A DNA stretch of 57,479 nucleotides from IMG/VR virus record IMGVR_UViG_3300017917_001904, positions 1 to 57,479 of that record. The stretch is one strand, 5' to 3'. The translations under genes and the position numbers were made by a program. Each line of letters opens with the position of its first letter. The first letter of the stretch is position 1. This DNA comes from a virus. Positions 1 through 57,479 of the stretch are shown here, piece after piece. The notes beneath the pieces are model-generated. The model was not told the origin of the DNA, did no database searches, and saw only the letters and a list, made by a program, of their open reading frames with translations.

Positions 1-363
1 ATGTTGTTAATGATATTCCCCCAGGCACAGCACTATGCTTATAACAGATTGCAATCAAATAGTCATAATGGCTGCTATTACAATCATAACTTAGTCAATC
101 TTATATATATGTTGGCAGTTAATGGATTTGATTGCAGGGATGCATACTTTCTTAAAGAAGAAAACGATCCTTGGTTATCTGCGGCTGTTTATAAAACAGA
201 AATAGAACCGATGGATCCAAAAACAACGTCGTGGTATGATCTTGCTGATCTTAATTTACTAAATGATAGTATTATGAATAGCCTAAACAAATACGGCTAT
301 GTAAAACAAGATGAAATTATAACAACCTGGTTAGATAAAGATTTTCATAGACCAAAAGAATGA
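1..363 (+). CDS. Unknown protein, probably 5'-truncated by the window edge
   Basis: The frame is open from the first base and ends in TGA at 361-363. The first codon happens to be ATG, but no upstream sequence is visible to show a ribosome site, so the 120 residues seen may be only a C-terminal part. They are rich in Asn and Tyr and have no signal peptide, membrane segment or catalytic motif that I recognise. The stop overlaps the start of the next gene by four bases (ATGA), so the two are translationally coupled. The next gene is a sugar-nucleotide-type protein, so a role in surface sugar synthesis is possible, but this rests on context alone. Confidence 0.6.
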   Translation: MLLMIFPQAQHYAYNRLQSNSHNGCYYNHNLVNLIYMLAVNGFDCRDAYFLKEENDPWLSAAVYKTEIEPMDPKTTSWYDLADLNLLNDSIMNSLNKYGYVKQDEIITTWLDKDFHRPKE

Positions 364-1127
364 GTAATCAAAAAATTGTTCTTGCAACCGGTGGATTTGA
401 TCCGCTACATAGCGGCCATATTTCCTATTTACGAGCTGCTCGAGAGCTTGGCGATATGCTTATTGTAGGAGTCAATTCAGACTCGTGGCTTGAACGGAAA
501 AAAGGCCGTGCATTTATGCCTGTGACAGAAAGATTAAGTATTGTTAGCTCACTTAATATGGTTGATGCTTGTACCTTATTTGATGATAGTAACGGAACAG
601 CTATTGATGCAATACTTAGAATAAAAACATTATACCCAGATGATGAAATTATTTTTGCTAACGGTGGTGACAGAACTTCAGATAATATTCCGGAGATGGG
701 TATCAACGGAGTACAGTTTGTCTTTGGTGTCGGCGGCGAAAATAAAATTAATAGTAGTAGCGATATATTAAAACGTTGGATGTCTATAGAAGTTCAACGG
801 CCTTGGGGGTCTTATACAGTATTAAACGAAGTTCCAGGAGCAAAAGTTAAAACTCTGACAGTAAATCCTGGGCAAACGCTAAGTATGCAGCGACATCAAC
901 ATCGTAACGAATATTGGATGGTCACATCGGGTATGTGTATGATTAATTTAGCACTACCCGGGGATGTGAGTAATCCCCCTAAAATATTAGCAAAATACGA
1001 TGAATGGCATGTTCCTGCTAATACTTGGCATCAATTAACAAATCCGTTTGTAAAACCCTGCACTATAATAGAGATCCAATTTGGTGAAAAATGCGTGGAA
1101 GACGACATCGAACGCCTGCAACCTTAA
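360..1127 (+). CDS. Fusion of HldE/TagD-type nucleotidyltransferase and mannose-6-P-isomerase-type cupin
   Basis: Residues 1 to about 135 form a cytidylyltransferase-like domain: GGFDPLHSGH (residues 11-20) carries the HxGH nucleotide-binding signature, followed by a typical GVNSDSW strand. Residues from about 142 form a cupin related to type II phosphomannose isomerase, with PWGSY at its start and a metal-binding cluster around QRHQHRNEYW near residue 177. In the family the first domain transfers CMP or AMP to a sugar phosphate, and the cupin isomerises a sugar phosphate or epimerises a sugar nucleotide. The fusion therefore suggests one protein carrying two consecutive sugar-activation steps. 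The same two domains occur again as separate overlapping genes at 20573-21323. The substrate is unknown. Confidence 0.85.
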   Translation: MSNQKIVLATGGFDPLHSGHISYLRAARELGDMLIVGVNSDSWLERKKGRAFMPVTERLSIVSSLNMVDACTLFDDSNGTAIDAILRIKTLYPDDEIIFANGGDRTSDNIPEMGINGVQFVFGVGGENKINSSSDILKRWMSIEVQRPWGSYTVLNEVPGAKVKTLTVNPGQTLSMQRHQHRNEYWMVTSGMCMINLALPGDVSNPPKILAKYDEWHVPANTWHQLTNPFVKPCTIIEIQFGEKCVEDDIERLQP

Positions 1128-1130
1128 ACC

Positions 1131-1137
1131 ATAAATA
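1131..1137 (+). promoter_or_regulatory. T4-type late promoter (ATAAATA), leaderless spacing
   Basis: ATAAATA matches the core of the T4 late promoter, TATAAATA, which spans about -13 to -6. By that rule transcription would start near 1143, and the ATG of the next gene is at 1145. There is no room for a Shine-Dalgarno sequence. Confidence 0.7.
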
Positions 1138-1144
1138 GTACATT

Positions 1145-2614
1145 ATGCGCGATCTTATAAACATTATTCTTAACGAAGTTACCCTTTCTAAATACGGCCC
1201 TGGGCAAAAGTTCATTATTAGCAACAGCCAAGCCGGGCAAGCATTAACAAATTATCTAAATAGCCAAGGACTCACAATTGTCGGTCCAATTGAATTAACA
1301 AATAAATCCAAAGGCAATGAAGCTATAACAGCCAGGGGCGAAGAGGATATAACCTTAGTGCAATTTGGGCAAGGCAATGATGTCTATGAGTTCAGAACTG
1401 AAGATGATGTTTATTTTTATGTTCGCGGAACTACTAGCGCAATTCAATCTGCACTAAACCATAGCAAAGAAGCGGCTATTAGTAACCGTGGCGAAGTTAG
1501 CGAAGGTATTCTTGGCGCCGCCATGTTTGCTAAATTTACTAAAAGAGAAGCAGGTGAAGAAGTCGGACAAGTTACACCCGCGGATATCACAAACGTCCTG
1601 GACAATTTACAATCAATGGGCAATGATACTTATAGTGTTACTGTTAATGATGCTGATAGTGATATTGCAGACACAGTAAGTTTTATATTAAGATTAAAAA
1701 CTGGCCCATACCAGGACTTAATGAATCCGCTAAAGCGTAACTTATTAACTAACGAATTAAGTAGTGCTGCTGCTTATGTTAATAGTGCAATGGCCGAACG
1801 TTACAGTAAGTATTTCTATCTAAACGGTAAAGCTGACGAAATTAACATTATGGCCGATGGTGCTGCTAGCGAAACAGAAAAGAAGTCTGATGTGTGGGTA
1901 GGCATTAGAGATCAAAATGGTGGTATGCGTACTTTAAAGCTTAATGCTAGTTTAAAAGTTGGTGGCATTGCACAATTTGGACAAGTTGGTGGTAGCAGTG
2001 CTGAATCTATGGAAACGTTATTTGGATATTTTGGAATCGATGTTGGACCATATCTAAGCAAGTTTGAAAAGCAAGCCAAGAAAGATCCTGTTGCCGCTGT
2101 GGAGTATATGTATAGGCAGATTACAGCAGAGCTACAAAGAAAGTTAGCCGGCGACGATGATTATGAAGAATTACAATTTGTGGATCAAGTTGCTCACGCT
2201 GTTACACATTTTGCTACGTTAGGTGACCCTAACGTTGAACTAGTAGATTTCGACAAAGGCGGATTTAAAATTCTAAGATTTAAAAACTTAGAACATAAGC
2301 TAAGAACGATCGACTTAACAGCAAGTTACACAGGCAAGACACGCCCGGAAATTAGTATTCACGACGTCGAAGATCCTAAGAAAGAATTAATTGCGATTCG
2401 TTGTAAAGTAGAAAACAAAAAGTCTGGACCATATGTACGTAATTACATCGAAAAAGGTAAGCTATTAGAAGAAATTACTAAAGTTCAAGAGCGCAAATTT
2501 AAAGAAATAGAATTACCAGATCCGGAATTAACTCGAGTTCAAATAAAACCAAAAGGTCGCCGGGCCGAGCCTAGAGATAAAGATTCAACTCCACGTCAAA
2601 AACGCGATAAGTAA
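1145..2614 (+). CDS. Conserved-type phage protein, possible head-packaged protein; function unknown
   Basis: This 489-aa soluble protein matches no enzyme family that I can name. The N-terminus MRDLINIILNEV is short, amphipathic and ends in Leu-Asn-Glu. That fits the (L/I)-x-E site cut by T4-type prohead protease and resembles the capsid-targeting sequences of T4 internal proteins. Several proteins at 44.8-51.0 kb share this style of N-terminus. The middle has a Gly-rich stretch (VGGIAQFGQVGGSS) and the C-terminus is strongly basic (RRAEPRDKDSTPRQKRDK), as expected of a DNA-contacting protein. It has its own late promoter directly before the ATG. I infer a late virion-internal protein; proteomics of purified particles would settle it. 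Confidence 0.75.
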   Translation: MRDLINIILNEVTLSKYGPGQKFIISNSQAGQALTNYLNSQGLTIVGPIELTNKSKGNEAITARGEEDITLVQFGQGNDVYEFRTEDDVYFYVRGTTSAIQSALNHSKEAAISNRGEVSEGILGAAMFAKFTKREAGEEVGQVTPADITNVLDNLQSMGNDTYSVTVNDADSDIADTVSFILRLKTGPYQDLMNPLKRNLLTNELSSAAAYVNSAMAERYSKYFYLNGKADEINIMADGAASETEKKSDVWVGIRDQNGGMRTLKLNASLKVGGIAQFGQVGGSSAESMETLFGYFGIDVGPYLSKFEKQAKKDPVAAVEYMYRQITAELQRKLAGDDDYEELQFVDQVAHAVTHFATLGDPNVELVDFDKGGFKILRFKNLEHKLRTIDLTASYTGKTRPEISIHDVEDPKKELIAIRCKVENKKSGPYVRNYIEKGKLLEEITKVQERKFKEIELPDPELTRVQIKPKGRRAEPRDKDSTPRQKRDK

Positions 2615-2618
2615 AAAC

Positions 2619-3467
2619 ATGCAAAGACCTACAATGGAAATAACAACCATGATTGGTTGTTCCTTGATGTGCAACTTTTGCCCTCAAGATAATCTTCGAG
2701 AAATGTATGGCAATGATGTTAAGTACATGTCATTGGATACGTTTAAAACTTCTTTATCAAAAGTACCAAAAAATACAAGAATAGATTTTTCGGGCATGGC
2801 AGAAGCTTGGATCAATCCTGCTGCTACAGACATGTTAGAACATGCATTAGTGTCGGGTCATAATGTAGCCATTTACACTACTTTTTATAATTGGGATATC
2901 GAAACTGCTGAACGAGTGGTACAATTATTGTATAGATATAGAGGACAAATTGAAGTACTTAGTGTTCATTTTCCGGACGAGTATGGTAACATGCGAGGAT
3001 GGAAATATAGTACTGAATGGGAAGCTGTATTTCATATGGTCACCGCTGCTGTACAAGACGCTAATATTAAACTTGAAGCAATGACCATGAGTGACCATGG
3101 TAAGATTCACAAAGATCTACAACACCTAGGAATTCAATTATACAATTGGTTCGGGCATGATCGTGCTGGTAGTTTAAACAAAGAACAGGTAAAAGAACAA
3201 CCGGTCCATTTTATAACCAAACATGAACGTCCGGTTAGTTGTAGCAAAACAGTAAATTACGATCAACACGTACTATTACCTAACGGGGATGTAGTACTTT
3301 GTTGTATGGATTACGATCTTAAACATGTAATTGGAAACTTAGTGAAAGATAGTTATCAAGACCTATTTACCGGTACAGCAATGGTTAATCTTATAAGAGA
3401 AAATCAAAAAACTTGTTATAGTTCTAATAGTCTTTGCAAAAGCTGCACTGATGCCAAATTGCATTGA
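2619..3467 (+). CDS. Radical SAM protein with SPASM-like C-terminus
   Basis: The 282-aa protein has CSLMCNFC at residues 14-21, the CxxxCxxC site that binds the 4Fe-4S cluster and S-adenosylmethionine. The C-terminal part has the usual auxiliary-cluster layout: Cys near residue 206, LPNGDVVLCCMDY, a conserved IGN, and a final LCKSC. Radical SAM/SPASM proteins modify peptides or carbohydrates and activate other enzymes. Neighbouring genes do not reveal the substrate. The gene starts four bases after the preceding stop and is probably co-transcribed from the late promoter at 1131. It would need Fe-S clusters, which the phage iscU and iscA genes at 51-53.5 kb could help supply. Confidence 0.85.
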   Translation: MQRPTMEITTMIGCSLMCNFCPQDNLREMYGNDVKYMSLDTFKTSLSKVPKNTRIDFSGMAEAWINPAATDMLEHALVSGHNVAIYTTFYNWDIETAERVVQLLYRYRGQIEVLSVHFPDEYGNMRGWKYSTEWEAVFHMVTAAVQDANIKLEAMTMSDHGKIHKDLQHLGIQLYNWFGHDRAGSLNKEQVKEQPVHFITKHERPVSCSKTVNYDQHVLLPNGDVVLCCMDYDLKHVIGNLVKDSYQDLFTGTAMVNLIRENQKTCYSSNSLCKSCTDAKLH

Positions 3468-3492
3468 CTTTCAACATTAAATCCTATATAAT
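3464..3492 (+). promoter_or_regulatory. Sigma-70 early promoter, leaderless spacing
   Basis: TTGACT (3464-3469), a 17-bp spacer and TATAAT (3487-3492). Six bases separate TATAAT from the ATG at 3499, so transcription should start at the A of the start codon. Confidence 0.8.
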
Positions 3493-3498
3493 AACACC

Positions 3499-3678
3499 AT
3501 GAACAAAATTTATTTGGCAATGGCCGAGCTAGAAGACGGCAATCGTATCTTTGAGCGAGCATACTCTACTAGGGTAGCAGCGGAAAAGGCATGCGATACA
3601 ATGATTAAAGATATCAGAGAAAACACCGACTGGAATGTAGCACCGGTAGTCGAAGAATTGGAATTAGTCAATGAATAA
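3499..3678 (+). CDS. Small early protein, 59 aa, unknown
   Basis: The frame ATG...TAA at 3499-3678 encodes 59 residues starting MNKIYLAMAELEDGNRIFE and ending EELELVNE. It is acidic and soluble, with no known motif. A near-perfect sigma-70 promoter ends six bases before the ATG, and no Shine-Dalgarno is present, so the mRNA should be leaderless. The stop overlaps the start of the MazG-like gene at 3671, which points to translational coupling. Promoter strength and position suggest an early gene. I trust the gene because promoter, start and downstream overlap all agree. Confidence 0.7.
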   Translation: MNKIYLAMAELEDGNRIFERAYSTRVAAEKACDTMIKDIRENTDWNVAPVVEELELVNE

Positions 3679-3943
3679 TCGTATCCAAGAAACACTAGAT
3701 ATTCTTCAAGAAGAATGCGCTGAAGTAATTGTAGAAGTTAGCAAATGTCGCCGTTTTGGTTTTGATACTATGCATTACAAAACTGGAGTTGAGCACAGCA
3801 TTATGCTAGAAATGGAAATAGGCGATGTTCTTGCAATGATTGATATCTTAATTGAACAAGGCGTACTAGATCAAGATGGATTAGACATTGCTAAAGAAAA
3901 CAAAAAACAGAAATTAAAACAGTGGAGTAAAATTTATGACTGA
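3671..3943 (+). CDS. MazG-like nucleotide pyrophosphohydrolase
   Basis: The 90-aa protein has the all-alpha MazG-type pattern: EECAEVIVEVSKCRRFG near residues 14-30 (the E-E-x-x-E helix) and EIGDVLAMIDIL near residues 50-61 (the E-x-x-D helix). Together these coordinate Mg2+ for NTP or dNTP pyrophosphate cleavage. MazG proteins are common in T4-like phages and are thought to clean up nucleotide pools or alter (p)ppGpp-type signalling. At 90 aa it is a single-domain form. It overlaps the small genes on either side, so it belongs to the early operon starting at the promoter at 3464. Confidence 0.75.
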   Translation: MNNRIQETLDILQEECAEVIVEVSKCRRFGFDTMHYKTGVEHSIMLEMEIGDVLAMIDILIEQGVLDQDGLDIAKENKKQKLKQWSKIYD

Positions 3944-4304
3944 GTTGTATCGAGGACTTTTAGAAATTTTAGTAATGCGTTGTATGGAGCAAATTGAATC
4001 TTTGCGAATCCATATTAGATCTCGTAACTCAGGAAAAAGTCCTGACGCAGATTTTGATATTGGGGTAACTGGGTTTTGGAACCTAATGTTAGAAACCATA
4101 TTCACTATTTTTACTATCTTGTTTTGTTTTTTGTTTGTATGTCTAACAGCATCCTTGGCAATAGTGTCTTATCCTTTTGCAGCTTGGGTTAATTACGGAA
4201 CTTGGTTAGTAAGAAATACAAGAGGATCAAATATGCCACCTCCTCAAACCCAAGACGAAAGCCCGACTATTATTAAACAAAATAATGGCGAAGAAAAAAA
4301 GTAA
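3936..4304 (+). CDS. Small membrane protein, unknown
   Basis: This 122-aa protein has a charged N-terminal region of about 50 residues, then one long hydrophobic stretch (about residues 50-90, ETIFTIFTILFCFLFVCLTA and onward) long enough for one or two membrane passes. The C-terminal tail is hydrophilic and rich in Pro, Gln and Lys. It overlaps the MazG-like gene by eight bases and the following gene by 20. No signal peptide cleavage site is evident. The function is not recognisable; a small inner-membrane protein of the early operon is all that can be said. Confidence 0.65.
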   Translation: MTELYRGLLEILVMRCMEQIESLRIHIRSRNSGKSPDADFDIGVTGFWNLMLETIFTIFTILFCFLFVCLTASLAIVSYPFAAWVNYGTWLVRNTRGSNMPPPQTQDESPTIIKQNNGEEKK

Positions 4305-4788
4305 CGTAGCTAAAGGTAAAGATAGTTACGATTCTGAAATAGGCGGCGAATTAGTCGCCTTTTTTAATAAAAATATTACCCCTTACGCCACCGAAGTTGG
4401 TGGTCCTGCCTTTGATTTAATTCCCGTAGAACGCCAAAAAGACATAATGGTCAATGTTGCTCGTATGCATGCCGAGCAAGAATACAATCGCATTATGGAT
4501 TTAGTAAAGGTCCTGCAGAAACAGGCAGATGATATTAAACGTAGATTGTATATTACTGATGCAGTACATGCCGCCGAATATCAATTCCAAGTATATCACG
4601 GACAAATATACTGGTTATGTTTTGATAGTAAAATTAATCGTACAAGACTTTGCCATCAAGGTCCTAACGATTGGACTACTGGTGCGCCGGAACATTACAG
4701 TTACATTGCACCAGTAAAGTGGTTAGGTGATTATACGTGGCAAGAAGTTACCACACAAACGTCTGAGAATAATACTGAACAATCTTAG
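4285..4788 (+). CDS. Conserved unknown, DUF2452-like
   Basis: This 167-aa protein starts with a basic tail (MAKKKSNVAKGK). A helical middle (about residues 50-88) leads to an aromatic C-terminal part with GQIYWLCFDS, GPNDW and WLGDYTWQEV. That order, a G-x-x-Y element followed by an x-P-x-x-W element and a final W, recalls the DUF2452 family, but I hold this loosely. The gene is the last of a plus-strand run and converges with the minus-strand sugar operon, overlapping it by 41 bases at the 3' ends. No terminator is visible between them. Confidence 0.6.
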   Translation: MAKKKSNVAKGKDSYDSEIGGELVAFFNKNITPYATEVGGPAFDLIPVERQKDIMVNVARMHAEQEYNRIMDLVKVLQKQADDIKRRLYITDAVHAAEYQFQVYHGQIYWLCFDSKINRTRLCHQGPNDWTTGAPEHYSYIAPVKWLGDYTWQEVTTQTSENNTEQS

Positions 4789-5704
4789 TTAGTTCTACTT
4801 CAAATATAGCTTTAGGTCTCCACCCAAGGGCCCTTAGCTTCTTATCGTCAATACTATAACGAACATCTTGACCAGGTCTGGTAATATCCAGGTTTAGATA
4901 GTCATCGTAATTTTCAATTTGATTCGGACAGAACATATCAATAATTTGCATAGCAATTACAATGTTTTGTTCTTCATGATTTCCTGAAATATTATAAATT
5001 TCATTTGTCACTCCAGCTTCAATAATTTTAATTACAGCACTAGCAGTATCGCTTACATGTAACCATGTGCGTCTTGGTGTTCCGGCATCGTGTAACGGAA
5101 TTTTTCTTCCTAACTGCAAACTTTTGATAGTTTTAGGAATAAATTTTTCTGTGTATTGTCCAATACCGTAGTTGTTAGTTGGTCTAACAATAACATAAGG
5201 TACTCGAAATGTACGTGCCCACGCAATAATTAATTGGTCTGCTGCTGCTTTTGTTGCTGAATAAGGATTGCTAGGTTTTAGTAAATCTGTTTCAACGTGA
5301 GCACCTTCTTCAATATCACCATACACTTCATCTGTACTAAAATGTAATAGTGTAGGCATCTTAAAACGATGTCGTTCTTTAATTAAGTTTAGTAAATGAT
5401 GCACACCATTTACATTACTACGTAAGAACACATCTGAACTAACAATACTGTTATCAACGTGTGTTTCGGCTGCGGTATTAATAATATAATCGCAGTCGTA
5501 TAACATATCTAAGTCGTTAATATCTGATTCAATGAACTTAAATTGATTCTTGTATTCTAATAGTTCTGGAAGGAATTGTACGTTAGCGGCATAAGTCTTT
5601 TTATCAACACCAATAACATAATATCCTTGCGCTAAACAACGCTTGGTTACATGATAACCAATAAAGCCTAAACAGCCAGTAACATAAACTACTTTTGTAC
5701 TCAT
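4748..5704 (-). CDS. dTDP-glucose 4,6-dehydratase-like (RmlB family) SDR
   Basis: The 318-aa extended short-chain dehydrogenase has GCLGFIGYH (residues about 10-18, NAD binding), FSTDEVYG (the T-D-E triad typical of nucleotide-sugar 4,6-dehydratases) and PYSATKAA (catalytic YxxxK). Family members oxidise the C4 of an NDP-hexose and remove water to give the 4-keto-6-deoxy sugar, the entry point to many O-antigen sugars. It is the last gene of a minus-strand operon and overlaps its upstream neighbour by ATGA. A second, differently composed paralogue sits at 15053. The exact nucleotide sugar cannot be read from sequence alone. Confidence 0.88.
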   Translation of the reverse strand: MSTKVVYVTGCLGFIGYHVTKRCLAQGYYVIGVDKKTYAANVQFLPELLEYKNQFKFIESDINDLDMLYDCDYIINTAAETHVDNSIVSSDVFLRSNVNGVHHLLNLIKERHRFKMPTLLHFSTDEVYGDIEEGAHVETDLLKPSNPYSATKAAADQLIIAWARTFRVPYVIVRPTNNYGIGQYTEKFIPKTIKSLQLGRKIPLHDAGTPRRTWLHVSDTASAVIKIIEAGVTNEIYNISGNHEEQNIVIAMQIIDMFCPNQIENYDDYLNLDITRPGQDVRYSIDDKKLRALGWRPKAIFEVELTKIVQYYSQTFVW

Positions 5705-6183
5705 ATTTTTCTTGTAAGGTTAAGGTAAGCAGGTTGATCGGAATAGATAAATGCAGGCCAAATGTCCTCGAGCTCGGCAATTGACTGCGGTTTATATAAC
5801 TTAATGTTTGGTAATGTTGCTAACACTTGTTCATCGTCGTGCGCCCAATGGCTAACACCATCATGACTATAGTCCTTGTCTCGCCCACTACCAATTAGTT
5901 TAACTGGAATGTTTTCGTGATTAACGTAATTCCGTAAAAATTCAAATGGACGATATAATAGGAAGCTACTCATTGAATAGCATACTGGAACTAATCCTTC
6001 GTTTGCCATACCAATTGCAGCACCAATCATTAATTGTTCGGCGGCTCCTACGTTATAAAACCGTTCAGGAAATGCATTACGGATTTGATCTAATATACCA
6101 AATCCAAGATCAGCAGTAATAACACGAATGTCATCAGTACTGACCATGCTTTCTAATAACATACTAGCACATTCTTTTCTCAT
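5701..6183 (-). CDS. Split transketolase, pyrimidine-binding half
   Basis: These 160 residues correspond to the Pyr domain of transketolase/DXS-type enzymes. The pattern DIRVITADLGFG, then FYNVGAAEQLMIGAAIGMANEGLVPV, carries the conserved Glu (AAEQ) that activates thiamine diphosphate. HDGVSHWAHDDEQVLATLPN matches the family loop containing catalytic His. The C-terminal third domain of full transketolase is absent, as in the two-subunit transketolases of archaea and of bacterial sugar clusters. It overlaps by ATGA with the gene for the other half, so the two should form a heteromer. The probable role is a two-carbon transfer making an unusual sugar. Confidence 0.85.
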   Translation of the reverse strand: MRKECASMLLESMVSTDDIRVITADLGFGILDQIRNAFPERFYNVGAAEQLMIGAAIGMANEGLVPVCYSMSSFLLYRPFEFLRNYVNHENIPVKLIGSGRDKDYSHDGVSHWAHDDEQVLATLPNIKLYKPQSIAELEDIWPAFIYSDQPAYLNLTRKI

Positions 6184-6800
6184 TGAGTAATCTCCGTATA
6201 ATCCTCTGGTTTTAATACGTAGTAGTGTGTTAGTAAATCTTTAGCAAAAGACCACTTAGGCGGATCGCTAAAGCGTAAATTAATTCTAGGTAAAAAAGCT
6301 TTTAATCTATGTGATAGTTGTTGGGTATCTAACATATCGTATGCACTCATGCCATTGATATTAACATAAACATGAAGATTATTAATGTTATTGTCGTTGA
6401 TAAAACGCAGAGCTTCCCAAATACTGCCTTCGGCACACTCGCCATCGCTTAACATACAATATACATTTTTATTAGGAGTAGCCAGTGCATGACCAACTGC
6501 AATAGGCAGTCCGCTACCTAAACTGCCAGTTGAGCAATATAAATGATTTTCTAAGTCTCTACCTGGATGAATACCGTGTTTATGTAATAGTGCAACCGGA
6601 TCAACGTTATAATATCGTTCTAATACAACATATAACGCAAGTCCAGCATGTCCGTTGCTGAGAATAAACACTTCGTCGTCTTTTCGTTCTCTGTATATTT
6701 CTTCGATGATAGGTAACGCACTTAGAGTTGAACTAAGATGACTTAATCTTTCTTGGTAGGTAATATCAATTACCCGACGAGTTAGTGTATTCATTTCCAT
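6180..6800 (-). CDS. Split transketolase, thiamine-diphosphate-binding half
   Basis: The 206-aa protein is the PP domain. FILSNGHAGLALY carries the family's conserved GH, STGSLGSGLPIAVGHALA the phosphate loop, and LSDGECAEGSIWEAL with NNLHVYVNINGMS the thiamine-diphosphate motif (normally GDG-x-N; here SDG, a common variant). The predicted start is at 6800 (MEMNT), but a second ATG at 6794 gives the ATGA overlap used by its neighbours and is the more likely start. The partner Pyr half follows directly. Together they make a complete but minimal transketolase lacking the C-terminal domain. Confidence 0.85.
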   Translation of the reverse strand: MEMNTLTRRVIDITYQERLSHLSSTLSALPIIEEIYRERKDDEVFILSNGHAGLALYVVLERYYNVDPVALLHKHGIHPGRDLENHLYCSTGSLGSGLPIAVGHALATPNKNVYCMLSDGECAEGSIWEALRFINDNNINNLHVYVNINGMSAYDMLDTQQLSHRLKAFLPRINLRFSDPPKWSFAKDLLTHYYVLKPEDYTEITQ

Positions 6801-7498
6801 GCTAATAATTGATCGTGAATAACCATTTCAGTCTGGTACCCGTGTCTTTGGAACAGTTCAGCTAATTGTTGTCTGTTAGCACCTAAGTTACCAGGCCAAG
6901 CATTTTCTTTAACATCTGTTTGATGTACTTCAACAAACCAAAAATTAACCTTATCAGCAATTGGTCCAAGTGTAGCATCTGTTAGTGCTTCCATTTCGGA
7001 CCCTTCAATATCACACTTAATAAAATCAACGTGGTCTAGTCCCTGCATATGAAATAAAGTTTCTAGCGTCATGCATTGTACTTTTGTTTCAACACCATTA
7101 CGGTTAAGCATGCTATTTGTTGTGCTATTTTCGTTAATATAAAATGAAATCATTTCATTATGTGGGCCAATAGCCAACTGCAACGGTGTAATGTTTGTAT
7201 GATCTTTAACAATTTCTTCTAGTACATTAAACGTAGAAGGTGTTGGTTCTACAGAAATGACTTTTTTACAACTGTCGGCAGCATATAAACTAAACAGTCC
7301 GCAGTTGGCTCCTAGATCGAGAATAGTCATATCGCTACGACCAGCAAATATAGGATCGTACATTCGATCCTCGTTAATTTGTTTTAAAATTACATCAGTG
7401 TAATTTTCCGGATTACCAAACCAAGCAGTAACATCTGGGTGTCTGCTTTGATAAACTAAATCGTTTTGCTGGCTTGTTTTAATTGTTCGTTCTATCAT
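6791..7498 (-). CDS. FkbM-family methyltransferase
   Basis: This 235-aa S-adenosylmethionine methyltransferase has ILDLGANCGLFSLYAA (motif I) and VISVEPTPSTF (acidic loop). The FkbM signature is VDFIKCDIEGSEMEAL near residues 154-170. FkbM enzymes O-methylate hydroxyl groups of sugars or polyketides, and in surface clusters they usually cap or decorate glycans. It lies in the middle of the minus-strand sugar operon, overlapping the epimerase upstream by 20 bases and the transketolase half downstream by 4 to 10. Methylated sugars on phage or host surfaces can block receptors or nucleases, but the acceptor here is unknown. Confidence 0.88.
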   Translation of the reverse strand: MIERTIKTSQQNDLVYQSRHPDVTAWFGNPENYTDVILKQINEDRMYDPIFAGRSDMTILDLGANCGLFSLYAADSCKKVISVEPTPSTFNVLEEIVKDHTNITPLQLAIGPHNEMISFYINENSTTNSMLNRNGVETKVQCMTLETLFHMQGLDHVDFIKCDIEGSEMEALTDATLGPIADKVNFWFVEVHQTDVKENAWPGNLGANRQQLAELFQRHGYQTEMVIHDQLLAWK

Positions 7499-8321
7499 AT
7501 TTTGCCTTTAATAAAAAATCTCTAATTCCTGTTTCTAAATTGTATTCACAGTCAAACCCAAGTTTAAATGATTTTGCAATGTCACAAACCCAAACATTGG
7601 TTTCAAATGCCTTACTCATTTCTGCCACTTTGGCAACCGGAGCATCTGTGTTTTCTGTAATCCTAATCCATAAATCTAGTAAATCAAAATTACTAGTTTG
7701 GAAACCGCTACCAAAATTAACAATCTCGCCAGGAGCAAGATCCCATTCTTGTAACACTAAATCAATACCTCGTACGAAATCATTTATATAAATGAAGTCG
7801 TGGTGACCTTGGTACAGAGTCATTGGTTCTGCATAGTTAAATGCACGATATAATCTTGGAAACAGTCTATGTGGGCGTTCGCCCGGACCATATACACTAT
7901 ACGGACGAACTATCCAAATTGGTAATTTATGTAGTCTAGCCCAACCTTGACACATTAATGTTGCTGCACCTTTGGTAGCTTGATAATAATCAACGGGCTT
8001 TAATAATTCGTCTTCGGCAGTAGAGTGATCTGTGGGTCCATATTCGCTGCTAGATCCTATTTGTACTAGCCTACAATGCTGCTTGCACGTTTTTACATAT
8101 TCTAAAATAGTCTGAACCATAACAATGTTTGGCACAAACATATTTTCGTAGTCATAAATTTCTGCGGCAGAATTAATTATTGCATCGGGTTCAAAATTGT
8201 CTAATGCTTCTGTTAATATCTCGCCTCTGCGGAATGAATAAACTTCGTGTCCGCGTTTAGTGTAATACTGTGCGAGGTTCTGTCCAACAAACCCAGTAGA
8301 GCCGGTAATGAATATTTTCAT
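7479..8321 (-). CDS. NAD-dependent epimerase/dehydratase (extended SDR)
   Basis: The 280-aa protein has GSTGFVGQN (residues 7-15) for NAD(P) binding, a central IGSSSEYG with catalytic Ser, and DYYQATKGA with the YxxxK pair. RPYSVYGPGERPHR follows, as in GDP- or CDP-sugar epimerases and reductases. The TDE triad of dehydratases is absent, so it is more likely an epimerase or 4-ketoreductase than a 4,6-dehydratase. In the operon it could act on the keto sugar made by the 4748-5704 enzyme. It overlaps the GT34-like gene upstream by four bases. Confidence 0.85.
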   Translation of the reverse strand: MKIFITGSTGFVGQNLAQYYTKRGHEVYSFRRGEILTEALDNFEPDAIINSAAEIYDYENMFVPNIVMVQTILEYVKTCKQHCRLVQIGSSSEYGPTDHSTAEDELLKPVDYYQATKGAATLMCQGWARLHKLPIWIVRPYSVYGPGERPHRLFPRLYRAFNYAEPMTLYQGHHDFIYINDFVRGIDLVLQEWDLAPGEIVNFGSGFQTSNFDLLDLWIRITENTDAPVAKVAEMSKAFETNVWVCDIAKSFKLGFDCEYNLETGIRDFLLKAKYDRTNN

Positions 8322-8959
8322 CTGGTTAAATTATCTAGATGGTATGTGGCACGTTCGATTCTAGTTGGTTTGTAAGTACCGGGCCAATGTACAATCCAAT
8401 CACCGGGTTCCCAAGCACCACTGTTTCCTAGTACATCAAAACGAGCATCACAGTAATCATAAATTTCGGGCTCGTAGCTGTTCATATACTTTTGTGGAAC
8501 AATCTTAACTATGTCTTGATATTGTTCGATGGTATCAATAATTACTTGCTGTTCGGCCCATTCAACTGTTTGGTATTTTTCTTCTGAGTCGATGATCATT
8601 TGTAAGTATGCACGACCTTGTTCAGTGTTGCGAGCCAAAAAATTACCGGAATTCAAATTCAATCGATCCACAGGAACAATAAAATGATAATCATTATCAA
8701 TCCGATCTTCAATTTTAATTTGAAAATTGGTGATCATTGCATCACACTCGGAAAATAACAGCCATTCAATATCTGGATGCAATTTAAAAAGTTCTAGTGT
8801 ATAATGTATCTTGTTGAAGCCAGTAATTTTGCTGTACTTCATTTCGTCAAGGACAAAAAACTTGTATCCGTGTAGATCGCAATATTCTTGTTTTGGGGCA
8901 TCAGTTAGTGCAGCCAAATCTTTATAATTGGCGTCGTGGAGGCTGGCAACAGCGTACAT
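8318..8959 (-). CDS. GT34-like glycosyltransferase
   Basis: This 213-aa protein fits the galactosyltransferase/alpha-mannosyltransferase (GMA12/MNN10, GT34) pattern. Y-C-D-L-H-G-Y-K appears near residue 26 and IEWLLFSECDAMITN near residue 64, where the family has a D-x-D-x-x-I-x-N metal and nucleotide site (here E-C-D-A). LNSGNFLARN follows near residue 100, and a C-terminal VHWPGTY holds the conserved His. It is the first gene of the minus-strand operon. A late promoter (8994 to 8988) and AAGGAAC Shine-Dalgarno precede it. The change from D to E in the first motif position is worth noting. Confidence 0.75.
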   Translation of the reverse strand: MYAVASLHDANYKDLAALTDAPKQEYCDLHGYKFFVLDEMKYSKITGFNKIHYTLELFKLHPDIEWLLFSECDAMITNFQIKIEDRIDNDYHFIVPVDRLNLNSGNFLARNTEQGRAYLQMIIDSEEKYQTVEWAEQQVIIDTIEQYQDIVKIVPQKYMNSYEPEIYDYCDARFDVLGNSGAWEPGDWIVHWPGTYKPTRIERATYHLDNLTR

Positions 8960-8967
8960 ATAGTTCC

Positions 8968-8997
8968 TTGAAAATCAATTTGTAGAGTATTTATTAT
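8968..8997 (+). promoter_or_regulatory. Possible weak sigma-70 promoter for the GT17 gene
   Basis: TTGAAA (8968-8973), an 18-bp spacer and TATTAT (8992-8997) point toward the gene at 9011. The match is imperfect. It overlaps the minus-strand late promoter, so the two directions may compete. Confidence 0.3.
8988..8994 (-). promoter_or_regulatory. Late promoter of the minus-strand sugar operon
   Basis: On the minus strand, ATAAATA reads from 8994 to 8988. Transcription would begin near 8982, giving a 22-nt leader with an AAGGAA ribosome site before the ATG at 8959. This makes the surface-sugar operon a late transcription unit. Confidence 0.65.
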
Positions 8998-9010
8998 ACT
9001 AAGTATTGAC

Positions 9011-9844
9011 ATGAAAATCTACGACTGTTTTACATTTTTTAATGAATTTGAGCTATTAGAGCTTAGACTACGCGAGCTATATGATCATGTTGATCATTTT
9101 GTTTTAGTCGAAGCTAGAAAAACTTTCCAAAATAAAGAAAAACCATTATACTACAAAGAAAATGCGATTCAATTTGCCGAATGGGCAGATAAAATAATAC
9201 ACTATGTAGTGGATGATATGCCCGAAGATACGGATGCCTGGGGTAGGGAAAGATATCAACGTGATGCAATCGTTCAAGCAGTATCCAATGCAGATCCGAA
9301 TGATATTATAATGATTGGTGATGCCGATGAAATTCCTCGTCCAGAGACTGTGGATCATCTAAGAACAAGTACCAGAGACATATGGGGATTTCGTATGCCT
9401 TTGTTTAATTTCAAATATAACTATATGCTAGTTAATCAGGACTGCTATAGTGTGTGGTCTGGTGCCCTAAGAAAGCGACTATTAGTTAGTGCAGAAGATT
9501 TTAGACGTATGCGTCATGCGTTAAATGATTTTGAATATGGAGCCCAAGACTCGATGCTTGAAATAGTAGAACATGCTGGCTGGCACTTTACATATATGGG
9601 CAATGAAGAATTTGCAAAAACTAAAATACAAAGCTTTGCTCACGCAGAAACGAATCGTCCGGAGATTCTTGATCAGCTAGACATCGAAGCAAGTATTGCT
9701 CGTGGTGCTGGTATTATTCAAACAGATTCTAATTATAGATTCTCTCCAGTGGCTGTGGATAAGTATCTTCCTCGATCAGTGCAGAATAGTACGCATATAA
9801 TTCCTGGAAATTTCCCTTCAGCCAAAGAATTTTTACCTAAATAG
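9011..9844 (+). CDS. GT17-family glycosyltransferase
   Basis: The 277-aa protein starts MKIYDCFTFFNEFELLELRL and continues with FVLVEARKTFQNKEKPLYY. IMIGDADEIPRP near residues 101-112 and later EHAGWHFTYMGNEE complete the pattern of the family of N-acetylglucosaminyltransferase III-like enzymes (GT17) found in many phages. The D-x-D of GDADE is the likely metal site. It probably adds a sugar to a surface or virion glycan. It diverges from the minus-strand operon, with 51 bases between the two starts, and ends about 70 bases before pstS. Confidence 0.85.
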   Translation: MKIYDCFTFFNEFELLELRLRELYDHVDHFVLVEARKTFQNKEKPLYYKENAIQFAEWADKIIHYVVDDMPEDTDAWGRERYQRDAIVQAVSNADPNDIIMIGDADEIPRPETVDHLRTSTRDIWGFRMPLFNFKYNYMLVNQDCYSVWSGALRKRLLVSAEDFRRMRHALNDFEYGAQDSMLEIVEHAGWHFTYMGNEEFAKTKIQSFAHAETNRPEILDQLDIEASIARGAGIIQTDSNYRFSPVAVDKYLPRSVQNSTHIIPGNFPSAKEFLPK

Positions 9845-9848
9845 CATT

Positions 9849-9882
9849 TTGTAACACAATTGTAATCTTAGCGACCTTAAAT
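9849..9882 (+). promoter_or_regulatory. Pho-box-like operator and promoter of pstS
   Basis: Two 7-bp direct repeats, TTGTAAC (9849-9855) and TTGTAAT (9860-9866), are separated by four bases, the same geometry as the PhoB box (CTGTCAT-N4-CTGTCAT). A candidate -10, TTAAAT (9877-9882), starts 10 bp after the box, as in PhoB-activated promoters that lack a good -35. I infer control by the host PhoB-PhoR system under phosphate starvation. Confidence 0.6.
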
Positions 9883-9918
9883 ATTTTTGTGCATTGCACA
9901 TAACATGGAGATTACAAA

Positions 9919-10926
9919 TTGAAAAAAATCATTGCATTGCTTGCAACAACATTGGCATTAAATGTGTCAGCAGCAGATATAACAGGAGCAGGGGCTACAT
10001 TTCCGTATCCTATCTATTCAAAATGGTCCGAGGCATATAAAGAAGCAACAGGGATTGGACTTAATTATCAATCAATTGGTAGCGGTGGCGGTATTAAACA
10101 AATCAAAAACAAGACTGTTGATTTTGGTGCCAGTGACATGCCATTGAAACCGGAGGAATTAGATCGAGAGGAACTGGTACAATTTCCAGTAATTATTGGC
10201 GGCGTAGTTCCTGTAGTCAATTTAGAAGGCGTGCAGCCAGGGCAATTAAAATTAACAGCAGAACTTGTTTCTGCTATTTTTTTAGGAAAAATAACTCGCT
10301 GGAACGATCCTTCGATTCAAGCAGTCAATGAAATCAAATTACCAGACTTACCTATTACTATAGTTCATCGAGCAGATGGTTCTGGTACTACATTTCTATT
10401 CACGGACTGGTTAAGCAAGACTAATCCAGAGTGGAAAGAAAAAGTCGGTTCAGGTACCGCACTAAAATGGCCTGTTGGAATTGGCGGTAAAGGTAATGAA
10501 GGTGTAACTGCAATGGTCCAAAGAACAAAAGGTGCAATTGGTTATATTGAATATGCTTATGCTAAACGAAATAAAATTCCTCATGTGCAATTAAAAAATC
10601 GTGATGGAAAGTGGGTGCAACCCGACGATGATACATTTAAAGCAGCAGCGGATAGTGCAGAATGGTCTGGCACAAACGGCATGGCTACAATTTTAACAGA
10701 TCAAAAAGGAGCAAAGGCTTGGCCTATTACAGGTGCTTCGTTTATTATAATGCATAAGAAACAAGCAGATCCTTTAACCGGAAGAGCAGTTTTGAAGTTC
10801 TTCAATTGGGCATTTAACAACGGAGCTAAGATGGCCGAAGATTTAGATTATGTACCTTTACCAAAAGATGTTGTGTCAAAAGTGCGTATTGAGTGGTCAA
10901 AATTTAATCTAGGAGAAATTAAGTAA
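9919..10926 (+). CDS. pstS: PstS phosphate-binding protein
   Basis: The 335-aa protein starts at TTG 9919, with ATGGAG upstream as ribosome site. It has a classic signal peptide (about residues 1-19, ending VSA-AD). All phosphate ligands known from E. coli PstS have counterparts: GAGATFPYP, SIGSGGG, DFGASD, and RADGSGTTF. The C-terminal GAIGYIEYAYAK and DLDYVPLPKDVV also match closely. PstS is the periplasmic subunit that delivers phosphate to the host PstCAB transporter, and no phage pstA, B or C is present. It is like host bacterial PstS over its whole length, so it was probably acquired from a proteobacterium. Phage pstS is known from marine cyanophages. Confidence 0.97.
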   Translation: MKKIIALLATTLALNVSAADITGAGATFPYPIYSKWSEAYKEATGIGLNYQSIGSGGGIKQIKNKTVDFGASDMPLKPEELDREELVQFPVIIGGVVPVVNLEGVQPGQLKLTAELVSAIFLGKITRWNDPSIQAVNEIKLPDLPITIVHRADGSGTTFLFTDWLSKTNPEWKEKVGSGTALKWPVGIGGKGNEGVTAMVQRTKGAIGYIEYAYAKRNKIPHVQLKNRDGKWVQPDDDTFKAAADSAEWSGTNGMATILTDQKGAKAWPITGASFIIMHKKQADPLTGRAVLKFFNWAFNNGAKMAEDLDYVPLPKDVVSKVRIEWSKFNLGEIK

Positions 10927-10932
10927 TGCTTG

Positions 10933-10962
10933 GGTGCTGCATAAATAAAATTATGCAGCGCC
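10933..10962 (+). promoter_or_regulatory. Strong hairpin overlapping a late promoter, after pstS
   Basis: A 12-bp stem (10933-10944 with 10951-10962, one G-T pair) closes a six-base loop. No T-run follows, so it is not a standard terminator; it may end or protect the pstS mRNA. The late-promoter core ATAAATA lies at 10941-10947, across the stem and loop, and would start a transcript near 10953. Confidence 0.6.
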
Positions 10963-11109
10963 AACGTTCTGTTGACGCCGGTTCATTAATCGACGCGGAG
11001 AGAAGCAACTCCTTTTTACTGTGTTTCAGTATAACGCCGACCGTACGTAGATTCCCTACAAGCATATAAACTAATTTTGAGATTGTAATTTCTCTACGAG
11101 TTTATTTTT
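10963..11109 (+). promoter_or_regulatory. Structured leader before tctA with terminator-like hairpin
   Basis: This 147-base stretch has no plausible reading frame but a chain of short inverted repeats: CAAC/GTTG, GGAG/CTCC, TACTG/CAGTA and GTAG/CTAC. The last is a nested hairpin of ATAAACT (11066-11072) pairing with AGTTTAT (11099-11105), with GAGA/TCTC inside. A T-run at 11105-11109 follows, six bases before the GTG start. This looks like a 5' leader ending in an attenuator; I could not match it to a known riboswitch class. Confidence 0.45.
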
Positions 11110-11115
11110 GGCAAC

Positions 11116-12414
11116 GTGATTACATTATTTTTTATAATACTAGCTGGTATCTTTGTAGGTATCCTAACAGGATTGCTTCCTGCACTTCCTGTATATATAG
11201 GACCTTTCCTACTCTATTACTTTCATAATGATTTGTCTTTAGAGTATCTTCTAATATTTTGGTTAGTAGTAGTTTCTGGCAGTCAATTCTTTGGCAGCGT
11301 AGCTACTATTACTACTAAGATACCGGGAGAGGAAAGTGCCTTAGTGTATCTCAAAGATCTAGATAATATTTCTATAGCAGAAAGAAGAGAACTACTATAC
11401 CAAACAGCAACAGGAAGTCTTATTGCTGGAGTAGTTAGTTCAATTTTTCTTTACATAGCATTACAAATAGTAAATTTAGAAAATTTACCATTTTTATCTA
11501 GTATAAAGTTTCAGCTGGCATTATACACAATTACTCTTGTTAGTCTATTATTTGCAAATAAAAATATATTATGGACAGCATTGTTAGTTTGTTTGGGCTT
11601 TTTAATGAGCCCACAAAACAATTATGCTATTAATCCATTATGGTTTGAAGTGAAATCCTTATTTCAAGGTTATACATTTTTTATGGTATTACTTGGAGTG
11701 ATGATAATCCCACAAGCATTTGCACATTGCAGATCTCAAGCAGAATATAATACAACGTTTGACAAAATAAATTCTAGTGCTCAAAATTTATGGCTGAGTA
11801 TTCGATCAACAGTTATTGGATTAATTGCAGGATTAGTACCTGGACCCAGTGCAACCACTGCATCGGTTATGGCATATAAAACTACTAAATCTTCTGTAGG
11901 GGATAAAATTGTTGCAGCCGAAACGGCAAACAACAGTTCAGTAATATCTTGTGCCTTACCTTTGTTAGCATTTGCACTACCAATTAATCAGAATACATTG
12001 ATCATGTCTAATTTAGCAGACATTAAAAGTTTATTCTTACCTAGTGCAATCTTTTCAAATAGTTTTATTGGATCGCTTACTATACTTGATATCACCGTAA
12101 TATCGTTAGTAGCAAGTTTATTCATTTACTATTATCTAAGCACACACTTAATAGATCTGTACGCACGGTTTATAATAAGCATTCATTCTAAGATGCAATT
12201 TATTTTAATTGGCATAATTGGTTTATTGATAGGAATAGATTTATATACAGCCGAAACTACCATAGTATCTTACTTGACTTTGTTAGGGTTTTTTACTATG
12301 CTAGGAACAATTTTAAAACTTAAGAACATAAGTCCGTTGCCTTTGTTATTCACAATAATTCTAGGTGATCGTCTTATATGGTTATATCTACAAGCTTATA
12401 AAATTTATTTTTAA
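11116..12414 (+). CDS. tctA: TctA-family tripartite tricarboxylate transporter permease
   Basis: This 432-aa, very hydrophobic protein has about 10-12 membrane segments. TctA landmarks are GILTGLLPALPVYIGPFL near residue 15, FGSVATITTKIPGEESA near residue 60 and GLVPGPSATTASVMAY near residue 240, matching the paired G-x-x-P-G repeats of the large permease. AAETANNSS follows. Such permeases import carboxylates (citrate, malate, others) across the inner membrane using a periplasmic TctC receptor and small TctB. The family is usually about 500 aa, so this is a compact form. The start is GTG with no clear ribosome site. A TctC-like gene follows 10 bases later. No TctB is evident. Confidence 0.82.
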   Translation: MITLFFIILAGIFVGILTGLLPALPVYIGPFLLYYFHNDLSLEYLLIFWLVVVSGSQFFGSVATITTKIPGEESALVYLKDLDNISIAERRELLYQTATGSLIAGVVSSIFLYIALQIVNLENLPFLSSIKFQLALYTITLVSLLFANKNILWTALLVCLGFLMSPQNNYAINPLWFEVKSLFQGYTFFMVLLGVMIIPQAFAHCRSQAEYNTTFDKINSSAQNLWLSIRSTVIGLIAGLVPGPSATTASVMAYKTTKSSVGDKIVAAETANNSSVISCALPLLAFALPINQNTLIMSNLADIKSLFLPSAIFSNSFIGSLTILDITVISLVASLFIYYYLSTHLIDLYARFIISIHSKMQFILIGIIGLLIGIDLYTAETTIVSYLTLLGFFTMLGTILKLKNISPLPLLFTIILGDRLIWLYLQAYKIYF

Positions 12415-12424
12415 GGAGAAAAAA

Positions 12425-13243
12425 ATGAAACTTGTAAATTCTTTATTCGCATCATTATTACTCTTAGCTACCACGGCCTACGCTGAACCTTTGATTATTA
12501 ATCCAAGCAACAAAGCAAGTCCGGCTACGGTAGTAGGGATGGCTTATAAAAATGCAGTTGGTGGTGATTGGTATCAAGCAAAAGATTGCGAAGATGCGCT
12601 CAATACCTTTAAAAATTCAAAAGACGCTGTACTAGTTTATAACAGCTCAATTGATTTCGCTGCTCGCAATAAAAATATTAATTGTTCGTTACAAGGAGTA
12701 ACTGCACAACAAGTTATTTTTGTTGGTTACACTTATATGAACATTTGCCGCAAACCTGGTTCAACCATTGATTTAAACACATCTAAATCAACATTAGGTA
12801 TGGCTAGCATGTATGCAGTTAGCAAACATGAAAAAAACTTTAACACAGCTGGCGCTAATGTAAAGTTTGTGCCATATGGTGGTAGTCAAGAAATTGTTAC
12901 TGCTGTTCGTGCAGGAGATATTGATTTGGGCTGGATTGGATCTGGAATTGCAAAAAAACAAGGTGCTAATTTAGATTGCCTATATAGCACTGATCCAATG
13001 GCTACAAACTATATTGGTAAAAAATTCAATTTACCAATTCCAAATTTTCAAATAACATATGTGGTTTATACGAATTCAACTAACCCTGCTGTTTTGGATC
13101 AATTAAGAGCAGCAGCTAAAAATAAAGAATTTGTTGATTTCTTGACTACGTCTGATACAATCACAAATTGGACAGCCAAACAAAAGGATGTAGATGATGT
13201 AAATCAATATGTAATTAAGATGTATTCAAATTGGGCAGACTGA
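12425..13243 (+). CDS. TctC-like periplasmic substrate-binding protein
   Basis: The start ATG at 12425 follows AAGGAG. The 272-aa product has a signal peptide (residues 1 to about 19, TAYA-EP). VKFVPYGGSQEIVTAVRAGDIDLGWIG near residue 150 resembles the TctC/BugT core motif VPYKGG...L-x-G-x-V-D. Receptors of this family bind a carboxylate and hand it to TctA. The protein is shorter than the usual 300-320 aa and carries four cysteines in the mature part (near residues 45, 68, 101 and 180), which could form disulfides in the periplasm; this is unusual for the family. Its place directly after tctA strongly supports the pairing. Confidence 0.7.
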   Translation: MKLVNSLFASLLLLATTAYAEPLIINPSNKASPATVVGMAYKNAVGGDWYQAKDCEDALNTFKNSKDAVLVYNSSIDFAARNKNINCSLQGVTAQQVIFVGYTYMNICRKPGSTIDLNTSKSTLGMASMYAVSKHEKNFNTAGANVKFVPYGGSQEIVTAVRAGDIDLGWIGSGIAKKQGANLDCLYSTDPMATNYIGKKFNLPIPNFQITYVVYTNSTNPAVLDQLRAAAKNKEFVDFLTTSDTITNWTAKQKDVDDVNQYVIKMYSNWAD

Positions 13244-13244
13244 T

Positions 13245-13274
13245 TTGACAAAGGTGTTTTAAAAGTAGTATAAT
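13245..13274 (+). promoter_or_regulatory. Sigma-70 promoter of the outer-membrane barrel gene
   Basis: TTGACA (13245-13250), an 18-bp spacer and TATAAT (13269-13274) start just after the tctC-like stop. An AAGGAG ribosome site lies before ATG 13296. The barrel gene can thus be expressed on its own. Confidence 0.8.
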
Positions 13275-13295
13275 TTTTATTCAAGGAGAAAAAAC

Positions 13296-13862
13296 ATGCA
13301 ATTAGCAAAAATTTTAGCAGTGGCAACACTAATGATAGCAGGTCTGGCACAGGCCGAAACTAAAGGCTTTGTTCGTTATGAACTTTATAGCGAAGAAAAT
13401 GTAGCAACTAAAGCCGACAATATAGCATATGGAGTCGTTCCGGGCGTAGTCATCGACAAAACTTGGGAACTATCGGCACAGTTCCGTACTAGCCAAGCGG
13501 AAGTTGGTAATGGTTCAATCACCAATGGTGTTGAAGCTCGAGTAACACGACTATTCAGCGTTGGGTCATTGACTCCATATATCAGCTTACGTGCTGGTCA
13601 GATTATTAAATCTGCTGAAGACTTTTCGCAATATAACGTTGTGTTAGGTACTAAGTTTCCGTTAATGGGTGCATTGTCGGGTGATTTCAGTGTGCGCTAT
13701 CGTAACGCATTTGAATCCGGTCATGACTATCAAACTACTCGTCCTGCTCTAGGACTAAACTATGCACTAACTAAACAAGATTCAGTTGGTGTTCGCTATG
13801 CACGTAGTTATGGTGATGACGAAAAGAATCAATGGCGCATGACTTATACACGTAGTTTCTAA
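13296..13862 (+). CDS. Outer-membrane beta-barrel protein
   Basis: The 188-aa protein has a signal peptide (residues 1-20, cut after GLAQA). Alternating hydrophobic strands follow, such as GFVRYELYSEE, TPYISLRAGQI, DFSVRYRNAF and SVGVRYARSYG. It ends in the aromatic-terminated strand RMTYTRSF, the C-terminal Phe being the recognition signal for the BAM assembly machinery. An eight-stranded barrel is likely. It could be a small porin letting substrate reach the TctC-like receptor, or an outer-membrane protein that masks receptors against superinfection. It has its own sigma-70 promoter and a strong terminator, so it is probably made at high level. Confidence 0.8.
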   Translation: MQLAKILAVATLMIAGLAQAETKGFVRYELYSEENVATKADNIAYGVVPGVVIDKTWELSAQFRTSQAEVGNGSITNGVEARVTRLFSVGSLTPYISLRAGQIIKSAEDFSQYNVVLGTKFPLMGALSGDFSVRYRNAFESGHDYQTTRPALGLNYALTKQDSVGVRYARSYGDDEKNQWRMTYTRSF

Positions 13863-13880
13863 TTTAGAATTAGAAAAATC

Positions 13881-13904
13881 AAAGGGCCTTAGGGCCCTTT
13901 TTTT
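13881..13904 (+). terminator. Rho-independent terminator
   Basis: AAAGGGCC pairs with GGCCCTTT around a TTAG loop, followed by a run of T. It closes the barrel gene and the uptake module. Confidence 0.9.
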
Positions 13905-13934
13905 ATGAGCTAAATACTTTAAAATTGTGGTTCA

Positions 13935-14180
13935 ATGATGCTTACTTGGGAATATCCGGCAGCCTTTTTTGCAATGTTCTTTACTGATGTGTTTAATGCT
14001 TACTATATACAAGCTATACAGCAAGCACGAGCATTGAAAGCATCTGTTTGGGCAACGATTCTCTATATACTATATGCATCGGCTATAATTGGATCTGCTT
14101 ATAATCCATGGTTACTAATTCCTGCCGCAGTTGGTGCATTCACAGGAACTTACGTTGGAGTACGATATAAATTAAAATGA
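13935..14180 (+). CDS. Small multi-pass membrane protein
   Basis: This 81-aa protein has three hydrophobic stretches: about residues 7-25 (FFAMFFTDVFNAYYIQA), 37-55 (ASVWATILYILYASAIIGS) and 58-75 (PWLLIPAAVGAFTGTYVGVR). The final G-x-x-x-G-x-Y-V-G-x-R-Y-K resembles the end of UPF0316/DUF5698-type small membrane proteins, which also occur in T4-like phages. It lies just after the uptake module but behind a terminator, and overlaps the next gene by ATGA. A role as a TctB substitute is conceivable but unsupported; TctB usually has four segments. Confidence 0.65.
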   Translation: MMLTWEYPAAFFAMFFTDVFNAYYIQAIQQARALKASVWATILYILYASAIIGSAYNPWLLIPAAVGAFTGTYVGVRYKLK

Positions 14181-14812
14181 AAACCATTGCATTATTTTTA
14201 CATCAACCAAAATGTTCTATTCAATCTGGTAATGGGATAATGCGAGCACTTGGGCGCAACTACAATTTTAAAATTTTTACAAAACACGAACTTGAAGATG
14301 ATTTCTTTGATGATGTTGATGTAGTTGCTATACCTGGTGGATTTGGTGATAGTGATAGTTACGAATATCTAATGCGTATAAATGGGCAACGTATTAGAAA
14401 TTTTGTTGCTGATGGCGGATATTATCTTGGTATATGTATGGGAGCATATTGGGCCGATACTCATTATCTTGGACTACTTAATAATGTTCGTGCTACACAA
14501 TATATTCGTAGTCCCGGAACAGACACTCGCAGACCTCATGCTAAAGAAATGCCAGTTGTTTGGAATAATCAAAAAACATCGATGTATTTTTACGACGGCT
14601 GTACTTTTAGTGGGCCTGGGCCATACAGCATTACAGCCAAATATCCAAACGGAGATCCAATGGCTATCATTCAGGATCGTATTGGACTAATTGGGTGCCA
14701 CCCAGAAGCAGATCGTCATTGGTACGAAAGTTATTCGTGGATGCGTCGGCATTGGTCGGGTGGCCAGCATCATCTACTATTAGAATTTACCGATCTTTTA
14801 TTAACAAGATAA
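14177..14812 (+). CDS. Class I glutamine amidotransferase-like protein (BPL_N type)
   Basis: The 211-aa protein begins MKTIALFLHQPKCSIQSGNG, then VVAIPGGFGDSDSYEYL near residue 55. YLGICMGAYWAD near residue 87 holds a nucleophile-elbow Cys, and IGCHPEADRHWYE near residue 175 supplies the candidate His and Glu. This C-H-E layout matches the amidotransferase-like N-terminal domain found in some biotin-ligase-like and stand-alone phage proteins. Whether it hydrolyses glutamine or has become a binding or protease-like enzyme cannot be told. It is translationally coupled to the small membrane protein before it and followed by an early promoter. Confidence 0.75.
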   Translation: MKTIALFLHQPKCSIQSGNGIMRALGRNYNFKIFTKHELEDDFFDDVDVVAIPGGFGDSDSYEYLMRINGQRIRNFVADGGYYLGICMGAYWADTHYLGLLNNVRATQYIRSPGTDTRRPHAKEMPVVWNNQKTSMYFYDGCTFSGPGPYSITAKYPNGDPMAIIQDRIGLIGCHPEADRHWYESYSWMRRHWSGGQHHLLLEFTDLLLTR

Positions 14813-14813
14813 T

Positions 14814-14842
14814 TTGACTTTCTACATAATTTCTTTTAAAAT
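14814..14842 (+). promoter_or_regulatory. Sigma-70 early promoter
   Basis: TTGACT (14814-14819), a 17-bp spacer and TAAAAT (14837-14842). It precedes the small gene at 14873 with a conventional leader and AAAGGA ribosome site. Confidence 0.75.
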
Positions 14843-14872
14843 ACTTAATCAATATTTCTAAAGGAAATTACA

Positions 14873-15022
14873 ATGTTTGAATCAATCGAAATCCGCAAAG
14901 TAGCAAACGGTTTTATAGTTACAGTCCAACTAGAGGACGAAACTATGGAATATGTATTTGATACAGCTCGTAAAGCAATGAGTCACATTAAGCAATTTAT
15001 TGCGCCAAAAGCAGGTGAATAA
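14873..15022 (+). CDS. Small early protein, 49 aa, unknown
   Basis: ATG 14873 to TAA 15020-15022 encodes 49 residues, MFESIEIRKVANGFIVTVQ to KQFIAPKAGE. The first half looks like beta strands and the second like an amphipathic helix. A consensus promoter, an AAAGGA ribosome site at good distance and a clean stop support it as a real gene. The stop overlaps the late promoter of the next operon. No family is recognised. Confidence 0.7.
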   Translation: MFESIEIRKVANGFIVTVQLEDETMEYVFDTARKAMSHIKQFIAPKAGE

Positions 15023-15025
15023 ATA
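15019..15025 (+). promoter_or_regulatory. Late promoter of the plus-strand sugar operon
   Basis: ATAAATA lies at 15019-15025, with transcription expected near 15031 and a TGAGGT ribosome site before ATG 15053. The element also sits in a 7-bp inverted repeat (GAATAAA / TTTATTC, 15017-15034). Confidence 0.65.
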
Positions 15026-15052
15026 CGTTTATTCAACAATAATTGAGGTTAC

Positions 15053-16087
15053 ATGTCAAAAACAGTTCTAATTACCGGCGGCGCCGGTTTCATCGCACAC
15101 CATGTCATTGACAAAATATTAAGAGATACAGATTGGAAGATTATTTGTCTAGATAGACTAGATATTTCGGGCAATCTAAATCGATTGGCTGATATGTTAA
15201 TGACACACAATCCAGTAACAACTAGCAAACGCTTGCGTATTGTATTTCACGACCTTAAGGCAGAGATTAACAGCCAGATCGTACATGACATTGGGCATGT
15301 TGATATTATTCTACACTTGGCTGCAGGAAGTCACGTAGATCGTAGTATCACTTATCCGATGGAGTTTGTACAGGACAACGTCGTTGGTACTGTCAATATG
15401 CTAGATTATGCGAGAAAAAATTTACCAAATCTGGACAAGTTCGTATATTTCTCCACCGACGAAATATATGGCATTGCACCACCTGGTGTTGCCTATAAGG
15501 AGTATGATAGGTACAACAGCACCAATCCTTATTCGGCTTCCAAGGCGGCAGCTGAAGAATTTTGCGTGGCTTACGAGAATACTTACAAGATGCCTATCGT
15601 GGTCACCCACACTATGAATGTATTCGGTGAGCGGCAACATCCGGAAAAGTTTATTCCGGCAACTATTCAGAAAGTGAGAGATGGGGAAACGGTTATTATA
15701 CATAGCGATCCAACCAGGACTGTTGCAGGAAGCAGGATGTATATCCATGCTAAAGACGTCGCTGAAGGTCTTATGTTCATACTTGGCCTCAAGGACTATA
15801 CTCATAGGGGAGACTATGGACACGCTCACTGTCCCAAGTTCAACCTGGTCGGTACTGAAGAGATTGATAACCTCACTCTTGCACAAATGATCGCTGGTGC
15901 AGTTGGTAAAGAACTTATCTATGAAATGACAGACTTCCATAGCAGCCGTCCCGGACACGACATGCGCTATGCCTTGGATGGCGGACTGCTAAAGAGCTTA
16001 GGTTGGGAACCCAAGATTAAGTTGTCTGAACGTATTAATGAAATGGTACAATGGACATTACTCAATGAAAGATGGTTACGTAAATGA
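15053..16087 (+). CDS. dTDP-glucose 4,6-dehydratase-like SDR, GC-richer than its neighbours
   Basis: The 344-aa protein has GGAGFIAHH (residues about 8-16), a central LAAGSHVDRSI, YFSTDEIYG with the T-D-E dehydratase triad, and PYSASKAAAE with YxxxK. SRPGHDMRYALD near the C-terminus is typical of RmlB and related NDP-glucose dehydratases. It differs from the 4748-5704 paralogue in length and sequence. Its DNA is visibly richer in G and C and uses codons such as GGC, GCC and AAG more often than adjacent genes, suggesting separate acquisition. It is the first gene of the second sugar operon, behind a late promoter, and overlaps the next gene by ATGA. Confidence 0.88.
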   Translation: MSKTVLITGGAGFIAHHVIDKILRDTDWKIICLDRLDISGNLNRLADMLMTHNPVTTSKRLRIVFHDLKAEINSQIVHDIGHVDIILHLAAGSHVDRSITYPMEFVQDNVVGTVNMLDYARKNLPNLDKFVYFSTDEIYGIAPPGVAYKEYDRYNSTNPYSASKAAAEEFCVAYENTYKMPIVVTHTMNVFGERQHPEKFIPATIQKVRDGETVIIHSDPTRTVAGSRMYIHAKDVAEGLMFILGLKDYTHRGDYGHAHCPKFNLVGTEEIDNLTLAQMIAGAVGKELIYEMTDFHSSRPGHDMRYALDGGLLKSLGWEPKIKLSERINEMVQWTLLNERWLRK

Positions 16088-16806
16088 ATCGTATGATTAA
16101 ACATTGTTTTGTAGTAACTAGTGCTATTAATTCAAAGTTTGGTGTATATACTCCTGCTGCAAGATTACAACAAACACTAACAACACTAGACAGTATTAGA
16201 GCTCGTGCTCCAGGTTCTAAGATTATTATTATGGAATGTACCGGAACACCACTAACTGAGGCACAAAGCCAACTGTTAGAAGAAAATTGTGATCTTTTGG
16301 TAGATTTTAGTACAGATGCTGATGTACGTGCTATCTACAACAGTACTGATAACTGGGATATAGTTAAGAACAGTACTGAAATTATGTGTTTTGGTAAAAC
16401 ATTAAGAATGTGTTTAGACGATGGCGACTTTAACGGATTGAATAGAATTCACAAAATGTCTGGTCGCTATATTCTAAATGACGATTTTGATCTAGGTGTA
16501 TATGAAGAACATCCTGATCGTATTATTATTGGACCAAAAAATCGTAGCCAGTTTCCGTTTGAAGTGACTGGTATTGAGTTGCAATACATGGCACGATTAT
16601 GGTCGTGGCCCGCTGATCAAACTGAACGTGTAATTCAAACTTATACAGACAGTCTGAACTATATGGCACAGCGTGTAGCTACTGGTGGTTACGCAGACAT
16701 CGAACATGTACTGTATAAGTTTTTACCTTCAGATCTAGTCACAGAGATCCCAGTACTTGGAGTAGAAGGATCTATTGCACCTAACGGTGTTGAAATTAAA
16801 AATTAA
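16084..16806 (+). CDS. Putative glycosyltransferase-like protein
   Basis: The 240-aa protein starts CFVVTSAINSKFGVYTP after a short lead. IIIMECTG lies near residue 48 and IHKMSGRYILNDDFDL near residue 124. The K-x-S-G-R-Y-x-L-N-D pattern is familiar from uncharacterised phage and capsule-cluster glycosyltransferases of GT-A fold, where it sits close to the nucleotide-sugar site. I cannot assign a CAZy family. The position between a nucleotide-sugar dehydratase and a sugar C-methyltransferase supports a role in glycan assembly. Confidence 0.55.
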   Translation: MNRMIKHCFVVTSAINSKFGVYTPAARLQQTLTTLDSIRARAPGSKIIIMECTGTPLTEAQSQLLEENCDLLVDFSTDADVRAIYNSTDNWDIVKNSTEIMCFGKTLRMCLDDGDFNGLNRIHKMSGRYILNDDFDLGVYEEHPDRIIIGPKNRSQFPFEVTGIELQYMARLWSWPADQTERVIQTYTDSLNYMAQRVATGGYADIEHVLYKFLPSDLVTEIPVLGVEGSIAPNGVEIKN

Positions 16807-16808
16807 AT

Positions 16809-18023
16809 ATGGAAAATTGTCAAGAACTTACAACTTGTTTAGCCTGCGGCAGCGACCATTTAACATTAGAACTAAGTCTAGGTAATCAACCGTTAGCTAA
16901 TAATTTTAAAGATGATGCAACTGAAGAAGATTTTTATCCTTTAGCGGTTAATAGATGTAATAACTGTTTTCATTTGCAATTAACGCATGTAGTTAATCCT
17001 GAGTTAATTTATCGAAACTATGCTTACGTTAGTGGCACTAGTCAAACATATCAAGACTATATGTGGTGGTTTGCTAAGTGGTGTAGAGAATATACCAACA
17101 AATGGCGAGGTGGGTCAGTATTAGACATTGGTTGCAACGATGGCACTCAACTTGACTATTTTAATAAGCTAGGCTATAAAACCTACGGAGTAGATCCAGC
17201 AGAAAATTTACATACAACAAGCACCAGCAAAGGTCATCAAGTAGTTTGTGGATTTTGGAACGAAGAATCTATAGGGAATCTGGACAACAGGCAATTTGAT
17301 ATAGTAGTGGCGCAGAACGCATTTGCACACAATCCAGATCCACTTTCTTACTTGAAATTATTATCTCCTTTATTAAAAGACGATGGTGTATTTTTTATTC
17401 AAACTAGCCAAGCTGACATGGTACGTAATGGAGAATTCGACACTATCTATCATGAGCATGTAAATTTTTATAACATTAATTCTATGAACGAACTGTGTCG
17501 TCGTGCTGGGATGTTTTTAATTGATGTTATAAAAACACCAATACATGGTACTAGTTACGTATTTGTAGTTGGAAATAGAAATACAAAACCTGAACATATT
17601 AAAAATCTTATTGCAACAGAACAGGATTTATTACAAGAACAAACTTATATTAAATGGGCTAATACCGCCAAGAGATTGTCGGATAAATTTCTTATGGAAT
17701 GCGAATCGCATAGAGAACAAGGTTACGAATTAGTTGGGTACGGTGCCGCCGCCAAAGGTAATACACTATTAAATTACGCAGGCGTCGCACTTGATTTTAT
17801 TATCGATGACAATCCACTGAAACAAGGAAAATATAGTCCGGGACTATCTATACCTATTGTTAGTATCAATGAATTAGAAAAATTTGCTAATAAGAAAATA
17901 TTATTTGTCCCCTTGGCGTGGAATGTATATACAGAAATTAAAAATAAAATTTTAGCAAAACGTTTGATGAGTTCTAAAGATCGTTATATCCGTTATTTTC
18001 CAGAGGTAATCGTTGAACATTGA
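16809..18023 (+). CDS. Sugar C-methyltransferase (zinc-binding, NovU/TylCIII type)
   Basis: The 404-aa protein has the three-part layout of NDP-sugar C-methyltransferases. The N-terminal zinc-binding segment has CLACG and RCNNCFH. A central SAM domain has VLDIGCNDGTQLDYF near residue 102 and IYHEHVNFYN near residue 212, the family's conserved catalytic loop. The C-terminal half-Rossmann domain has YGAAAKGNTLLNY near residue 315. These enzymes methylate a carbon next to the keto group of NDP-4-keto-6-deoxy sugars, exactly the product expected from the dehydratase at 15053. That pairing suggests a branched-chain deoxysugar. Confidence 0.87.
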   Translation: MENCQELTTCLACGSDHLTLELSLGNQPLANNFKDDATEEDFYPLAVNRCNNCFHLQLTHVVNPELIYRNYAYVSGTSQTYQDYMWWFAKWCREYTNKWRGGSVLDIGCNDGTQLDYFNKLGYKTYGVDPAENLHTTSTSKGHQVVCGFWNEESIGNLDNRQFDIVVAQNAFAHNPDPLSYLKLLSPLLKDDGVFFIQTSQADMVRNGEFDTIYHEHVNFYNINSMNELCRRAGMFLIDVIKTPIHGTSYVFVVGNRNTKPEHIKNLIATEQDLLQEQTYIKWANTAKRLSDKFLMECESHREQGYELVGYGAAAKGNTLLNYAGVALDFIIDDNPLKQGKYSPGLSIPIVSINELEKFANKKILFVPLAWNVYTEIKNKILAKRLMSSKDRYIRYFPEVIVEH

Positions 18024-18885
18024 ACGCCCACAACAAATACTAGTTCGCCGTAGAGCTGCACTTGGTGATGTTATCATGAGCACCGGTGTTGTTAGAGAAC
18101 TTAAAAATAGATTTAATTGTGAAATTGATATAGCAACTGAGTTTCCTAACGTGTATGATAATAACCCTCACGTTAGAGCAATTTATCATACTAATGCAAT
18201 GCCCGATCCTGCTAATTATGATTTATACATTAATTTGGATGATGCCTACGAAAACAATCCTCTTAATCATTATTTGGACAGTTATTTCTATCGCGCTTTT
18301 GGCACATCAGCAGTGGATAATAAAACACCAGAACTCTTCACCAGCGAATTTGATGTAGAGACGATAAACGCTTTCTTCCAAGATAACGAAATAGATGATT
18401 ACATTGTGGTGCATATTAGGCAATGGTATTGGCCGCTAAAAAATATGAGTTGGGATACTTGGTATGCAGTGTTTGAGAAACTATTTACTACACGTACAGA
18501 TTTTAAAATAGTATGCGTAGGAACAGCACAAGACGGTTATGTTGAACACCCTTTGTTTGTTGATGCTAGAGATAGATTAACTGTGCAGCAACAAAAATTG
18601 TTAATGGATAACGCACGATGCTTTGTAGGTATTGATAGCGGACCTTATCACATAGCTGCTGCCAGCAATACACACATTATAAGTTTGCACACACATTTAT
18701 TACCTGAACGTATTGCGCCACAGCATAAACCTTATACTGCAATTAAGTCCGACGTAGATTGTGTTGGATGTAATGACAATCAACAACGACCTATTAGGCA
18801 AGTTGTTTGCAAATACGGCGACTTCCGGTGCAGTAATAATTTTAATGCAGACCGTATTGCTAATAATATTTTAGAAATTATATGA
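18013..18885 (+). CDS. GT9-like (heptosyltransferase-type) glycosyltransferase
   Basis: The protein is 290 aa, with start TTG 18013 overlapping the previous gene by 11 bases, and AGAGGT upstream. RRAALGDVIMSTGVVREL near residue 12 matches the N-terminal ALGD-x-x motif of ADP-heptose:LPS heptosyltransferases. The C-terminal FVGIDSGPYHIAAASNTHII near residue 210 matches the G-x-D-S/T-G-x-x-H-x-A-x-A nucleotide-sugar site. A CVGC...C...RCSNN cysteine set near the end is an addition, possibly a small zinc site. With the heptose genes downstream, ADP-heptose is the likely donor. Confidence 0.8.
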   Translation: MNIERPQQILVRRRAALGDVIMSTGVVRELKNRFNCEIDIATEFPNVYDNNPHVRAIYHTNAMPDPANYDLYINLDDAYENNPLNHYLDSYFYRAFGTSAVDNKTPELFTSEFDVETINAFFQDNEIDDYIVVHIRQWYWPLKNMSWDTWYAVFEKLFTTRTDFKIVCVGTAQDGYVEHPLFVDARDRLTVQQQKLLMDNARCFVGIDSGPYHIAAASNTHIISLHTHLLPERIAPQHKPYTAIKSDVDCVGCNDNQQRPIRQVVCKYGDFRCSNNFNADRIANNILEII

Positions 18886-19094
18886 ACTGTGAAAATTGTC
18901 ATCGTTGTTTAGATGGGGTGCGTAATGCATACGGCTTTCCTGTCTCTACATCAAAAATGATTTTATGTCCCGAATGCGGAAACAAAAGATGCCCGCATGC
19001 TAGCGATCATAGATTAAAATGCACAGAAAGTAACGAACCTGGACAACCAGGTAGCATGTACTCCAATTTTAATTTTAAAACTATAGAAGAATGA
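18882..19094 (+). CDS. Small cysteine-rich (zinc-binding) phage protein
   Basis: This 70-aa protein has CENCHRC at its start and ILCPECGNKRCPHASDH near residues 27-43. KCTESNEPGQPGSMYSNF near residues 46-63 completes a pattern I have seen in many small phage proteins. The Cys and His residues should form one or two zinc knuckles. The function is unknown. It sits between two glycosyltransferase genes with four-base overlaps at both ends, so it is co-translated with the operon, although its relatives occur in phages without sugar genes. Confidence 0.7.
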   Translation: MNCENCHRCLDGVRNAYGFPVSTSKMILCPECGNKRCPHASDHRLKCTESNEPGQPGSMYSNFNFKTIEE

Positions 19095-19843
19095 AAATCT
19101 TTAAACATTCAGGAACATTTGGCGATTTAATTTATAGTCTTGCTGCGGTTAAGAAGATGGGCGGCGGAACTTTTGCTGTACAATTAAACAACATAGAAAA
19201 ATGTGTAGCCCAATACGGTTATAGATCTGACGAAGTTGATCCCGCACACCGAGGAAGATTTCGCAATGCAGATTTTGATTTATTAAAACCTTTATTGAGC
19301 AGGCAATCGTACATCGATCAGGTATCTGTCTGGCTCGGAGACCACGATGTCGATCTAGATCAATTCCGTGGAGTGTTGTTCCGCGGATTCGAAGGTAATT
19401 ATGTTGAAGCTTATTATAGAACATTTGACTTGCCTTTTACTCCTGATGTCTATAACGAAACTTGGTTAGAGGCTGATCCTAAGCGAATAGCAACTGTTGT
19501 AATTAATCGTACATTCAGATATCGTTGCCCTAACGGAACAGCCACTTGGCAAAATCTATTAGAACAAGCCAACATTACACAAAATGGAATCTTTGTTGGA
19601 ACAGAAGAAGAACACAAAGATTTTGAAACAAGTACAGGATTCCGTATAAACTATTATCCAGTACAAGATTTTAAAGAACTAGCTGATGTCATAGCCGGCG
19701 CTGATTTGTTTATGGGTAACCAAAGTGCTGCATATAGTATTGCTATGGGACTAGGCAAAAGTTCTGTATTAGAAACGATCAAGATTAAACCTTTACAAAA
19801 TAATGAATGTTACTTCCCAAGAGACAATTGCCAATACTTCTAA
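19091..19843 (+). CDS. Glycosyltransferase, GT-B/GT9-like
   Basis: The 250-aa protein starts MKIFKHSGTFGDLIYSLAAV, where GD-x-I matches the GT9 N-terminus. The C-terminal DLFMGNQSAAYSIAMGLGKSSVLET is equivalent to the family's G-N-x-S-x-x-x-x-I-A nucleotide-sugar site. It lacks the larger insertions of heptosyltransferases. Similar short proteins are frequent in phage sugar clusters. It overlaps the next gene, the heptose kinase, by 41 bases. Confidence 0.65.
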   Translation: MKIFKHSGTFGDLIYSLAAVKKMGGGTFAVQLNNIEKCVAQYGYRSDEVDPAHRGRFRNADFDLLKPLLSRQSYIDQVSVWLGDHDVDLDQFRGVLFRGFEGNYVEAYYRTFDLPFTPDVYNETWLEADPKRIATVVINRTFRYRCPNGTATWQNLLEQANITQNGIFVGTEEEHKDFETSTGFRINYYPVQDFKELADVIAGADLFMGNQSAAYSIAMGLGKSSVLETIKIKPLQNNECYFPRDNCQYF

Positions 19844-20576
19844 AGTAAAAATATTACTCATAGGCGACAACGGCATTGACCAATACCAATACGGAACAGT
19901 GACTAGAATTAGTCCTGAGGCCCCGGTGCCTGTTGTTAATTATACGCATACTGTAACCAAGCCCGGCATGGCTGCTAATGTAAAAGACAATTTAGAAAAA
20001 CTAGGATGCGAAGTAGAGTTCGTACATGGCTTAAAAACATGTGTAAAGACTCGGGTAATTGACGAACGTACAAAACAGCACTTGGTAAGAATAGATCAAG
20101 ATCAACCTAGCCGTGCCGTAAAAATTGACTATAACAACATAAACCATTACAATGCAATAGTTGTCAGTGATTATAACAAAGGATCAGTGGATTACGATAC
20201 TATAGAAAATCTGCGATATCGATATACTGGACCTATTTTTATTGATACTAAAAAAACAGATTTGGCCCGCTTCGAGGGTTGCTTTGTTAAAATTAATCAA
20301 GTCGAATACGAAGCGGCTAAGACTTTCCCTACTGAACTTATTGTTACGTTAGGACGTGAAGGTGCCAAATATAAAGAACACAAGGTTTCTGCTCCACAAG
20401 TAGAGGCGTTTGATGTATGCGGGGCGGGTGATACTTTTTTATCTGCTCTCGCATACAACTACGTTTTATCGCAGAACATCCTAACGGCAATAGAATTTGC
20501 CATCCGAGCTTCTAGCATTACAGTACAGCACATTGGTGTTTATAGTCCGACATTAAAGGAAATAGAACAAGTATGA
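19803..20576 (+). CDS. hldE: HldE-type kinase domain (D-glycero-D-manno-heptose-7-phosphate kinase)
   Basis: This 257-aa PfkB-family kinase has ILLIGDNGIDQYQYGTVTRI (residues about 17-36), ISPEAPVPVV, and GMAANVKDNLEKLG. FDVCGAGDTFLSALAY near residue 203 carries the catalytic Asp and anion hole. The RISPEAPVPV element is diagnostic for the heptose kinase half of bacterial HldE (RfaE). Bacterial HldE is about 475 aa with a fused nucleotidyltransferase; here the kinase stands alone, and the other half is a separate gene at 20904. It would make heptose-1,7-bisphosphate from heptose-7-phosphate in the cytoplasm. The host must supply GmhA and GmhB. Confidence 0.87.
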   Translation: MNVTSQETIANTSKVKILLIGDNGIDQYQYGTVTRISPEAPVPVVNYTHTVTKPGMAANVKDNLEKLGCEVEFVHGLKTCVKTRVIDERTKQHLVRIDQDQPSRAVKIDYNNINHYNAIVVSDYNKGSVDYDTIENLRYRYTGPIFIDTKKTDLARFEGCFVKINQVEYEAAKTFPTELIVTLGREGAKYKEHKVSAPQVEAFDVCGAGDTFLSALAYNYVLSQNILTAIEFAIRASSITVQHIGVYSPTLKEIEQV

Positions 20577-20941
20577 CAAGATTAGAAGGATTTGTAGAAA
20601 AAGGTTGGGGCCACGAATTAATTTGGGCCACTAACGAAAAATATTGTGGCAAGCTCATGAAGTTTAATCAAGGTGCTCGATTCAGTATGCACTTTCATTC
20701 TGAAAAAGATGAGACTTGGTATGTATTAAGCGGACGATTTGTAGTTAAGTATATTGATACAAAAAATGCCGAGCAACGCGAACAAGAATTACATACAGGC
20801 GATGTTTGGCGCAATCAACCTTTATTTCCACATCAATTAATTTGCATCGAAGAAGGTGTTATTATTGAAGTTTCAACTCCAGACTCAGTAGAGGATAATT
20901 ATCGTGTTCAGCCCGGGGATAGCCAGAAGAGTAATAGTTAA
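20573..20941 (+). CDS. Mannose-6-phosphate-isomerase-type cupin
   Basis: The 122-aa single-domain cupin has EKGWGHELIWATNEKYCGKL (residues 9-28), MHFHSEKDETWYVLSGRF (the H-x-H-x5-E metal cluster near residues 39-50) and WRNQPLFPHQL with the second-motif His. It matches the cupin of type II phosphomannose isomerases. Here it stands between the two halves of HldE, overlapping both genes. The fused form of the same domain pair at 360-1127 suggests it works with the nucleotidyltransferase on one sugar. The exact isomerisation or epimerisation is unknown. Confidence 0.8.
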   Translation: MTRLEGFVEKGWGHELIWATNEKYCGKLMKFNQGARFSMHFHSEKDETWYVLSGRFVVKYIDTKNAEQREQELHTGDVWRNQPLFPHQLICIEEGVIIEVSTPDSVEDNYRVQPGDSQKSNS

Positions 20942-21323
20942 TGGTACCTTTGATATACTGCATCGTGGGCATATTGAAATGCTCAATTTTGCACGTAGCC
21001 AAGGTACGTATTTGTTAGTGTGCATTGATAGTGATCGATCGGTGCGCGAACTTAAAGGTGAGTTAAGACCTATTAATAATCAAGAAGATCGCAAATTTGC
21101 ATTAGACAACTTAAAATGTGTTGATGCTGTGTGGATATTTGATACACAAGAAGAACTAGAACATATCTGTAAAATGTACAAGCCAGACTTAATGGTTAAA
21201 GGATCAGATTATCAAGGTAAGAAAATTACAGGATCACAATACTGTGGAAGTATTAAGTATTATCCGTTAGTAAAAAATTATTCAACGAGTAAAACAATTG
21301 AAAATATTAATAACAGGAAGTAG
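20904..21323 (+). CDS. hldE: HldE-type nucleotidyltransferase domain (ADP-heptose synthase)
   Basis: The protein is 139 aa, from GTG 20904 with GAGGA upstream. RVIVNGTFDILHRGHIEML (residues 9-27) holds the HxGH nucleotide-binding motif. LLVCIDSDRSVRELKG and DLMVKGSDYQGKKI are typical of the C-terminal half of HldE. Family members join ATP and heptose-1-phosphate to give ADP-heptose, while closely related TagD uses CTP, so nucleotide choice is inferred from the neighbours. It overlaps the cupin gene by 38 bases and the epimerase by 26. Confidence 0.83.
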   Translation: MFSPGIARRVIVNGTFDILHRGHIEMLNFARSQGTYLLVCIDSDRSVRELKGELRPINNQEDRKFALDNLKCVDAVWIFDTQEELEHICKMYKPDLMVKGSDYQGKKITGSQYCGSIKYYPLVKNYSTSKTIENINNRK

Positions 21324-22083
21324 AGGCTTTATTGGAAGCCATGCTGTTGCAAAATGGCAAAAGATGGGTACCCATGAAATTTATACTTACGAATGGGACG
21401 AGCGCACATTACCTCAAATCGAAGGTCTAGATTGGGTATTCCACTTTGGTGCTATTAGTTCTACTACAGAACGTAATGTAGAAAAAGTAATGCGTCAAAA
21501 TTTAGATTTTAGTATTTGGTTATACGAGGAGTGTATTAAACATAAAGTTAATCTCCAATGGTCAAGTTCGGCTAGTGTGTATGGCCTTAATAAAGATTTT
21601 AGAGAAGAAGCCCCAGTTGATCCGCGTAGTCCTTATGCGTGGTCAAAATATCTATTTGAACGTCATGTCAGACGTAACCCGGCTGATATTCGATGCCAAG
21701 GATTTAGGTACTTTAACGTGCATGGCGAAAATGAAATGCACAAAGGAAATCAAGCTAGCCCGTTTTATCAATTTGCTGTTCAGGCACAATCTACTGGCAT
21801 TATAAAAATATTTGAAGGAAGCGAAAACTTCCATAGAGATTTTGTTCCAGTTGAGCGAGTACTGGATGTGCAGTTTGAATTTATTCGGAAAGATATTAAA
21901 GAAAATGGAGTTTGGAATATAGGCACGGGCCAAACTCGGTCGTTCATGGATGTTGCTAGAGAAAAAGCTAATCAGTATGGTGCGCTAATTGAACGTATTC
22001 CATTTCCGGACCATTTAACACCTAGCTACCAAAAATATACTTGTGCAGACTTAACAAAATTGCAACGAACATTAAGTGGTTGA
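21298..22083 (+). CDS. hldD: ADP-L-glycero-D-manno-heptose 6-epimerase-like (HldD)
   Basis: The protein is 261 aa from TTG 21298, inside the end of the previous gene. It has GSRGFIGSHAV (residues 7-17) and HFGAISSTTE near residue 49, like HldD HxGAxSxTTE. WSSSASVYG and PYAWSKYLFE carry catalytic Ser and YxxxK. FRYFNVHGENEMHKG near residue 138 and FEGSENFHRDFVPV near residue 176 are close to the diagnostic HldD motifs. It would convert ADP-D-glycero- to ADP-L-glycero-heptose, the donor for the GT9-type genes upstream. HldD is usually about 310 aa, so this is slightly short. Confidence 0.88.
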   Translation: MKILITGSRGFIGSHAVAKWQKMGTHEIYTYEWDERTLPQIEGLDWVFHFGAISSTTERNVEKVMRQNLDFSIWLYEECIKHKVNLQWSSSASVYGLNKDFREEAPVDPRSPYAWSKYLFERHVRRNPADIRCQGFRYFNVHGENEMHKGNQASPFYQFAVQAQSTGIIKIFEGSENFHRDFVPVERVLDVQFEFIRKDIKENGVWNIGTGQTRSFMDVAREKANQYGALIERIPFPDHLTPSYQKYTCADLTKLQRTLSG

Positions 22084-22108
22084 TTAAAATTAAAAAATAT
22101 AATATAAT
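22080..22108 (+). promoter_or_regulatory. Sigma-70 early promoter, near-leaderless spacing
   Basis: TTGATT (22080-22085), a 17-bp spacer and TATAAT (22103-22108). The ATG is eight bases further on, giving a leader of about two bases. Confidence 0.75.
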
Positions 22109-22116
22109 AGACAACT

Positions 22117-22593
22117 ATGAAATATTTTGCATACGGAATGAACACTAATTTAGACGGAATGGACGCTCGTTGCCCGGGCGCCGTTAGTCTTGGGCCAGCA
22201 TGGATTAACGATTACGAATTCGTTTTTCGTACTCATGCGGATATTGAAAAGGTTGATGGCAGTATCTGTTATGGGGTGCTTTGGGATATCACACCTGAGC
22301 ATCTAAAATCTCTTGACGCACTAGAAGGCTATCCATATTACTACACAAGATTTCGTGTGCGTGTAAATATTGGGGATCGTTTCGTATATGCACTAACATA
22401 TCAAATGAATGACCAAAGTTATTTAAATCCCCCGGCGCAAGGGTATTTAGAAATGGTTACAGAAGGCTATCACCAAAACGGCGTACCCACTGATCAAATC
22501 GATAGAGCAATAAATATGGTATGCTCTTCATCGATCGGGACGAAACAGGAATGGTACAATACATGGTCACCAACGACGCAGGACTATGTTTAA
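22117..22593 (+). CDS. Gamma-glutamylcyclotransferase-like (AIG2/GGCT) protein
   Basis: The 158-aa protein starts MKYFAYGMNTNLDGM, the Y-G-x-N substrate loop of the GGCT fold. CYGVLWDITPEHLKSLDALEG follows near residue 50, containing the conserved Glu of A-L-E-G-Y. GDRFVYALTYQM forms a late strand. Enzymes of this family act on gamma-glutamyl peptides, and phage members may act on glutathione or gamma-glutamylamines. It is the first gene of the early region, behind a strong promoter with no room for a Shine-Dalgarno. The next frame begins inside its 3' end. Confidence 0.75.
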   Translation: MKYFAYGMNTNLDGMDARCPGAVSLGPAWINDYEFVFRTHADIEKVDGSICYGVLWDITPEHLKSLDALEGYPYYYTRFRVRVNIGDRFVYALTYQMNDQSYLNPPAQGYLEMVTEGYHQNGVPTDQIDRAINMVCSSSIGTKQEWYNTWSPTTQDYV

Positions 22594-22739
22594 TTCGCAC
22601 CAGTAATAGAAAAATCGCCGATTATGTAAATTACTACAGTTATGGTGCTCCGTTGGATGCACAAATAGCAGTAGGCGGTGATCGAGGGCATCCGGACCTA
22701 GGGCACGTATGGCGTTTCTCTCGTAAAGTTAGCAAATAA
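22521..22739 (+). CDS. Small unknown protein overlapping the GGCT gene
   Basis: The frame is open from ATG 22521 for 72 residues. An internal ATG at 22551 just after ACAGGA is an alternative start that gives about 62 residues and a shorter overlap. The part common to both (MVQYMVTNDAGLCLIRTSNR to GHVWRFSRKVSK) is a compact alpha/beta sequence without known motif. It ends six bases before the first of the repeated TTGTCC promoters. I trust the frame but not the start. Confidence 0.5.
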   Translation: MLFIDRDETGMVQYMVTNDAGLCLIRTSNRKIADYVNYYSYGAPLDAQIAVGGDRGHPDLGHVWRFSRKVSK

Positions 22740-22745
22740 ACAAGG

Positions 22746-22774
22746 TTGTCCAAAAAGAATCTTTTTGCTATAAT
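22746..22774 (+). promoter_or_regulatory. Early promoter, TTGTCC family, copy 1
   Basis: TTGTCC (22746-22751), 17 bp, TATAAT (22769-22774), followed by a GAGGAG-containing leader. It is one of four related promoters in 22.7-23.95 kb that begin with GGTTGTCC. Confidence 0.75.
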
Positions 22775-22808
22775 TCTGATATTGTAACTAATGAGGAGCA
22801 CTCAACAA

Positions 22809-22955
22809 ATGAACATCCAATGCAAATCTGTTGCTGGTGGTTGGCAAACCTGTGTGGTTGAAACTGGCTACTTGTTTGGTCCTGTATATAATAGTATTAC
22901 TGATCTGTGGAACTGGCAGCGAGCGAATCTCTATGCCCCACGAGAAATTGCTTGA
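22809..22955 (+). CDS. Small early protein, 48 aa, unknown
   Basis: ATG 22809 to TGA 22953-22955 encodes 48 residues (MNIQCKSVAGGWQTCVVETG to ANLYAPREIA), rich in Trp. It has its own promoter and a GAGGAG ribosome site about 10 bases before the ATG. The stop overlaps the -35 of the next promoter. Small promoter-linked genes like this in T4-like phages are typically host-takeover factors, but there is no specific evidence here. Confidence 0.65.
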   Translation: MNIQCKSVAGGWQTCVVETGYLFGPVYNSITDLWNWQRANLYAPREIA

Positions 22956-22980
22956 CAAATACTTTTATAAAAAATACAAT
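22952..22980 (+). promoter_or_regulatory. Sigma-70 early promoter, leaderless spacing
   Basis: TTGACA (22952-22957), a 17-bp spacer and TACAAT (22975-22980). Six bases then lead to ATG 22987. The -35 overlaps the stop of the preceding small gene. Confidence 0.78.
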
Positions 22981-22986
22981 TAGTCT

Positions 22987-23253
22987 ATGAAAAAACAAAC
23001 CGTGACTATGACGCCAGATGGCGGCAACTGGTGGAAGATGCGTATTACTCACTGGAGTATCCTTGTCGTATTATTCTTGCCTATTTTTGTTGTTCTCTGT
23101 GTATTTTTGCTTAACCCTCTTTGGTTTCGTGATGATCTACTAATTTGGTTTGAAAATAAAATAAACGGATTTAGCGTCTGGCGGAACAAATTATTGTATC
23201 GCATTTATTTGGGTATGGATCCTGAAGTTTGGCATGCGTTAAAAGATCAATAA
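22987..23253 (+). CDS. Small early membrane protein, unknown
   Basis: This 88-aa protein has a charged N-terminal 18 residues and one strong membrane segment (about residues 20-45, WSILVVLFLPIFVVLCVFLL). A hydrophilic, Trp-rich C-terminus of about 40 residues follows. The orientation is probably N-in by the positive-inside rule, although both sides carry charge. No ribosome site exists between promoter and ATG, so the mRNA is predicted to be leaderless. A weak inverted repeat (TTGTTG/CAACAA, 23258-23277) follows the stop. The function is unknown. Confidence 0.65.
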   Translation: MKKQTVTMTPDGGNWWKMRITHWSILVVLFLPIFVVLCVFLLNPLWFRDDLLIWFENKINGFSVWRNKLLYRIYLGMDPEVWHALKDQ

Positions 23254-23283
23254 CTTTTGTTGTTTTAATGCAACAATAAAAGG

Positions 23284-23312
23284 TTGTCCAAATTGGCCCT
23301 TTTTGTTAAACT
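23284..23312 (+). promoter_or_regulatory. Early promoter, TTGTCC family, copy 2
   Basis: TTGTCC (23284-23289), 17 bp, TAAACT (23307-23312), then an AAAGGAG ribosome site before ATG 23343. The -10 is the most divergent of the four copies. Confidence 0.65.
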
Positions 23313-23342
23313 GTAGTTACAGTAGATAGAAAGGAGAACAAA

Positions 23343-23534
23343 ATGCCCGAAGTTAAAGTTGGTAGCCTATATAAAGTTACAATGACAGAATACGAGCGCG
23401 GTTGGGGACAGCGCCCGATGGGAGAGAAGTTCTTTACTACCGAAGCTGAAGCTAAAGAATTCTGTTACAATTATAACAACCCGCCCGGTGATCCAGATTG
23501 CTTCTATCGTGCATCTTATACCAAAGTTGCATAA
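23343..23534 (+). CDS. Small early protein, 63 aa, unknown
   Basis: The frame encodes 63 residues from ATG 23343 with AAAGGAG nine bases upstream. The sequence (MPEVKVGSLYKVTMTEYERG to FYRASYTKVA) is soluble and aromatic-rich, with a segment FFTTEAEAKEFCYNYN typical of short alpha/beta phage proteins. A strong terminator follows nine bases after the stop, so this is a single-gene transcript with its own promoter. No family is recognised. Confidence 0.7.
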   Translation: MPEVKVGSLYKVTMTEYERGWGQRPMGEKFFTTEAEAKEFCYNYNNPPGDPDCFYRASYTKVA

Positions 23535-23543
23535 ATGCTAACT

Positions 23544-23573
23544 AAAGTGTTACTAAAAAGTAACACTTTTTTT
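23544..23573 (+). terminator. Rho-independent terminator
   Basis: AAAGTGTTAC (23544-23553) pairs with GTAACACTTT (23560-23569), with a T-run to 23573. It directly abuts the next promoter. Confidence 0.9.
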
Positions 23574-23629
23574 GGTTGTCCATAATTCCCCATTTTGCTA
23601 TAATATTGGTATAGTAATTAACAAGGAGC
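23574..23629 (+). repeat. Duplicated promoter-leader unit, copy A
   Basis: This 56-bp block holds TTGTCC (23576-23581), a 17-bp spacer, TATAAT (23599-23604) and the leader down to the AAGGAGC ribosome site. It is identical to 23911-23966 except for one base. Each copy drives a different small gene. Confidence 0.9.
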
Positions 23630-23636
23630 CAAAATC

Positions 23637-23906
23637 ATGTTTGCAAATACTAAACAAATCCGCGACGTTATTAAACAAGCAATTAAAGAAAAAGATGGTT
23701 TTCTGTGTAACAGTTACACAGACGTACCGTGTGGTTTTAAAACCACAGAAACTGCTAAACGCTATGTGGCTTTCTGCTTACTAGGGAAGCAAGAGAATAC
23801 TGAAAAAATTGCTGATTTGGCAAGAAAAATTGCTAAAAAAGCAGGATACACTAACCCTATCCGTTGCAAAAACGGCAACATTCGCACTGTGGCTACATTA
23901 GCCTAA
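23637..23906 (+). CDS. Small early protein, 89 aa, unknown
   Basis: The 89-aa basic protein begins MFANTKQIRDVIKQAIKEKD and contains ETAKRYVAFCLLGKQENTEKI. It ends KKAGYTNPIRCKNGNIRTV. It is mostly helical with a high Lys and Arg content, so nucleic-acid or host-protein binding is possible. It lies between the two copies of the duplicated promoter unit and has an AAGGAG ribosome site. No conserved domain is recognised. Confidence 0.7.
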   Translation: MFANTKQIRDVIKQAIKEKDGFLCNSYTDVPCGFKTTETAKRYVAFCLLGKQENTEKIADLARKIAKKAGYTNPIRCKNGNIRTVATLA

Positions 23907-23910
23907 AAAC

Positions 23911-23966
23911 GGTTGTCCATAATTCCCCATTTTGCTATAATATTGGTATAGTAATTAATAAGGAGC
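23911..23966 (+). repeat. Duplicated promoter-leader unit, copy B
   Basis: Second copy of the 56-bp block: TTGTCC (23913-23918), 17 bp, TATAAT (23936-23941), leader and AAGGAGC. It precedes the gene at 23974. The near-identity to copy A implies recent duplication or active sequence homogenisation. Confidence 0.9.
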
Positions 23967-23973
23967 GTAACAA

Positions 23974-24348
23974 ATGGCTTATATTTCCGCAGACGATGTT
24001 AAAGCGATTCGCACCGAACTCAAGCAGGCTTTTCCAAATTGGAAGTTTAGTGTGCGTAAAGGCTCTGGTAGCCTGTCGGTTGATGTTACTATTCTACAAG
24101 GCGATGCCCGTTTCGAAGGCAATACCTATCAGCAGGTTAATCAGTATTGGATTAAGGACCACTGGAAAGATGCTTACGACTGCAAGGTGCTTACCCAGAT
24201 CAACGAGATCATGCACAATGCACCAGGTCGTGCCGGCGGCAAGAAGTTTTACGATAATTCGGATGCAATGACCGATTACTTTGACACCGCTTTCTACACC
24301 CATCTGAGCATTGGTGCTTGGAACAAGAACTACGCTTTGGTCAAGTAA
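23974..24348 (+). CDS. LPD29-like conserved protein
   Basis: In this 124-aa protein, DDVKAIRTELKQAFPNWKFS followed by VRKGSGSLSVDVTILQG (residues about 7-43) resembles the large-polyvalent-protein domain LPD29, often found alone in phages and plasmids. The second half (DHWKDAYDCKVLTQINEIMH and on) is helical. The DNA is clearly richer in GC than the small genes before it and shares this with the AAA+ gene that follows, so the two may have arrived together. The function is unknown. Confidence 0.65.
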   Translation: MAYISADDVKAIRTELKQAFPNWKFSVRKGSGSLSVDVTILQGDARFEGNTYQQVNQYWIKDHWKDAYDCKVLTQINEIMHNAPGRAGGKKFYDNSDAMTDYFDTAFYTHLSIGAWNKNYALVK

Positions 24349-24352
24349 TTGC

Positions 24353-24381
24353 TTGACCATAAATGGACAATATTGTATAAT
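24353..24381 (+). promoter_or_regulatory. Sigma-70 early promoter of the AAA+ gene
   Basis: TTGACC (24353-24358), a 17-bp spacer and TATAAT (24376-24381), with a conventional leader and AAGGAG ribosome site before ATG 24426. Confidence 0.8.
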
Positions 24382-24425
24382 ATTAAAAATAACAATAATA
24401 CTTCAACTTAATTAAGGAGCTCTTA

Positions 24426-25457
24426 ATGTCTAATGCTTTTGTTCGTATTAAAGCCGGTGCTTATCGCACCACCGATGTGTCCGGTCGTACCTTTCAACTT
24501 GTAGAACAGTACAAGACCGGCGCCAAAGGCGGTTATGTAACTGTCAAGAACGGTGGCCAATTCCCTGGCTTCCCCGACGACATCCGTATTAAAGTTAATA
24601 ATATGAGTGACTACGAATTTGTTACCGAAGGTGACGTGTCTATCCCAGAATGTATTCAAGTCGAAGCTGCTAGCCAGCAAACCGATGAAGAACGTATGGT
24701 TGAGATCGCCGAGCGTTTCGAAATCCTACACGAAATGACCAAGGCTGCTACAAACGGCGACATTCGTGCTATGATTGTTTCCGGCCCTCCTGGTGTCGGT
24801 AAGAGCTTTGGCGTTGAGAAAGAAATTGAAAAAGCTACCCTGTTGGATCAAATTGCAGGTCGCCGACTTCGTGCAGAAGTTGTTAAAGGTTCTGCTAGCG
24901 CCATTGGCTTGTACCAAGCTCTTTACAAGTATTCGGATACGAACTGCGTCATTGTGTTTGATGACTGCGACAGCATCCTGCTCGACGATGTTTGCTTGAA
25001 CTTGCTCAAGGGTGCATTGGACTCGGGCAAGAAGCGTAAGATTTCCTGGCTTGCTGACAGCCGTATCCTTCGCTCCGAAGGCATTCCGGATAGCTTTGAA
25101 TTCAAAGGCTCGGTTATCTTTATTACTAACCTTAAGTTCGACAAGATGAAGAGCCAAAAGCTCAAGGATCACTTGGATGCACTACAGTCACGCTGCCACT
25201 ATTTGGACCTGACTCTGGACACCATGCGTGACAAGATCTTGCGTATTAAGCAAATTGCTCGTTCGGGCGAATTGTTTGAGGACCTTGAACTTAGCGAAAT
25301 CGCGCAAGACGAAATTATCTCGTTTATGGATGAGAACAAGAATCGTTTGCGTGAAATGAGCTTGCGTATGGCTATCAAAATTGCTCAGCTGTACAAGAGC
25401 TTTCCTACTAAGTGGGCTGCTTTGGCACAAAGCACTTGTATGAAGTCGGCTGCATAA
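24426..25457 (+). CDS. AAA+ family ATPase
   Basis: The 343-aa protein has a beta-rich N-terminal part (about residues 1-85) and then an AAA+ module. This has SGPPGVGKSF (Walker A, near residues 117-126), VIVFDDCDSILLDD (Walker B, near 176), VIFITNLKF (sensor 1, near 227) and QSRCHYLDL, where the Arg is a candidate finger. A helical lid follows. Such phage ATPases have no settled role; remodelling of a host or replication complex is plausible. The DNA is GC-richer than its surroundings. It is coupled (TAATG) to a 29-aa membrane peptide and followed by an SPFH lipoprotein, suggesting membrane-linked work. Confidence 0.82.
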   Translation: MSNAFVRIKAGAYRTTDVSGRTFQLVEQYKTGAKGGYVTVKNGGQFPGFPDDIRIKVNNMSDYEFVTEGDVSIPECIQVEAASQQTDEERMVEIAERFEILHEMTKAATNGDIRAMIVSGPPGVGKSFGVEKEIEKATLLDQIAGRRLRAEVVKGSASAIGLYQALYKYSDTNCVIVFDDCDSILLDDVCLNLLKGALDSGKKRKISWLADSRILRSEGIPDSFEFKGSVIFITNLKFDKMKSQKLKDHLDALQSRCHYLDLTLDTMRDKILRIKQIARSGELFEDLELSEIAQDEIISFMDENKNRLREMSLRMAIKIAQLYKSFPTKWAALAQSTCMKSAA

Positions 25458-25546
25458 TGGCCTGGTTAGCAGTATTATTCCTGATATTTACTGGGCATCC
25501 TATATTAGGATTCGTATTAGCAGGAATAATACTTTTGGTTGAGTAA
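25457..25546 (+). CDS. 29-aa hydrophobic membrane peptide
   Basis: ATG 25457 overlaps the stop of the AAA+ gene by one base (TAATG). The frame encodes MAWLAVLFLIFTGHPILGFV plus LAGIILLVE, a single membrane helix with a central Gly-His-Pro kink. Coupling to the upstream stop and position before the SPFH gene support it as a real micropeptide. It could anchor or regulate the ATPase or SPFH protein. It is short enough that chance cannot be excluded. Confidence 0.5.
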   Translation: MAWLAVLFLIFTGHPILGFVLAGIILLVE

Positions 25547-25570
25547 AACAATTTTTTTAAAGGAAACAAA

Positions 25571-26371
25571 ATGAAAATTAAATTGGCATTAGTGGGAATT
25601 GGAGCAGTACTGGTACTGTTAGCATCGGGTTGTACTCGAATCGAAACCGGCGAAGTTGGCGTTCGCATTGGATTCGATAAACAAATTCAACAAGGAGAAC
25701 TGCTACCGGGTAGCTTTAACCAAACACTAATTGGTGATGTGCTTACATTCCCGATTAAGGACGTTAATGTTACTATCAATGACATGACTCCGCTAGCCAA
25801 AGACAATAGCACAATGAAAGATTTTGATGCTGTTATTATCTATAACATTAACCAAGGACAAGTTAGTGAGCTGTATAGCCAAAAGAGTAAAGCCTTCCAT
25901 GCCGAAAACAGAGGCGACACTTATTTGATGTATAACTACATTGTTCAAACTGCTCGTAATGCAGTATATAAGGCCGCTCGTGAATACGAAGCATTGGACA
26001 TGAATGATAATCGTGCCGCAATTGAACAAAAGGTCCGTGAAACAATTCAGCGTACCCTAGCCGATGAAAAACTAGATGGTGCTATTACTATCAACCAGGT
26101 CCTGGTTCGTAATATTGTACCAGCCGATAGTGTAGTTGAGTCTGCTAATGCATTGGTTCGTGCTAAAAACGAATTTAAGCAGAAAGAAGTTGAAGTTAAA
26201 ACTGCCGAAGCTGAAGCTCGTCGTATGCAGGCGTTGAGTAATCAATCGTCAAGTTCTATTGCTTACATGAACGCACAGGCTGCACTTAATATCTCAGAAG
26301 GTATTAAGAACGGTAAGGTCCAAACTATTATTGTTCCTAGCAATATGACTGGTTTGATGATTAACAAGTAA
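25571..26371 (+). CDS. SPFH/Band 7 (prohibitin-like) lipoprotein
   Basis: The protein is 266 aa. Residues 1-21 form a lipoprotein signal ending LLASGC, so Cys is probably lipidated. The SPFH core follows (RIETGEVGVRIGFDKQIQQG near residue 23, then TINDMTPLAKDNSTMKDFDA, then a Y-N-x-N domain). A coiled-coil Ala-Glu-Lys stretch (KQKEVEVKTAEAEARRMQAL, near residue 205) lies near the end. SPFH proteins form membrane rings that regulate proteases such as FtsH. A phage copy could protect an inner-membrane phage complex or affect superinfection. AAAGGAAAC precedes the ATG, and a terminator follows 45 bases after the stop. Confidence 0.87.
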   Translation: MKIKLALVGIGAVLVLLASGCTRIETGEVGVRIGFDKQIQQGELLPGSFNQTLIGDVLTFPIKDVNVTINDMTPLAKDNSTMKDFDAVIIYNINQGQVSELYSQKSKAFHAENRGDTYLMYNYIVQTARNAVYKAAREYEALDMNDNRAAIEQKVRETIQRTLADEKLDGAITINQVLVRNIVPADSVVESANALVRAKNEFKQKEVEVKTAEAEARRMQALSNQSSSSIAYMNAQAALNISEGIKNGKVQTIIVPSNMTGLMINK

Positions 26372-26416
26372 GTTTTTACCCGAAGTTTTTGTTAGCTCCT
26401 TTTACTTCGGTTCTTT

Positions 26417-26442
26417 GCCCTACTTAGGTAGGGCTTTTTTTT
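26417..26442 (+). terminator. Rho-independent terminator
   Basis: GCCCTAC pairs with GTAGGGC around TTAG, followed by eight T. The last two T bases are also the start of the next promoter's -35. Confidence 0.92.
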
Positions 26443-26469
26443 GACTTTGATTTTGTTCAATGCTATAAT
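26441..26469 (+). promoter_or_regulatory. Sigma-70 early promoter of the uvsW operon, leaderless spacing
   Basis: TTGACT (26441-26446), a 17-bp spacer and TATAAT (26464-26469), then six bases (ACACAC) to ATG 26476. There is no ribosome site. Confidence 0.85.
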
Positions 26470-26475
26470 ACACAC

Positions 26476-27642
26476 ATGAAAACATTTACCTACGTCGAAG
26501 ACTACCTAGAAGTTATCAACGGTGACCGTGATCCAAATACAGGTAAAATTTACGGACTGTTTGATAGCACTCAACCAATTGTCAGCCTGGCTAGATACGA
26601 TGTGCAAGTACTAGCAAGTATGAGCGCGGCCACACAAAGCGGAAAGGCATTAACCGATCGGCAGGCTGAGTTGGCTGTAAAGATAATTCTAAAATATCGA
26701 AAGCAATTAGAAAAATTAGATATCGATATACGTCCAGTAGAAACTCCGCAATATAGGCATGGCGTTCGAACAATTGATCGTAGGCGAATGCTATATATCG
26801 AAAACGAACATATTGTTTTACGGTTTCCATACGAAACAAAACTCATTGATGATCTCAGGGACCTTGCAAAAATTAGTCAAGGATCATGGAAATTTTCTTC
26901 CGAGCCTGTAAAGGCATGGCGCCTGGCTATAACAGAAACTAATGTAATTGCTGCTAACGGGTTTGCAGAAAACCATCAATTTGAAATCTCTGACGAGTTT
27001 AAAACTTACGTACAAGAGATAGTTCAATGCGAACAAACTCCTTACGCAATTCAGTTAGTCCGAACAGATACTGGACTAGATATTCAAAACGCACCAACTA
27101 GTTTAACCACAGCTATTAACAATTACTGCGGGTTTGACGATAGCAATCTAGAATTACTTGTTGATAACTCGCCTATATACGGTTATACTGTGGCCGAGGA
27201 TATTATAACAGAAGTGGCAGCAAAGTATAATCCTAGAGTATCTAATTTAATGATATTTCAAGAATCTAAATTTAAACCCGACGGCGACTATACCGTTTAT
27301 AAAGATTTAGTGAAGTATGCAGAAGTAACCGGGCGCTATCCAATATATGTATATGAACCAAATTTAAGTGGGCATCTATACAAACATTTTGTCGGACAAT
27401 ATTTTCACCCCGATGATATACATCAGGTTACACAGTTGAAACCTGAAACTTCTATTGTAAATAAAAAGGTAATCTACTTTAATAGGTACCATTCTAGCTG
27501 GAATCAAACAATTCCTTTGTTAGTTAGCAGCCAAGGTATGATGCACGGTGGTGAAAAAACTTTGTTGCTACAACAAGCCGAAAAGGTTGTTTACTTTGCA
27601 ACAGAAGTATATAATGTAAGAAACATGCAACGTAAATTTTAA
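26476..27642 (+). CDS. Unknown protein co-transcribed with uvsW
   Basis: The 388-aa soluble protein has an N-terminal helical region (LTDRQAELAVKIILKYRKQL, near residue 55), then a module with LRDLAKISQGSWKF and AWRLAITETNVIAAN near residues 120-150. The C-terminal half contains VSNLMIFQES and IVNKKVIYFNRYHSSWN. It recalls a helicase-associated or inactive helicase-like partner, but no Walker motif is present, so I leave it unassigned. It overlaps uvsW by one base and probably shares its leaderless early transcript. A partner of UvsW in fork remodelling is the most economical guess. Confidence 0.7.
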   Translation: MKTFTYVEDYLEVINGDRDPNTGKIYGLFDSTQPIVSLARYDVQVLASMSAATQSGKALTDRQAELAVKIILKYRKQLEKLDIDIRPVETPQYRHGVRTIDRRRMLYIENEHIVLRFPYETKLIDDLRDLAKISQGSWKFSSEPVKAWRLAITETNVIAANGFAENHQFEISDEFKTYVQEIVQCEQTPYAIQLVRTDTGLDIQNAPTSLTTAINNYCGFDDSNLELLVDNSPIYGYTVAEDIITEVAAKYNPRVSNLMIFQESKFKPDGDYTVYKDLVKYAEVTGRYPIYVYEPNLSGHLYKHFVGQYFHPDDIHQVTQLKPETSIVNKKVIYFNRYHSSWNQTIPLLVSSQGMMHGGEKTLLLQQAEKVVYFATEVYNVRNMQRKF

Positions 27643-29096
27643 TGCAAGCTAAACTAATAATACGAGACGAAGTTAATGTAAAAATTGAAGGACTAGAGTT
27701 AAGCACTAGAACAGCTCTAGTTAAAAAATACAAATACGAAATCCCTGGCGCTAGGTATCAACCTAGCGTTCGTCTTGGCCGATGGGATGGTAAAGTACCT
27801 TTCTTTAATCTTGGTGGCACTACCTATATCAATTTACTGCCAGAGATACTTCCTTATCTTGATGATCAAGGATACGATATCGAGGTGGAAGATACTAGAG
27901 AGTATCGCACTACATTTGAATTCAAAGAAGTAAATGAAGATAGTTACAGTCACATAAACTGGCCCAAAGGTCATCCTAAAGCTGGTGAGCCGATGATTAT
28001 GCGTGACTATCAGCCTGAGATTATTAATCGCTTCTTTGCTAATCCGCAATGTGTGCAAGAAGTAGCAACCGGTGCAGGTAAGACAGTCATTACCGCTGCA
28101 CTAGCTGATGCAGTTAGTCCTTACGGTCGCAGCATTGTTATAGTCCCAAATAAAAGTCTAGTTACACAGACCGAAGAAGACTTTGTTAATATGCAATTAG
28201 ACGCTGGTGTTTATTTTGGTGACCGCAAAGAATATAATCGTACTCATACTATCTGTACTTGGCAAAGCTTAAACAACTTGTTAAAGAATACAAAAAATTA
28301 TGAAGCAGATATTACCATTGGTGAATTCCTCGAAGGCGTAGTAGCAGTTATTGTTGATGAAACACATCAAGCAAAAGCTGATGCATTAAAGACATTACTA
28401 TCCGGTCCGTTTGCACAAGTTCCTATCCGTTGGGGATTAACGGGCACTATACCCAAAGAAGATTACGCTAGACAAAGTATTAACTGTATGATTGGTCCAG
28501 TAGTAGGACAATTAAGTGCAAGCGAACTACAAGAAGCCGGGCATCTTGCACAATGTCATGTTAATGTTGTCCAGCTAGTAGATCATAAAGAATACAATAA
28601 CTATCAAAGCGAACTAAAATATCTAATAGAAACCAGCGAAAGACTGGACTATATTGCTAAGTTGATAAGTACTATTGTTGATTCGGGAAATACTTTAATA
28701 CTGGTAGATAGAATAAGTGCTGGTAAAGCATTAGCTAGCAGACTACCAGGTAGCGTATTTGTATCTGGGGCAACTAAAGCCGGGGAGCGTAAGGAACATT
28801 ATGACGAGGTGGCAGAAGCAACAGATAAAATTATCATCGCCACTTACGGCGTTGCTGCTGTTGGTATCAATATTCCCCGTATTTTTAATCTTGTTTTATT
28901 TGAGCCTGGCAAATCTTTTGTTCGCGTTATACAAAGCATTGGGCGAGGTATTCGAAAAGCTGCGGATAAAGACTTCGTCCAGATCTGGGACATCACATCC
29001 ACCTGTAAGTTCGCAAAACGACATTTAACAAAAAGAAAAGCTTTCTACAAAGAAGCTAACTATCCTTTCACAGTAGAAAAGGCCGAGTGGCAATGA
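27642..29096 (+). CDS. uvsW: UvsW-type DNA/RNA helicase
   Basis: The 484-aa superfamily 2 helicase has an N-terminal substrate-binding domain (about residues 1-110). Conserved motifs are YQPEII (Q-like), ATGAGKT (I, residues 142-148), DETH (II, near 239), LTGT (III), and IATYGVAAVGINIPR. QSIGRGIRK (VI) falls near residue 430. UvsW unwinds R-loops and branched DNA, drives fork regression and controls the switch from origin to recombination-dependent replication in T4. The length fits the family (T4 UvsW is about 500 aa). It follows the unknown gene at 26476 with a one-base overlap. Confidence 0.95.
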   Translation: MQAKLIIRDEVNVKIEGLELSTRTALVKKYKYEIPGARYQPSVRLGRWDGKVPFFNLGGTTYINLLPEILPYLDDQGYDIEVEDTREYRTTFEFKEVNEDSYSHINWPKGHPKAGEPMIMRDYQPEIINRFFANPQCVQEVATGAGKTVITAALADAVSPYGRSIVIVPNKSLVTQTEEDFVNMQLDAGVYFGDRKEYNRTHTICTWQSLNNLLKNTKNYEADITIGEFLEGVVAVIVDETHQAKADALKTLLSGPFAQVPIRWGLTGTIPKEDYARQSINCMIGPVVGQLSASELQEAGHLAQCHVNVVQLVDHKEYNNYQSELKYLIETSERLDYIAKLISTIVDSGNTLILVDRISAGKALASRLPGSVFVSGATKAGERKEHYDEVAEATDKIIIATYGVAAVGINIPRIFNLVLFEPGKSFVRVIQSIGRGIRKAADKDFVQIWDITSTCKFAKRHLTKRKAFYKEANYPFTVEKAEWQ

Positions 29097-29896
29097 GAAA
29101 AAAGTTAATGATAACTGGGTGTAGTTTTAGCGCACCTAGCACCCGCCCTGAATTAAAAGGAACCAGCTGGGGAGAAAAGCTAGCAGCTAAATTAGATTGG
29201 GATTTAGTACATCTTGCTCGTCAAGGAATGAGCAATGGTGGTATTCGTGTTATGATTGACGAGATACTAAGACAACGTCCAGACTTTGCTATTGTTGCTC
29301 CTACCTTTCATGACCGTATGGAAATACCAGCTACCGGGGCTCCTTACAATTGGAACACTAAACAAACAGATTGGAACACTCCGTTACAACAACATTTACA
29401 AAATGTTGATTTAAAAAATGGTTATGATCCTGCTCTTGGCATACAAAATATTAATTTTGCTGCTGGTCCTTACACAATGATTTCTGAGACTATCTTTAGT
29501 CTCGCGGAAAATTACGATCATTATTACCGTTCGTCTAAACTTGATCGTCATACACAAGACGCGGTTAAACAATATGTAAATTTATTGTACGACAGCAATT
29601 GGAAACTACAACAGGACCGTTGGTTGATCAGCGATGGCATATTTAGATTATTCCACGCAAACATTCCTTTCTTGTTAGTAGCATGCAATATCTGGACTAG
29701 CAATACTGTTAGGGAAGCGTTTCCGTTGGTTATACCAGACCATTGCCTTACATTAAAATACGAAGACACTCCAGCATACGCTACTAATGCGTATCCTTTT
29801 GTAGGAGAAGATCCAGGCTATCACGGTAGCGAAGAAAGCCAAGAATATCTCGCCAACAAATATTATCAATTAATAAAAACACACCATGACAGATAA
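29087..29896 (+). CDS. SGNH/GDSL hydrolase-like protein
   Basis: The protein is 269 aa; the start may be ATG 29087 or 29093, both overlapping the uvsW end. Residues about 8-14 (ITGCSFS) match SGNH block I with Ser. LARQGMSNGGIRVMID near residue 45 matches block II/III, with Gly and Asn as oxyanion residues. EDPGYHGSEE near the C-terminus gives the D-x-x-H pair. The order fits an SGNH esterase or acetyl hydrolase. Homologous proteins are frequent in T4-like phages without proven substrate. Removing acetyl groups from a surface glycan is possible, but an intracellular role is equally open since there is no signal peptide. Confidence 0.7.
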   Translation: MAMRKKLMITGCSFSAPSTRPELKGTSWGEKLAAKLDWDLVHLARQGMSNGGIRVMIDEILRQRPDFAIVAPTFHDRMEIPATGAPYNWNTKQTDWNTPLQQHLQNVDLKNGYDPALGIQNINFAAGPYTMISETIFSLAENYDHYYRSSKLDRHTQDAVKQYVNLLYDSNWKLQQDRWLISDGIFRLFHANIPFLLVACNIWTSNTVREAFPLVIPDHCLTLKYEDTPAYATNAYPFVGEDPGYHGSEESQEYLANKYYQLIKTHHDR

Positions 29897-30824
29897 TACA
29901 ATTACTAACTCCGAATCAGATTTTGATTGGTTCAAACACAACGGCATTTATATGCCAATGATTAACGACACTGGACGCAACGTTTATTATAAACGAGCAA
30001 TTGAAGCAGCAGTACCAGGTAAAGTAGTTTGCGATATTGGTACAGGCACAGGACTGTTAAGTATTCTCGCTGCTAAAGCCGGCGCAGAAAAAGTTTATAG
30101 TGTTGAGATGGATCCAGGTCGTGCAGACTTTGCTAGAAAAATTATTCATAAAGTTGGCTTGTCGGATCGTATTGAAGTAATACATAAAAATTTCTTCGAT
30201 ACAGATATCCGCGCTGATATTTTTGTATCTGAAACAATAGGAACACCAGTTTTTAATGAGGATATTATTGCCATTTCAAAGCATGCAACAAGGCATGGCG
30301 GAAAATTTATTCCGGGTAGTTTTGATCTTTGGGTAGAGATATACGATGATCATCCAATCTTTCCAATTGTTATGACCGAATCATCTGCGTTTGAGTTTCA
30401 ACCTGATATTAATATTGATCCTGTGTTTGAAAAAATAATTAACGATTCTTTCCAGGCGCAACATCCGTTAGATTCAACAATATATAAAGCAAACTATATA
30501 CAGAATTTGTTCACTATGTTGCCTAGATTTAATGATTTAAAATTAACTAAGTTATATCAAAGCGAACCTCTACGCATAGATTTTAACGGCAACATAGATA
30601 TAAACAATATAAGCATTACTGTACCAGCAAGCAAACTGCCTTCAAATACATTTGTTGCTGTACTATTTTGGCGGGCAAACATGTATGATAATATTGTAAT
30701 GCCTGTTACAGAAACATGGTGGGGGAATCCTGCTAAAACAATTTTACCGCATTTAAGAAAAGATAATACTGATTTTAAAATTTGGTATGATCATGCAATT
30801 ACCAATTGGAGACTACAATACTAA
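29886..30824 (+). CDS. PRMT-like (protein arginine methyltransferase-type) SAM methyltransferase
   Basis: The 312-aa protein has VVCDIGTGTGLLSILAAKAG (motif I, residues about 46-65), VYSVEMDPGRADFARKII (acidic loop) and IEVIHKNFFDTDI. FVSETIGTPVFNED near residue 113 is where PRMTs have the double-E loop (SE...E) that grips the substrate arginine. The C-terminal part is beta-rich, as in the PRMT barrel. True PRMTs are rare in bacteria and phages. It may methylate a phage or host protein. It overlaps the SGNH-like gene by 11 bases. Confidence 0.75.
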   Translation: MTDNTITNSESDFDWFKHNGIYMPMINDTGRNVYYKRAIEAAVPGKVVCDIGTGTGLLSILAAKAGAEKVYSVEMDPGRADFARKIIHKVGLSDRIEVIHKNFFDTDIRADIFVSETIGTPVFNEDIIAISKHATRHGGKFIPGSFDLWVEIYDDHPIFPIVMTESSAFEFQPDINIDPVFEKIINDSFQAQHPLDSTIYKANYIQNLFTMLPRFNDLKLTKLYQSEPLRIDFNGNIDINNISITVPASKLPSNTFVAVLFWRANMYDNIVMPVTETWWGNPAKTILPHLRKDNTDFKIWYDHAITNWRLQY

Positions 30825-30825
30825 A

Positions 30826-31329
30826 ATGAGAATACTAACTCTTGAAAACTCTGCATACGATTTAAATGACATTCCGGAGGAAGTCGAAGATCTTCGATTT
30901 GCAGTACTTGATAACAGTGATCCACGGACACCAGATTATTTTTATATACCACTAATCTTTTTAGAAAGCTTTAACAGCCCTGCACTAGTATTACGTATAG
31001 GTGAGCAAACAATTAAAATGCCAGTTGATTGGCATGTATTAATCGGCGAACCCGACCTCGGTGATCTAGAAGTTGTGCCTTTGACTAGTATTAACGATCG
31101 TGGATTTAGTGTATTTTGTTTTAATCCGTTAAGTAGTTTTAAACCAGAATTTGCACAGATCGAAATAGTTGATATATATCAAGACGTCAAGTGGTACTTT
31201 CCTAAATTAAAACCTGGACAATTACTTGCAGTACCGTTAGAGTCAGGCACAGAAAAACCTTTATGTGCTTATTTTGTTAAAGACATTTCAAGACAAAGCG
31301 AAGTAGTTGATTATAGTAAAGCATGGTAA
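30826..31329 (+). CDS. Conserved T4-like-phage protein, unknown
   Basis: I place the start at ATG 30826 (MRILTLENSAYDLNDIPEEV), not at the upstream ATG 30787 inside the previous gene; TACAAT lies exactly six bases before it. The 167-aa product includes PDYFYIPLIFLESFNSPALV near residue 38, then a beta-rich region. The wording of the N-terminus is familiar from uncharacterised proteins of marine T4-like phages. There is no catalytic motif. The -35 for TACAAT is poor, so promoter use is uncertain. It overlaps the 2OG oxygenase gene by seven bases. Confidence 0.65.
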   Translation: MRILTLENSAYDLNDIPEEVEDLRFAVLDNSDPRTPDYFYIPLIFLESFNSPALVLRIGEQTIKMPVDWHVLIGEPDLGDLEVVPLTSINDRGFSVFCFNPLSSFKPEFAQIEIVDIYQDVKWYFPKLKPGQLLAVPLESGTEKPLCAYFVKDISRQSEVVDYSKAW

Positions 31330-31910
31330 TTCAAGAATTTAACGATCCCGTTCCGCATATTATTATAGATCAGTTTTTGGGACAAGGATCAAACAAACAA
31401 ATACTAGATGCAATTGAAAATCATCTTCCACAATTTTCTGCTGGCAAAATTCAACTGCACGGAAATGATGAAATAAACACAAACTATAAACGTAACGGAA
31501 ATATATGGTTAGATTCTTTTGATTCTGCGATAGTTAATATTTTTAGAAATCATTTTTTTTCTTTTAATATAATAAAAAATCCGGAATTAGATCATACTAA
31601 TAAAATGCACGAAGTGTTGTTGAGCCAATACGTTGATGGAGATTTTTATGAGTGGCATACTGATTTAGGTGGAGCGGTTACATGGAATTATTTTGCATTT
31701 GCAGAACCTAAACAATTTAATGGTGGCGAATTTTGTTTAAGTGATGCGCTAATAGATGAAAAGATAATCAAGAACGTTAAAGAAATAGATCCACAGAATG
31801 ATAGATTAGTTATTTTTCCAGCCAAATATCAACATCAAGTAAAACAAATTCAATCCCAATGGACTGAACCTATGGCTAATAGATATACTGTTCAGGTGTT
31901 CTTTAGATGA
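31323..31910 (+). CDS. 2-oxoglutarate/Fe(II)-dependent oxygenase
   Basis: The 195-aa double-stranded beta-helix protein has YEWHTDLGG with the H-x-D iron ligands (H112, D114). KYQHQVKQI near residue 171 supplies the distal His, and NRYTVQVFFR carries the Arg that binds 2-oxoglutarate. The overall form resembles prolyl-4-hydroxylase/PiuC-like enzymes common in T4-like phages. It may hydroxylate a protein or small molecule. It stands in a run of modification genes (SGNH-like, PRMT-like, oxygenase, deacetylase), all overlapping, so these probably form one transcript. Confidence 0.88.
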   Translation: MVIQEFNDPVPHIIIDQFLGQGSNKQILDAIENHLPQFSAGKIQLHGNDEINTNYKRNGNIWLDSFDSAIVNIFRNHFFSFNIIKNPELDHTNKMHEVLLSQYVDGDFYEWHTDLGGAVTWNYFAFAEPKQFNGGEFCLSDALIDEKIIKNVKEIDPQNDRLVIFPAKYQHQVKQIQSQWTEPMANRYTVQVFFR

Positions 31911-32446
31911 GTAAAACTGCACTAGCTATAGTAGCGCACCCTGATGATTGCATTATATTTGCATTGCCTTTTATTGAACAACAGACTAAATTTAAATGGC
32001 ATATTGCATACCTAACTTATACCCACGTTGATCCTAGAGCACAAGAAGTTAGTAAGTTTTGGGAACAACGAAATGTCACAACAGAGTTTCTAGGGTTTGT
32101 TGATGACTATAAGGACCAACAAACACAACAATTAAATTTTTGGAATGAAGCCGATGCAGTGCAAAATATACATCGCGTAATTAATACTCACCAACCTTGC
32201 TTAGTTTTAACACATAACAAAGACGGTGACTACGGTCATATACATCATCGTACAGTTCATAATGCAGTTTCACAGTTACCGGTACCGCAAATTTATTTTG
32301 CTAGTACATTTAATTTAACAGATATATATCTAGCCAAGGAGTACGATGTTGATAGCTTACCATTACATAAAGAAGTAATTACAGGGTTTCAAGATAGACT
32401 TATTGGACGTTATATCATAACGGATTCGGCGCGAGAGTTATTATGA
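31907..32446 (+). CDS. PIG-L/LmbE-type deacetylase
   Basis: The 179-aa protein has IVAHPDDCIIF (AHPDD zinc site, residues 10-14). HNKDGDYGHIHHRTVHNAV near residue 100 holds the second metal motif (H-x-x-H). Family enzymes remove acetyl groups from N-acetylglucosaminyl or related compounds. At 179 aa it is shorter than the usual 220-250 aa but retains the metal ligands. It is coupled by four-base overlaps to both neighbours. Deacetylation of a sugar nucleotide or surface glycan would fit the sugar-rich genome. Confidence 0.85.
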   Translation: MSKTALAIVAHPDDCIIFALPFIEQQTKFKWHIAYLTYTHVDPRAQEVSKFWEQRNVTTEFLGFVDDYKDQQTQQLNFWNEADAVQNIHRVINTHQPCLVLTHNKDGDYGHIHHRTVHNAVSQLPVPQIYFASTFNLTDIYLAKEYDVDSLPLHKEVITGFQDRLIGRYIITDSARELL

Positions 32447-32712
32447 GTCAATTAGAACCTGGAGCTTCATATGTTTATGAACGAGATGGACCTCGGGTAT
32501 ATGCTCGAAAAGTGGGCGAAAGCGAACGGATTCTAATTGGCGAAGATTATGCAATTAGCATTAACCAACGCAGAGAAGAACTTATGGAAGAATGGATTCC
32601 AATACTAGAAGCAGCCGAACACAATACTGCTTTACAAGATGCACTAGAACGTGCTAAAATAATATACGAATTAACTAAACAAGAAGATCCACTATTTCAT
32701 CATCCAGTATGA
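32443..32712 (+). CDS. Small conserved-type phage protein, unknown
   Basis: The 89-aa protein has an N-terminal beta-rich half (GASYVYERDGPRVYARKVGE) and a helical, acidic C-terminal half (EEWIPILEAAEHNTALQDAL). There is no motif for catalysis. It is linked by ATGA overlaps to the PIG-L gene before it and the gene after it. The order of this and the next three genes looks like a conserved T4-like replication-linked block. Confidence 0.65.
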   Translation: MSQLEPGASYVYERDGPRVYARKVGESERILIGEDYAISINQRREELMEEWIPILEAAEHNTALQDALERAKIIYELTKQEDPLFHHPV

Positions 32713-33173
32713 CAGACAAACTAAACATTGCTAACGAAATGCGAGCCTTTGATAGTAAAGATCGAAATTTTTATGCTGACCTTACTGACGAAGAACGCAA
32801 AAAGTTTAGCAACTATCTTATGATTCGATGGGGTAGTTCTGTACAAGGTAGCACAGAATTGCAACAATATTATCTACTTTCTTGCAATGAAAATCTAAAT
32901 AAACATTTCTTTGATTTAGCCAAGTATCCGGAACTACAGTGGCTATCGGCAACTACAGTTAGTCCAGGCATGGGTAACTTTAGACATGATTGGATTAAAC
33001 AAAAGAAAAAAGAAAGTAGCAATAATAAAATTATAAAATTTCTTAGACAAGTGTATCCAGATTATAAAGAAGATGAATTAGAATTGTTAGTTCAGATAAA
33101 TGATATCAAGGATATAAAACAACTAGCCAAAGAGCATGGATGGGATGACAAACGAATCAAGTCAGAACTATAA
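32709..33173 (+). CDS. Conserved T4-like-phage protein, possibly clamp-loader (gp62)-like
   Basis: The 154-aa protein has LTDEERKKFSNYLMIRWGSS near residue 25, LNKHFFDLAKYPELQWLSAT near residue 63, and TTVSPGMGNFRHDWIKQKKK. A helical C-terminus ends KEHGWDDKRIKSEL. The layout (helical, basic linker, final helix) recalls the small clamp-loader subunit gp62, but I see no diagnostic motif and genes 44 and 45 are not beside it. I treat the assignment as a suggestion only. It overlaps the next frame by up to 38 bases. Confidence 0.65.
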   Translation: MTDKLNIANEMRAFDSKDRNFYADLTDEERKKFSNYLMIRWGSSVQGSTELQQYYLLSCNENLNKHFFDLAKYPELQWLSATTVSPGMGNFRHDWIKQKKKESSNNKIIKFLRQVYPDYKEDELELLVQINDIKDIKQLAKEHGWDDKRIKSEL

Positions 33174-33843
33174 ATGTAAATATTGTGAGCGAGAATTCAG
33201 AAAAGAAAGCACACTAGCAGCTCATTTATGCGAGCAAAAACGACGTTGGCAACAAGAAACAGAAACAGGAGTGCAATTTGGACTTAGAGCGTATTTACAA
33301 TTTTATGAAACTACACAAGGCAGCGCACGCCTTAAAAGTTATAGTGACTTTGTTACAAGTCCATATTACAATGCTTTTACTAAGTTCGGTAGATACCTGG
33401 TTGATGTTCGCTGTCTTAATAGTAACAGTTTCACAAATTGGTTACTAAAAAATAATAAAAAATTAGATTACTGGTGCAAAGATAGCTTTTACGAGGAATG
33501 GCTACATGAATATCTTAAAAAGGAAGCAGTCCAGGATGCGCTTGAGCGCGGTCTCAAAACAATGGAAGAATATGCCTCTGGAGATTCTGGCCTTGCTAGC
33601 TACAGCCATTATTTTAAGTACGGTAATCATAATAGGATTTGTCATCATATTACCACTGGTCGTATTAGTCCTTGGATTATCTTTAATTGTGGCAGCGGTA
33701 TTGAGTTTCTTGAATCTATCGACGAAGGCCTTTTGGCCATTATTCTTCCTTGGATCGATCCTGATTATTGGAATCGTAAATTCATGGATTACGTAGCCGA
33801 TGCAGAATGGTGTAAGCACATACTTAAAGAAGCCGGATTATGA
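33136..33843 (+). CDS. Conserved phage protein with N-terminal zinc finger
   Basis: The longest frame starts at 33136; ATG 33145 (MTNESSQNYKCKYCEREFRK) is an equally good start. The residues YKCKYCEREFRKESTLAAHL with a following C-E-Q-K-R-R form a C2H2/C2HC-like finger. The rest (about 200 residues) is aromatic-rich, with LKSYSDFVTSPYYNAFTKFG near residue 70, and looks like a globular phage-specific domain. The finger suggests nucleic-acid binding. It is followed by the DnaE-like gene with an ATGA overlap. A hydrophobic frame lies inside it at 33506-33796. Confidence 0.7.
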   Translation: MDGMTNESSQNYKCKYCEREFRKESTLAAHLCEQKRRWQQETETGVQFGLRAYLQFYETTQGSARLKSYSDFVTSPYYNAFTKFGRYLVDVRCLNSNSFTNWLLKNNKKLDYWCKDSFYEEWLHEYLKKEAVQDALERGLKTMEEYASGDSGLASYSHYFKYGNHNRICHHITTGRISPWIIFNCGSGIEFLESIDEGLLAIILPWIDPDYWNRKFMDYVADAEWCKHILKEAGL

Positions 33844-34433
33844 AATTTAAGTCAGACATTGATATTGACGTAGCAGATAGAGAACAAGCGTTAGGCGTGT
33901 TTGAACATACTGCGGCGTCAATCATACGCGATGGTAAAATTACTCGACACAACACAGGTGTATATTTCACAGAAATTCCTATTGATCCACTAAGTGGGCA
34001 AGCTAGCCTAGATTATAAAGAAGCAGAAGAGCGCGGATATATAAAACTTGATATTCTTAATGTAGGGTTATATCAGCAAATAAAAAGTGAAGCACACTTG
34101 CAAGAATTAATGCAACAAGAACCGTTATGGGATTTATTAAAAGATTCTGATTTTTGTAGTTTGTTGATTCATATCGGATCACATCATAGCACATTAATGC
34201 AAATGCCCGAACCCGTTAATAGTATTCCTAGACTAGCAATGTTCTTGGCAGTAATACGTCCTGCTAAACGACATTTAATTGGAAAAACTTGGGCGGAAGT
34301 TGCTCGGACTGTATGGGAAAAACCCGAGGACGATAGCTATTATTTTAAAAAGGCACATGCTGTAGGGTACGCACACCTAGTAGCAGTTAATATGAATTTA
34401 ATTTGCGAACAAGTTAGTTACGGATATTCCTAA
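33840..34433 (+). CDS. Short protein resembling a reduced C-family DNA polymerase III alpha core
   Basis: In this 197-aa protein, three segments occur in the order found in DnaE. SDIDIDVADREQA (residues 5-17) recalls the palm PDxDxDF-x-x-x-R. HNTGVYFTEIPID with AEERGYIKLDILNVGLYQQI near residue 60 recalls H-x-x-G-V...G-L-x-K-x-D-x-L-G-L-x-x-L. YYFKKAHAVGYAHLVAVNMN near residue 170 recalls the fingers F-N-K-S-H-A-x-A-Y-A. The intervening polymerase domains are missing. It cannot be a full polymerase but may bind DNA, nucleotide or a clamp. It is the last gene of the plus-strand run. Confidence 0.65.
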   Translation: MKFKSDIDIDVADREQALGVFEHTAASIIRDGKITRHNTGVYFTEIPIDPLSGQASLDYKEAEERGYIKLDILNVGLYQQIKSEAHLQELMQQEPLWDLLKDSDFCSLLIHIGSHHSTLMQMPEPVNSIPRLAMFLAVIRPAKRHLIGKTWAEVARTVWEKPEDDSYYFKKAHAVGYAHLVAVNMNLICEQVSYGYS

Positions 34434-34840
34434 CCTAGTTTTCTTACTAATGTAATACTTCTACGTTTGCTGCGTTTAGCAGCGATTTCTTTAAGGCTCA
34501 CTTGCGGGCCAAACTTAATTTCCACATCTTTACTATTCATCGTTTTGACTACAGTTCTAAACGGTGTCCATTCTGCTTTTAAAAACACATTGATAGGTAT
34601 CAGCCTATTGCTTTCCCACCACCAAGTTTCTGCTAGTTCTAAAAACTGCTGTTTTTGTTCTAATGTTCGTAACGCACCATAATCATAGATAGTAGTTATT
34701 ACTTCGTCTAGGTTTTGAATAACTCCTATATACTCGTTGCCGCCGTATATTAGATAAGTTAAAAACGGGTATTTTTTTAATAATTCTGTGTAATCAGGTT
34801 CAACCATTTTTTCAATAAATACAAGATAATGCAAATCCAA
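34430..34840 (-). CDS. Conserved T4-like-phage protein, probable virion-associated
   Basis: The 136-aa frame reads from TTG 34840 (MDLHYLVFIEKMVEPDYTEL). A start at the internal ATG 34807 would give 125 aa, but the first 11 residues look like genuine protein, and I recall similar N-termini in related phages. It contains LAETWWWESNRLIPINVFLK near residue 80 and a very basic end, AAKRSKRRSITLVRKLG. TATAAATA on the minus strand at 34851-34844 is a perfect late promoter, so expression is late. The gene's 5' end overlaps the divergent structural gene by 12 bases. Confidence 0.65.
   Translation of the reverse strand: MDLHYLVFIEKMVEPDYTELLKKYPFLTYLIYGGNEYIGVIQNLDEVITTIYDYGALRTLEQKQQFLELAETWWWESNRLIPINVFLKAEWTPFRTVVKTMNSKDVEIKFGPQVSLKEIAAKRSKRRSITLVRKLG
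34815..34821 (+). promoter_or_regulatory. Late promoter of the tail-fibre operon, leaderless spacing
   Basis: ATAAATA, then seven bases to ATG 34829; predicted transcription start about 34827. The element lies inside the 5' coding part of the divergent minus-strand gene. Confidence 0.7.
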
Positions 34841-35323
34841 GCTTATTTATATTCCAATATAGTCCGGATCCAAATTTGGGATCCTACAATATTTTCACCA
34901 AGGAACAGAGTCGTGTACAGTCGCCCTATAACCGTTTATCAAGGAATCGACAATCCTTTACAAATTGTCATAAAAAATCAGGATCAGAAATCAGTTGATT
35001 TAACTGGTTATTCGGTGCAAATTGATATACAAGATCCGGTTAATAAATTAACTGCGTATAGTTTTCCTGTTGATTTTACAGATATTACAAAAGGGTTAGG
35101 AACAGTACTATTAGATAAAGATACCGTGAATAGTTTGGATCAAAGAATTTATAAATTGACTATGCGTACTATTAGTGATATTGACGCTAGCGAAAAACCT
35201 TTATATATCGACGATAACTTTGGAGTTCCACTGGATCTAGATGTGCGTGAAGCGTACTATGCAACCACTGAAGGATTCAATGCATATAACGAAGGTATCT
35301 TTGACAGTGGAAACTTACCGTGA
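34829..35323 (+). CDS. Virion structural protein with BppU-like N-terminal fold
   Basis: In this 164-aa protein, RVVYSRPITVYQGIDNPLQI followed by KNQDQKSVDLTGYSVQID (about residues 27-66) has the repeated-strand pattern of baseplate upper-protein N-terminal domains. These anchor receptor-binding proteins. It is followed, with GTGA overlap, by the giant fibre gene, so it probably connects the fibre to baseplate or tail. A late promoter sits so close to the ATG that the message would be leaderless. Confidence 0.7.
   Translation: MQIQAYLYSNIVRIQIWDPTIFSPRNRVVYSRPITVYQGIDNPLQIVIKNQDQKSVDLTGYSVQIDIQDPVNKLTAYSFPVDFTDITKGLGTVLLDKDTVNSLDQRIYKLTMRTISDIDASEKPLYIDDNFGVPLDLDVREAYYATTEGFNAYNEGIFDSGNLP
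34844..34851 (-). promoter_or_regulatory. Late promoter of the divergent minus-strand gene
   Basis: TATAAATA reads on the minus strand from 34851 to 34844, inside the coding sequence of the plus-strand gene at 34829. The predicted start of transcription is about 34838, inside the TTG codon at 34840. Confidence 0.65.
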
Positions 35324-38300
35324 CAACAGCAAATGTAAACATAAAAAAAGTATTACTAAAACGCGGTAATACCGTACAAAACGATAATTACACAGGTGTT
35401 TATGGCGAAGTGTCCGTGGACATGGAAGAGAAAACACTACGGATTCACGACGGTATTGTACAAGGTGGATTTACTGTATCTGGCACTGGCGGTGGCAGTG
35501 GTACAGACGACGTATTACGAGCTAATGTTGGCGCATATCAGATTTACGCCAACGCTAATGCTGCTATACAAACAACGGAAATAAATTCTTTACGTGCTAA
35601 TATTACAGCAGCCAATGCGGCTATTACATCACTACAAAGTAATGCAGCCGTACAAGCAGCAGTCCTAGATACCCTAACAGGAAATGCTGCTACGCAAAGT
35701 CAAGTACTTGACACATTAACTTCAAATGCTGCTACACAAGCAACTACACTTACTTCGTTATTAAGTAATGCTGTAGCACAACAAACAAGTTTAATTGATT
35801 TAGTTGCTAACGCTGCTGTGCAGGCACAGGCAATAGCTAGTGTTACCGGTACCTATAGTAATACAAATGTAGCTGCATACTTGTCTGCATTTGACGGGAA
35901 TATCTTACCAAGTGCAAACGTAACTTATAGTCTCGGTGATGCTACACACCAATGGAAGGACTTGTGGGTTAGTAATAACACCATCTACATTGGTAACACC
36001 CCAATTAAGGTAGATGGCGGTACATTGTTAGTAAACAATGCCCCCATAGCAGGTACCACTGCTAACTTAGTTAATGGATTTTATACAGTAAATCTTAGTG
36101 CAACTGGCGAATTAATATTGCCCGGCAATGGCCAAATAACAAACAACGCTGATGATTTGCGTTTTTTCCCAAATATAGCCAAATTAGATACTTTTGTTAG
36201 AACATCAACAGATGACGCAGATCATAAAATACAATTCGTGGCAAATGGTATCATTTGGTCTTTCAATGAAGACGGTATCACTAGCTTCCCGAATGGTAGA
36301 TTGGACGTTACCCAGGGTACTACATTTACTATTGGTACATCAACCGCCGATACTGATGACAACGAAATACAAGTTAATTCTAAAACCATTGATATTATTG
36401 CATCAAATATTAATGCTTACAGTTGGTCCGAGCTGTTTTTAAACAATATAGATACTTCAGATCCGGTAGCACAAATTCGTGTTAACGCTACTGGTGGCAC
36501 TGAAAAGGTATGGACATTTGACGGAAATGGCCGATTCACGGCACCTGGCGATGTCTACGGTCAATATTTCACACTTCGTGGCGGCAATGGACCTGGTGCT
36601 GAGATTGGTTCGTTAGGATACGGTGGCAATGTAGTTACAGTATATGGGTTTGAAGGTTTTAACATAGAAACCGGCACGCCTGAGTCAGGACCACAGTGGC
36701 AATTTGATACCACCGGTAATTTAACGGCTCCGGGTGATATTACTACCACAGGAAACATTAGCGTTGGTAATATTTTAGCACAAAACATTAGAACTATTGA
36801 AGGCACAGTACACCTAGGTCAAGGCGCCGGACTAATTAACCAAGGCACTTATGGTATTGCAATAGGCCGTTTTGCGGGTAGCCAAACACAAGGCGGCGCA
36901 GGCCTGGCCATAGGCCAACTAGCAGGTCAAATCAGTCAAGGTCAATCTGCTATTGCCTTGGGACTTTATGCCGCAGCCAGCAGTCAAAGTGACAATGCTG
37001 TGGCCATTGGATCTTACGCAGGTCGATATAGTCAAGGAACAAACGCCATTGCTATTGGTATATTAGCTGGTAATAACAGCCAAGGCGGCAGCTCTGTTGC
37101 TGTTGGTGGAGAAGCAGGTTCCGATTCACAAGGCAGTAATTCTGTTGCAGTAGGTATTGGCGCCGGACTGCGAGACCAAGGAAATAGTTCAACAGCAGTA
37201 GGTTCATATGCTGGTCAATATGATCAACGTGATTTTGCTATTGCTCTTGGTAGTGGAGCAGCCTACAATGGCCAACGTACTGGTGCAATTGCTATTGGTG
37301 TAGACGCATCACCAATCAGCCAAGGCGAGTACAGTATTGCCATTGGTGCTGCTGTATCAACTAATGCTATACAGCCTAATAACAGTATTATCATTGATGC
37401 CACAGCAAGCCAATTGGCGGCTACAGGAGCTGGTTTGTTTGTTGCTCCTGTTCGTGAAGCTACTACAGGTAATGTTTTATATTACGATACTGCTACAAAA
37501 GAAATTACTTATAGTGCTGCTGCCGGCGGCACCTATGGCAATGTTGAAGTCCAGGCCTATTTACAAGAGTTGAGTGTTATATCCTTTACTTCAAGTCCAG
37601 CAACAATAAGCGGCGTTCAAAATTTTGTAACAAGCAATGCTAATGTTATATCAACATTAACAACAGGTAATGTAATCACATCCAATGGCGTTTACTGGTC
37701 TAATGGCGCAAGTATTCTAGATGGCATAGCATCACAAAGTTATGTAACAACGCAAATTAATAATTTAGTTAATAATGCTCCTGCGCTACTAGATACTCTT
37801 GGTGAAATTGCTGCCAATTTGGCAACTGAAGCAAATGCAATTGGTAGCATTCTTAACAGCATCGCAAGTACCAATGCTAATGTTACTGCGGCTAATGTTA
37901 ATATTGCTGCACTTGAATCTAATGCTGCTAGCCAACAGACCAGCATTGACACATTATTAAATAGAGTTGATCAAGCAGTTAACACAACCAGCAGCCCACA
38001 GTTTGCTGGATTGACTACCACAGCTAATGTGGAACTAACTGCTAATGTTCATATTCATCAAAATCTTGTAGTTGATGGTAATATTAACTTTATTGGTAAT
38101 GTAACACAAACAAATATTACTACTGCTAATGCGGTGTTCACCGGCGACAGTTATGGCTTTGGCGCATTGTATGCAGGTGTTCTTGGATATACTCCACTGC
38201 CATATACTGTAATTCAATCTACTGCTGATTATAACGATTACAGTCAGATCAATTTCCAGAACTTAAACCTAAGTGCCAATGCAAGTACTGAATGGGTAGC

Positions 38301-40221
38301 TACTGCCGGTAACGGAACTGATCTAACCAATTACATTGATTTTGGTATTGCTGGTGGAGCGTGGAACGGTACACAACTTAACAGCGTGGGTACTGCTGCC
38401 AAGGCCAACGACGGTTGGCTGTATGTGTTGGGTAATACTGCTGCTGGCACAGGCGGCAACTTAGTTTTAGGAACAGTTCAGCCTGGCAAGCGAGTTAATA
38501 TTCTTACTGGTGGACCAAACAGCACCAACGTCTATTCTTATTTTAATAGTACAGGTTTAACCACCGCCAATGTTTATGCCGCAAATTACTTGTATACCAA
38601 TGGCGTCAGTATACTAACCGGTATTGGCGGAACTTATAGTAATACTAATGTGGCCGCATACCTGGCAGGAAATGTGTCAGTTGGTAATTTGCAAATCGGC
38701 AATGCATTTAAATTGAACGGACTTGACAACAGTCTTACAACCGTTAACGGTAGTGCAGTACAGTTTTGGCAACGTGTCAACTTTAATAGCACCAATGGCG
38801 TCTACTCTAACGGGACAATTAACGCACAAAGTGGTACAGCAAGCGGTTCAACCAGCACCGGCGCTGTTGTAGTCTCTGGTGGTATGGGTGTAAGTGGTAA
38901 TATCAATGTTGGTTCATCAAACGGTAACTCCGTAGTGGCCGCAGGTAGCATTGTTGCTGCTAACTATAACTTTGCTAACGGTGTAAACATACTATCAACG
39001 GTAACTGCTGGTAGTACATACAGCAATGTTAATGTTGAAGCTTACATTGGCGGTAACATTGGCGCATTCCAACTATTCAGTAATGCAAACGCTTCAACAC
39101 AAGCCACAAACATTGACTCAATTAATGCAAATCTGGGTTCATACCAAACATTTGCTAATGCTAATGTAAGCAGTATTCAGAATCAAATATTTGCAAGTAA
39201 TGCCAATATTGGTGCTTTCCAAACTTATGCTAACGCTACATTTGGCGTAAGCAGTTACGGCAATACACAAGTTGCAGCATATCTATTAACATATCCTAAT
39301 GTAAACGCTGCTACTCTAAATACCACAAACGGTAATATAACAACATTACGAGCAGCTAACTTCAATAGTGCTAATGCAGTTATCACTGGTGGCTATGTTA
39401 ATAGTCTGGCTAATTTAACCGCTACTACTACACAAACTACTAATTTTAGTACAGCCAATGCTGTAATCAGCGGTGGGTATATCAGTGCATTAACAAATGC
39501 AAGTATAATCACTGGCACAGTGACTACTCTTAACTCTACCAATGGTAATGTAACAACTTTAGTAACAACTAACTTCAGTACAGCCAATGCAGTTGTTACT
39601 GGTGGTTATGCAACAGGTCTCGCAAACATTGCAGTAACAGGCAATGCTACTGTCGGCAACTTGATTGGTACTAGTCCTAATACAACAATCATTACTGGCG
39701 CTTACTCTAGTGCATTCTTGAACAACGGTATGGCCACAATTGGTGGTAATGTTACCGTTAGTGCAAACGTTACCGCTTCGGGTATTGCACCGTTCTATGC
39801 ACCTAATCGTCCAGCGTTCCGTGTATATGGCGCAGGAACCACAAATAATTTAACTACAACACAAAACACCAATGGTGTATTGAACAGCAACAACTGGGCA
39901 GTGGATTACAATCAAGGCAGTTACCTAAACAGTACCACTGGCATATTCACTGCACCAGTAGCCGGACTATACACAATTTCAGTGAATGCTAGAAATTCTG
40001 GTTATAGCAGTGGCATAAGTCAAATATTGTGTTCTAAAAATTATACCGGAAGCAATCAAACTCTATTAATGTTGGAATTTGCTAGCAATTCTACAATGAA
40101 TCATACTGGTGTAAGTACTGTGGCTCAATTGGCCGCAGGCGACACTCTTGTGATTAGAGTAACTGCTGGGCAAATCAACTTTGACGGCAACGACAACTGG
40201 TCTGTGGCATACATAGGTTAA
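35320..40221 (+). CDS. Giant long tail fibre protein, 1633 aa
   Basis: The start is GTG 35320. Domain order: an N-terminal fibre attachment module with VLLKRGNTVQNDNYTGVYGE and KTLRIHDG (residues about 11-50); Asn/Ala-rich coiled-coil heptads; beta modules with a repeated TYSNTNVAAYL element; and a YadA-like head stretch (about residues 500-680) built of A-I-A-I-G-x-x-A-G-x-x-S-Q-G repeats. More coiled coil follows, with three tandem copies of a STANAVITGGY-type repeat near residues 1347-1430. The C-terminal C1q/TNF-like domain is about 140 aa (FTAPVAGLYTISVNARN...DNWSVAYIG). It should be trimeric and contact the host surface. Ala, Thr and Asn dominate its composition. Confidence 0.9.
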   Translation: MTTANVNIKKVLLKRGNTVQNDNYTGVYGEVSVDMEEKTLRIHDGIVQGGFTVSGTGGGSGTDDVLRANVGAYQIYANANAAIQTTEINSLRANITAANAAITSLQSNAAVQAAVLDTLTGNAATQSQVLDTLTSNAATQATTLTSLLSNAVAQQTSLIDLVANAAVQAQAIASVTGTYSNTNVAAYLSAFDGNILPSANVTYSLGDATHQWKDLWVSNNTIYIGNTPIKVDGGTLLVNNAPIAGTTANLVNGFYTVNLSATGELILPGNGQITNNADDLRFFPNIAKLDTFVRTSTDDADHKIQFVANGIIWSFNEDGITSFPNGRLDVTQGTTFTIGTSTADTDDNEIQVNSKTIDIIASNINAYSWSELFLNNIDTSDPVAQIRVNATGGTEKVWTFDGNGRFTAPGDVYGQYFTLRGGNGPGAEIGSLGYGGNVVTVYGFEGFNIETGTPESGPQWQFDTTGNLTAPGDITTTGNISVGNILAQNIRTIEGTVHLGQGAGLINQGTYGIAIGRFAGSQTQGGAGLAIGQLAGQISQGQSAIALGLYAAASSQSDNAVAIGSYAGRYSQGTNAIAIGILAGNNSQGGSSVAVGGEAGSDSQGSNSVAVGIGAGLRDQGNSSTAVGSYAGQYDQRDFAIALGSGAAYNGQRTGAIAIGVDASPISQGEYSIAIGAAVSTNAIQPNNSIIIDATASQLAATGAGLFVAPVREATTGNVLYYDTATKEITYSAAAGGTYGNVEVQAYLQELSVISFTSSPATISGVQNFVTSNANVISTLTTGNVITSNGVYWSNGASILDGIASQSYVTTQINNLVNNAPALLDTLGEIAANLATEANAIGSILNSIASTNANVTAANVNIAALESNAASQQTSIDTLLNRVDQAVNTTSSPQFAGLTTTANVELTANVHIHQNLVVDGNINFIGNVTQTNITTANAVFTGDSYGFGALYAGVLGYTPLPYTVIQSTADYNDYSQINFQNLNLSANASTEWVATAGNGTDLTNYIDFGIAGGAWNGTQLNSVGTAAKANDGWLYVLGNTAAGTGGNLVLGTVQPGKRVNILTGGPNSTNVYSYFNSTGLTTANVYAANYLYTNGVSILTGIGGTYSNTNVAAYLAGNVSVGNLQIGNAFKLNGLDNSLTTVNGSAVQFWQRVNFNSTNGVYSNGTINAQSGTASGSTSTGAVVVSGGMGVSGNINVGSSNGNSVVAAGSIVAANYNFANGVNILSTVTAGSTYSNVNVEAYIGGNIGAFQLFSNANASTQATNIDSINANLGSYQTFANANVSSIQNQIFASNANIGAFQTYANATFGVSSYGNTQVAAYLLTYPNVNAATLNTTNGNITTLRAANFNSANAVITGGYVNSLANLTATTTQTTNFSTANAVISGGYISALTNASIITGTVTTLNSTNGNVTTLVTTNFSTANAVVTGGYATGLANIAVTGNATVGNLIGTSPNTTIITGAYSSAFLNNGMATIGGNVTVSANVTASGIAPFYAPNRPAFRVYGAGTTNNLTTTQNTNGVLNSNNWAVDYNQGSYLNSTTGIFTAPVAGLYTISVNARNSGYSSGISQILCSKNYTGSNQTLLMLEFASNSTMNHTGVSTVAQLAAGDTLVIRVTAGQINFDGNDNWSVAYIG

Positions 40222-40222
40222 T

Positions 40223-41320
40223 ATGATAATTCAAGGTACTACGATCTACGGCGGCACTATTTACGATACATTGGGATTGTATGATTTTTCTACTTTTACT
40301 TTCACTGCCGGTAATGTAGTAGGACCAACTGGTGCTAATATTACACAGTTGTTTGCTAACAGTTACAGCGTGAGCAATGCTAGCAATGTTTGGTTAACCA
40401 ATACCAGCTACTTTGGTATGAGCAAGCAAGGTTATCAATATTGGATTGTTCCACAGACTGCACAATATACTATCGAAGTAGCTGGGTCAAGATCTGGTAT
40501 ACCAACATATACTGCTAATACGCAGGCCAATGTAAGATACGGTCGTGGTGCAGTTGTTCGTGCTACATTCACGCTACAACAAGGAACCAATGTTACCATT
40601 GCCGTAGGTCAGCCTAGTGCCAATACTACGCAGCCAAGCACGTTCTCGAGTCCGGGCGGCGGCGGCGGAACATTTGTGGTGCTGCCAGGCAACTTCCCTC
40701 TGATAGTAGCAGGTGGTGGCGGAGCTGCTGGTAATTGGAGTAGCAATACCACAATACTGTTTGGCGGTAATGGTCAAACAACCACATTTGGTGGTAACAG
40801 CTTCAACGGTGCTCCCGGCGGCTTTAATGGCTGGGGTGGTAATAGTCATGTTAACTTAAATGGTGTTGTAAGTGTTAACGGGTACGATAGTGGCGGTGGC
40901 GGCGGATTCATACTGCCTGGAGTGCAAGGCTTAGGTGGCAATGTAAGACCCGGATCAATAACTACAAACAATTATGGCCAAGGCGGTTGGCATTTCTTAG
41001 CCAACTTGGTCGGGGGTGCAACGTCAACTACATATCCAACGCCTTCAACTAGTGCTGGCGGATTTGGCGGTGGCGGTGGTCCAGGTCCTATTACAGGTGG
41101 TGGTGGTGGCGGATATAGTGGTGGTGGTGGTGCCTACTCAAATAGCTCTACAGCGATTGACGCTGCTGGCGGCGGCGGATCGTGGATCGCCGCTAATGCT
41201 ACAGCGGTAGCAACCAGCGACGGCCAGTACGAAAGATCTTCAACATTCGGCGGAGCGAGCATAACTAATTTAGCCACTGTAAATGCAGGGCCAGGTTATG
41301 TACGGATTACAAAAATATGA
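40223..41320 (+). CDS. Glycine-rich tail adhesin
   Basis: In this 365-aa protein, the N-terminal part (MIIQGTTIYGGTIYDTLGLY) is beta-rich. The central part has YTIEVAGSRSG, then FTLQQGTNVTIAVGQ. From about residue 145 it is dominated by poly-glycine runs (GGGGGTFVVLPG, GGGGGFILPG, GGGGGYSGGGGAY). The alternation recalls the glycine-rich domain of ALK-type receptors and the polyglycine sandwich of T-even gp38 adhesins, where loops between Gly helices bind the receptor. It follows the giant fibre with one base between the two and is probably the distal, host-range-determining tip. Confidence 0.8.
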   Translation: MIIQGTTIYGGTIYDTLGLYDFSTFTFTAGNVVGPTGANITQLFANSYSVSNASNVWLTNTSYFGMSKQGYQYWIVPQTAQYTIEVAGSRSGIPTYTANTQANVRYGRGAVVRATFTLQQGTNVTIAVGQPSANTTQPSTFSSPGGGGGTFVVLPGNFPLIVAGGGGAAGNWSSNTTILFGGNGQTTTFGGNSFNGAPGGFNGWGGNSHVNLNGVVSVNGYDSGGGGGFILPGVQGLGGNVRPGSITTNNYGQGGWHFLANLVGGATSTTYPTPSTSAGGFGGGGGPGPITGGGGGGYSGGGGAYSNSSTAIDAAGGGGSWIAANATAVATSDGQYERSSTFGGASITNLATVNAGPGYVRITKI

Positions 41321-41364
41321 TTATAGGCAGCGGAATTACTATTACATTTGTTAGTAGTGTTTAA
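41317..41364 (+). CDS. 15-codon frame, possible remnant of a fibre gene
   Basis: ATG overlaps the adhesin stop (ATGA) and encodes MIIGSGITITFVSSV. Its start resembles that of the adhesin (MIIQGTTI). It may be the stub of an adhesin-type gene lost by recombination, or chance. No independent support. Confidence 0.25.
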   Translation: MIIGSGITITFVSSV

Positions 41365-41377
41365 ACATAAGTAAGTT

Positions 41378-42082
41378 ATGCTTACAATTATCTCGGCGTT
41401 AGTACTGACGCACATTACTATTGCCTGCGTTACTCTTTATCTACATCGCAGTCAAGCTCACAGAGCCGTAGAATTTCATCCTGTGGTATCGCATTTTATG
41501 CGTTTTTGGTTATGGCTCACTACTGGAATGGTTACTCGACAATGGGTAGCCATACATCGCAAGCATCACAGGTTCTGCGAGCAGCCGGACGATCCGCACA
41601 GCCCAAGACAAGTAGGCCTGTGGAGAGTGGTATTTGGAGGAGCATTGTTATATCATGAGGCGAGCAAAGATAAAGAAATGGTTCATGCTTACGGTGTTGG
41701 CACTCCTGATGATTGGATCGAGCGCCAGTTATACACTCCTCACAGCAGACTTGGCATTAGCATTTGCCTTTTGCTCAACCTCGTCATCTTTGGTTGGGTG
41801 GGTGCCATAATATGGTTAGTTCAAATGTTATGGATTCCATTCTGGGCAGCAGGTGTCATTAACGGTATAGGGCATTGGTGGGGATATCGTAATGGCGACA
41901 GTAGAGATACAAGTACAAACATCTCGCCCTGGGGTATCATTATCGGCGGAGAAGAATTGCATAACAACCATCATCTTAATCCCGCAAGCCCACGATTAAG
42001 CCGACGTTGGTTTGAATTTGATATTGGCTGGTTTTATATCAGAGTATTACAATCATTACGTTTGGCAACTGTTAAAATTTAG
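41378..42082 (+). CDS. Fatty-acid (acyl-lipid/acyl-CoA) desaturase
   Basis: This 234-aa membrane di-iron enzyme has all three histidine boxes: HRSQAH (residues 23-28), HRKHH (60-64) and HNNHH near 197. Two pairs of hydrophobic segments surround them. The family introduces a cis double bond, usually Delta-9, into acyl chains, raising membrane fluidity. It is shorter than bacterial Delta-9 desaturases (about 300 aa) but complete in motifs. Phage desaturases are known from marine T4-like phages. It lies between fibre genes and replication genes with no visible promoter of its own. Confidence 0.92.
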   Translation: MLTIISALVLTHITIACVTLYLHRSQAHRAVEFHPVVSHFMRFWLWLTTGMVTRQWVAIHRKHHRFCEQPDDPHSPRQVGLWRVVFGGALLYHEASKDKEMVHAYGVGTPDDWIERQLYTPHSRLGISICLLLNLVIFGWVGAIIWLVQMLWIPFWAAGVINGIGHWWGYRNGDSRDTSTNISPWGIIIGGEELHNNHHLNPASPRLSRRWFEFDIGWFYIRVLQSLRLATVKI

Positions 42083-42090
42083 TTTATAAT
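42062..42090 (+). promoter_or_regulatory. Sigma-70 early promoter of primase, leaderless spacing
   Basis: TTGGCA (42062-42067), a 17-bp spacer and TATAAT (42085-42090), then AACAGG to ATG 42097. The -35 lies in the end of the desaturase gene. Confidence 0.7.
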
Positions 42091-42096
42091 AACAGG

Positions 42097-43125
42097 ATGT
42101 TAGATTCTATCCAGCAAAGTGTATTGCAATTGTTGCCTGCCCGCAAAAAAACGGGTCAGAATGGCTGGATATCTTTTAATGCACCTTGCTGCCCACATAA
42201 CGGAGAAACCGCTGATACTAGAGGCCGTGGCGGCATAAAAACAAATAATGGACAAATTTCCTATCATTGTTTTAACTGTGGTTTTACTACTAGTTTTATT
42301 CCGGGTCGGCATTTAAGTTTTAAATTTAGAAAACTACTTGCTTGGTTAGGTGCCGACGATTTAACTGTTCGTCGATTAGTAATTGACGCAGTTAGATTAA
42401 AAGAATTAGTTGCACCTGAAGAATTAGTTAAAGAACCTGAACAAGAGATTGTTTATGAAAAACGTGAGCTACCCGAAGGTGCAGTAAGCTTTAGTGAGTG
42501 GCGAACTTATCTTGCAATGCAAGGCGATGAATATGTAGTTCCGGATCGTGTTAGTCTAGCAGTTGAGTATGTTAATAACAGAAAAATTGATTTAAAAAAA
42601 TATGAAGTTTTCTTGACTGATAATGAAGCATACAATTTACATCGCAGAATAATTATACCCTATTACTATAAAAATGAAATTGTTGGATATACAGCTCGCA
42701 CCTGGGAAGCAGATGTAAAACCCAAATATTGGTCTAGCCATCCGGCAGACTTTGTGTTTAATTTAGATCAGCAGACATCCAATAAGAAGTTTGTTATTGT
42801 GTGCGAAGGACCTTTTGATGCTATGAGTATAGATGGTGTAGCAGTCAGTGGGTCAGAAATATCAGATACACAAATTGAACAAATTGATAGACTACAACGA
42901 GAAGTTATAGTTGTACCTGATAGTGATCGCGCTGGTCGTAAATTAATTGATCGTGCCATTGAAGCAGGTTGGACTGTAAGTTTTCCTATATGGATGGAAA
43001 CTTGCAAAGACATTAATGAAGCCGTGGTTAAGTACGGAAAATTATTTGTTCTTAAAGATATACTTGCATCTAAGGAAACAAGTCGTTTAAAAATTGAATT
43101 AAAAAAGAAGAAACTATATAGTTAA
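42097..43125 (+). CDS. gp61: DNA primase, T4 gp61 type
   Basis: The 342-aa protein has an N-terminal zinc-binding domain (APCCPHNG near residue 26 and YHCFNCGF near residue 51). A TOPRIM domain follows, with FVIVCEGPFDAMSI near residue 228 (catalytic Glu) and VIVVPDSDRAGRKL near residue 267 (the D-x-D pair). It synthesises RNA primers for lagging-strand replication and works with the gp41 helicase encoded next, separated by one base. The length agrees with T4 gp61 (342 aa). An early promoter directly before the ATG makes the message leaderless. Confidence 0.93.
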   Translation: MLDSIQQSVLQLLPARKKTGQNGWISFNAPCCPHNGETADTRGRGGIKTNNGQISYHCFNCGFTTSFIPGRHLSFKFRKLLAWLGADDLTVRRLVIDAVRLKELVAPEELVKEPEQEIVYEKRELPEGAVSFSEWRTYLAMQGDEYVVPDRVSLAVEYVNNRKIDLKKYEVFLTDNEAYNLHRRIIIPYYYKNEIVGYTARTWEADVKPKYWSSHPADFVFNLDQQTSNKKFVIVCEGPFDAMSIDGVAVSGSEISDTQIEQIDRLQREVIVVPDSDRAGRKLIDRAIEAGWTVSFPIWMETCKDINEAVVKYGKLFVLKDILASKETSRLKIELKKKKLYS

Positions 43126-43126
43126 T

Positions 43127-44575
43127 ATGACAAAAGATTATAACCCAGACATACAAAAACTATTTTTAGAAATGATGCTGCAAGACGCAGAAACTTACGT
43201 GCGTGTGCAAAACATTTACAATGCAGAAAACTTCGATCGCAGTTTGCGTGAAGCAGCACGGTTTATTAAAACACACAGTGATGATTATAAAACACTACCA
43301 ACTCGGGAACAAATACAAGCAGCTACCGGCGTAGAGTTACGCGAAGTTCCAGAACTTAAAGAAGGACACTATGATTGGTTCTTACAAGAATTTGAAAGCT
43401 TTAGTAGAAAACAAGAACTAGAAAGAGCTATTCTAAAAGCCGCAGACATGATCGAAAAAGGTGATTTTGATCCTGTGGAAAAATTAATTAAAGACGCTGT
43501 ACAAATTAGCCTAACAAAAGACCTAGGCATGAACTTCTGGGAAGATCCAGAAGGCATGATTACTCGATACTTTGACAGTGGTGGTCAAGTAAGTACCGGA
43601 TGGCCTCAAATGGATAAACTGCTATATGGTGGGTTTAGTCGCGGCGAATTAAACATTTTTGCTGGTGGCTCGGGTTCGGGTAAATCCCTTGTTATGATGA
43701 ACATTGCACTCAACTGGGTGCAGCAAGGATTAAACGGAGTTTATATTACCTTGGAACTTAGTCAAGAACTAACTGGATTACGTACCACTGCGATGCTTGC
43801 TAATATGAGCACAAAAGATATACGTAAAGATAAAGAGACAGCCGCACTTAAAGTCAAGATGGTAGGCAAAAAGTCGGGTAGTTATCAAGTAAAGGCATTA
43901 CCGGCGCAAAGTAATATCAACGACATTCGTTCATTCTTAAAAGAATATCAAATCCAAACTGGACGTAAAATTGACTTTATGATGATTGATTACTTGGATT
44001 TGTTAATGCCAGTAAGTGCAAAAGTTAGTCCTAATGACTTGTTTGTTAAAGACAAATATGTGTCGGAAGAATTGCGTAACTTAGCAAAAGAATTACAAAT
44101 ATTAATGGTAACAGCGTCACAGCTAAACCGTAGTGCAGTAGAAGAAGTAGAGTTTGATCATAGCCATATTTCCGGCGGTATTAGTAAAATTAACACAGCA
44201 GATAATGTGTTTGGTATCTTTACAAGTAGAGCTATGCGAGAGCGCGGCCGATATCAAATACAATGTATGAAAAGTCGTAGTTCTACAGGTGTAGGACAAA
44301 AGATTGATCTAGAATATAACATCGAAACTATGCGTATTACTGATCCGGGCGAAGATGCTGCTGCTGCGGGGACCATTGGATATGGTCGGCCCGGAGGACC
44401 TAGTGCCCCAGACAGTATAATGAATCAAATTAAAACAACTAGTACAACAAGCGGCCCGCAAATGATTGCAGCAAAACCTAAGCCAGGATTTAATATTGAA
44501 AATAAAGTCCAAGCTAACGTTGATAGTACCAAACTCAAAAGTATGCTAGCAAGCCTTAAAACAAAAACCGAATAA
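43127..44575 (+). CDS. gp41: Replicative DNA helicase, T4 gp41/DnaB type
   Basis: The protein is 482 aa, with an N-terminal helical domain (about residues 1-150) followed by the RecA-like motor. GGSGSGKSL (Walker A, near residues 180-188), VYITLELSQELTG (motif 1a/2 region), DFMMIDYLDLLMP (Walker B) and LMVTASQLNRSA (motif H3) are all present. It forms a hexamer that unwinds duplex DNA ahead of the phage polymerase and partners with gp61 primase. The C-terminal 60 residues are Ser/Thr/Gly-rich and probably flexible. A late promoter overlaps its stop codon. Confidence 0.95.
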   Translation: MTKDYNPDIQKLFLEMMLQDAETYVRVQNIYNAENFDRSLREAARFIKTHSDDYKTLPTREQIQAATGVELREVPELKEGHYDWFLQEFESFSRKQELERAILKAADMIEKGDFDPVEKLIKDAVQISLTKDLGMNFWEDPEGMITRYFDSGGQVSTGWPQMDKLLYGGFSRGELNIFAGGSGSGKSLVMMNIALNWVQQGLNGVYITLELSQELTGLRTTAMLANMSTKDIRKDKETAALKVKMVGKKSGSYQVKALPAQSNINDIRSFLKEYQIQTGRKIDFMMIDYLDLLMPVSAKVSPNDLFVKDKYVSEELRNLAKELQILMVTASQLNRSAVEEVEFDHSHISGGISKINTADNVFGIFTSRAMRERGRYQIQCMKSRSSTGVGQKIDLEYNIETMRITDPGEDAAAAGTIGYGRPGGPSAPDSIMNQIKTTSTTSGPQMIAAKPKPGFNIENKVQANVDSTKLKSMLASLKTKTE

Positions 44576-44578
44576 ATA
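44572..44578 (+). promoter_or_regulatory. Late promoter
   Basis: ATAAATA overlaps the gp41 stop. Predicted start near 44584, then a GGAG ribosome site before TTG 44598. It appears to open the run of late genes at 44.6-47.4 kb. Confidence 0.7.
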
Positions 44579-44597
44579 TCTAATAACGGAGTAGATT

Positions 44598-44846
44598 TTG
44601 CAAAAGCGTACCCGCAGTATTCTTGATGAACTTGCCCACTTACCCGTCACTAAAGACAGGGAAAACTTAGTGGAAAGTCGTGCTAGCCATGTTATTCAAG
44701 GTGCTATTAATTTGATTAATTATATCAAAGAAAACTACGATGCTGAACAAGCAGCAGAGCTAGAGCGCAGATTGCTTAACAGCATTAGGGCACAAGACCC
44801 AGCTAAGTTTGCTCGCGGGGTTAGGAGATTTAAGCGTGAAGATTAA
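44598..44846 (+). CDS. Conserved small T4-like-phage protein, unknown
   Basis: The 82-aa helical protein begins at TTG 44598, with CGGAG seven bases upstream. The sequence RTRSILDELAHL, then VESRASHVIQGAINLINYIK, then LERRLLNSIRAQDPAKFARG matches a small protein I remember as widespread in marine T4-like phages. It is rich in Arg and Glu with three helices. ILDE near residue 11 would also fit a prohead-protease site. It sits first in the late operon. Confidence 0.72.
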   Translation: MQKRTRSILDELAHLPVTKDRENLVESRASHVIQGAINLINYIKENYDAEQAAELERRLLNSIRAQDPAKFARGVRRFKRED

Positions 44847-45558
44847 AGACATTATCAACGAAGCATTTGGCACCCAAGGAGTTAGAGATCCATATAGTTA
44901 CGATTACGAAAAAGATCCAGAAACAGGTGAATATACAGGAAGATCAGAAACAAACCCTAGATCCTTTACAAATATGATCGCTGGCGTAGCTGATAGATTA
45001 AGTGCAGGATCGGGTAGTCAATGGGTTAGTGCCCCGGATGCTGATAAAAAAGATACGGCAATTGACCGATATAAAGTTCCTCCGTATAAAATGCTTGTAG
45101 TTACAGCAAGGAATGGTAAAAAATTCTTTAAGCTTCCAGCAAAAGATAACGCAACAGACCAATCAGGATATTGGGTAAATGAAGAGAATACTCAAATATT
45201 TGATCCTCAAGCACTGCGTATATTAGAACAATTAGCTAGAAAGAATGGACAATTAGTAGTCAATCCAGCAGATCTAAAAGCCGCACAACAAGCCGCAGAC
45301 GACTATTCTGCACAACAAGCCGCACAACAAGCAGAGCCGGGAGCAGAGAAACCCGAGGACGAGCTATATGGAGAACCATCAGTAACTGAACCATTGCACC
45401 CTGACGTGTCAATCGTACAATCTGTTCCGTTAGTTATTCAATACAAAGGTAAAAGATTTGAAATGGATGATTATGGTGAATTTCATCCATTTGGTACCAC
45501 CAGAAAAGTTACTCCGGCATTACAAACTTTCTTAACTAAAGAAAGGGGTAAGCTATAA
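44836..45558 (+). CDS. Late protein with capsid-targeting-like N-terminus, unknown
   Basis: I place the start at GTG 44836, eight bases after AGGAG, rather than at TTG 44809. The product, about 240 aa, starts MKIKDIINEAFG, where Ile-Asn-Glu followed by Ala is a very good T4 prohead-protease site. The body has an acidic, Ala/Gln-rich central linker (KAAQQAADDYSAQQAAQQAE) and a C-terminal beta segment (VPLVIQYKGKRFEMDDYGEF). No enzymatic motif is seen. It overlaps the previous gene by 11 bases and the next by one. I infer a head-internal protein. Confidence 0.7.
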   Translation: MKIKDIINEAFGTQGVRDPYSYDYEKDPETGEYTGRSETNPRSFTNMIAGVADRLSAGSGSQWVSAPDADKKDTAIDRYKVPPYKMLVVTARNGKKFFKLPAKDNATDQSGYWVNEENTQIFDPQALRILEQLARKNGQLVVNPADLKAAQQAADDYSAQQAAQQAEPGAEKPEDELYGEPSVTEPLHPDVSIVQSVPLVIQYKGKRFEMDDYGEFHPFGTTRKVTPALQTFLTKERGKL

Positions 45559-46301
45559 TGCAATTAAATGAAGGCGGGCACGTATTTAAAGGCCCAGACG
45601 GGCAACCATTGACGCAGCGTATTAACAGAGAAGATATTCCTGCTACTATTAAATGGATAGAACATGTCTCGGGCATTAGATTCCCAGAGGAGACTTGGTT
45701 AGGTACCACAGGTAAAAAGATTAGTTCTGGTGACTTAGATCTAGCGGTTGATGAAACAGCAATAGATAAAGATACATTAGTAGCAGTATTACTATCGGCT
45801 GGCATTGATGCTAAAGACATTAAAAAATCAGGTGATAGTGTTCATATTAAAGCACCAATAACCGGCAGATTGGGACAGGGATATGTGCAAGCAGATCTTA
45901 TGTTTGGCGATCCTAAATGGCAAGCATTTAGTATGAGTGGTGGTGCTGAGGGCAGTAAATTAACCGGAATGAGTCGGCATGTTATACTAGCCAGCATAGT
46001 TAGCGCATTACACCCGGGACTCAAATGGAGTTACAAACACGGATTAGTTGATCGTGTCACTAACAAAACAGTCGATGATGGCAAGAGCCCTGCTAAACTA
46101 AGTCAGGTAACAGGTATTCCTGTTGCTAAATTAAATTCTGCAGATGACATTATTGACGCAGTTAGCAAACGTCCTAATTATGATCAGCTAGTAGCAGCAG
46201 CTAGAGAAACATTAGCAAAAAGCGATATACAACTACCCGAAGCAGCTCCTACACCCGGAACAGCGGCTTGGTTTAGAACATACACGGATAAATTATCATA
46301 A
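45558..46301 (+). CDS. Nucleotidyltransferase-fold protein, possible head-packaged enzyme
   Basis: The 247-aa protein starts MQLNEGG, and Leu-Asn-Glu|Gly again fits a prohead-protease site. WLGTTGKKISSGDLDLAVDE near residue 52 has the G-[ST]-x(n)-D-x-D pattern of the polymerase-beta/MNT nucleotidyltransferase fold. The later GQGYVQADLMFGDP supplies a third acidic residue. Such enzymes transfer NMP to proteins, RNA or small molecules. It overlaps both neighbours by one base and lies next to a ligase-fold protein. If packaged in the head it could be injected with the DNA and modify host targets, as T4 Alt does by ADP-ribosylation. Confidence 0.75.
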   Translation: MQLNEGGHVFKGPDGQPLTQRINREDIPATIKWIEHVSGIRFPEETWLGTTGKKISSGDLDLAVDETAIDKDTLVAVLLSAGIDAKDIKKSGDSVHIKAPITGRLGQGYVQADLMFGDPKWQAFSMSGGAEGSKLTGMSRHVILASIVSALHPGLKWSYKHGLVDRVTNKTVDDGKSPAKLSQVTGIPVAKLNSADDIIDAVSKRPNYDQLVAAARETLAKSDIQLPEAAPTPGTAAWFRTYTDKLS

Positions 46302-47413
46302 TGCATTTTGAATTTGTTGAATACTTAATGGAAGCGGCTAATCCTAGAACTCCGCACCCCGAAGATGCTATTTTATCTGGAAGTCAAGCTGCCGCCACCC
46401 AAATATCCGGTCTAAAAGCAGTTATCGCTAATCCAGCAAACCTTACTATTAAGTGGGACGGAAAACCTGCACTTATATTTGGTAGAGACAAAGACGGCCA
46501 ATTGGCGGTCATGGACAAATATATGTTTGATGCTGGGTTCTTGGCTAAGAGTGTAGAAGATTGGAAACGTTACGATGCTAATAAAGCATCAGGTAATTTA
46601 CGTGGCGACCTTTACAACACATTAGAAGTAATTTGGCCCGGTCTAAATGCAGCAACACAAGGCGAAGGATTTTATTGGGGCGATTTGCTATACGCAGGTC
46701 AGTTACAGCCACAGCAAGGAAAATATGTATTCCGTCCTAATTTAGTTGAATACCGAATACCAGTTAATAGTAAGCTTGGTAAGCAAATTGCAAATACTTC
46801 GGGCGGGATTGTAGTACATCAATATTTTAATCAAATTGGTGGGCAACCCGTTCAATGGAACGGTAAAGGTCTAGCTAATGTTCCTAATGGAGTAGCTATT
46901 ATAACACCAACTGCTGGAAACAAATTTACATTAAAGACGCCAGTACAGCAAGAACGAGCAGCAGATGCAGCATTAAAGAAATACGGCGCAGCAGTTGATG
47001 AACTATTAGCAGCTATTCCTCAAAGTACTAGAGACAGAATTAAAACATACTTTAATAAATTTATTACTAGACAGACTACAGAACCATTGCACACTTGGCT
47101 TGCAGCAAATGTTAGTAAAGTGCAATATAATGCTTTAGCCGGTGACGATTATACTGGTAAGCTATTTGCACAAACTCCCGGCGGAGAAATAGTCGAAAGT
47201 CCTGCTTACGAAGGGCTTAAAGCAATATGGAATAGCATTTTTGCATTTAAACAAAATTTAGCTAAACAATTAGCTCCTCAAGTGCAGGGTATAGAAGAAT
47301 ACATTGACGGACAGCCAGCAGGGGAAGGATTTATATTTCCAACCCCAAGCGGACTAGTTAAAATTGTAGATAGAGAAGTGTTTAGTGCTGCTAATTTCGC
47401 GAAAATGAACTGA
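46301..47413 (+). CDS. Ligase-fold (KxDG) nucleotidyltransferase-like protein, possible head-packaged enzyme
   Basis: The 370-aa protein starts MHFEFVEYLMEA, where Leu-Met-Glu|Ala fits the prohead-protease consensus. LTIKWDGKPALIFGRD near residue 47 has the K-x-D-G motif I of ATP-dependent ligases and capping enzymes, in which Lys takes the nucleotide. FYWGDLLYAGQLQ and LVEYRIPVNSKLGKQIANTS follow. KFTLKTPVQQ may mark the late Lys motif. I recall related phage proteins grouped as DUF6267. The partner gene upstream is an MNT-type nucleotidyltransferase. A role in modifying or ligating nucleic acid or protein early in infection is a hypothesis. Confidence 0.75.
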   Translation: MHFEFVEYLMEAANPRTPHPEDAILSGSQAAATQISGLKAVIANPANLTIKWDGKPALIFGRDKDGQLAVMDKYMFDAGFLAKSVEDWKRYDANKASGNLRGDLYNTLEVIWPGLNAATQGEGFYWGDLLYAGQLQPQQGKYVFRPNLVEYRIPVNSKLGKQIANTSGGIVVHQYFNQIGGQPVQWNGKGLANVPNGVAIITPTAGNKFTLKTPVQQERAADAALKKYGAAVDELLAAIPQSTRDRIKTYFNKFITRQTTEPLHTWLAANVSKVQYNALAGDDYTGKLFAQTPGGEIVESPAYEGLKAIWNSIFAFKQNLAKQLAPQVQGIEEYIDGQPAGEGFIFPTPSGLVKIVDREVFSAANFAKMN

Positions 47414-47417
47414 TTGG

Positions 47418-47425
47418 TATAAATA
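47418..47425 (+). promoter_or_regulatory. Late promoter with conserved leader, copy 1
   Basis: TATAAATA is followed by a predicted start at 47431, which is exactly where a 47-base sequence shared with 47965-48011 begins. The leader has a TGCG/CGCA hairpin (47432-47445), a mini frame ATG-CGG-TAA at 47431-47439 and AAGGAG. Confidence 0.85.
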
Positions 47426-47465
47426 TTAGCATGCGGTAACACGCAAATAATTAAGGAGAAACAAA

Positions 47466-47897
47466 ATGGCAATCGGAGTAACTAAAGTAAACGGCGATAC
47501 CGCTGGTGTAATCAACGTTGATGCAGGTCGTAGTTTTGCTAACGCTAGTGTTATTAACACTGGTATCGCAAGCCCAATTCAGGCTTTTAACATTCAAGTT
47601 GTTGCTGGTAACCTAGCAGCTGAACTAAGCCGTGGTACTGATGGTACTGCAGGCGCAGTAGAAACACTACTAAACCACATTTCAACAAATGCATCTATTA
47701 TTGCATACCAAGTTGATAGTGGCGCAACAGCAGCTAACACACAGTTAAGCGTTATTGTTGAGCGTAGTTCATGGACTGCACTATCACTACAACAGTCGAT
47801 TCGTGCAAGCCTAGCATCTAACATTGGTTCTAAGACTCCTGTTACTACAACTACACTAGATGTACGTAACGTTGGTATCAAGTTAGCAGCTAGCTAA
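47466..47897 (+). CDS. Abundant-type late virion protein, paralogue A
   Basis: The 143-aa protein starts MAIGVTKVNGDTAGVINVDA and is rich in Ala, Thr, Ser and Val with almost no Lys in the core. ASIIAYQVDSG near residue 77 and ALSLQQSIRASLASN near residue 103 align with corresponding parts of the next gene, so the two are paralogues. A perfect late promoter, a stem-loop-protected leader with AAGGAG and a strong terminator form a single-gene unit built for high output. A capsid decoration or tail protein is likely. No family name is known to me. Confidence 0.75.
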   Translation: MAIGVTKVNGDTAGVINVDAGRSFANASVINTGIASPIQAFNIQVVAGNLAAELSRGTDGTAGAVETLLNHISTNASIIAYQVDSGATAANTQLSVIVERSSWTALSLQQSIRASLASNIGSKTPVTTTTLDVRNVGIKLAAS

Positions 47898-47915
47898 TTG
47901 AACAAATTTGTTCTG

Positions 47916-47943
47916 AAAAAGCAGACTCCGGTCTGCTTTTTTT
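47916..47943 (+). terminator. Rho-independent terminator
   Basis: AAAAAGCAGAC pairs with GTCTGCTTTTT. The preceding GAACAAATTTGTTC (47900-47913) is a perfect 14-base palindrome of unknown use. Confidence 0.92.
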
Positions 47944-47952
47944 ATGGCTAAC

Positions 47953-47959
47953 ATAAATA
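47953..47959 (+). promoter_or_regulatory. Late promoter with conserved leader, copy 2
   Basis: ATAAATA with predicted start at 47965. The following 47 bases repeat the leader of copy 1 with two differences, including the ATG-CGG-TAA mini frame, the hairpin and the AGGAG site. Confidence 0.82.
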
Positions 47960-47964
47960 TATAC

Positions 47965-48011
47965 ATGCGGTAACACGCAAATAATTTAGGAGAAACAAAA
48001 TGGCAATTGGA
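47965..48011 (+). repeat. Second copy of the 47-base late leader
   Basis: It matches 47431-47477 except at two bases and runs from the predicted transcription start into the first codons (MAIG). The two copies and the paralogous genes downstream show a duplication of the whole unit. Confidence 0.88.
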
Positions 48012-48380
48012 ATTTCACGTAGCGCAGGCTATAACTATGGTGGTTCAACTGGACTATTAAACGGTGTAGCATCAACCAGTACCCGCAATTCAGAAGTAGG
48101 TCAAAGTATTGCATTATACGTAGTAGATGCAGGTTTAGATCTAAGCGGAGAAGATGATGCAGCGAACGAAGCTTTTGAAGCAATTCTTCAAACAATGCCT
48201 GCAGTACTAGCATACTATGCACATGCTACTTCGGGTGTAATCAGCTTTATCTGCGATGGTGTTAATGCACCTTCAGCAGCAAGCCTACAAACAGCTATCC
48301 AAGCAATTGGAACTAAGAAAGGTTCTGTTAACTTAGGTAGCACAACCGTTACTGATGGTACCAGCTTTGTAGTATCGTAA
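48000..48380 (+). CDS. Abundant-type late virion protein, paralogue B
   Basis: The 126-aa protein starts MAIGISRSAGYNYGGSTGLL. The parts VGQSIALYVVDAGLDLS, MPAVLAYYAHATSG and AASLQTAIQAIGTKKG, then a final TTVTDGTSFVVS, align with the first paralogue, although overall identity is low. It is acidic and lacks Trp. It has the same promoter, leader and terminator type as its neighbour. I infer a small virion surface or tail protein made in large amount. Confidence 0.75.
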   Translation: MAIGISRSAGYNYGGSTGLLNGVASTSTRNSEVGQSIALYVVDAGLDLSGEDDAANEAFEAILQTMPAVLAYYAHATSGVISFICDGVNAPSAASLQTAIQAIGTKKGSVNLGSTTVTDGTSFVVS

Positions 48381-48396
48381 TTTTTAAAATTACATC

Positions 48397-48424
48397 AAAA
48401 AGCAGACTTAGGTCTGCTTTTTTT
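48397..48424 (+). terminator. Rho-independent terminator
   Basis: AAAAAGCAGAC pairs with GTCTGCTTTTT around TTAG. It uses the same stem as the terminator at 47916, so the whole transcription unit was duplicated. Confidence 0.92.
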
Positions 48425-48430
48425 GTGGCT

Positions 48431-48437
48431 ATAAATA
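48431..48437 (+). promoter_or_regulatory. Late promoter, exact leaderless spacing
   Basis: ATAAATA followed by five bases and then ATG 48443, which is exactly the predicted +1. This is the clearest leaderless late start in the window. Confidence 0.8.
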
Positions 48438-48442
48438 CCTAT

Positions 48443-48871
48443 ATGAAATTCTATACTTGTATTACATTAGTTGATATTACACCTACAGGAGTAATACGAC
48501 ACACAACTGAAAACGAAATAGAAAGAAATCAACAGCGGAATTGGGAAACCGTATTACAGTGTATTGGACTTAGAGCACAACCTCAATTAATTGATGGGCC
48601 TGTTATTAAAGACATTGAAATAGATGACGATAGTATCTTTGGAGAAATGTTTTATGGTACAAAACAACGAATATGGCTGTTTTCGTTTGGTGTAGAACCC
48701 GAAGACGTATTTTTATTAGATGGCGATCCTGTGGGACAATTAGATAAAGATTTTTCGCAGGTTCCTATAATCTGTGGGTTAGAAGAAACAGCTAGATTTA
48801 TACTACCGATATTTTATCCTTACGGCGCAATCAAAAACATATACTTTATGGATGGCCGGTTCAATTTATAA
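48443..48871 (+). CDS. Conserved T4-like-phage late protein, probable virion component
   Basis: I place the start at ATG 48443 (MKFYTCITLVDITPTGVIRH), not at GTG 48425, because the late promoter lies between them. The 142-aa product has RNWETVLQCIGLRAQPQLID near residue 33. Near the end are QVPIICGLEETARFILPIFY and PYGAIKNIYFMDGRF. I recall a protein of this kind in the structural region of marine T4-like phages. Function is not known; a virion or assembly protein is probable from the promoter. Confidence 0.75.
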   Translation: MKFYTCITLVDITPTGVIRHTTENEIERNQQRNWETVLQCIGLRAQPQLIDGPVIKDIEIDDDSIFGEMFYGTKQRIWLFSFGVEPEDVFLLDGDPVGQLDKDFSQVPIICGLEETARFILPIFYPYGAIKNIYFMDGRFNL

Positions 48872-48874
48872 ATA
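48867..48874 (+). promoter_or_regulatory. Late promoter
   Basis: TATAAATA overlaps the end of the previous gene (TAA at 48869-48871). Predicted start near 48880. It serves the small genes from 48909 or 48968 onward. Confidence 0.75.
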
Positions 48875-48908
48875 CTACGATTCACCGGCACTTTTTAAGG
48901 CATCTCTC

Positions 48909-49049
48909 ATGGCACATTTAGGCAATTACACAGAACCCTATTTTTCTCTAGAAAGAACAGAAAGAAAATGGCAGAGAGCGAAAGAACTAACCTTGAAGCG
49001 CACGTTGATTTATGTGCTGAAAGGTATCGTACGTTGGAAAAGAAACTAG
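48909..49049 (+). CDS. Possible small basic protein, 46 aa
   Basis: ATG 48909 has a modest AAGG upstream and lies just after a perfect late promoter. The frame encodes MAHLGNYTEPYFSLERTERK and a basic tail (RTLIYVLKGIVRWKRN). It overlaps the better-supported coiled-coil gene at 48968 by 82 bases in another frame, which lowers my trust. A longer form from ATG 48852 is excluded because that ATG lies upstream of the promoter. Confidence 0.4.
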   Translation: MAHLGNYTEPYFSLERTERKWQRAKELTLKRTLIYVLKGIVRWKRN

Positions 49050-49234
49050 ATAGTCTCGAAGAGCGTATGGACAAACTTGAAGAGCACATTATTGTTATAC
49101 GCACTAAATTATCAGAAGCCAGTGGTGGTGGCGAAAATGCTGCTAACAAGACGATCATTACGATAGGAACCGCCTTTGGCGTAGCCCTATTGACTGGCTT
49201 AATTACAACTATTGTTCACTTTGTAATGAAATAA
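48968..49234 (+). CDS. Coiled-coil membrane protein (XhlA/holin-like architecture)
   Basis: In this 88-aa protein, residues 1-50 form a coiled coil (RYRTLEKKLDSLEERMDKLE). A Gly-rich hinge (EASGGGENA) and one membrane segment (IITIGTAFGVALLTGLITTI, residues about 63-83) follow. This build is that of XhlA-type and other small phage membrane proteins near lysis or tail genes, where the coiled coil lies in the cytoplasm. It is probably driven by the late promoter at 48867. It could be a holin accessory or a membrane anchor for assembly; no lysin is nearby. Confidence 0.7.
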   Translation: MAESERTNLEAHVDLCAERYRTLEKKLDSLEERMDKLEEHIIVIRTKLSEASGGGENAANKTIITIGTAFGVALLTGLITTIVHFVMK

Positions 49235-49236
49235 AA

Positions 49237-49443
49237 ATGAAAATAGTAGAACTCGTAAATAAAATTAGATTACCAATTACTAACGAAGAAGCAGATGTGT
49301 TAGGGCAATTTGAAGAAAATACTAAAATAGCTAAAGAAGACTTAACCCCTCGACAAACCGTAATTGTAAATCAGCTTGTTAATAAAGATATTTTATTTAG
49401 AAAAAACGAAGATGGAAAAATCTACTACAAAAAGAAAATTTGA
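49237..49443 (+). CDS. Small conserved T4-like-phage protein
   Basis: The 68-aa protein MKIVELVNKIRLPITNEEAD ... LTPRQTVIVNQLVNKDILFR ... GKIYYKKKI has the look of a winged-helix or tri-helical domain, with a final beta hairpin carrying the double-Tyr end. I recall similar small proteins in marine T4-like phages beside structural genes. It starts two bases after the previous stop. The C-terminal coding region overlaps the start of the next gene by 32 bases. Confidence 0.68.
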   Translation: MKIVELVNKIRLPITNEEADVLGQFEENTKIAKEDLTPRQTVIVNQLVNKDILFRKNEDGKIYYKKKI

Positions 49444-49927
49444 TTTTCAGGACGCACAAGACGCATTTGTAAATTTTGGCATACAATACATAAAGCATTG
49501 GACAGATAAACAGTTAAAAACATATATCACAAAACCCGTAGTCATTCCGATTGGTGATTACGGGTTTTTAGTTGGCCCGTATGTTATAACTGGTAAATCC
49601 AAACATTGTTGGAGCACTAAACAACAAGATGGTAGATTTATCCATGATTTTGTTTCAAAAACTAATGCTATAATTTACTGTATAAGAGCAATGAAAAACA
49701 AGGCAGATGCTAACGATATATTAGAATTAGATAGGCAACTAGGAAAATTAGACAACGATATTGTGTTTTATCAAAATACGCTAAATTGTTCCAAAAATCA
49801 GTTTAAAAATGAAATAACCTTAAATAGATATATAGACGCTAAATTGCAACGCCGTAATGTTTTGAATATTTTGAAAAAAACTTTAATTTCGGCTAAATAC
49901 GTAAACTTTGGGAAACAACCACTATGA
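49412..49927 (+). CDS. Conserved T4-like-phage protein, unknown
   Basis: I place the start at ATG 49412 (MEKSTTKRKFDFQDAQDAFV); the frame stays open to 49376 but that lies deeper inside the previous gene. The roughly 171-aa product has VVIPIGDYGFLVGPYVITGK near residue 42 and a long helical end with ILELDRQLGKLDNDI. ILKKTLISAKYV lies near the C-terminus. It is basic. It occurs in a block of late, probably head-related genes. No function can be assigned. Confidence 0.65.
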   Translation: MEKSTTKRKFDFQDAQDAFVNFGIQYIKHWTDKQLKTYITKPVVIPIGDYGFLVGPYVITGKSKHCWSTKQQDGRFIHDFVSKTNAIIYCIRAMKNKADANDILELDRQLGKLDNDIVFYQNTLNCSKNQFKNEITLNRYIDAKLQRRNVLNILKKTLISAKYVNFGKQPL

Positions 49928-50613
49928 GATTAACTGAAATGGGCGTAAAGCCAACTAGCAAAAAAATTAATAAAGTTATGGAAAGCCGCTTTGGGGTCAA
50001 GATTGATTATGACAATTTAGACTTTAAAAAGGCTTATGTTTTGGCCCGTGGCCTAACAGAAAATCTTGATAAAATTAAACACAGCCATGGTGTGCATGTA
50101 GCTGAAAAGAATCCTAAGTACATGGAATTACTAATGGTGCGCGAAGGCTTACATCGCTGGATGGTTGAAAACAAACAGCAACTAATCCTAGAAAGCGAAA
50201 TGGGCAAGAGCCAAGCTATTCTAGCTGCTAAGGATATGGTTGATAGCATCCAAGACATGCTAGAAGAAGTTAGCAAAATGCAGAACGAACAAATGCCTGC
50301 ATTACTAGATACTATCCGTGACCAAATTGGTATGGAACAAGCTGATGCATTTAAAGCAGCAGTTGAGCCTTTATTACAAGACATGTCACAACAATTAAGT
50401 ACCGCTAGAGGCACAGCAGACAATGCAGCTCGTGCGTTAGCTGGCGAGCAAGTTGCACAACCAATGGGTATGGGAATGGGTGCAGCACCCGCTCCTGGTG
50501 GTATGCCTGGTGAGATGCCACCTGCTGATATGGGTAGCGATCTTGATACAGACGAATTTGCTGCAACTGATGCAGCCGCTGGACCTAATGTAATTGGTAG
50601 AGAGAAGCGTTAA
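49924..50613 (+). CDS. Helical head-core-like protein, probable virion or scaffold component
   Basis: The 229-aa protein begins MRLTEMG, where Leu-Thr-Glu is a possible prohead-protease site. Most of it is alpha-helical (DMVDSIQDMLEEVSKMQNEQ; LLQDMSQQLSTARGTADNAA). The C-terminus is flexible and rich in Met, Pro, Gly and Asp (MGMGMGAAPAPGGMPGEMPP), then GREKR. Helical, acidic, low-complexity-tailed proteins of this kind are typical of T4-like prohead cores (gp22, gp67, gp68 class). I recall similar proteins from marine T4-like phages. It overlaps neighbours on both sides, indicating a tight late operon. Confidence 0.7.
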   Translation: MRLTEMGVKPTSKKINKVMESRFGVKIDYDNLDFKKAYVLARGLTENLDKIKHSHGVHVAEKNPKYMELLMVREGLHRWMVENKQQLILESEMGKSQAILAAKDMVDSIQDMLEEVSKMQNEQMPALLDTIRDQIGMEQADAFKAAVEPLLQDMSQQLSTARGTADNAARALAGEQVAQPMGMGMGAAPAPGGMPGEMPPADMGSDLDTDEFAATDAAAGPNVIGREKR

Positions 50614-51023
50614 TGCGTATTCGAGAAGTTATTACCGAAGATATTCTCGACGAGATTCTTGAAGATGAAGCATTAGATCCTGCAATTATGGATCTAATGG
50701 GGATTCTTGAGACTATGAGAAATCGTGCTCACGACACACACGCGGTTCCCCGAGTTAGAGCTGATGCGTTGATTAATTTAGTTCAAAAAGACCATCCTCA
50801 ATTTAACTTAGACACGTTAGAAAAAGCATTATCAAATAACGAAACTTTAAAAGAACTAATTAAAGACATTAAAGATGATGCCACTGGTGTAAAGTATATC
50901 TATCTTGCACCGTTTGCCGATGACGACGAAACAGCAGCTATTGGGGATATGAATGCCCCAAGAACTCCTCCAGAGCGTACTGTTGATTCGATGGCAAAAT
51001 CTGCTCTTGCAAAACGGTCTTAA
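50613..51023 (+). CDS. Acidic late protein with protease-site-like N-terminus
   Basis: The 136-aa, strongly acidic protein begins MRIREVITEDILDEILEDEA, with Ile-Thr-Glu and Leu-Asp-Glu as possible cleavage sites. A helical middle (RADALINLVQKDHPQFNLDT) and a Pro/Arg-containing end (APRTPPERTVDSMAK) follow. It shares one base with the preceding gene. No motif indicates an enzyme. An internal head or scaffold-associated protein is the simplest reading. The iscU promoter -35 lies in its last codons. Confidence 0.65.
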   Translation: MRIREVITEDILDEILEDEALDPAIMDLMGILETMRNRAHDTHAVPRVRADALINLVQKDHPQFNLDTLEKALSNNETLKELIKDIKDDATGVKYIYLAPFADDDETAAIGDMNAPRTPPERTVDSMAKSALAKRS

Positions 51024-51035
51024 ATACCTTATAAT
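51007..51035 (+). promoter_or_regulatory. Sigma-70 promoter of the iscU operon
   Basis: TTGCAA (51007-51012), a 17-bp spacer and TATAAT (51030-51035), then AAGGAGA as ribosome site before ATG 51055. It would allow host-polymerase, early expression of iscU, the radical SAM gene and iscA. Confidence 0.7.
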
Positions 51036-51054
51036 AATCCAAGGAGACTAATAT

Positions 51055-51435
51055 ATGGCTTACTCAGGTCAAGTCTTGGATCACTATGAAAATCCAAGAA
51101 ACGTTGGTAAATTAGATAAGAATGATCCTACTGTGGGTACAGGATTAGTCGGAGCACCTGCATGCGGCGATGTATTACAACTGCAAATAAAGGTAGAGGA
51201 CAATGTCATTACCGATGCAAAATTTAAAACATATGGATGTGGTTCGGCGATTGCAAGCTCGTCGCTTGTTTCGGAATGGGTTAAGGGAAAAACTCTTGAA
51301 GAAGCAGGTGAAATTAAGAACACGCAGATTGCGGAAGAGCTCGCACTACCTCCAGTTAAAATACACTGTTCAATTTTAGCAGAAGATGCTATTAAGGCTG
51401 CATTAGCAGATTACAAAAATAAACAAAATGCTTAA
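51055..51435 (+). CDS. iscU: IscU Fe-S cluster scaffold
   Basis: The 126-aa protein aligns over its whole length with proteobacterial IscU. It has GAPACGD with C37 and D39, TYGCGSAIASSSLVSEWVKG with C62, LPPVK (the HscA recognition site) and IHCSILAEDAIKAAL with C105. All ligands for assembling a 2Fe-2S or 4Fe-4S cluster are present. Host IscS, HscA and HscB are required. The match to bacterial IscU is closer than for most genes here, suggesting recent acquisition. It begins an operon with a radical SAM gene and iscA, each overlapping the next. Confidence 0.96.
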   Translation: MAYSGQVLDHYENPRNVGKLDKNDPTVGTGLVGAPACGDVLQLQIKVEDNVITDAKFKTYGCGSAIASSSLVSEWVKGKTLEEAGEIKNTQIAEELALPPVKIHCSILAEDAIKAALADYKNKQNA

Positions 51436-53158
51436 AGTCCTGTTCTATCATGCCAATGATTTTCAAGAAGGTAGCAGTCATAATCTTTTATTTTTAGGTG
51501 TTGCGGCATTATATTTGAAAACATGGTTAGAGCAACACCGTCCAGACACAGCTAGTAAAATTAACTGGTGTGTTCCGCAACAACAAAAACTTACTGATTC
51601 TGAACTAATTGATTTACTAGAAAAAGAAAAACCAGATCTATTTTGTAGTAGTCATTACATATGGAATCATAGTTTTATGCGTGATCAATTAAATAGAATC
51701 AAAAATAAGGTATCAAAGGATATAGTGTTTGTTGCTGGTGGCCCTAGCATTGACGTTAATATTGATTCTGATTTTTTTAATAAGAATTCCTTTGCAGATT
51801 ACGCTATATTCGGAGCAGGCGAAGTTGCATTTGCCGACGTTGCTGATAGTTTGCTAACTAATAAAAAATTAATCGCATTTAATACTTCTAATATAGCTTG
51901 GGTTGATAAACAAAAAAATAAAACTGTTCTAGCTGATTTTAAATATGTTCCTCAATTATCAAGAAGTCCTTATACTAGTAACGAAGATCTATTTTCTAAA
52001 ATGGTAAAAAAGGAACAAGATAAGGGGATTACGGTTGTAATTCCGTATGATCTAACCAGGGGATGTCCATATAGCTGTACTTTTTGCGATTGGAACAGCG
52101 GTCTGACTAATAAAACCACTAGACGAAAAAATAGTTATAAAGATGAAATTGATTTATTTCAAAAATTAAATATTAAAGGAATTTACCTGTCAGACGCCAA
52201 TGTAGGACAATATCAAGAAGACATTGACATGATTGAATATATGGGAAACAAAAACATATATGAAAATGCTGGATTTAAAATAGATGGCAACTTTAGTAAG
52301 TTACGAAAAGAGAATAATTTAAAGATTTATCATTTATTAGCAAAAGGAAATTTAATTACTGATTATGCTGGATTCACAATATCGGTTCAAGATATAAACA
52401 AAACAGTATTAGACAATATTGATAGACCAGATGTCGGTTGGGATGTACATTTGTCGATGATTAAAGAATTAAAACAAAGTTATCCTAAGATTAGTTCAAA
52501 AGTACAGTTAATACAAGGCTTACCCGGACAAACAGTTGAATCATGGAGAGAAACTCTTAGAGAAATTAGTAAAAATGATTTAATGCTACAAATTTTTATA
52601 AGTGAGCTTTTACCGGCTAGCCCTGCGGCAAGAGATAAAAACTATCAAGAAAAATTTAAATTTACCTATACTACAAGTACAAGATTTAACGGAGAAGAAT
52701 ATTTTCAAGCTACCTTTCCAGAATCGTGCGTAAGCTTTACAAAAAAAGATTTTGTTAAGATGACAGTTCTTTCGCACATTTATGCAACGCTAACACAATT
52801 TAGACAACAATCAATAGCTTTCTTTGACTTAGAAAAAGTAGTCGATGACATCTTAGTGTCACCAATTGGCAAAGCTATGGAAACAAATTTATACAACAAT
52901 TGGGTCAATCATAATAAATTTTATTTTACAATTGGTATTAATGGACAAGAAATGTCGGAAAATGATAAACCCATTAGTGCTTGTTTTATTTTTAATTCCT
53001 CTTTGCTTTGGGAGCGTAGCCTTAAAATTTTAACTTTAATTGCTAAAAATCTTACTCCAGGTGTTATGACCCCAGGGGAGTTTATTAAAAACAGTATCAC
53101 GTACGGTAAATTACCGGGTGTGAAAATTATCAAAGATTTAAAAGGATTTGTCCAATGA
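51428..53158 (+). CDS. B12-binding-type radical SAM protein
   Basis: The 576-aa protein has an N-terminal Rossmann-like region (about residues 1-150, with DLFCSSHYIWN and IVFVAGGPSIDV) that resembles cobalamin-binding domains but lacks the D-x-H-x-x-G motif, so base-off B12 ligation is not shown. The radical SAM core has GCPYSCTFCDWNSG with C213, C217 and C220. IYLSDANVGQYQEDIDMIEY and VQLIQGLPGQTVESW follow, as in class B radical SAM methyltransferases. The substrate is unknown. It lies between iscU and iscA with overlaps on both sides, suggesting those genes mature its 4Fe-4S cluster. Confidence 0.85.
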   Translation: MLKVLFYHANDFQEGSSHNLLFLGVAALYLKTWLEQHRPDTASKINWCVPQQQKLTDSELIDLLEKEKPDLFCSSHYIWNHSFMRDQLNRIKNKVSKDIVFVAGGPSIDVNIDSDFFNKNSFADYAIFGAGEVAFADVADSLLTNKKLIAFNTSNIAWVDKQKNKTVLADFKYVPQLSRSPYTSNEDLFSKMVKKEQDKGITVVIPYDLTRGCPYSCTFCDWNSGLTNKTTRRKNSYKDEIDLFQKLNIKGIYLSDANVGQYQEDIDMIEYMGNKNIYENAGFKIDGNFSKLRKENNLKIYHLLAKGNLITDYAGFTISVQDINKTVLDNIDRPDVGWDVHLSMIKELKQSYPKISSKVQLIQGLPGQTVESWRETLREISKNDLMLQIFISELLPASPAARDKNYQEKFKFTYTTSTRFNGEEYFQATFPESCVSFTKKDFVKMTVLSHIYATLTQFRQQSIAFFDLEKVVDDILVSPIGKAMETNLYNNWVNHNKFYFTIGINGQEMSENDKPISACFIFNSSLLWERSLKILTLIAKNLTPGVMTPGEFIKNSITYGKLPGVKIIKDLKGFVQ

Positions 53159-53481
53159 TATCTTTAACAGAAATTGCAGCACGTAAAGTACAACAGCATC
53201 TAACTAAACGTGGTCGTGGAGTTGGTATTATGATCGGTGTTCGTACTACCGGTTGTTCGGGACTTGCTTATAAATTAGAGTACGTCGATCACCCGCCTGT
53301 AACCAGAGACTGGATGAGTTATACCAGTAACGGTATTAAAATTTATGTAAATGGTAAAGATTTGCCTTATGTTAATGGACTTACAATGGATTATAAGCGC
53401 CAGGGTCTTAACGAAGGTTTCGAATTTATTAACCCAAATGAACGTGACCGTTGCGGTTGCGGCGAAAGTTTTCGAGTTTAA
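53155..53481 (+). CDS. iscA: IscA-type Fe-S carrier
   Basis: The 108-aa A-type carrier has VRTTGCSGLAYKLEY with C34 and a C-terminal DRCGCGESF with C100 and C102, the three conserved ligands. The central GIKIYVNGKDLPYVNGLTMD matches the family. It would pass Fe-S clusters from IscU to target enzymes. It overlaps the radical SAM gene by four bases and so is co-translated with it. IscA-like proteins alone are seen in other phages; the combination with IscU and an embedded radical SAM enzyme is less usual. Confidence 0.95.
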   Translation: MISLTEIAARKVQQHLTKRGRGVGIMIGVRTTGCSGLAYKLEYVDHPPVTRDWMSYTSNGIKIYVNGKDLPYVNGLTMDYKRQGLNEGFEFINPNERDRCGCGESFRV

Positions 53482-54180
53482 ATGATTATACCAAAATATG
53501 ACTATACCCCTCTAGCTAGAGAAAGCGTAGAGGGCAAGCGCCATTATGCATTACCTGATGGTAGTAGAGTTCCTAGTGTTACAACAATACTAGAAAAAAC
53601 AAAACCCGCAGAAGCAAAGCAAGCACTCAACGAGTGGAAAAAACGAGTTGGGGAAAAACGGGCACAGGAAATTACTACAGAAGCGGCTAATCGTGGAACA
53701 CGTATGCACACGTATCTTGAACGCTATGTTAAGAATGACGACATAGGCGAATTTCCTACAAACCCATTTGCACAGCCAAGTTGGTTTATGGCTGCAGAAG
53801 TTATTCTTAAAGGACTAGGTAATGTTGATGAATATTGGGGTAGCGAGGTTCCTTTATACTATTCTGGGCTTTACGCTGGTACTACTGACTGTGTCGGGGT
53901 GTGGAAGGGACAGCCTGCAATCATGGATTTTAAGCAAACGAATAAGCCTAAAAAACGCGAATGGATCGACGATTATTTTCTACAGCTCGCGGCATATGCT
54001 GAAGCTCACAACGACACATATGGGACAAACATTAACACGGGTGTTATTCTCATGTGTGCTAGACCAGCTGATGAACACGCAACGCCTGAATATCAAGAAT
54101 TCGTACTAGAACCCAAGGATTTTGCTTACTGGAGCGATCAGTGGATGCGTAGAGTTGAGCTATACTATCTGACAAGCTAA
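53482..54180 (+). CDS. PD-(D/E)XK nuclease, RecB/Cas4-like exonuclease
   Basis: The 232-aa protein has VPSVTTILEKTKPAE near residue 30 and TEAANRGTRMHTYLERYVKN near residue 71, where the His is the extra ligand of RecB-type nucleases. GLYAGTTDCVGVWKGQPAIM-DFKQ near residue 130 carries D...D-x-K, and DYFLQLAAYAEAHN the Q-x-x-x-Y motif. All features fit a phage exonuclease of the PD-(D/E)XK class, used in degrading host DNA or in recombination. It starts directly after iscA. Confidence 0.87.
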   Translation: MIIPKYDYTPLARESVEGKRHYALPDGSRVPSVTTILEKTKPAEAKQALNEWKKRVGEKRAQEITTEAANRGTRMHTYLERYVKNDDIGEFPTNPFAQPSWFMAAEVILKGLGNVDEYWGSEVPLYYSGLYAGTTDCVGVWKGQPAIMDFKQTNKPKKREWIDDYFLQLAAYAEAHNDTYGTNINTGVILMCARPADEHATPEYQEFVLEPKDFAYWSDQWMRRVELYYLTS

Positions 54181-54204
54181 ATATAGAATATACGAGGATT
54201 TAGC

Positions 54205-55569
54205 ATGGCCGTTACGCAGATAAGCAGAATTCAACATCGCCGGGGTTTAGAACAAGATCTCCCCCAGCTTGCTTCGGCTGAATTTGGCTGGAGTTTAGAC
54301 ACTAGAAAATTATACATCGGAAATGGTACTCTTGATGAAGGTGCGCCAACACTGGGTGTAACTGAAATTTTAACACAATACTCAGATCTTACTGCACTAT
54401 TAGGCACATACACTTTTGTTGGGAATGTAACTGGATATACCGTGCAAACTGGCAGCAGTTTATTAAACCCAACTGTTAGAAGTTTCCAACAAAAATTTGA
54501 TGACTTTGTTAATGTTAGAGATTTTGGTGCTCGAGGAAACGGTATTGATGATGATTATACTGCTCTAAACAGAGCTATTACTGAAATATATCGAACTAGT
54601 ATTAACGAAACGGATAATCGTACTAGAAGAACAATATACATTCCTGGCGGCACTTATATCACATCACAAACTATCAAGATACCACCTTATGCAAGAATAG
54701 TCGGCGATGGTATAGAAAGTACAATTATTAAAGCAAAGTTTGGTAACATATCTGTTGCTAATCTTTGTGATTCTTCATTTAACTCAGGCGCAGCTATAGG
54801 ATCGGGGACAGCAGTATTGCCACAAGGTATTGAGATTAGTGGTATAAAATTCCTTAATCAAAGCGCCGGAGTAAATCAGCCAATCATTAATATTGATAGT
54901 GCTTCAAATATTAGAATAGTTAATACACAGTTTGGTTCTAATGTTTCTTCAACTGTTTATCCTAATGTTGTGCATATTTCAAGTACAGTTACACCAGTAA
55001 CATCTCTTACTTTTGATGGTTGTCAGTTTATAGGTGGCGGTAACGGAATTTCTAATTTTGGAGCAACTAAATCTTTAAGTATTATGAATAGTACTTTTGA
55101 TAATTTATCTAATGTTGCTCTTATTTTAAATGACATGGATTCTATTTCGGCTTTAAATAATTACTATGGAACCATGCAGGCAATTTCATCAAAAAATTCT
55201 GCACTAAGCTTTACAAGTTTTGGTGAAGTTTTTCAAACTGGCGATGTAATCGGTGGTGGTGGCGTGTTTATTGGTAACTTAGCAATTGGTATGGCTAGAG
55301 GAGCGTCGGTATCAACACAATCTGTTGTAGCAACAATAGTGCCTAATACATCAGGTAAATTTAATTACGAGATTAGCAATAGTTCGGCGAAAAGATTTGG
55401 AGTTTTTACATTTTCAACTGATGGCTCAAATAACATATTCACTGATAACTATACTGAATCTGTTTTGAGTATTAAGGCCAATTTGTATGCAAATGCCGAT
55501 AGCCTAATTTGTTCTTGCGAATCTGGACAAACTGCAACATTAAAATATAGTTTAATTCAATTTGTTTAA
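54205..55569 (+). CDS. Tail fibre/spike with beta-helix (pectate-lyase-like) domain
   Basis: The 454-aa protein has the N-terminal phage attachment motif RIQHRRGLEQDLPQLASAEF then GWSLDTRKLYIGNG (residues about 7-40). VNVRDFGARGNGIDDDYTAL near residue 98 is the hallmark of pectate-lyase-3-type right-handed beta helices. About 250 residues of short repeating strands follow (ISGIKFLNQS, IRIVNTQFGS, LTFDGCQFIG) and a small C-terminal domain. It may be a spike enzyme acting on host polysaccharide or a rigid fibre. A degenerate late element, CTAAATA, lies at 54177-54183. Confidence 0.87.
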   Translation: MAVTQISRIQHRRGLEQDLPQLASAEFGWSLDTRKLYIGNGTLDEGAPTLGVTEILTQYSDLTALLGTYTFVGNVTGYTVQTGSSLLNPTVRSFQQKFDDFVNVRDFGARGNGIDDDYTALNRAITEIYRTSINETDNRTRRTIYIPGGTYITSQTIKIPPYARIVGDGIESTIIKAKFGNISVANLCDSSFNSGAAIGSGTAVLPQGIEISGIKFLNQSAGVNQPIINIDSASNIRIVNTQFGSNVSSTVYPNVVHISSTVTPVTSLTFDGCQFIGGGNGISNFGATKSLSIMNSTFDNLSNVALILNDMDSISALNNYYGTMQAISSKNSALSFTSFGEVFQTGDVIGGGGVFIGNLAIGMARGASVSTQSVVATIVPNTSGKFNYEISNSSAKRFGVFTFSTDGSNNIFTDNYTESVLSIKANLYANADSLICSCESGQTATLKYSLIQFV

Positions 55570-55577
55570 CATTAATA

Positions 55578-56027
55578 ATGTTTAAATTACCTACCAGTAG
55601 GAGATTATCCTACTGGAAGAATTTTCGATCTCAATTAAGTACAATGTCATTGGAGAAAGCTCTTACGGCTACTCAGAGTCTTTGGCAAAAATGTCCTTTT
55701 ACTCCGTTTTACCTTAATGTTGAAAGCCCAGAATTGTGGCCGAATCCCTGGGACTTATTGACAGAAAATTATTATTGTGATCTTGCTAAATCCTTAGGTA
55801 TAGTATATACTTTACATCTAACTGATCATAGAGATAACTTGTTCCCCGAAATACGAGTATATTATGATCCGGTATGCCGGTACCAGTACCATATAGCTTA
55901 CTTTGCCGATGGAAAATATGTTCTTAATTTGATCGAAGGCGAAGTAGTAAATAAACAACACATTAATCAAGAATTAAAATTAAAATACTGCTACACAGCA
56001 GTGGATTTAAAATTAGAACAATATTAA
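55578..56027 (+). CDS. Conserved T4-like-phage protein, unknown
   Basis: The 149-aa protein starts MFKLPTSRRLSYWKNFRSQL and is rich in aromatic residues (CPFTPFYLNVESPELWPNPW; VYYDPVCRYQYHIAYFADGK). I recall comparable proteins near nrdA in marine T4-like phages. No catalytic motif. It ends 10 bases before nrdA with no promoter between, so they are likely co-transcribed. Confidence 0.68.
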   Translation: MFKLPTSRRLSYWKNFRSQLSTMSLEKALTATQSLWQKCPFTPFYLNVESPELWPNPWDLLTENYYCDLAKSLGIVYTLHLTDHRDNLFPEIRVYYDPVCRYQYHIAYFADGKYVLNLIEGEVVNKQHINQELKLKYCYTAVDLKLEQY

Positions 56028-56037
56028 AGGCTGAACA

Positions 56038-57479
56038 ATGCAAATTCAAGTTACTAAAAGAGACGGAAATAAAGAATTACTAGATATAGAAAAAATGCAC
56101 AAGGTAGTAATGTGGGCTACTGAAGGAATAACAGGTGTTAGTGCAAGCGAAGTAGAAATTAAAAGTCACATACAGTTTTACAACGGAATTAAAACAGCAG
56201 ATATCCAAGAAACATTAATTAAGTCTGCTGCTGATCTTATTAGCGAAGAAACACCAAATTATCAATATGTAGCTGGTAGATTAATTAACTACCATCTACG
56301 TAAGCAAGTCTATAATGATTATAAACCTTGGCCTTTAATTGATCTAGTAAAGAAAAATGTAGAGTCTGGATTTTACGATGCAGGACTTCTCGCCGCTTAC
56401 ACCGAGGATGAGTGGAATAGATTAAACACTTTTATTCACCACGAACGTGATGAACATTTCACTTACGTTGCTATGGAACAATGGCGAGGTAAGTATCTTG
56501 TGCAGAATCGAGTGACTAATGAGATTTACGAAACACCGCAGGTAGCATACTTACTAATTGCAGCAACATTATTTCAAAACTATCCACAAGAAACTAGATT
56601 ACAATGGGTGAAAGATTATTACGATGCTATATCTTTACATGATATCAGCCTACCTACTCCTGTTATGGCTGGCGTTAGAACTCCGCAGAAACAATTCAGT
56701 TCTTGCGTTCTCATCGAAACTGATGATAGTCTTGATAGTATTAACGCTACTACATCAAGCATCGTTAAGTACGTCAGTCAAAAAGCCGGAATTGGTATTG
56801 GAGCAGGTAGAATACGAGCACTTGGGAGCCCAATTCGAAACGGAGATGCTTACCACACCGGCGTTATACCCTTTTACAAGTTGTTCCAAAGCGCCACTCG
56901 TAGTTGTTCGCAAGGGGGCGTCCGTAACGGCGCCGCTACATTGTACTACCCAATCTGGCACTACGAGATTGAGGATTTAATTGTTCTTAAGAACAATAAA
57001 GGAACCGAAGATAACCGTGTGCGCCAAATGGACTATGGCGTGCAGTTTAACAAGTTGATGTATGAAAGACTAATTACAGGTGGAGATATTACCTGCTTTA
57101 GTCCTAATGATGTACCAGAGCTGTACTCTGCTTTTTTCAATGACCAAGACCGATTCAAAGAGCTCTATGAGCGAGCAGAGCGTAATACGAAGTTGAGAAA
57201 GAAGACCTACAAAGCAGCAGAACTGTTTAGTAGGTTTATGCAGGAACGCAAAGATACTGGTCGTATCTATCTTCAAAACGTCGATCATGCAAATACGCAT
57301 TCGCCTTTTGATGAGAAGGTAGCACCAATTAAGATGTCTAATCTTTGCGCTGAAATTGATTTGCCAACTGTGCCGTTAAAAGATGTCAACGACGAGGATG
57401 GTAGGATCGCCCTGTGTACTTTATCAGCGATCAATTGGGGCAATGTAAAAAGCCCACATGACTTCGAGAAGATGTGTAA
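56038..57479 (+). CDS. nrdA: Ribonucleotide reductase class Ia large subunit (NrdA), 3' end cut off by window
   Basis: The frame from ATG 56038 is open to the window end (480 codons), with no stop. The N-terminal ATP-cone begins VTKRDGNKELLDIEKMHKVV. Catalytic residues are visible: SSCVLIE with C223; NLCAEIDLPT with N435, C437 (thiyl radical) and E439; and ALCTLSAINWG with C460 (partner of C223). Between them are SQKAGIGIGAGRIRALGSPI and QGGVRNGAATLYYP. It reduces ribonucleotides to deoxyribonucleotides together with NrdB, which should follow outside the window. The usual length is about 750 aa, so a third is missing. Confidence 0.95.
   Translation, partial: MQIQVTKRDGNKELLDIEKMHKVVMWATEGITGVSASEVEIKSHIQFYNGIKTADIQETLIKSAADLISEETPNYQYVAGRLINYHLRKQVYNDYKPWPLIDLVKKNVESGFYDAGLLAAYTEDEWNRLNTFIHHERDEHFTYVAMEQWRGKYLVQNRVTNEIYETPQVAYLLIAATLFQNYPQETRLQWVKDYYDAISLHDISLPTPVMAGVRTPQKQFSSCVLIETDDSLDSINATTSSIVKYVSQKAGIGIGAGRIRALGSPIRNGDAYHTGVIPFYKLFQSATRSCSQGGVRNGAATLYYPIWHYEIEDLIVLKNNKGTEDNRVRQMDYGVQFNKLMYERLITGGDITCFSPNDVPELYSAFFNDQDRFKELYERAERNTKLRKKTYKAAELFSRFMQERKDTGRIYLQNVDHANTHSPFDEKVAPIKMSNLCAEIDLPTVPLKDVNDEDGRIALCTLSAINWGNVKSPHDFEKMC

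Follow-up and report, generated by a model that had tools for sequence, protein, structure and literature searches.

An RNA leader of a new structured family ahead of a putative TctB-less importer, beside pstS, in a T4-like phage

We analysed a stretch of DNA from a virus of aquatic bacteria, here called the window, that comprises an IMG/VR virus record of 57,479 bp. Four consecutive genes on its + strand probably form two uptake units of a T4-like phage, each with its own control: a PhoB-controlled pstS, and beside it an RNA-led importer encoded by tctA, a tctC-type receptor gene and a barrel gene, without a TctB. The leader ahead of tctA belongs to a new structured RNA family, the fold of which is demonstrated by covariation, and copies of this RNA are enriched ahead of transport genes in other viral loci. 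That the record comes from a virus is indicated by its matches to a T4-type UvsW helicase, a primase and a DnaB-like helicase, together with the IMG/VR entry.

Table 1. Features of the two uptake units in the window
Feature	Position	Strand	Description and basis
PHO-box-like site	9849..9866	+	TTGTAAC-ACAA-TTGTAAT (TTGTAACACAATTGTAAT); two-half-site pattern; upstream of pstS
pstS	9919..10926	+	Phosphate-binding protein, 335 aa, TTG start; NF008171, TIGR00975, phrog_5385
Structured RNA leader	10942..11064	+	~123 nt; UAAAUA, then GCARCGCC-(P1)-GACGYCGG-..-GACGC-(P2)-(P3)-AACGCCnnCCGUA-(P4)-AGC
P0 closing stem	10955-10956 with 11062-11063	+	GC/GC becomes GU/AC in 4 of 10 copies; 99.4% of cells paired in 79 distinct sequences
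P1 hairpin	10962-10965 with 10971-10974	+	3 of 4 pairs change on both sides; 100% paired in 10 copies, 94% in 79
P2 hairpin	11000-11003 with 11008-11011	+	4 of 4 pairs covary across copies
P3 hairpin	11017-11021 with 11027-11031	+	4 of 5 pairs covary
P4 hairpin	11047-11050 with 11056-11059	+	4 of 4 pairs covary
tctA	11116..12414	+	Inner-membrane permease of phage-type TctA clade, 432 aa, GTG start; PF01970, clade with phage proteins
tctC-type receptor gene	12425..13243	+	Periplasmic receptor, 272 aa, signal peptide by eye; AlphaFold2 model with TctC/Bug fold; directly after tctA in relatives
Barrel gene	13296..13862	+	Probable outer-membrane beta-barrel, 188 aa, signal peptide by eye; weak sub-threshold barrel profile matches
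Terminator-like inverted repeat	13881..13904	+	Inverted repeat with T run (AAAGGGCCTTAGGGCCCTTTTTTT), read directly from sequence; ends the tctA-tctC-barrel unit

Two neighbouring units with separate control

A previous reading made from the sequence only had described one four-gene module for phosphate and carboxylate uptake. All four open reading frames were present and correctly positioned. They are, instead, two neighbouring units under different control and not one operon, because pstS has its own PHO-box-like site and another location in a relative, and tctA, the receptor gene and the barrel gene share a leader and a terminator. The relative is a 137-kb contig (L001/L004), in which pstS is located behind the barrel gene, with an OprP/OprO-type porin gene (Porin_O_P, 6e-51) after it.

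PstS scored above the curated cut-off of the NF008171 equivalog profile (416 bits, cut-off 339; 1.1e-124), which upholds its earlier identification. It was also above the cut-off of TIGR00975 (6.4e-122) and matched phrog_5385 at 6.3e-70. GAGATFP, SGGGIKQI, DFGASD and RADGSGTT, which we take to be the phosphate-site residues of PstS, can be read in the sequence. Relatives at <60% identity were found in 90 phage records, mostly from marine cyanophages. Like the pstS that these phages carry as an auxiliary phosphate-receptor gene, the window copy belongs to the phrog_5385 PstS family; unlike it, the window protein is of the E. coli type (NF008171) and is <60% identical to the phage copies on record, and the relative's copy differs further in its neighbouring porin gene.

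The two-half-site PHO-box pattern had a single match in the window (shuffles average 0.18). L004 likewise has one PHO-box-like match, TTGTAACACGCTTGTAAT, upstream of the relocated pstS. The function of these sites is assumed by analogy with the E. coli PHO box. On this assumption, pstS is probably turned on via host PhoB, and the phage PstS would serve as an extra phosphate receptor for the host's own PstABC.

When we looked for the same gene order in other viral contigs, TctA, receptor and barrel were found again in the 137-kb contig, with 77%, 70% and 65% amino acid identity to the window proteins, respectively. Between the two phages dN was 0.16-0.27 and dS was about 2-3 or saturated, which places all three genes under purifying selection. 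The retained order and the dN/dS values argue that the gene set is more than a chance association. A terminator-like hairpin also follows the barrel gene in L004, but it is different from that of the window.

The 188-aa protein is probably a small outer-membrane barrel. All of its barrel matches fell below cut-off: KdgM (8e-4, 19.5 bits, cut-off 22), a TonB-barrel profile (1.3e-3) and OMP_b-brl (12.1 bits, cut-off 28.7). The homologue in L001 matched the TonB-barrel profile at 7e-5 and OMP_b-brl at 3e-4. The barrel nature suggested previously is retained as probable, with no Pfam barrel profile above cut-off for the window protein. As the third gene of an RNA-led unit, the barrel gene agrees with the porin gene found directly after an RNA copy in other phages.

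A structured RNA family ahead of transport genes

The leader ahead of tctA is 94% identical to that of L004 despite synonymous saturation in the flanking genes, and it is predicted to fold more stably than shuffled sequences (z -3.26). The window element had no match in Rfam at E<=5 (4,227 families), and no Rfam match at E<=0.5 overlapped the RNA copies in eight other loci. A 15-base pattern from the RNA gave mostly chance matches. A sequence profile located the RNA in L005, where it precedes dctP-tctA-tctC, and in L123, where a porin gene comes after it. A first covariance model, built from four copies, added copies with E values from 4.9e-9 to 4.2e-5, every one of them at a TctA gene. Copies lie between tctA and tctC in L116, L119, L120, L122 and L123, and ahead of a second tctA in L016.

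Covariance model matches gave 10 distinct copies at E<1e-4. In their alignment, 97% of pair cells are paired, 16 of the 19 pairs change on both sides, and there are 47 double-change cells compared with 13.7±3.2 after shuffling. A long unpaired core is conserved (GCARCGCC, GACGYCGG and AACGCCnnCCGU). The innermost P2 pair is not formed in the window, where P2 might also pair in a register displaced by a few bases.

As an independent test, we searched with a DNA pattern that was taken from the RNA's 5' third, where P2-P4 do not lie, and that made no use of information on genes. It matched at least 120 viral stretches, where a rough estimate of chance matches is about four. In every one of the 80 loci examined from this search, the model matched over its full length (83 hits, E 1e-18 to 3e-5). 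The larger alignment (79 distinct sequences) was fitted to the model, which favours pairing, and gave 96.9% of cells paired, with 31-54% in slid controls; the hairpins P2-P4 were not used in choosing the loci. Double-change cells numbered 415, compared with 110±16.5 in shuffled alignments.

Most copies precede a start codon by 20-70 nt, and contact or overlap with the stop codon of the preceding gene is frequent. By Pfam, the next gene (82 in all) was TctC in 15 cases, DctP in 14, TctA in 4, SBP_bac_8 in 3 and a porin in 3; others were radical SAM (5), DUF2061 (4), TauD (3), desaturase (2) and halogenase (1). When the genes were instead grouped by sequence, TctC, DctP, TctA or porin genes came next in 43/78 cases (55%), compared with 41/744 (5.5%) of the other ORFs in the same loci. 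The odds ratio is 21 with p = 4e-27; this p is too small, because not every locus is independent and the next genes themselves served to define the groups. The other 35/78 genes fall outside the transport groups, which counts against reading the RNA as part of an importer unit.

Outside these loci, 1.1 Mb of cellular TctA loci contained nothing that the RNA model scored at E<=1, and the strict filters applied to 200 Burkholderiales genomes, under which few candidates were scored, left none. To compare phage loci, we refer to the TctA type of the window as type A and to a ~480-aa TctA with a 350-aa TctC as type B. In 581 kb of type-B phage loci the best E was 0.18. Most other type-A phages (L006, L007, L009, L010, L011 and L014) have no RNA copy beside tctA, a second point against the importer-with-RNA reading.

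Like riboswitches and other structured leader RNAs, this is a covarying multi-hairpin RNA with a conserved unpaired core that mostly sits a short distance before a start codon, upstream of functionally related genes. Unlike them, it matches no Rfam family and is found in phages ahead of TTT and TRAP receptor genes, porins and related genes; its ligand binding is putative. The tctA mRNA would start with, or pass through, the folded RNA, which most likely acts in cis on expression of the next gene, either in the manner of a riboswitch or through a bound protein.

Alternatively, the RNA might serve transcript processing or stability between cistrons, or combine a late promoter with a leader, in cassettes that move together, rather than regulate the next gene. 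The T4 late promoter sequence is TATAAATA, and the copies begin with the similar UAAAUA; their frequent overlap with the preceding stop codon, and the copies that precede radical SAM, TauD or DUF2061 genes, also fit this explanation. TATAAATA is not enriched in the window (4 compared with 9.5 expected), and the leader therefore gives no more than a hint of a late promoter. The long conserved unpaired core and strong enrichment before receptor genes, however, are better explained by specific sensing than by general processing. We consider a processing or promoter element rather unlikely, though a serious contender. Taking regulation of the next gene further, many aquatic phages might share an uptake-gene regulon (TctC, DctP, TctA, porins, linked PP-loop enzymes, desaturases and others) under this one previously unknown metabolite-sensing RNA, a proposal that we put forward tentatively.

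A phage-type TctA and its TctC-fold receptor

The 432-aa protein matched PF01970 with 131.6 bits (cut-off 28.9; 4e-38) over profile positions 2-422 of 423, placing it within the TctA family as had been proposed. The TM1/TM7 repeat of TctA, G-Hy3-G-Hy3-G-Hy2-P (PMC5812351), is largely retained as GIFVGILTGLLPALP and IGLIAGLVPGP. Structure prediction was moderate (pLDDT 74) and yielded no clear match to a known fold, the best Foldseek E being 0.14 and the best VIA Z 10 at an rmsd of 12.7 A; this counts against the importer reading.

Scans of viral contigs found type-A TctA in 10 other records, all with the receptor directly after TctA; these are not all independent phages, as L006 and L008 carry matching proteins. 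Type-B TctA was found at 253 loci in viral contigs. TctC accompanied it in 78 of the 80 loci examined, nearly always immediately 3' of TctA and mostly overlapping by a few nt. Among 50,697 GenBank phage records there was no close TctA relative (the TctA matches there are just 22-35% identical) and no match to the receptor of either type. Several of these TctA matches are in records that resemble bacterial DNA.

The only close cellular relative from a pattern scan of 84,980 cellular species genomes was L019, a TctA-receptor pair on a gammaproteobacterial contig with 44% identity and the receptor directly after TctA. The other cellular TctA relatives found were 21-29% identical, apart from one 61-residue piece at 39%, and the best of them reached 110 bits compared with 565. 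In a tree made by a quick method, the window protein groups in a clade with phage proteins, L019 is nested inside this phage clade, and phage TctA forms at least two separate groups. The nesting argues, in this one case, for phage-to-host transfer of the pair.

Sequence profiles did not place the 272-aa protein: there was no TctC match in Pfam (PF03401), PHROG or NCBIfam, and PF03401 had no match anywhere in the window record. Its predicted structure did. The AlphaFold2 model (pLDDT 90, from 12 aligned sequences) had TctC/Bug proteins as its top 11 structural matches (Z 17.2-20.7), including Bug27 (Z 20.7), TphC, BugD and MatC, whereas the best non-TctC match had a Z of 11.6. Cys 55, 87, 108 and 185 are invariant in the 12 sequences. 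The TctC signature PFxAGGxxD is absent and the loop reads NPSNKASPA, so that the ligand cannot be named. The earlier TctC-type assignment is upheld only by the fold of the model, and not by profiles or signature.

PF07331 (TctB) had no match in the 57-kb window record, in agreement with the sequence-only reading, or in the other type-A records searched; these records are fragments and TctB is poorly conserved. We also considered the 81-aa membrane protein after the terminator, previously offered as a remote TctB candidate. It has no TctB match, is separated from the unit by the terminator, and lies beside a BPL_N/GATase gene in both the window and the relative, also when other genes move; we rejected it as TctB. 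In the TTT system tested in Comamonas, both membrane subunits are essential (PMC5812351), and hence a pair lacking TctB may depend on a TctB from the host or have another function.

The phage unit resembles bacterial TctCBA (TC 2.A.80) in its TctA permease family, its receptor of predicted Bug/TctC fold and its adjacent genes. It differs in having no TctB, the order A then C, a receptor with neither PFxAGGxxD nor a Pfam TctC match, a phage-type TctA clade and an RNA leader. We suggest that it encodes a TctB-less importer of the TTT type. A solute, probably a small organic anion, would pass the outer membrane through the barrel and be caught by the TctC-type receptor, and TctA would then move it using an ion gradient.

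One alternative is a conventional TTT citrate or tricarboxylate importer, recently derived from a host and feeding carbon to infected cells, the carbon feeding having been suggested from the sequence. Members of the TctA and TctC families that have been studied import carboxylates (PMC5812351), and the receptor model has the TctC fold, but the low identity of cellular TctA other than L019, and the position of L019 inside the phage clade, argue against recent host capture. With the signature lost and no TctB match, this explanation is improbable. Still less probable is that TctA and the receptor, rather than feeding the cell, change its envelope in the course of infection, for example for DNA passage, superinfection exclusion or export. 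Two naturally competent archaea cannot take up DNA without a TctA-like protein, which is not known for carboxylates (PMC10133366). The archaeal proteins, however, have no clear TctC partner, whereas a receptor with a ligand-binding fold always accompanies TctA here, and the RNA leader is also found ahead of DctP-like, other solute-binding-protein and porin genes.

Uptake genes in uncultured phages

TctB-less TctA-TctC pairs are common in uncultured phages and form a large and apparently undescribed family. The earlier view that TctA plus TctC is not an established phage system looks right, given the GenBank result above and the passing nature of the literature mentions: the passages concerned note tctA in SUP05 viral contigs (PMC4164917) and, for a phage island from an oxygen-minimum zone, genes of tricarboxylate transport (PMC8115048). 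These contigs are like ours in carrying such genes; the same passages describe no receptor pairing, family or leader.

Discussion of auxiliary genes in phages usually centres on individual host enzymes. Here, pairs of a receptor and a permease appear as phage-type transporter clades, in hundreds of uncultured phage loci yet with no close relative among GenBank phages. If the shared regulon exists, phages would monitor how well the infected cell is supplied with nutrients and adjust their own TctB-less importers accordingly; a structured RNA common to the uptake genes would amount to a regulatory device used across phages, and would offer a direct way to learn what these phages sense and import.

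Some phage loci with RNA copies (L276 and L303) carry a betaproteobacterial-type tmRNA, which makes Betaproteobacteria likely hosts of those phages. Around the type-B loci, PhoH, clamp-loader and T4-lysozyme-like genes, annotated by eye, were recurrent.

Companions of the phage TctA-TctC pairs

Type-B pairs, in which a TctA of ~480 aa accompanies a TctC of 350 aa, were found at 253 loci. In 73 of the 91 loci that were clustered, a further gene with a P-loop-like motif (GAPGSRWSG) accompanies the pair; by eye, its product is sulfotransferase- or kinase-like. The only TctB match among the virus records searched (64 bits) is in a 182-kb record, tens of kb away from the type-B TctA of that record. 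One 28-kb phage contig (L014) carries three distinct TctA-TctC pairs.

Alongside phage TctA, TctC and DctP genes there recurs a protein of 350-430 aa with a PP-loop-like SGGxDS motif, which is also encoded by nine genes after the RNA leader. Pfam gave nothing above cut-off for this protein. It is possibly an ATP-dependent enzyme acting on the imported solute.

A phage-type TctA-receptor pair also occurs in a gammaproteobacterial MAG (L019), adjoining a proton-pyrophosphatase-like gene. The pair falls inside the phage clade, and phage-to-host transfer is likely.

Genes and RNAs accompanying the RNA leader

Homologues of DctP, the TRAP receptor, make up 14 of the 82 genes immediately 3' of RNA leader copies. 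By eye and by hydrophobicity, a signal peptide is absent from these 14 and from the homologues on L005, L006 and L011, which are therefore probably cytoplasmic. A PF04820 match was found in one of the 82 genes; a tryptophan halogenase-like gene, recognised by eye, directly follows the leader copy of L309. Two viral contigs each carry both the leader and a betaproteobacterial (permuted) tmRNA.

Phosphate and other host-like genes

In the relative phage L001, a gene for a phosphate-selective porin of the OprP/OprO type (Porin_O_P, 6e-51) comes after pstS, and a PHO-box-like site lies upstream of the two. They may provide a phage phosphate route spanning outer membrane and periplasm. Other host-like genes of the window include a fatty-acid desaturase (1.2e-15); SPFH-like lipoprotein, IscU-like, radical-SAM-like and IscA-like genes were recognised by eye.

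Coordinates of the transport-associated and other features
Feature	Contig	Positions
SGGxDS protein	L005	7647-8831
SGGxDS protein	L006	3845-5074
SGGxDS protein	L014	13870-15126
SGGxDS protein	L016	17465-18760
DctP homologue	L005	8981-9949
DctP homologue	L006	7299-8237
DctP homologue	L011	12235-13224
TctB match	G015	117009-117404
TctA-receptor pair	L019	5153-7303
Halogenase-like gene	L309	384-2021
tmRNA	L276	7699-8108
tmRNA	L303	2260-2666
pstS and porin	L001	10767-13298
Other host-like genes	window	25571-26371, 41378-42082, 51055-53481

Follow-up and report, generated by a model that had tools for sequence, protein, structure and literature searches.

Which proteins does a phage carry in its head, and can they be recognized when the phage is known from its genes alone? 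To our knowledge, the head-loaded proteins of tailed phages are known for very few phages, usually by way of a cultured virus. The locus considered here raises this question. In the 57,479-nucleotide stretch of viral DNA that was analysed (the window; IMG/VR record IMGVR_UViG_3300017917_001904), which comes from an uncultured, distant relative of the T4 superfamily and gave no match in a DNA-level search against known phages, several neighbouring genes start with a short segment ending in (L/I)xE, much like the tags by which T4 loads proteins into its head before removing them, and the block of virion-associated proteins that they form part of adjoins primase-helicase genes. Among the internal head proteins of T4, IPI, IPII, IPIII and Alt have capsid targeting sequences (CTSs) (PMC9026906, PMC3012670), and genetics has defined the CTS residues that matter in targeting (PMC9026906). 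Genes are named below by their start positions, and those given with coordinates lie on the plus strand.

CTS-like N termini in the window

An earlier note on this DNA had listed six such N termini (genes 44836, 45558, 46301, 49924, 50613 and 1145), and all were found in the sequence at the claimed starts. The clustering that it described was also seen, since starts with (L/I)xE by residue 12 are enriched as a set in the block (7/12 genes versus 6/62 in the rest of the window; Fisher p=5e-4). The simple rule is unspecific, since some 10% of the remaining genes in the window satisfy it, including 5701, 3936 and 53155; therefore, the count is no proof for individual genes, and its use as single-gene evidence was discarded. 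A strict pattern was built on those positions of the T4 CTS that genetics has shown to be important, with hydrophobic residues at E-6 and E-3, L or I at E-2, and E at residue 7 to 12. Four of the 74 window genes match it (1145, 44836, 46301 and 50613, all on the earlier list), versus a mean of 0.85 matches in shuffled N termini (p=0.0098, a value that is only indicative because the pattern was set after the N termini had been seen); in internal protein stretches, its rate is 0.85% per stretch scored. The tags of these four proteins are 9 to 11 residues long, and those of 45558 and 49924 are too short to satisfy the pattern in full.

Next to these counts stands the conservation of the motif. 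Among distinct N termini of relatives, (L/I)xE is kept in 44/44 for 50613, 31/35 for 49924, 7/7 for 1145 and 39/40 for stand-alone 46301 (the linkers of fused ORFs were left out), and the end of the tag is conserved while its length and sequence vary. The earlier note had proposed unrelated genes such as gp41 as the comparison that could overturn its reading, and their frequencies are not equal: the motif occurs in 2/56 gp41-like helicases, 0/69 members of the 48425 family and 0/37 IscU-like proteins. Two counts weigh against the tag reading: genome-wide enrichment of (L/I)xE at N termini was modest (1.4- to 2.3-fold; T5, 1.0), and the strict pattern showed no enrichment in P-SSM4, G004 or Atu_ph07. 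The label of late genes that the earlier note had attached to the set found no footing, as TATAAATA shows no excess across the window (4 copies versus 9.5 expected), and late promoters were dropped for the same lack of enrichment. Three of the four copies lie at 47418-48874.

Gene 44836 (44836..45558, 240 aa) starts with VKIKDIINE/A (44836..44862), with the predicted cut between E and A, and its tag and relatives suggest a head cargo of no known family. Its start codon is a GTG behind a good ribosome-binding site, TTAGGAG; the ORF finder had picked an upstream TTG. The GTG start holds because several relatives have a stop a few codons upstream, so that the GTG is the sole possible start there. 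Eight distinct relatives keep VKI(K/R)xx(I/V/L)xE-type ends, with L/I/V-x-E kept and strictly L/I in 4/8. PHROG, Pfam and phage searches gave no match for this gene; its syntenic place in the jumbo phage PA5oct is occupied by the MS-detected gp258, with no detectable homology. Gene 1145 (1145-2614, 489 aa, with a basic tail; PHROG 3560, function unknown) starts with MRDLINIILNE/V (1145..1177).

Similar starts also occur on proteins that are probably not cut. Gene 44598 (44598..44846), which was absent from the earlier list, starts with MQKRTRSILDE and belongs to a virion-associated family (PHROG 11854, virion structural protein; its homologues in PA5oct and CBB are annotated likewise), and gene 49237 (49237..49443) starts with MKIVE and has a conserved fold. 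Both (L/I)xE starts are conserved, yet remote homologues lose the E; therefore, both were rejected as cleaved tags and are probably folded, uncut N termini. The MISLTE start of 53155, an Fe-S biosynthesis protein, is a false positive. These conserved look-alikes, together with the frequency of the simple motif in unrelated genes, favour a reading in which the (L/I)xE starts reflect chance or are normal folded N termini, and the proteins function inside the infected cell or at another place in the particle. Against this reading stand the register-specific pattern, the tags that vary and yet end in (L/I/V)xE every time and, as described below, the fusion junction sites, tag-free homologues, tag disorder and virion association in phage S-CREM2, and we regard it as unlikely. 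Overall, the tag set exceeds chance.

Protease and virion evidence from other phages

No gp21 gene was found within the 57-kb window, which is itself a genome fragment. The genome of a near relative, G001, contains genes for both an S77/gp21 protease and gp23. Its scaffold contains 20 (L/I)xE sites versus 8.2 expected and its protease 9 versus 2.3; the corresponding T4 values are 16 versus 5.8 for gp22 and 7 versus 2.6 for gp21. The excess in the G001 scaffold and protease indicates that the protease of this lineage probably uses (L/I)xE.

Published ESI-MS/MS of PA5oct virions detected homologues of three block genes, namely gp253 (45558), gp247 (49924) and gp250 (48425), the last of which corresponds to a gene with no CTS-like start (48425..48871; ESI-MS/MS, E 1.9e-5). 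Annotations derived from virion mass spectrometry in PA5oct and CBB thus give independent support to a virion location of the 45558 and 49924 homologues. As gp253 is present in virions with no obvious N-terminal (L/I)xE, packaging need not rely on such a tag.

In S-CREM2, the motif is present in 9/17 non-tail virion proteins versus 15/164 non-virion proteins (p=3.5e-5; PMC10665884 Table 3), and the strict pattern in 5/17 versus 3/164 (p=1.9e-4). Hypothetical proteins were classed here as tail associated by gene position, which was our choice; with all virion proteins counted, the association is weaker and runs in the same direction (p=0.011 for the motif and p=0.021 for the strict pattern). 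The packaged S-CREM2 enzymes start with MKDFDSFLEE (SAM hydrolase), MKRFDAFLTE (kinase) and MKNFSSFLTE (cytidylyltransferase); these CTS starts were noticed in this analysis and are unstated in the S-CREM2 paper. In S-SM1 (MKKFSAFLNE) and S-SZBM1 (MRFRQFIIE), the cytidylyltransferases detected in virions agree with this, and packaged enzymes in three published cyanophage virion proteomes thus bear T4-like CTSs; the authors of the virion studies warn that some enzymes in particles may be contaminants.

Genes 49924 and 50613

Gene 49924 (49924..50613, 229 aa) belongs to a virion protein family (PHROG 14154, virion structural protein), with homology, profile comparison included, to PA5oct gp247 (ESI-MS/MS) and CBB gp298. 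Its start, MRLTE/M (49924..49938), is a weak candidate site, and some relatives carry D instead of E at the end of the tag. Gene 50613 (50613..51023, 136 aa) starts with MRIREVITE/D (50613..50639) and contains six (L/I)xE sites versus 2.0 expected, the top excess among 61 window proteins. A search for homology to gp22, gp67 and gp68 found none. With so many sites, 50613 is more likely to be a core protein that is cleaved repeatedly than an effector.

The site excess of 50613 also fits a reading in which all these proteins are components of the prohead core or scaffold, like T4 gp22, gp67 and gp68, which are degraded and for the most part exit the head, so that no enzyme is delivered. The 49924 and 44598 families, small helical or structural and annotated as virion structural, point the same way. 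However, 45558 and 46301 have enzyme folds and invariant active-site residues; because of these folds, and since neither shows an internal (L/I)xE excess, the two fit cargo better than scaffold, and we consider the scaffold reading unlikely for the set.

A nucleotidyltransferase-like and ligase-like pair

Two enzymes had been claimed among the tagged proteins, and predicted folds and motifs are in keeping with this for 45558 and 46301. Gene 45558 (45558..46301, 247 aa) encodes a predicted PolX/Pol-beta-fold nucleotidyltransferase: Foldseek matched its model to Pol lambda/mu (E 1.8e-4, prob 1.00), and the fold is joined by the G(S/T)...DxD...D active site of the Pol-beta/PolX superfamily. The SGDLD motif (S57-D61) lies at 45726..45740 and the third acidic residue, D113, at 45894-45896; S57, G58, D59, D61 and D113 are invariant in 25 sequences. 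Assignment to RlaP was rejected, as the family model (PF10127) matches neither 45558 nor its homologues. The short extension MQLNE/G (45558..45572) has a predicted cleavage site; E5 does not vary across 23 aligned relatives, N-terminal heads are mostly 4 to 7 residues long with L, I or V at P3 in 37/37, and pLDDT in the AF2 model falls below 50 exactly at residues 1 to 5. The Atu_ph07 and Phosso homologues lack the tag and start with M-GG, which marks a module boundary. Five residues, here as in the MRLTE of 49924, are short for targeting, because IPIII requires ten; head targeting and prohead-protease cleavage of 45558 are plausible.

Gene 46301 (46301..47413, 370 aa) belongs to DUF6267 (Pfam PF19782, E 3.6e-31, 109.3 bits, curated cut-off 27). 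Its N terminus, MHFEFVEYLME/A (46301..46333), lies within a region of pLDDT <50 in the AF2 model (residues 1 to 15), and the residue after (L/I)xE in stand-alone relatives is mostly A. The ligase-type motifs K51xD53G54, E342G343 and K354 are invariant; KWDG, with the motif-I-like lysine, lies at 46451..46462 (K51, D53 and G54 invariant in 28 sequences). Fold matches to RNA and DNA ligases in the PDB are weak (E 0.17 or worse), and PDB sequence searches found no relative of 45558 or 46301. On these motifs and weak fold scores, the protein looks ligase-like.

Homologues of the two genes are adjacent in 49, fused in 16 and apart in 3 of 68 distinct loci. Among the 24 fused ORFs, 15/15 distinct linkers retain (L/I)xE at the junction, the site where stand-alone 46301 would be cut. 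Cyanophage DUF6267 proteins are tag-free and are not in the virion lists of S-CREM2 or S-SZBM1, which agrees with the tag rule and implies that a DUF6267 enzyme itself need not be packaged.

The substrate of the pair can be read in two ways. The closest solved folds of 45558 are the DNA polymerases lambda and mu, and DNA ligases are among the PDB structures matched by 46301, as expected for head cargo that repairs incoming phage DNA by filling gaps and sealing nicks or ends. However, all viral proteins with a name among the fold neighbours of 46301 are RNA ligases (Atu_ph07, E 3.5e-4), an RNA-ligase-like gene adjoins the 45558 homologue in Atu_ph07 and Phosso, and RNA repair by Pol-beta/RNA-ligase pairs has been described as a theme in jumbo phages (PMC7824862). 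We therefore hold repair of DNA rather than RNA to be unlikely.

A proposed model for head cargo

Our preferred reading, which we consider likely, is that these genes encode CTS-tagged head cargo cut by the prohead protease, including the nucleotidyltransferase/ligase-like pair, with 50613 probably a multiply cut core protein. It draws directly on the N termini and their conservation, the protease and site usage of G001, published virion mass spectrometry of homologues, the fusion-junction sites and the predicted folds. Within the tagged set as originally claimed, head targeting and prohead-protease cleavage are well-supported predictions for 44836, 46301, 50613 and 1145; the original set also lumped unlike things, as 49924 has only MRLTE, the tag of 45558 is too short and 50613 is core-like.

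For this phage, we infer packaging, cleavage, delivery and a repair role as follows. The tag segment would bind the forming prohead core, and a gp21-type protease would cut after the E of (L/I)xE during maturation. The freed proteins would remain in the head during DNA packaging, and some may exit with the DNA at infection. Genes 45558 and 46301 would then act as a pair, most likely refilling and resealing nucleic acid, with RNA cut by host defences a more likely substrate than DNA. A preloaded repair kit of this kind, with both enzymes shipped in the head by their tags and delivered at infection, and with the fused polyprotein of relatives split by the prohead protease at the internal (L/I)xE, is a tentative proposal that we put at somewhat below even chances.

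The window cargo resembles T4 internal proteins and Alt in that otherwise unrelated proteins have short N-terminal propeptides with (L/I)xE at their end, in the same hydrophobic register and with a gp21-type protease in a relative; it differs in lacking sequence similarity to them, in its tag sequences and in that cleavage here is predicted. T4-like cyanophages (PMC10665884, PMC3037559, PMC9146016) likewise have a particle-borne cytidylyltransferase, SAM hydrolase and kinase with T4-like CTS starts, although the enzymes are others and the hosts cyanobacterial. The crowding of cleavage sites in 50613 recalls gp22, gp67 and gp68, whereas 50613 has no detected homology to them and lies away from head genes. 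RlaP-type pairs also place a Pol-beta-type nucleotidyltransferase beside a ligase-like protein, but 45558 fails the RlaP model, a separate RlaP is present elsewhere in Atu_ph07 and CBB, and head tags are undescribed for RlaP. In the giant phages phiKZ and SPN3US (PMC5694885, PMC7411985), many head proteins, ejection proteins among them, have N-terminal propeptides cut after E, in a different lineage and with propeptides of another type.

Should CTS-type starts prove readable from sequence throughout the T4 superfamily, head cargo would become predictable in uncultured phages, and likewise in published virion proteomes that list enzymes whose way into the particle had no explanation, such as the cytidylyltransferase, SAM hydrolase and kinase of cyanophages. 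In its fused form, the 45558-46301 pair would represent a polyprotein of phage origin that the prohead protease processes. With neighbouring tagged genes that include a repair-like pair, this phage may bring ready-made enzymes into the cell with its DNA, and the cargo suggests that a repair pair for nucleic acids travels with some phages and is available ahead of all phage gene expression.

N-terminal tags of the gene block

Very short N-terminal segments ending in (L/I)xE had been claimed in the earlier note for five neighboring genes (positions 44836 to 51023) and for the distant gene 1145, where they were likened to T4 capsid-targeting sequences (CTSs) and read as marks of head-packaged, perhaps injected proteins. 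All were present as stated (genes are named by start coordinate). Scoring across the window, a check of the kind that the note had asked for, found the motif by residue 12 in 7 of the 12 genes of the block versus 6/62 outside it (p = 5e-4); those six, one of which encodes an Fe-S protein, show that this simple rule is loose. According to T4 genetics, targeting depends on IPIII segment residues 4 and 7, and processing depends on residues 8 and 10 (PMC9026906). A strict pattern was therefore built on these positions counted from the glutamate (hydrophobic at -6 and -3, L/I at -2, E at residue 7 to 12). It matched 4/74 window genes (1145, 44836, 46301, and 50613; shuffling the N-termini gives 0.85 on average; p = 0.0098), 8/216 genes in S-CREM2 (p = 0.0006), and 6/171 in the near relative G001 (p = 0.004), these p-values being indicative, because the pattern was fixed once the data had been seen. 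T4 gave 4 matches among the 55 genes of the stretch tested, and T5 gave 1/75, which is chance level. No excess in the exact register was found in P-SSM4, G004, or Atu_ph07; the last two have recurrent starts of their own kind (MRAREFITE or MKAREFITE in four proteins; MRWHQLTE-type starts in about a dozen tandem genes). Likeness to the T4 CTSs in this register held for the four strict matches, which do not include 45558 and 49924.

The (L/I)xE ending was kept among distinct relatives of 50613 (44/44), 49924 (31/35), and 1145 (7/7). In unrelated genes, a control named in the same note, it occurred in 2/56 for the adjoining helicase and in none for two further neighbors. Despite varying length and sequence, 39 of 40 distinct stand-alone 46301 heads end in (L/I)xE, usually followed by A (e.g., MKFEFVEFLME, MILDFINMLTE, MKLDFLDYIFE, and MRLDFINQILVE). 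Across 23 aligned relatives of 45558, the E never changes, and the two or three residues ahead of it vary. The Atu_ph07 and Phosso homologues lack the extension and start M-GG, the window protein being MQLNE/GG (slash, predicted cut), so that the extension stops exactly at the predicted cut; the Phosso gene has no start codon further upstream. In predicted structures, residues 1 to 5 of 45558 and 1 to 15 of 46301 appear disordered and the remainder well folded.

Protease and cleavage code

The prohead protease gp21 was not found in the 57-kb fragment. G001 (137 kb), the closest long relative, whose proteins here are 85 to 90% identical, has genes for gp23 and for a prohead protease of family S77. 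Its (L/I)xE sites number 20 in the scaffold (8.2 expected) and 9 in the protease (2.3 expected); T4 has 16 in gp22 (5.8 expected) and 7 in gp21 (2.6 expected). These counts are an independent computed calibration, indicating that the window's lineage uses the same code. The largest excess in the window falls in 50613 (6 sites versus 2.0 expected), which suggests that it is a multiply cleaved core protein and not an effector.

The two predicted enzymes and their pairing

Judged by predicted folds and motifs, the two enzymes proposed for the set fit 45558 and 46301. The predicted fold of 45558 resembles PolX polymerases (Pol lambda/mu; E = 1.8e-4, match probability of unity), and SGDxD and a third D are retained. 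RlaP gave no match to 45558 and sits elsewhere in Atu_ph07 and CBB. Gene 46301 belongs to Pfam DUF6267 and has invariant KxDG, EG, and K motifs, which are typical of ATP-dependent ligases; its predicted fold matches to ligases are consistent, albeit weak. Among the distinct loci, 49 have the two genes next to each other, 16 have them fused, and 3 have them apart. An interdomain (L/I)xE lies at the predicted cut position of stand-alone 46301 in 15/15 distinct linkers of the fused forms (e.g., NQGYHIIIE/DEAPAKKKDPRIPHPED), in relatives that are not independent but whose linkers vary apart from the site. G004, a carrier of the fused form, encodes gp21 and gp23. An RNA-ligase-like gene adjoins the 45558 homologue in Atu_ph07 and Phosso, and pairs of a Pol-beta enzyme and an RNA ligase are a described RNA repair theme in jumbo phages (PMC7824862).

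Virion proteins: homologues and tags

The window shares the gene order primase, helicase, 44598 family with the jumbo phages PA5oct and CBB, in which mass spectrometry or annotation identifies the products of the following genes as virion proteins. Homologues in PA5oct are gp253, an ESI-MS/MS virion protein, for 45558 (E = 3e-7; profile, 1.5e-16), gp247 for 49924 (E = 1e-8; profile, 3.5e-22), and gp250 for 48425 (E = 2e-5). For the families of 45558 and 49924, these homologues lend independent support to a virion location. PA5oct gp253 has no clear N-terminal tag, indicating that packaging is not always tag dependent.

In the virion proteome of the T4-like cyanophage S-CREM2 (PMC10665884, Table 3), the simple motif occurred in 9/17 non-tail virion proteins versus 15/164 undetected proteins (p = 3.5e-5) and the strict pattern in 5/17 versus 3/164 (p = 1.9e-4); with tail proteins kept in, p was 0.011 and 0.021, respectively. 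Of the packaged enzymes, the SAM hydrolase begins MKDFDSFLEE, the kinase MKRFDAFLTE, and the cytidylyltransferase MKNFSSFLTE; N-termini and targeting were not discussed by the authors (PMC10665884). Virion-detected cytidylyltransferases start MKKFSAFLNE/A in S-SM1 (PMC3037559) and MRFRQFIIE/A in S-SZBM1 (PMC9146016). No tag is present on the DUF6267 proteins S-CREM2 gp87 and S-SZBM1 141, and neither appears in the virion list of its phage.

Among S-CREM2 virion enzymes, gp6, gp13, gp14, and gp154 have T4-like CTS starts, and gp12 and gp136 have variants; in gp12 (Cas9-like), RFASFMAE/A lies close to the annotated start, which may be misplaced. S-PM2 A0A0M6VVW4 (BFVD) combines a DUF6267-like fold with a domain like cytidylyltransferase, an enzyme found in cyanophage virions.

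Further tagged proteins and other genes

About a dozen Atu_ph07 genes (39484-50592 and 304780-305556), mostly tandem and of similar size (250 to 270 aa), start MRWHQLTE, MKWEQLTE, or similar; they constitute a large family marked by a tag variant of its own. G001 has further CTS-like starts (MKSFRDYLTE, MNMRDLIDLFE, MKSLHDYIAE, MKIKEIVLE, and MNLRKYINLFE) at 90754-91782, 91784-94141, 98674-99297, 107705-108079, and 19405-19854, with functions unassigned; cleavage sites are also in excess in its 342-aa and 785-aa tagged proteins.

In the window, genes for a NifU/IscU-like protein (51055-51435), a radical-SAM protein with a B12-binding-like region (51428-53158), and a HesB-like Fe-S biosynthesis protein (53155-53481) lie side by side. 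Others encode a periplasmic-type phosphate/solute-binding protein and a TctA transporter (9919-12414) and an SPFH/Band 7 protein and a fatty-acid desaturase (25571-26371 and 41378-42082). Many sugar-nucleotide genes (360-1127, 4748-9844, and 15053-22083), including epimerases and a cytidylyltransferase fused to a mannose-6-phosphate isomerase-type domain, suggest surface glycan or DNA-sugar synthesis.

Proposed mechanism and significance

The analysis documents the tags and their conservation, the use of cleavage sites, the fusions, and homologues detected in virions. From these, we propose that the tag would bind the prohead core and be cut off by gp21, and that the cargo would remain with the DNA, part of it being delivered. 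The 45558/46301 pair would refill and reseal damaged nucleic acid, more likely RNA than DNA. In the openly accessible literature, we found no paper linking capsid targeting to these proteins; one may exist elsewhere. CTS-tagged internal proteins are already known from T4. The novelty lies in the cargo, in the tag's apparent spread to cyanophage virion enzymes and to the window's uncultured clade, and in the fused 45558-46301 form with its internal site.
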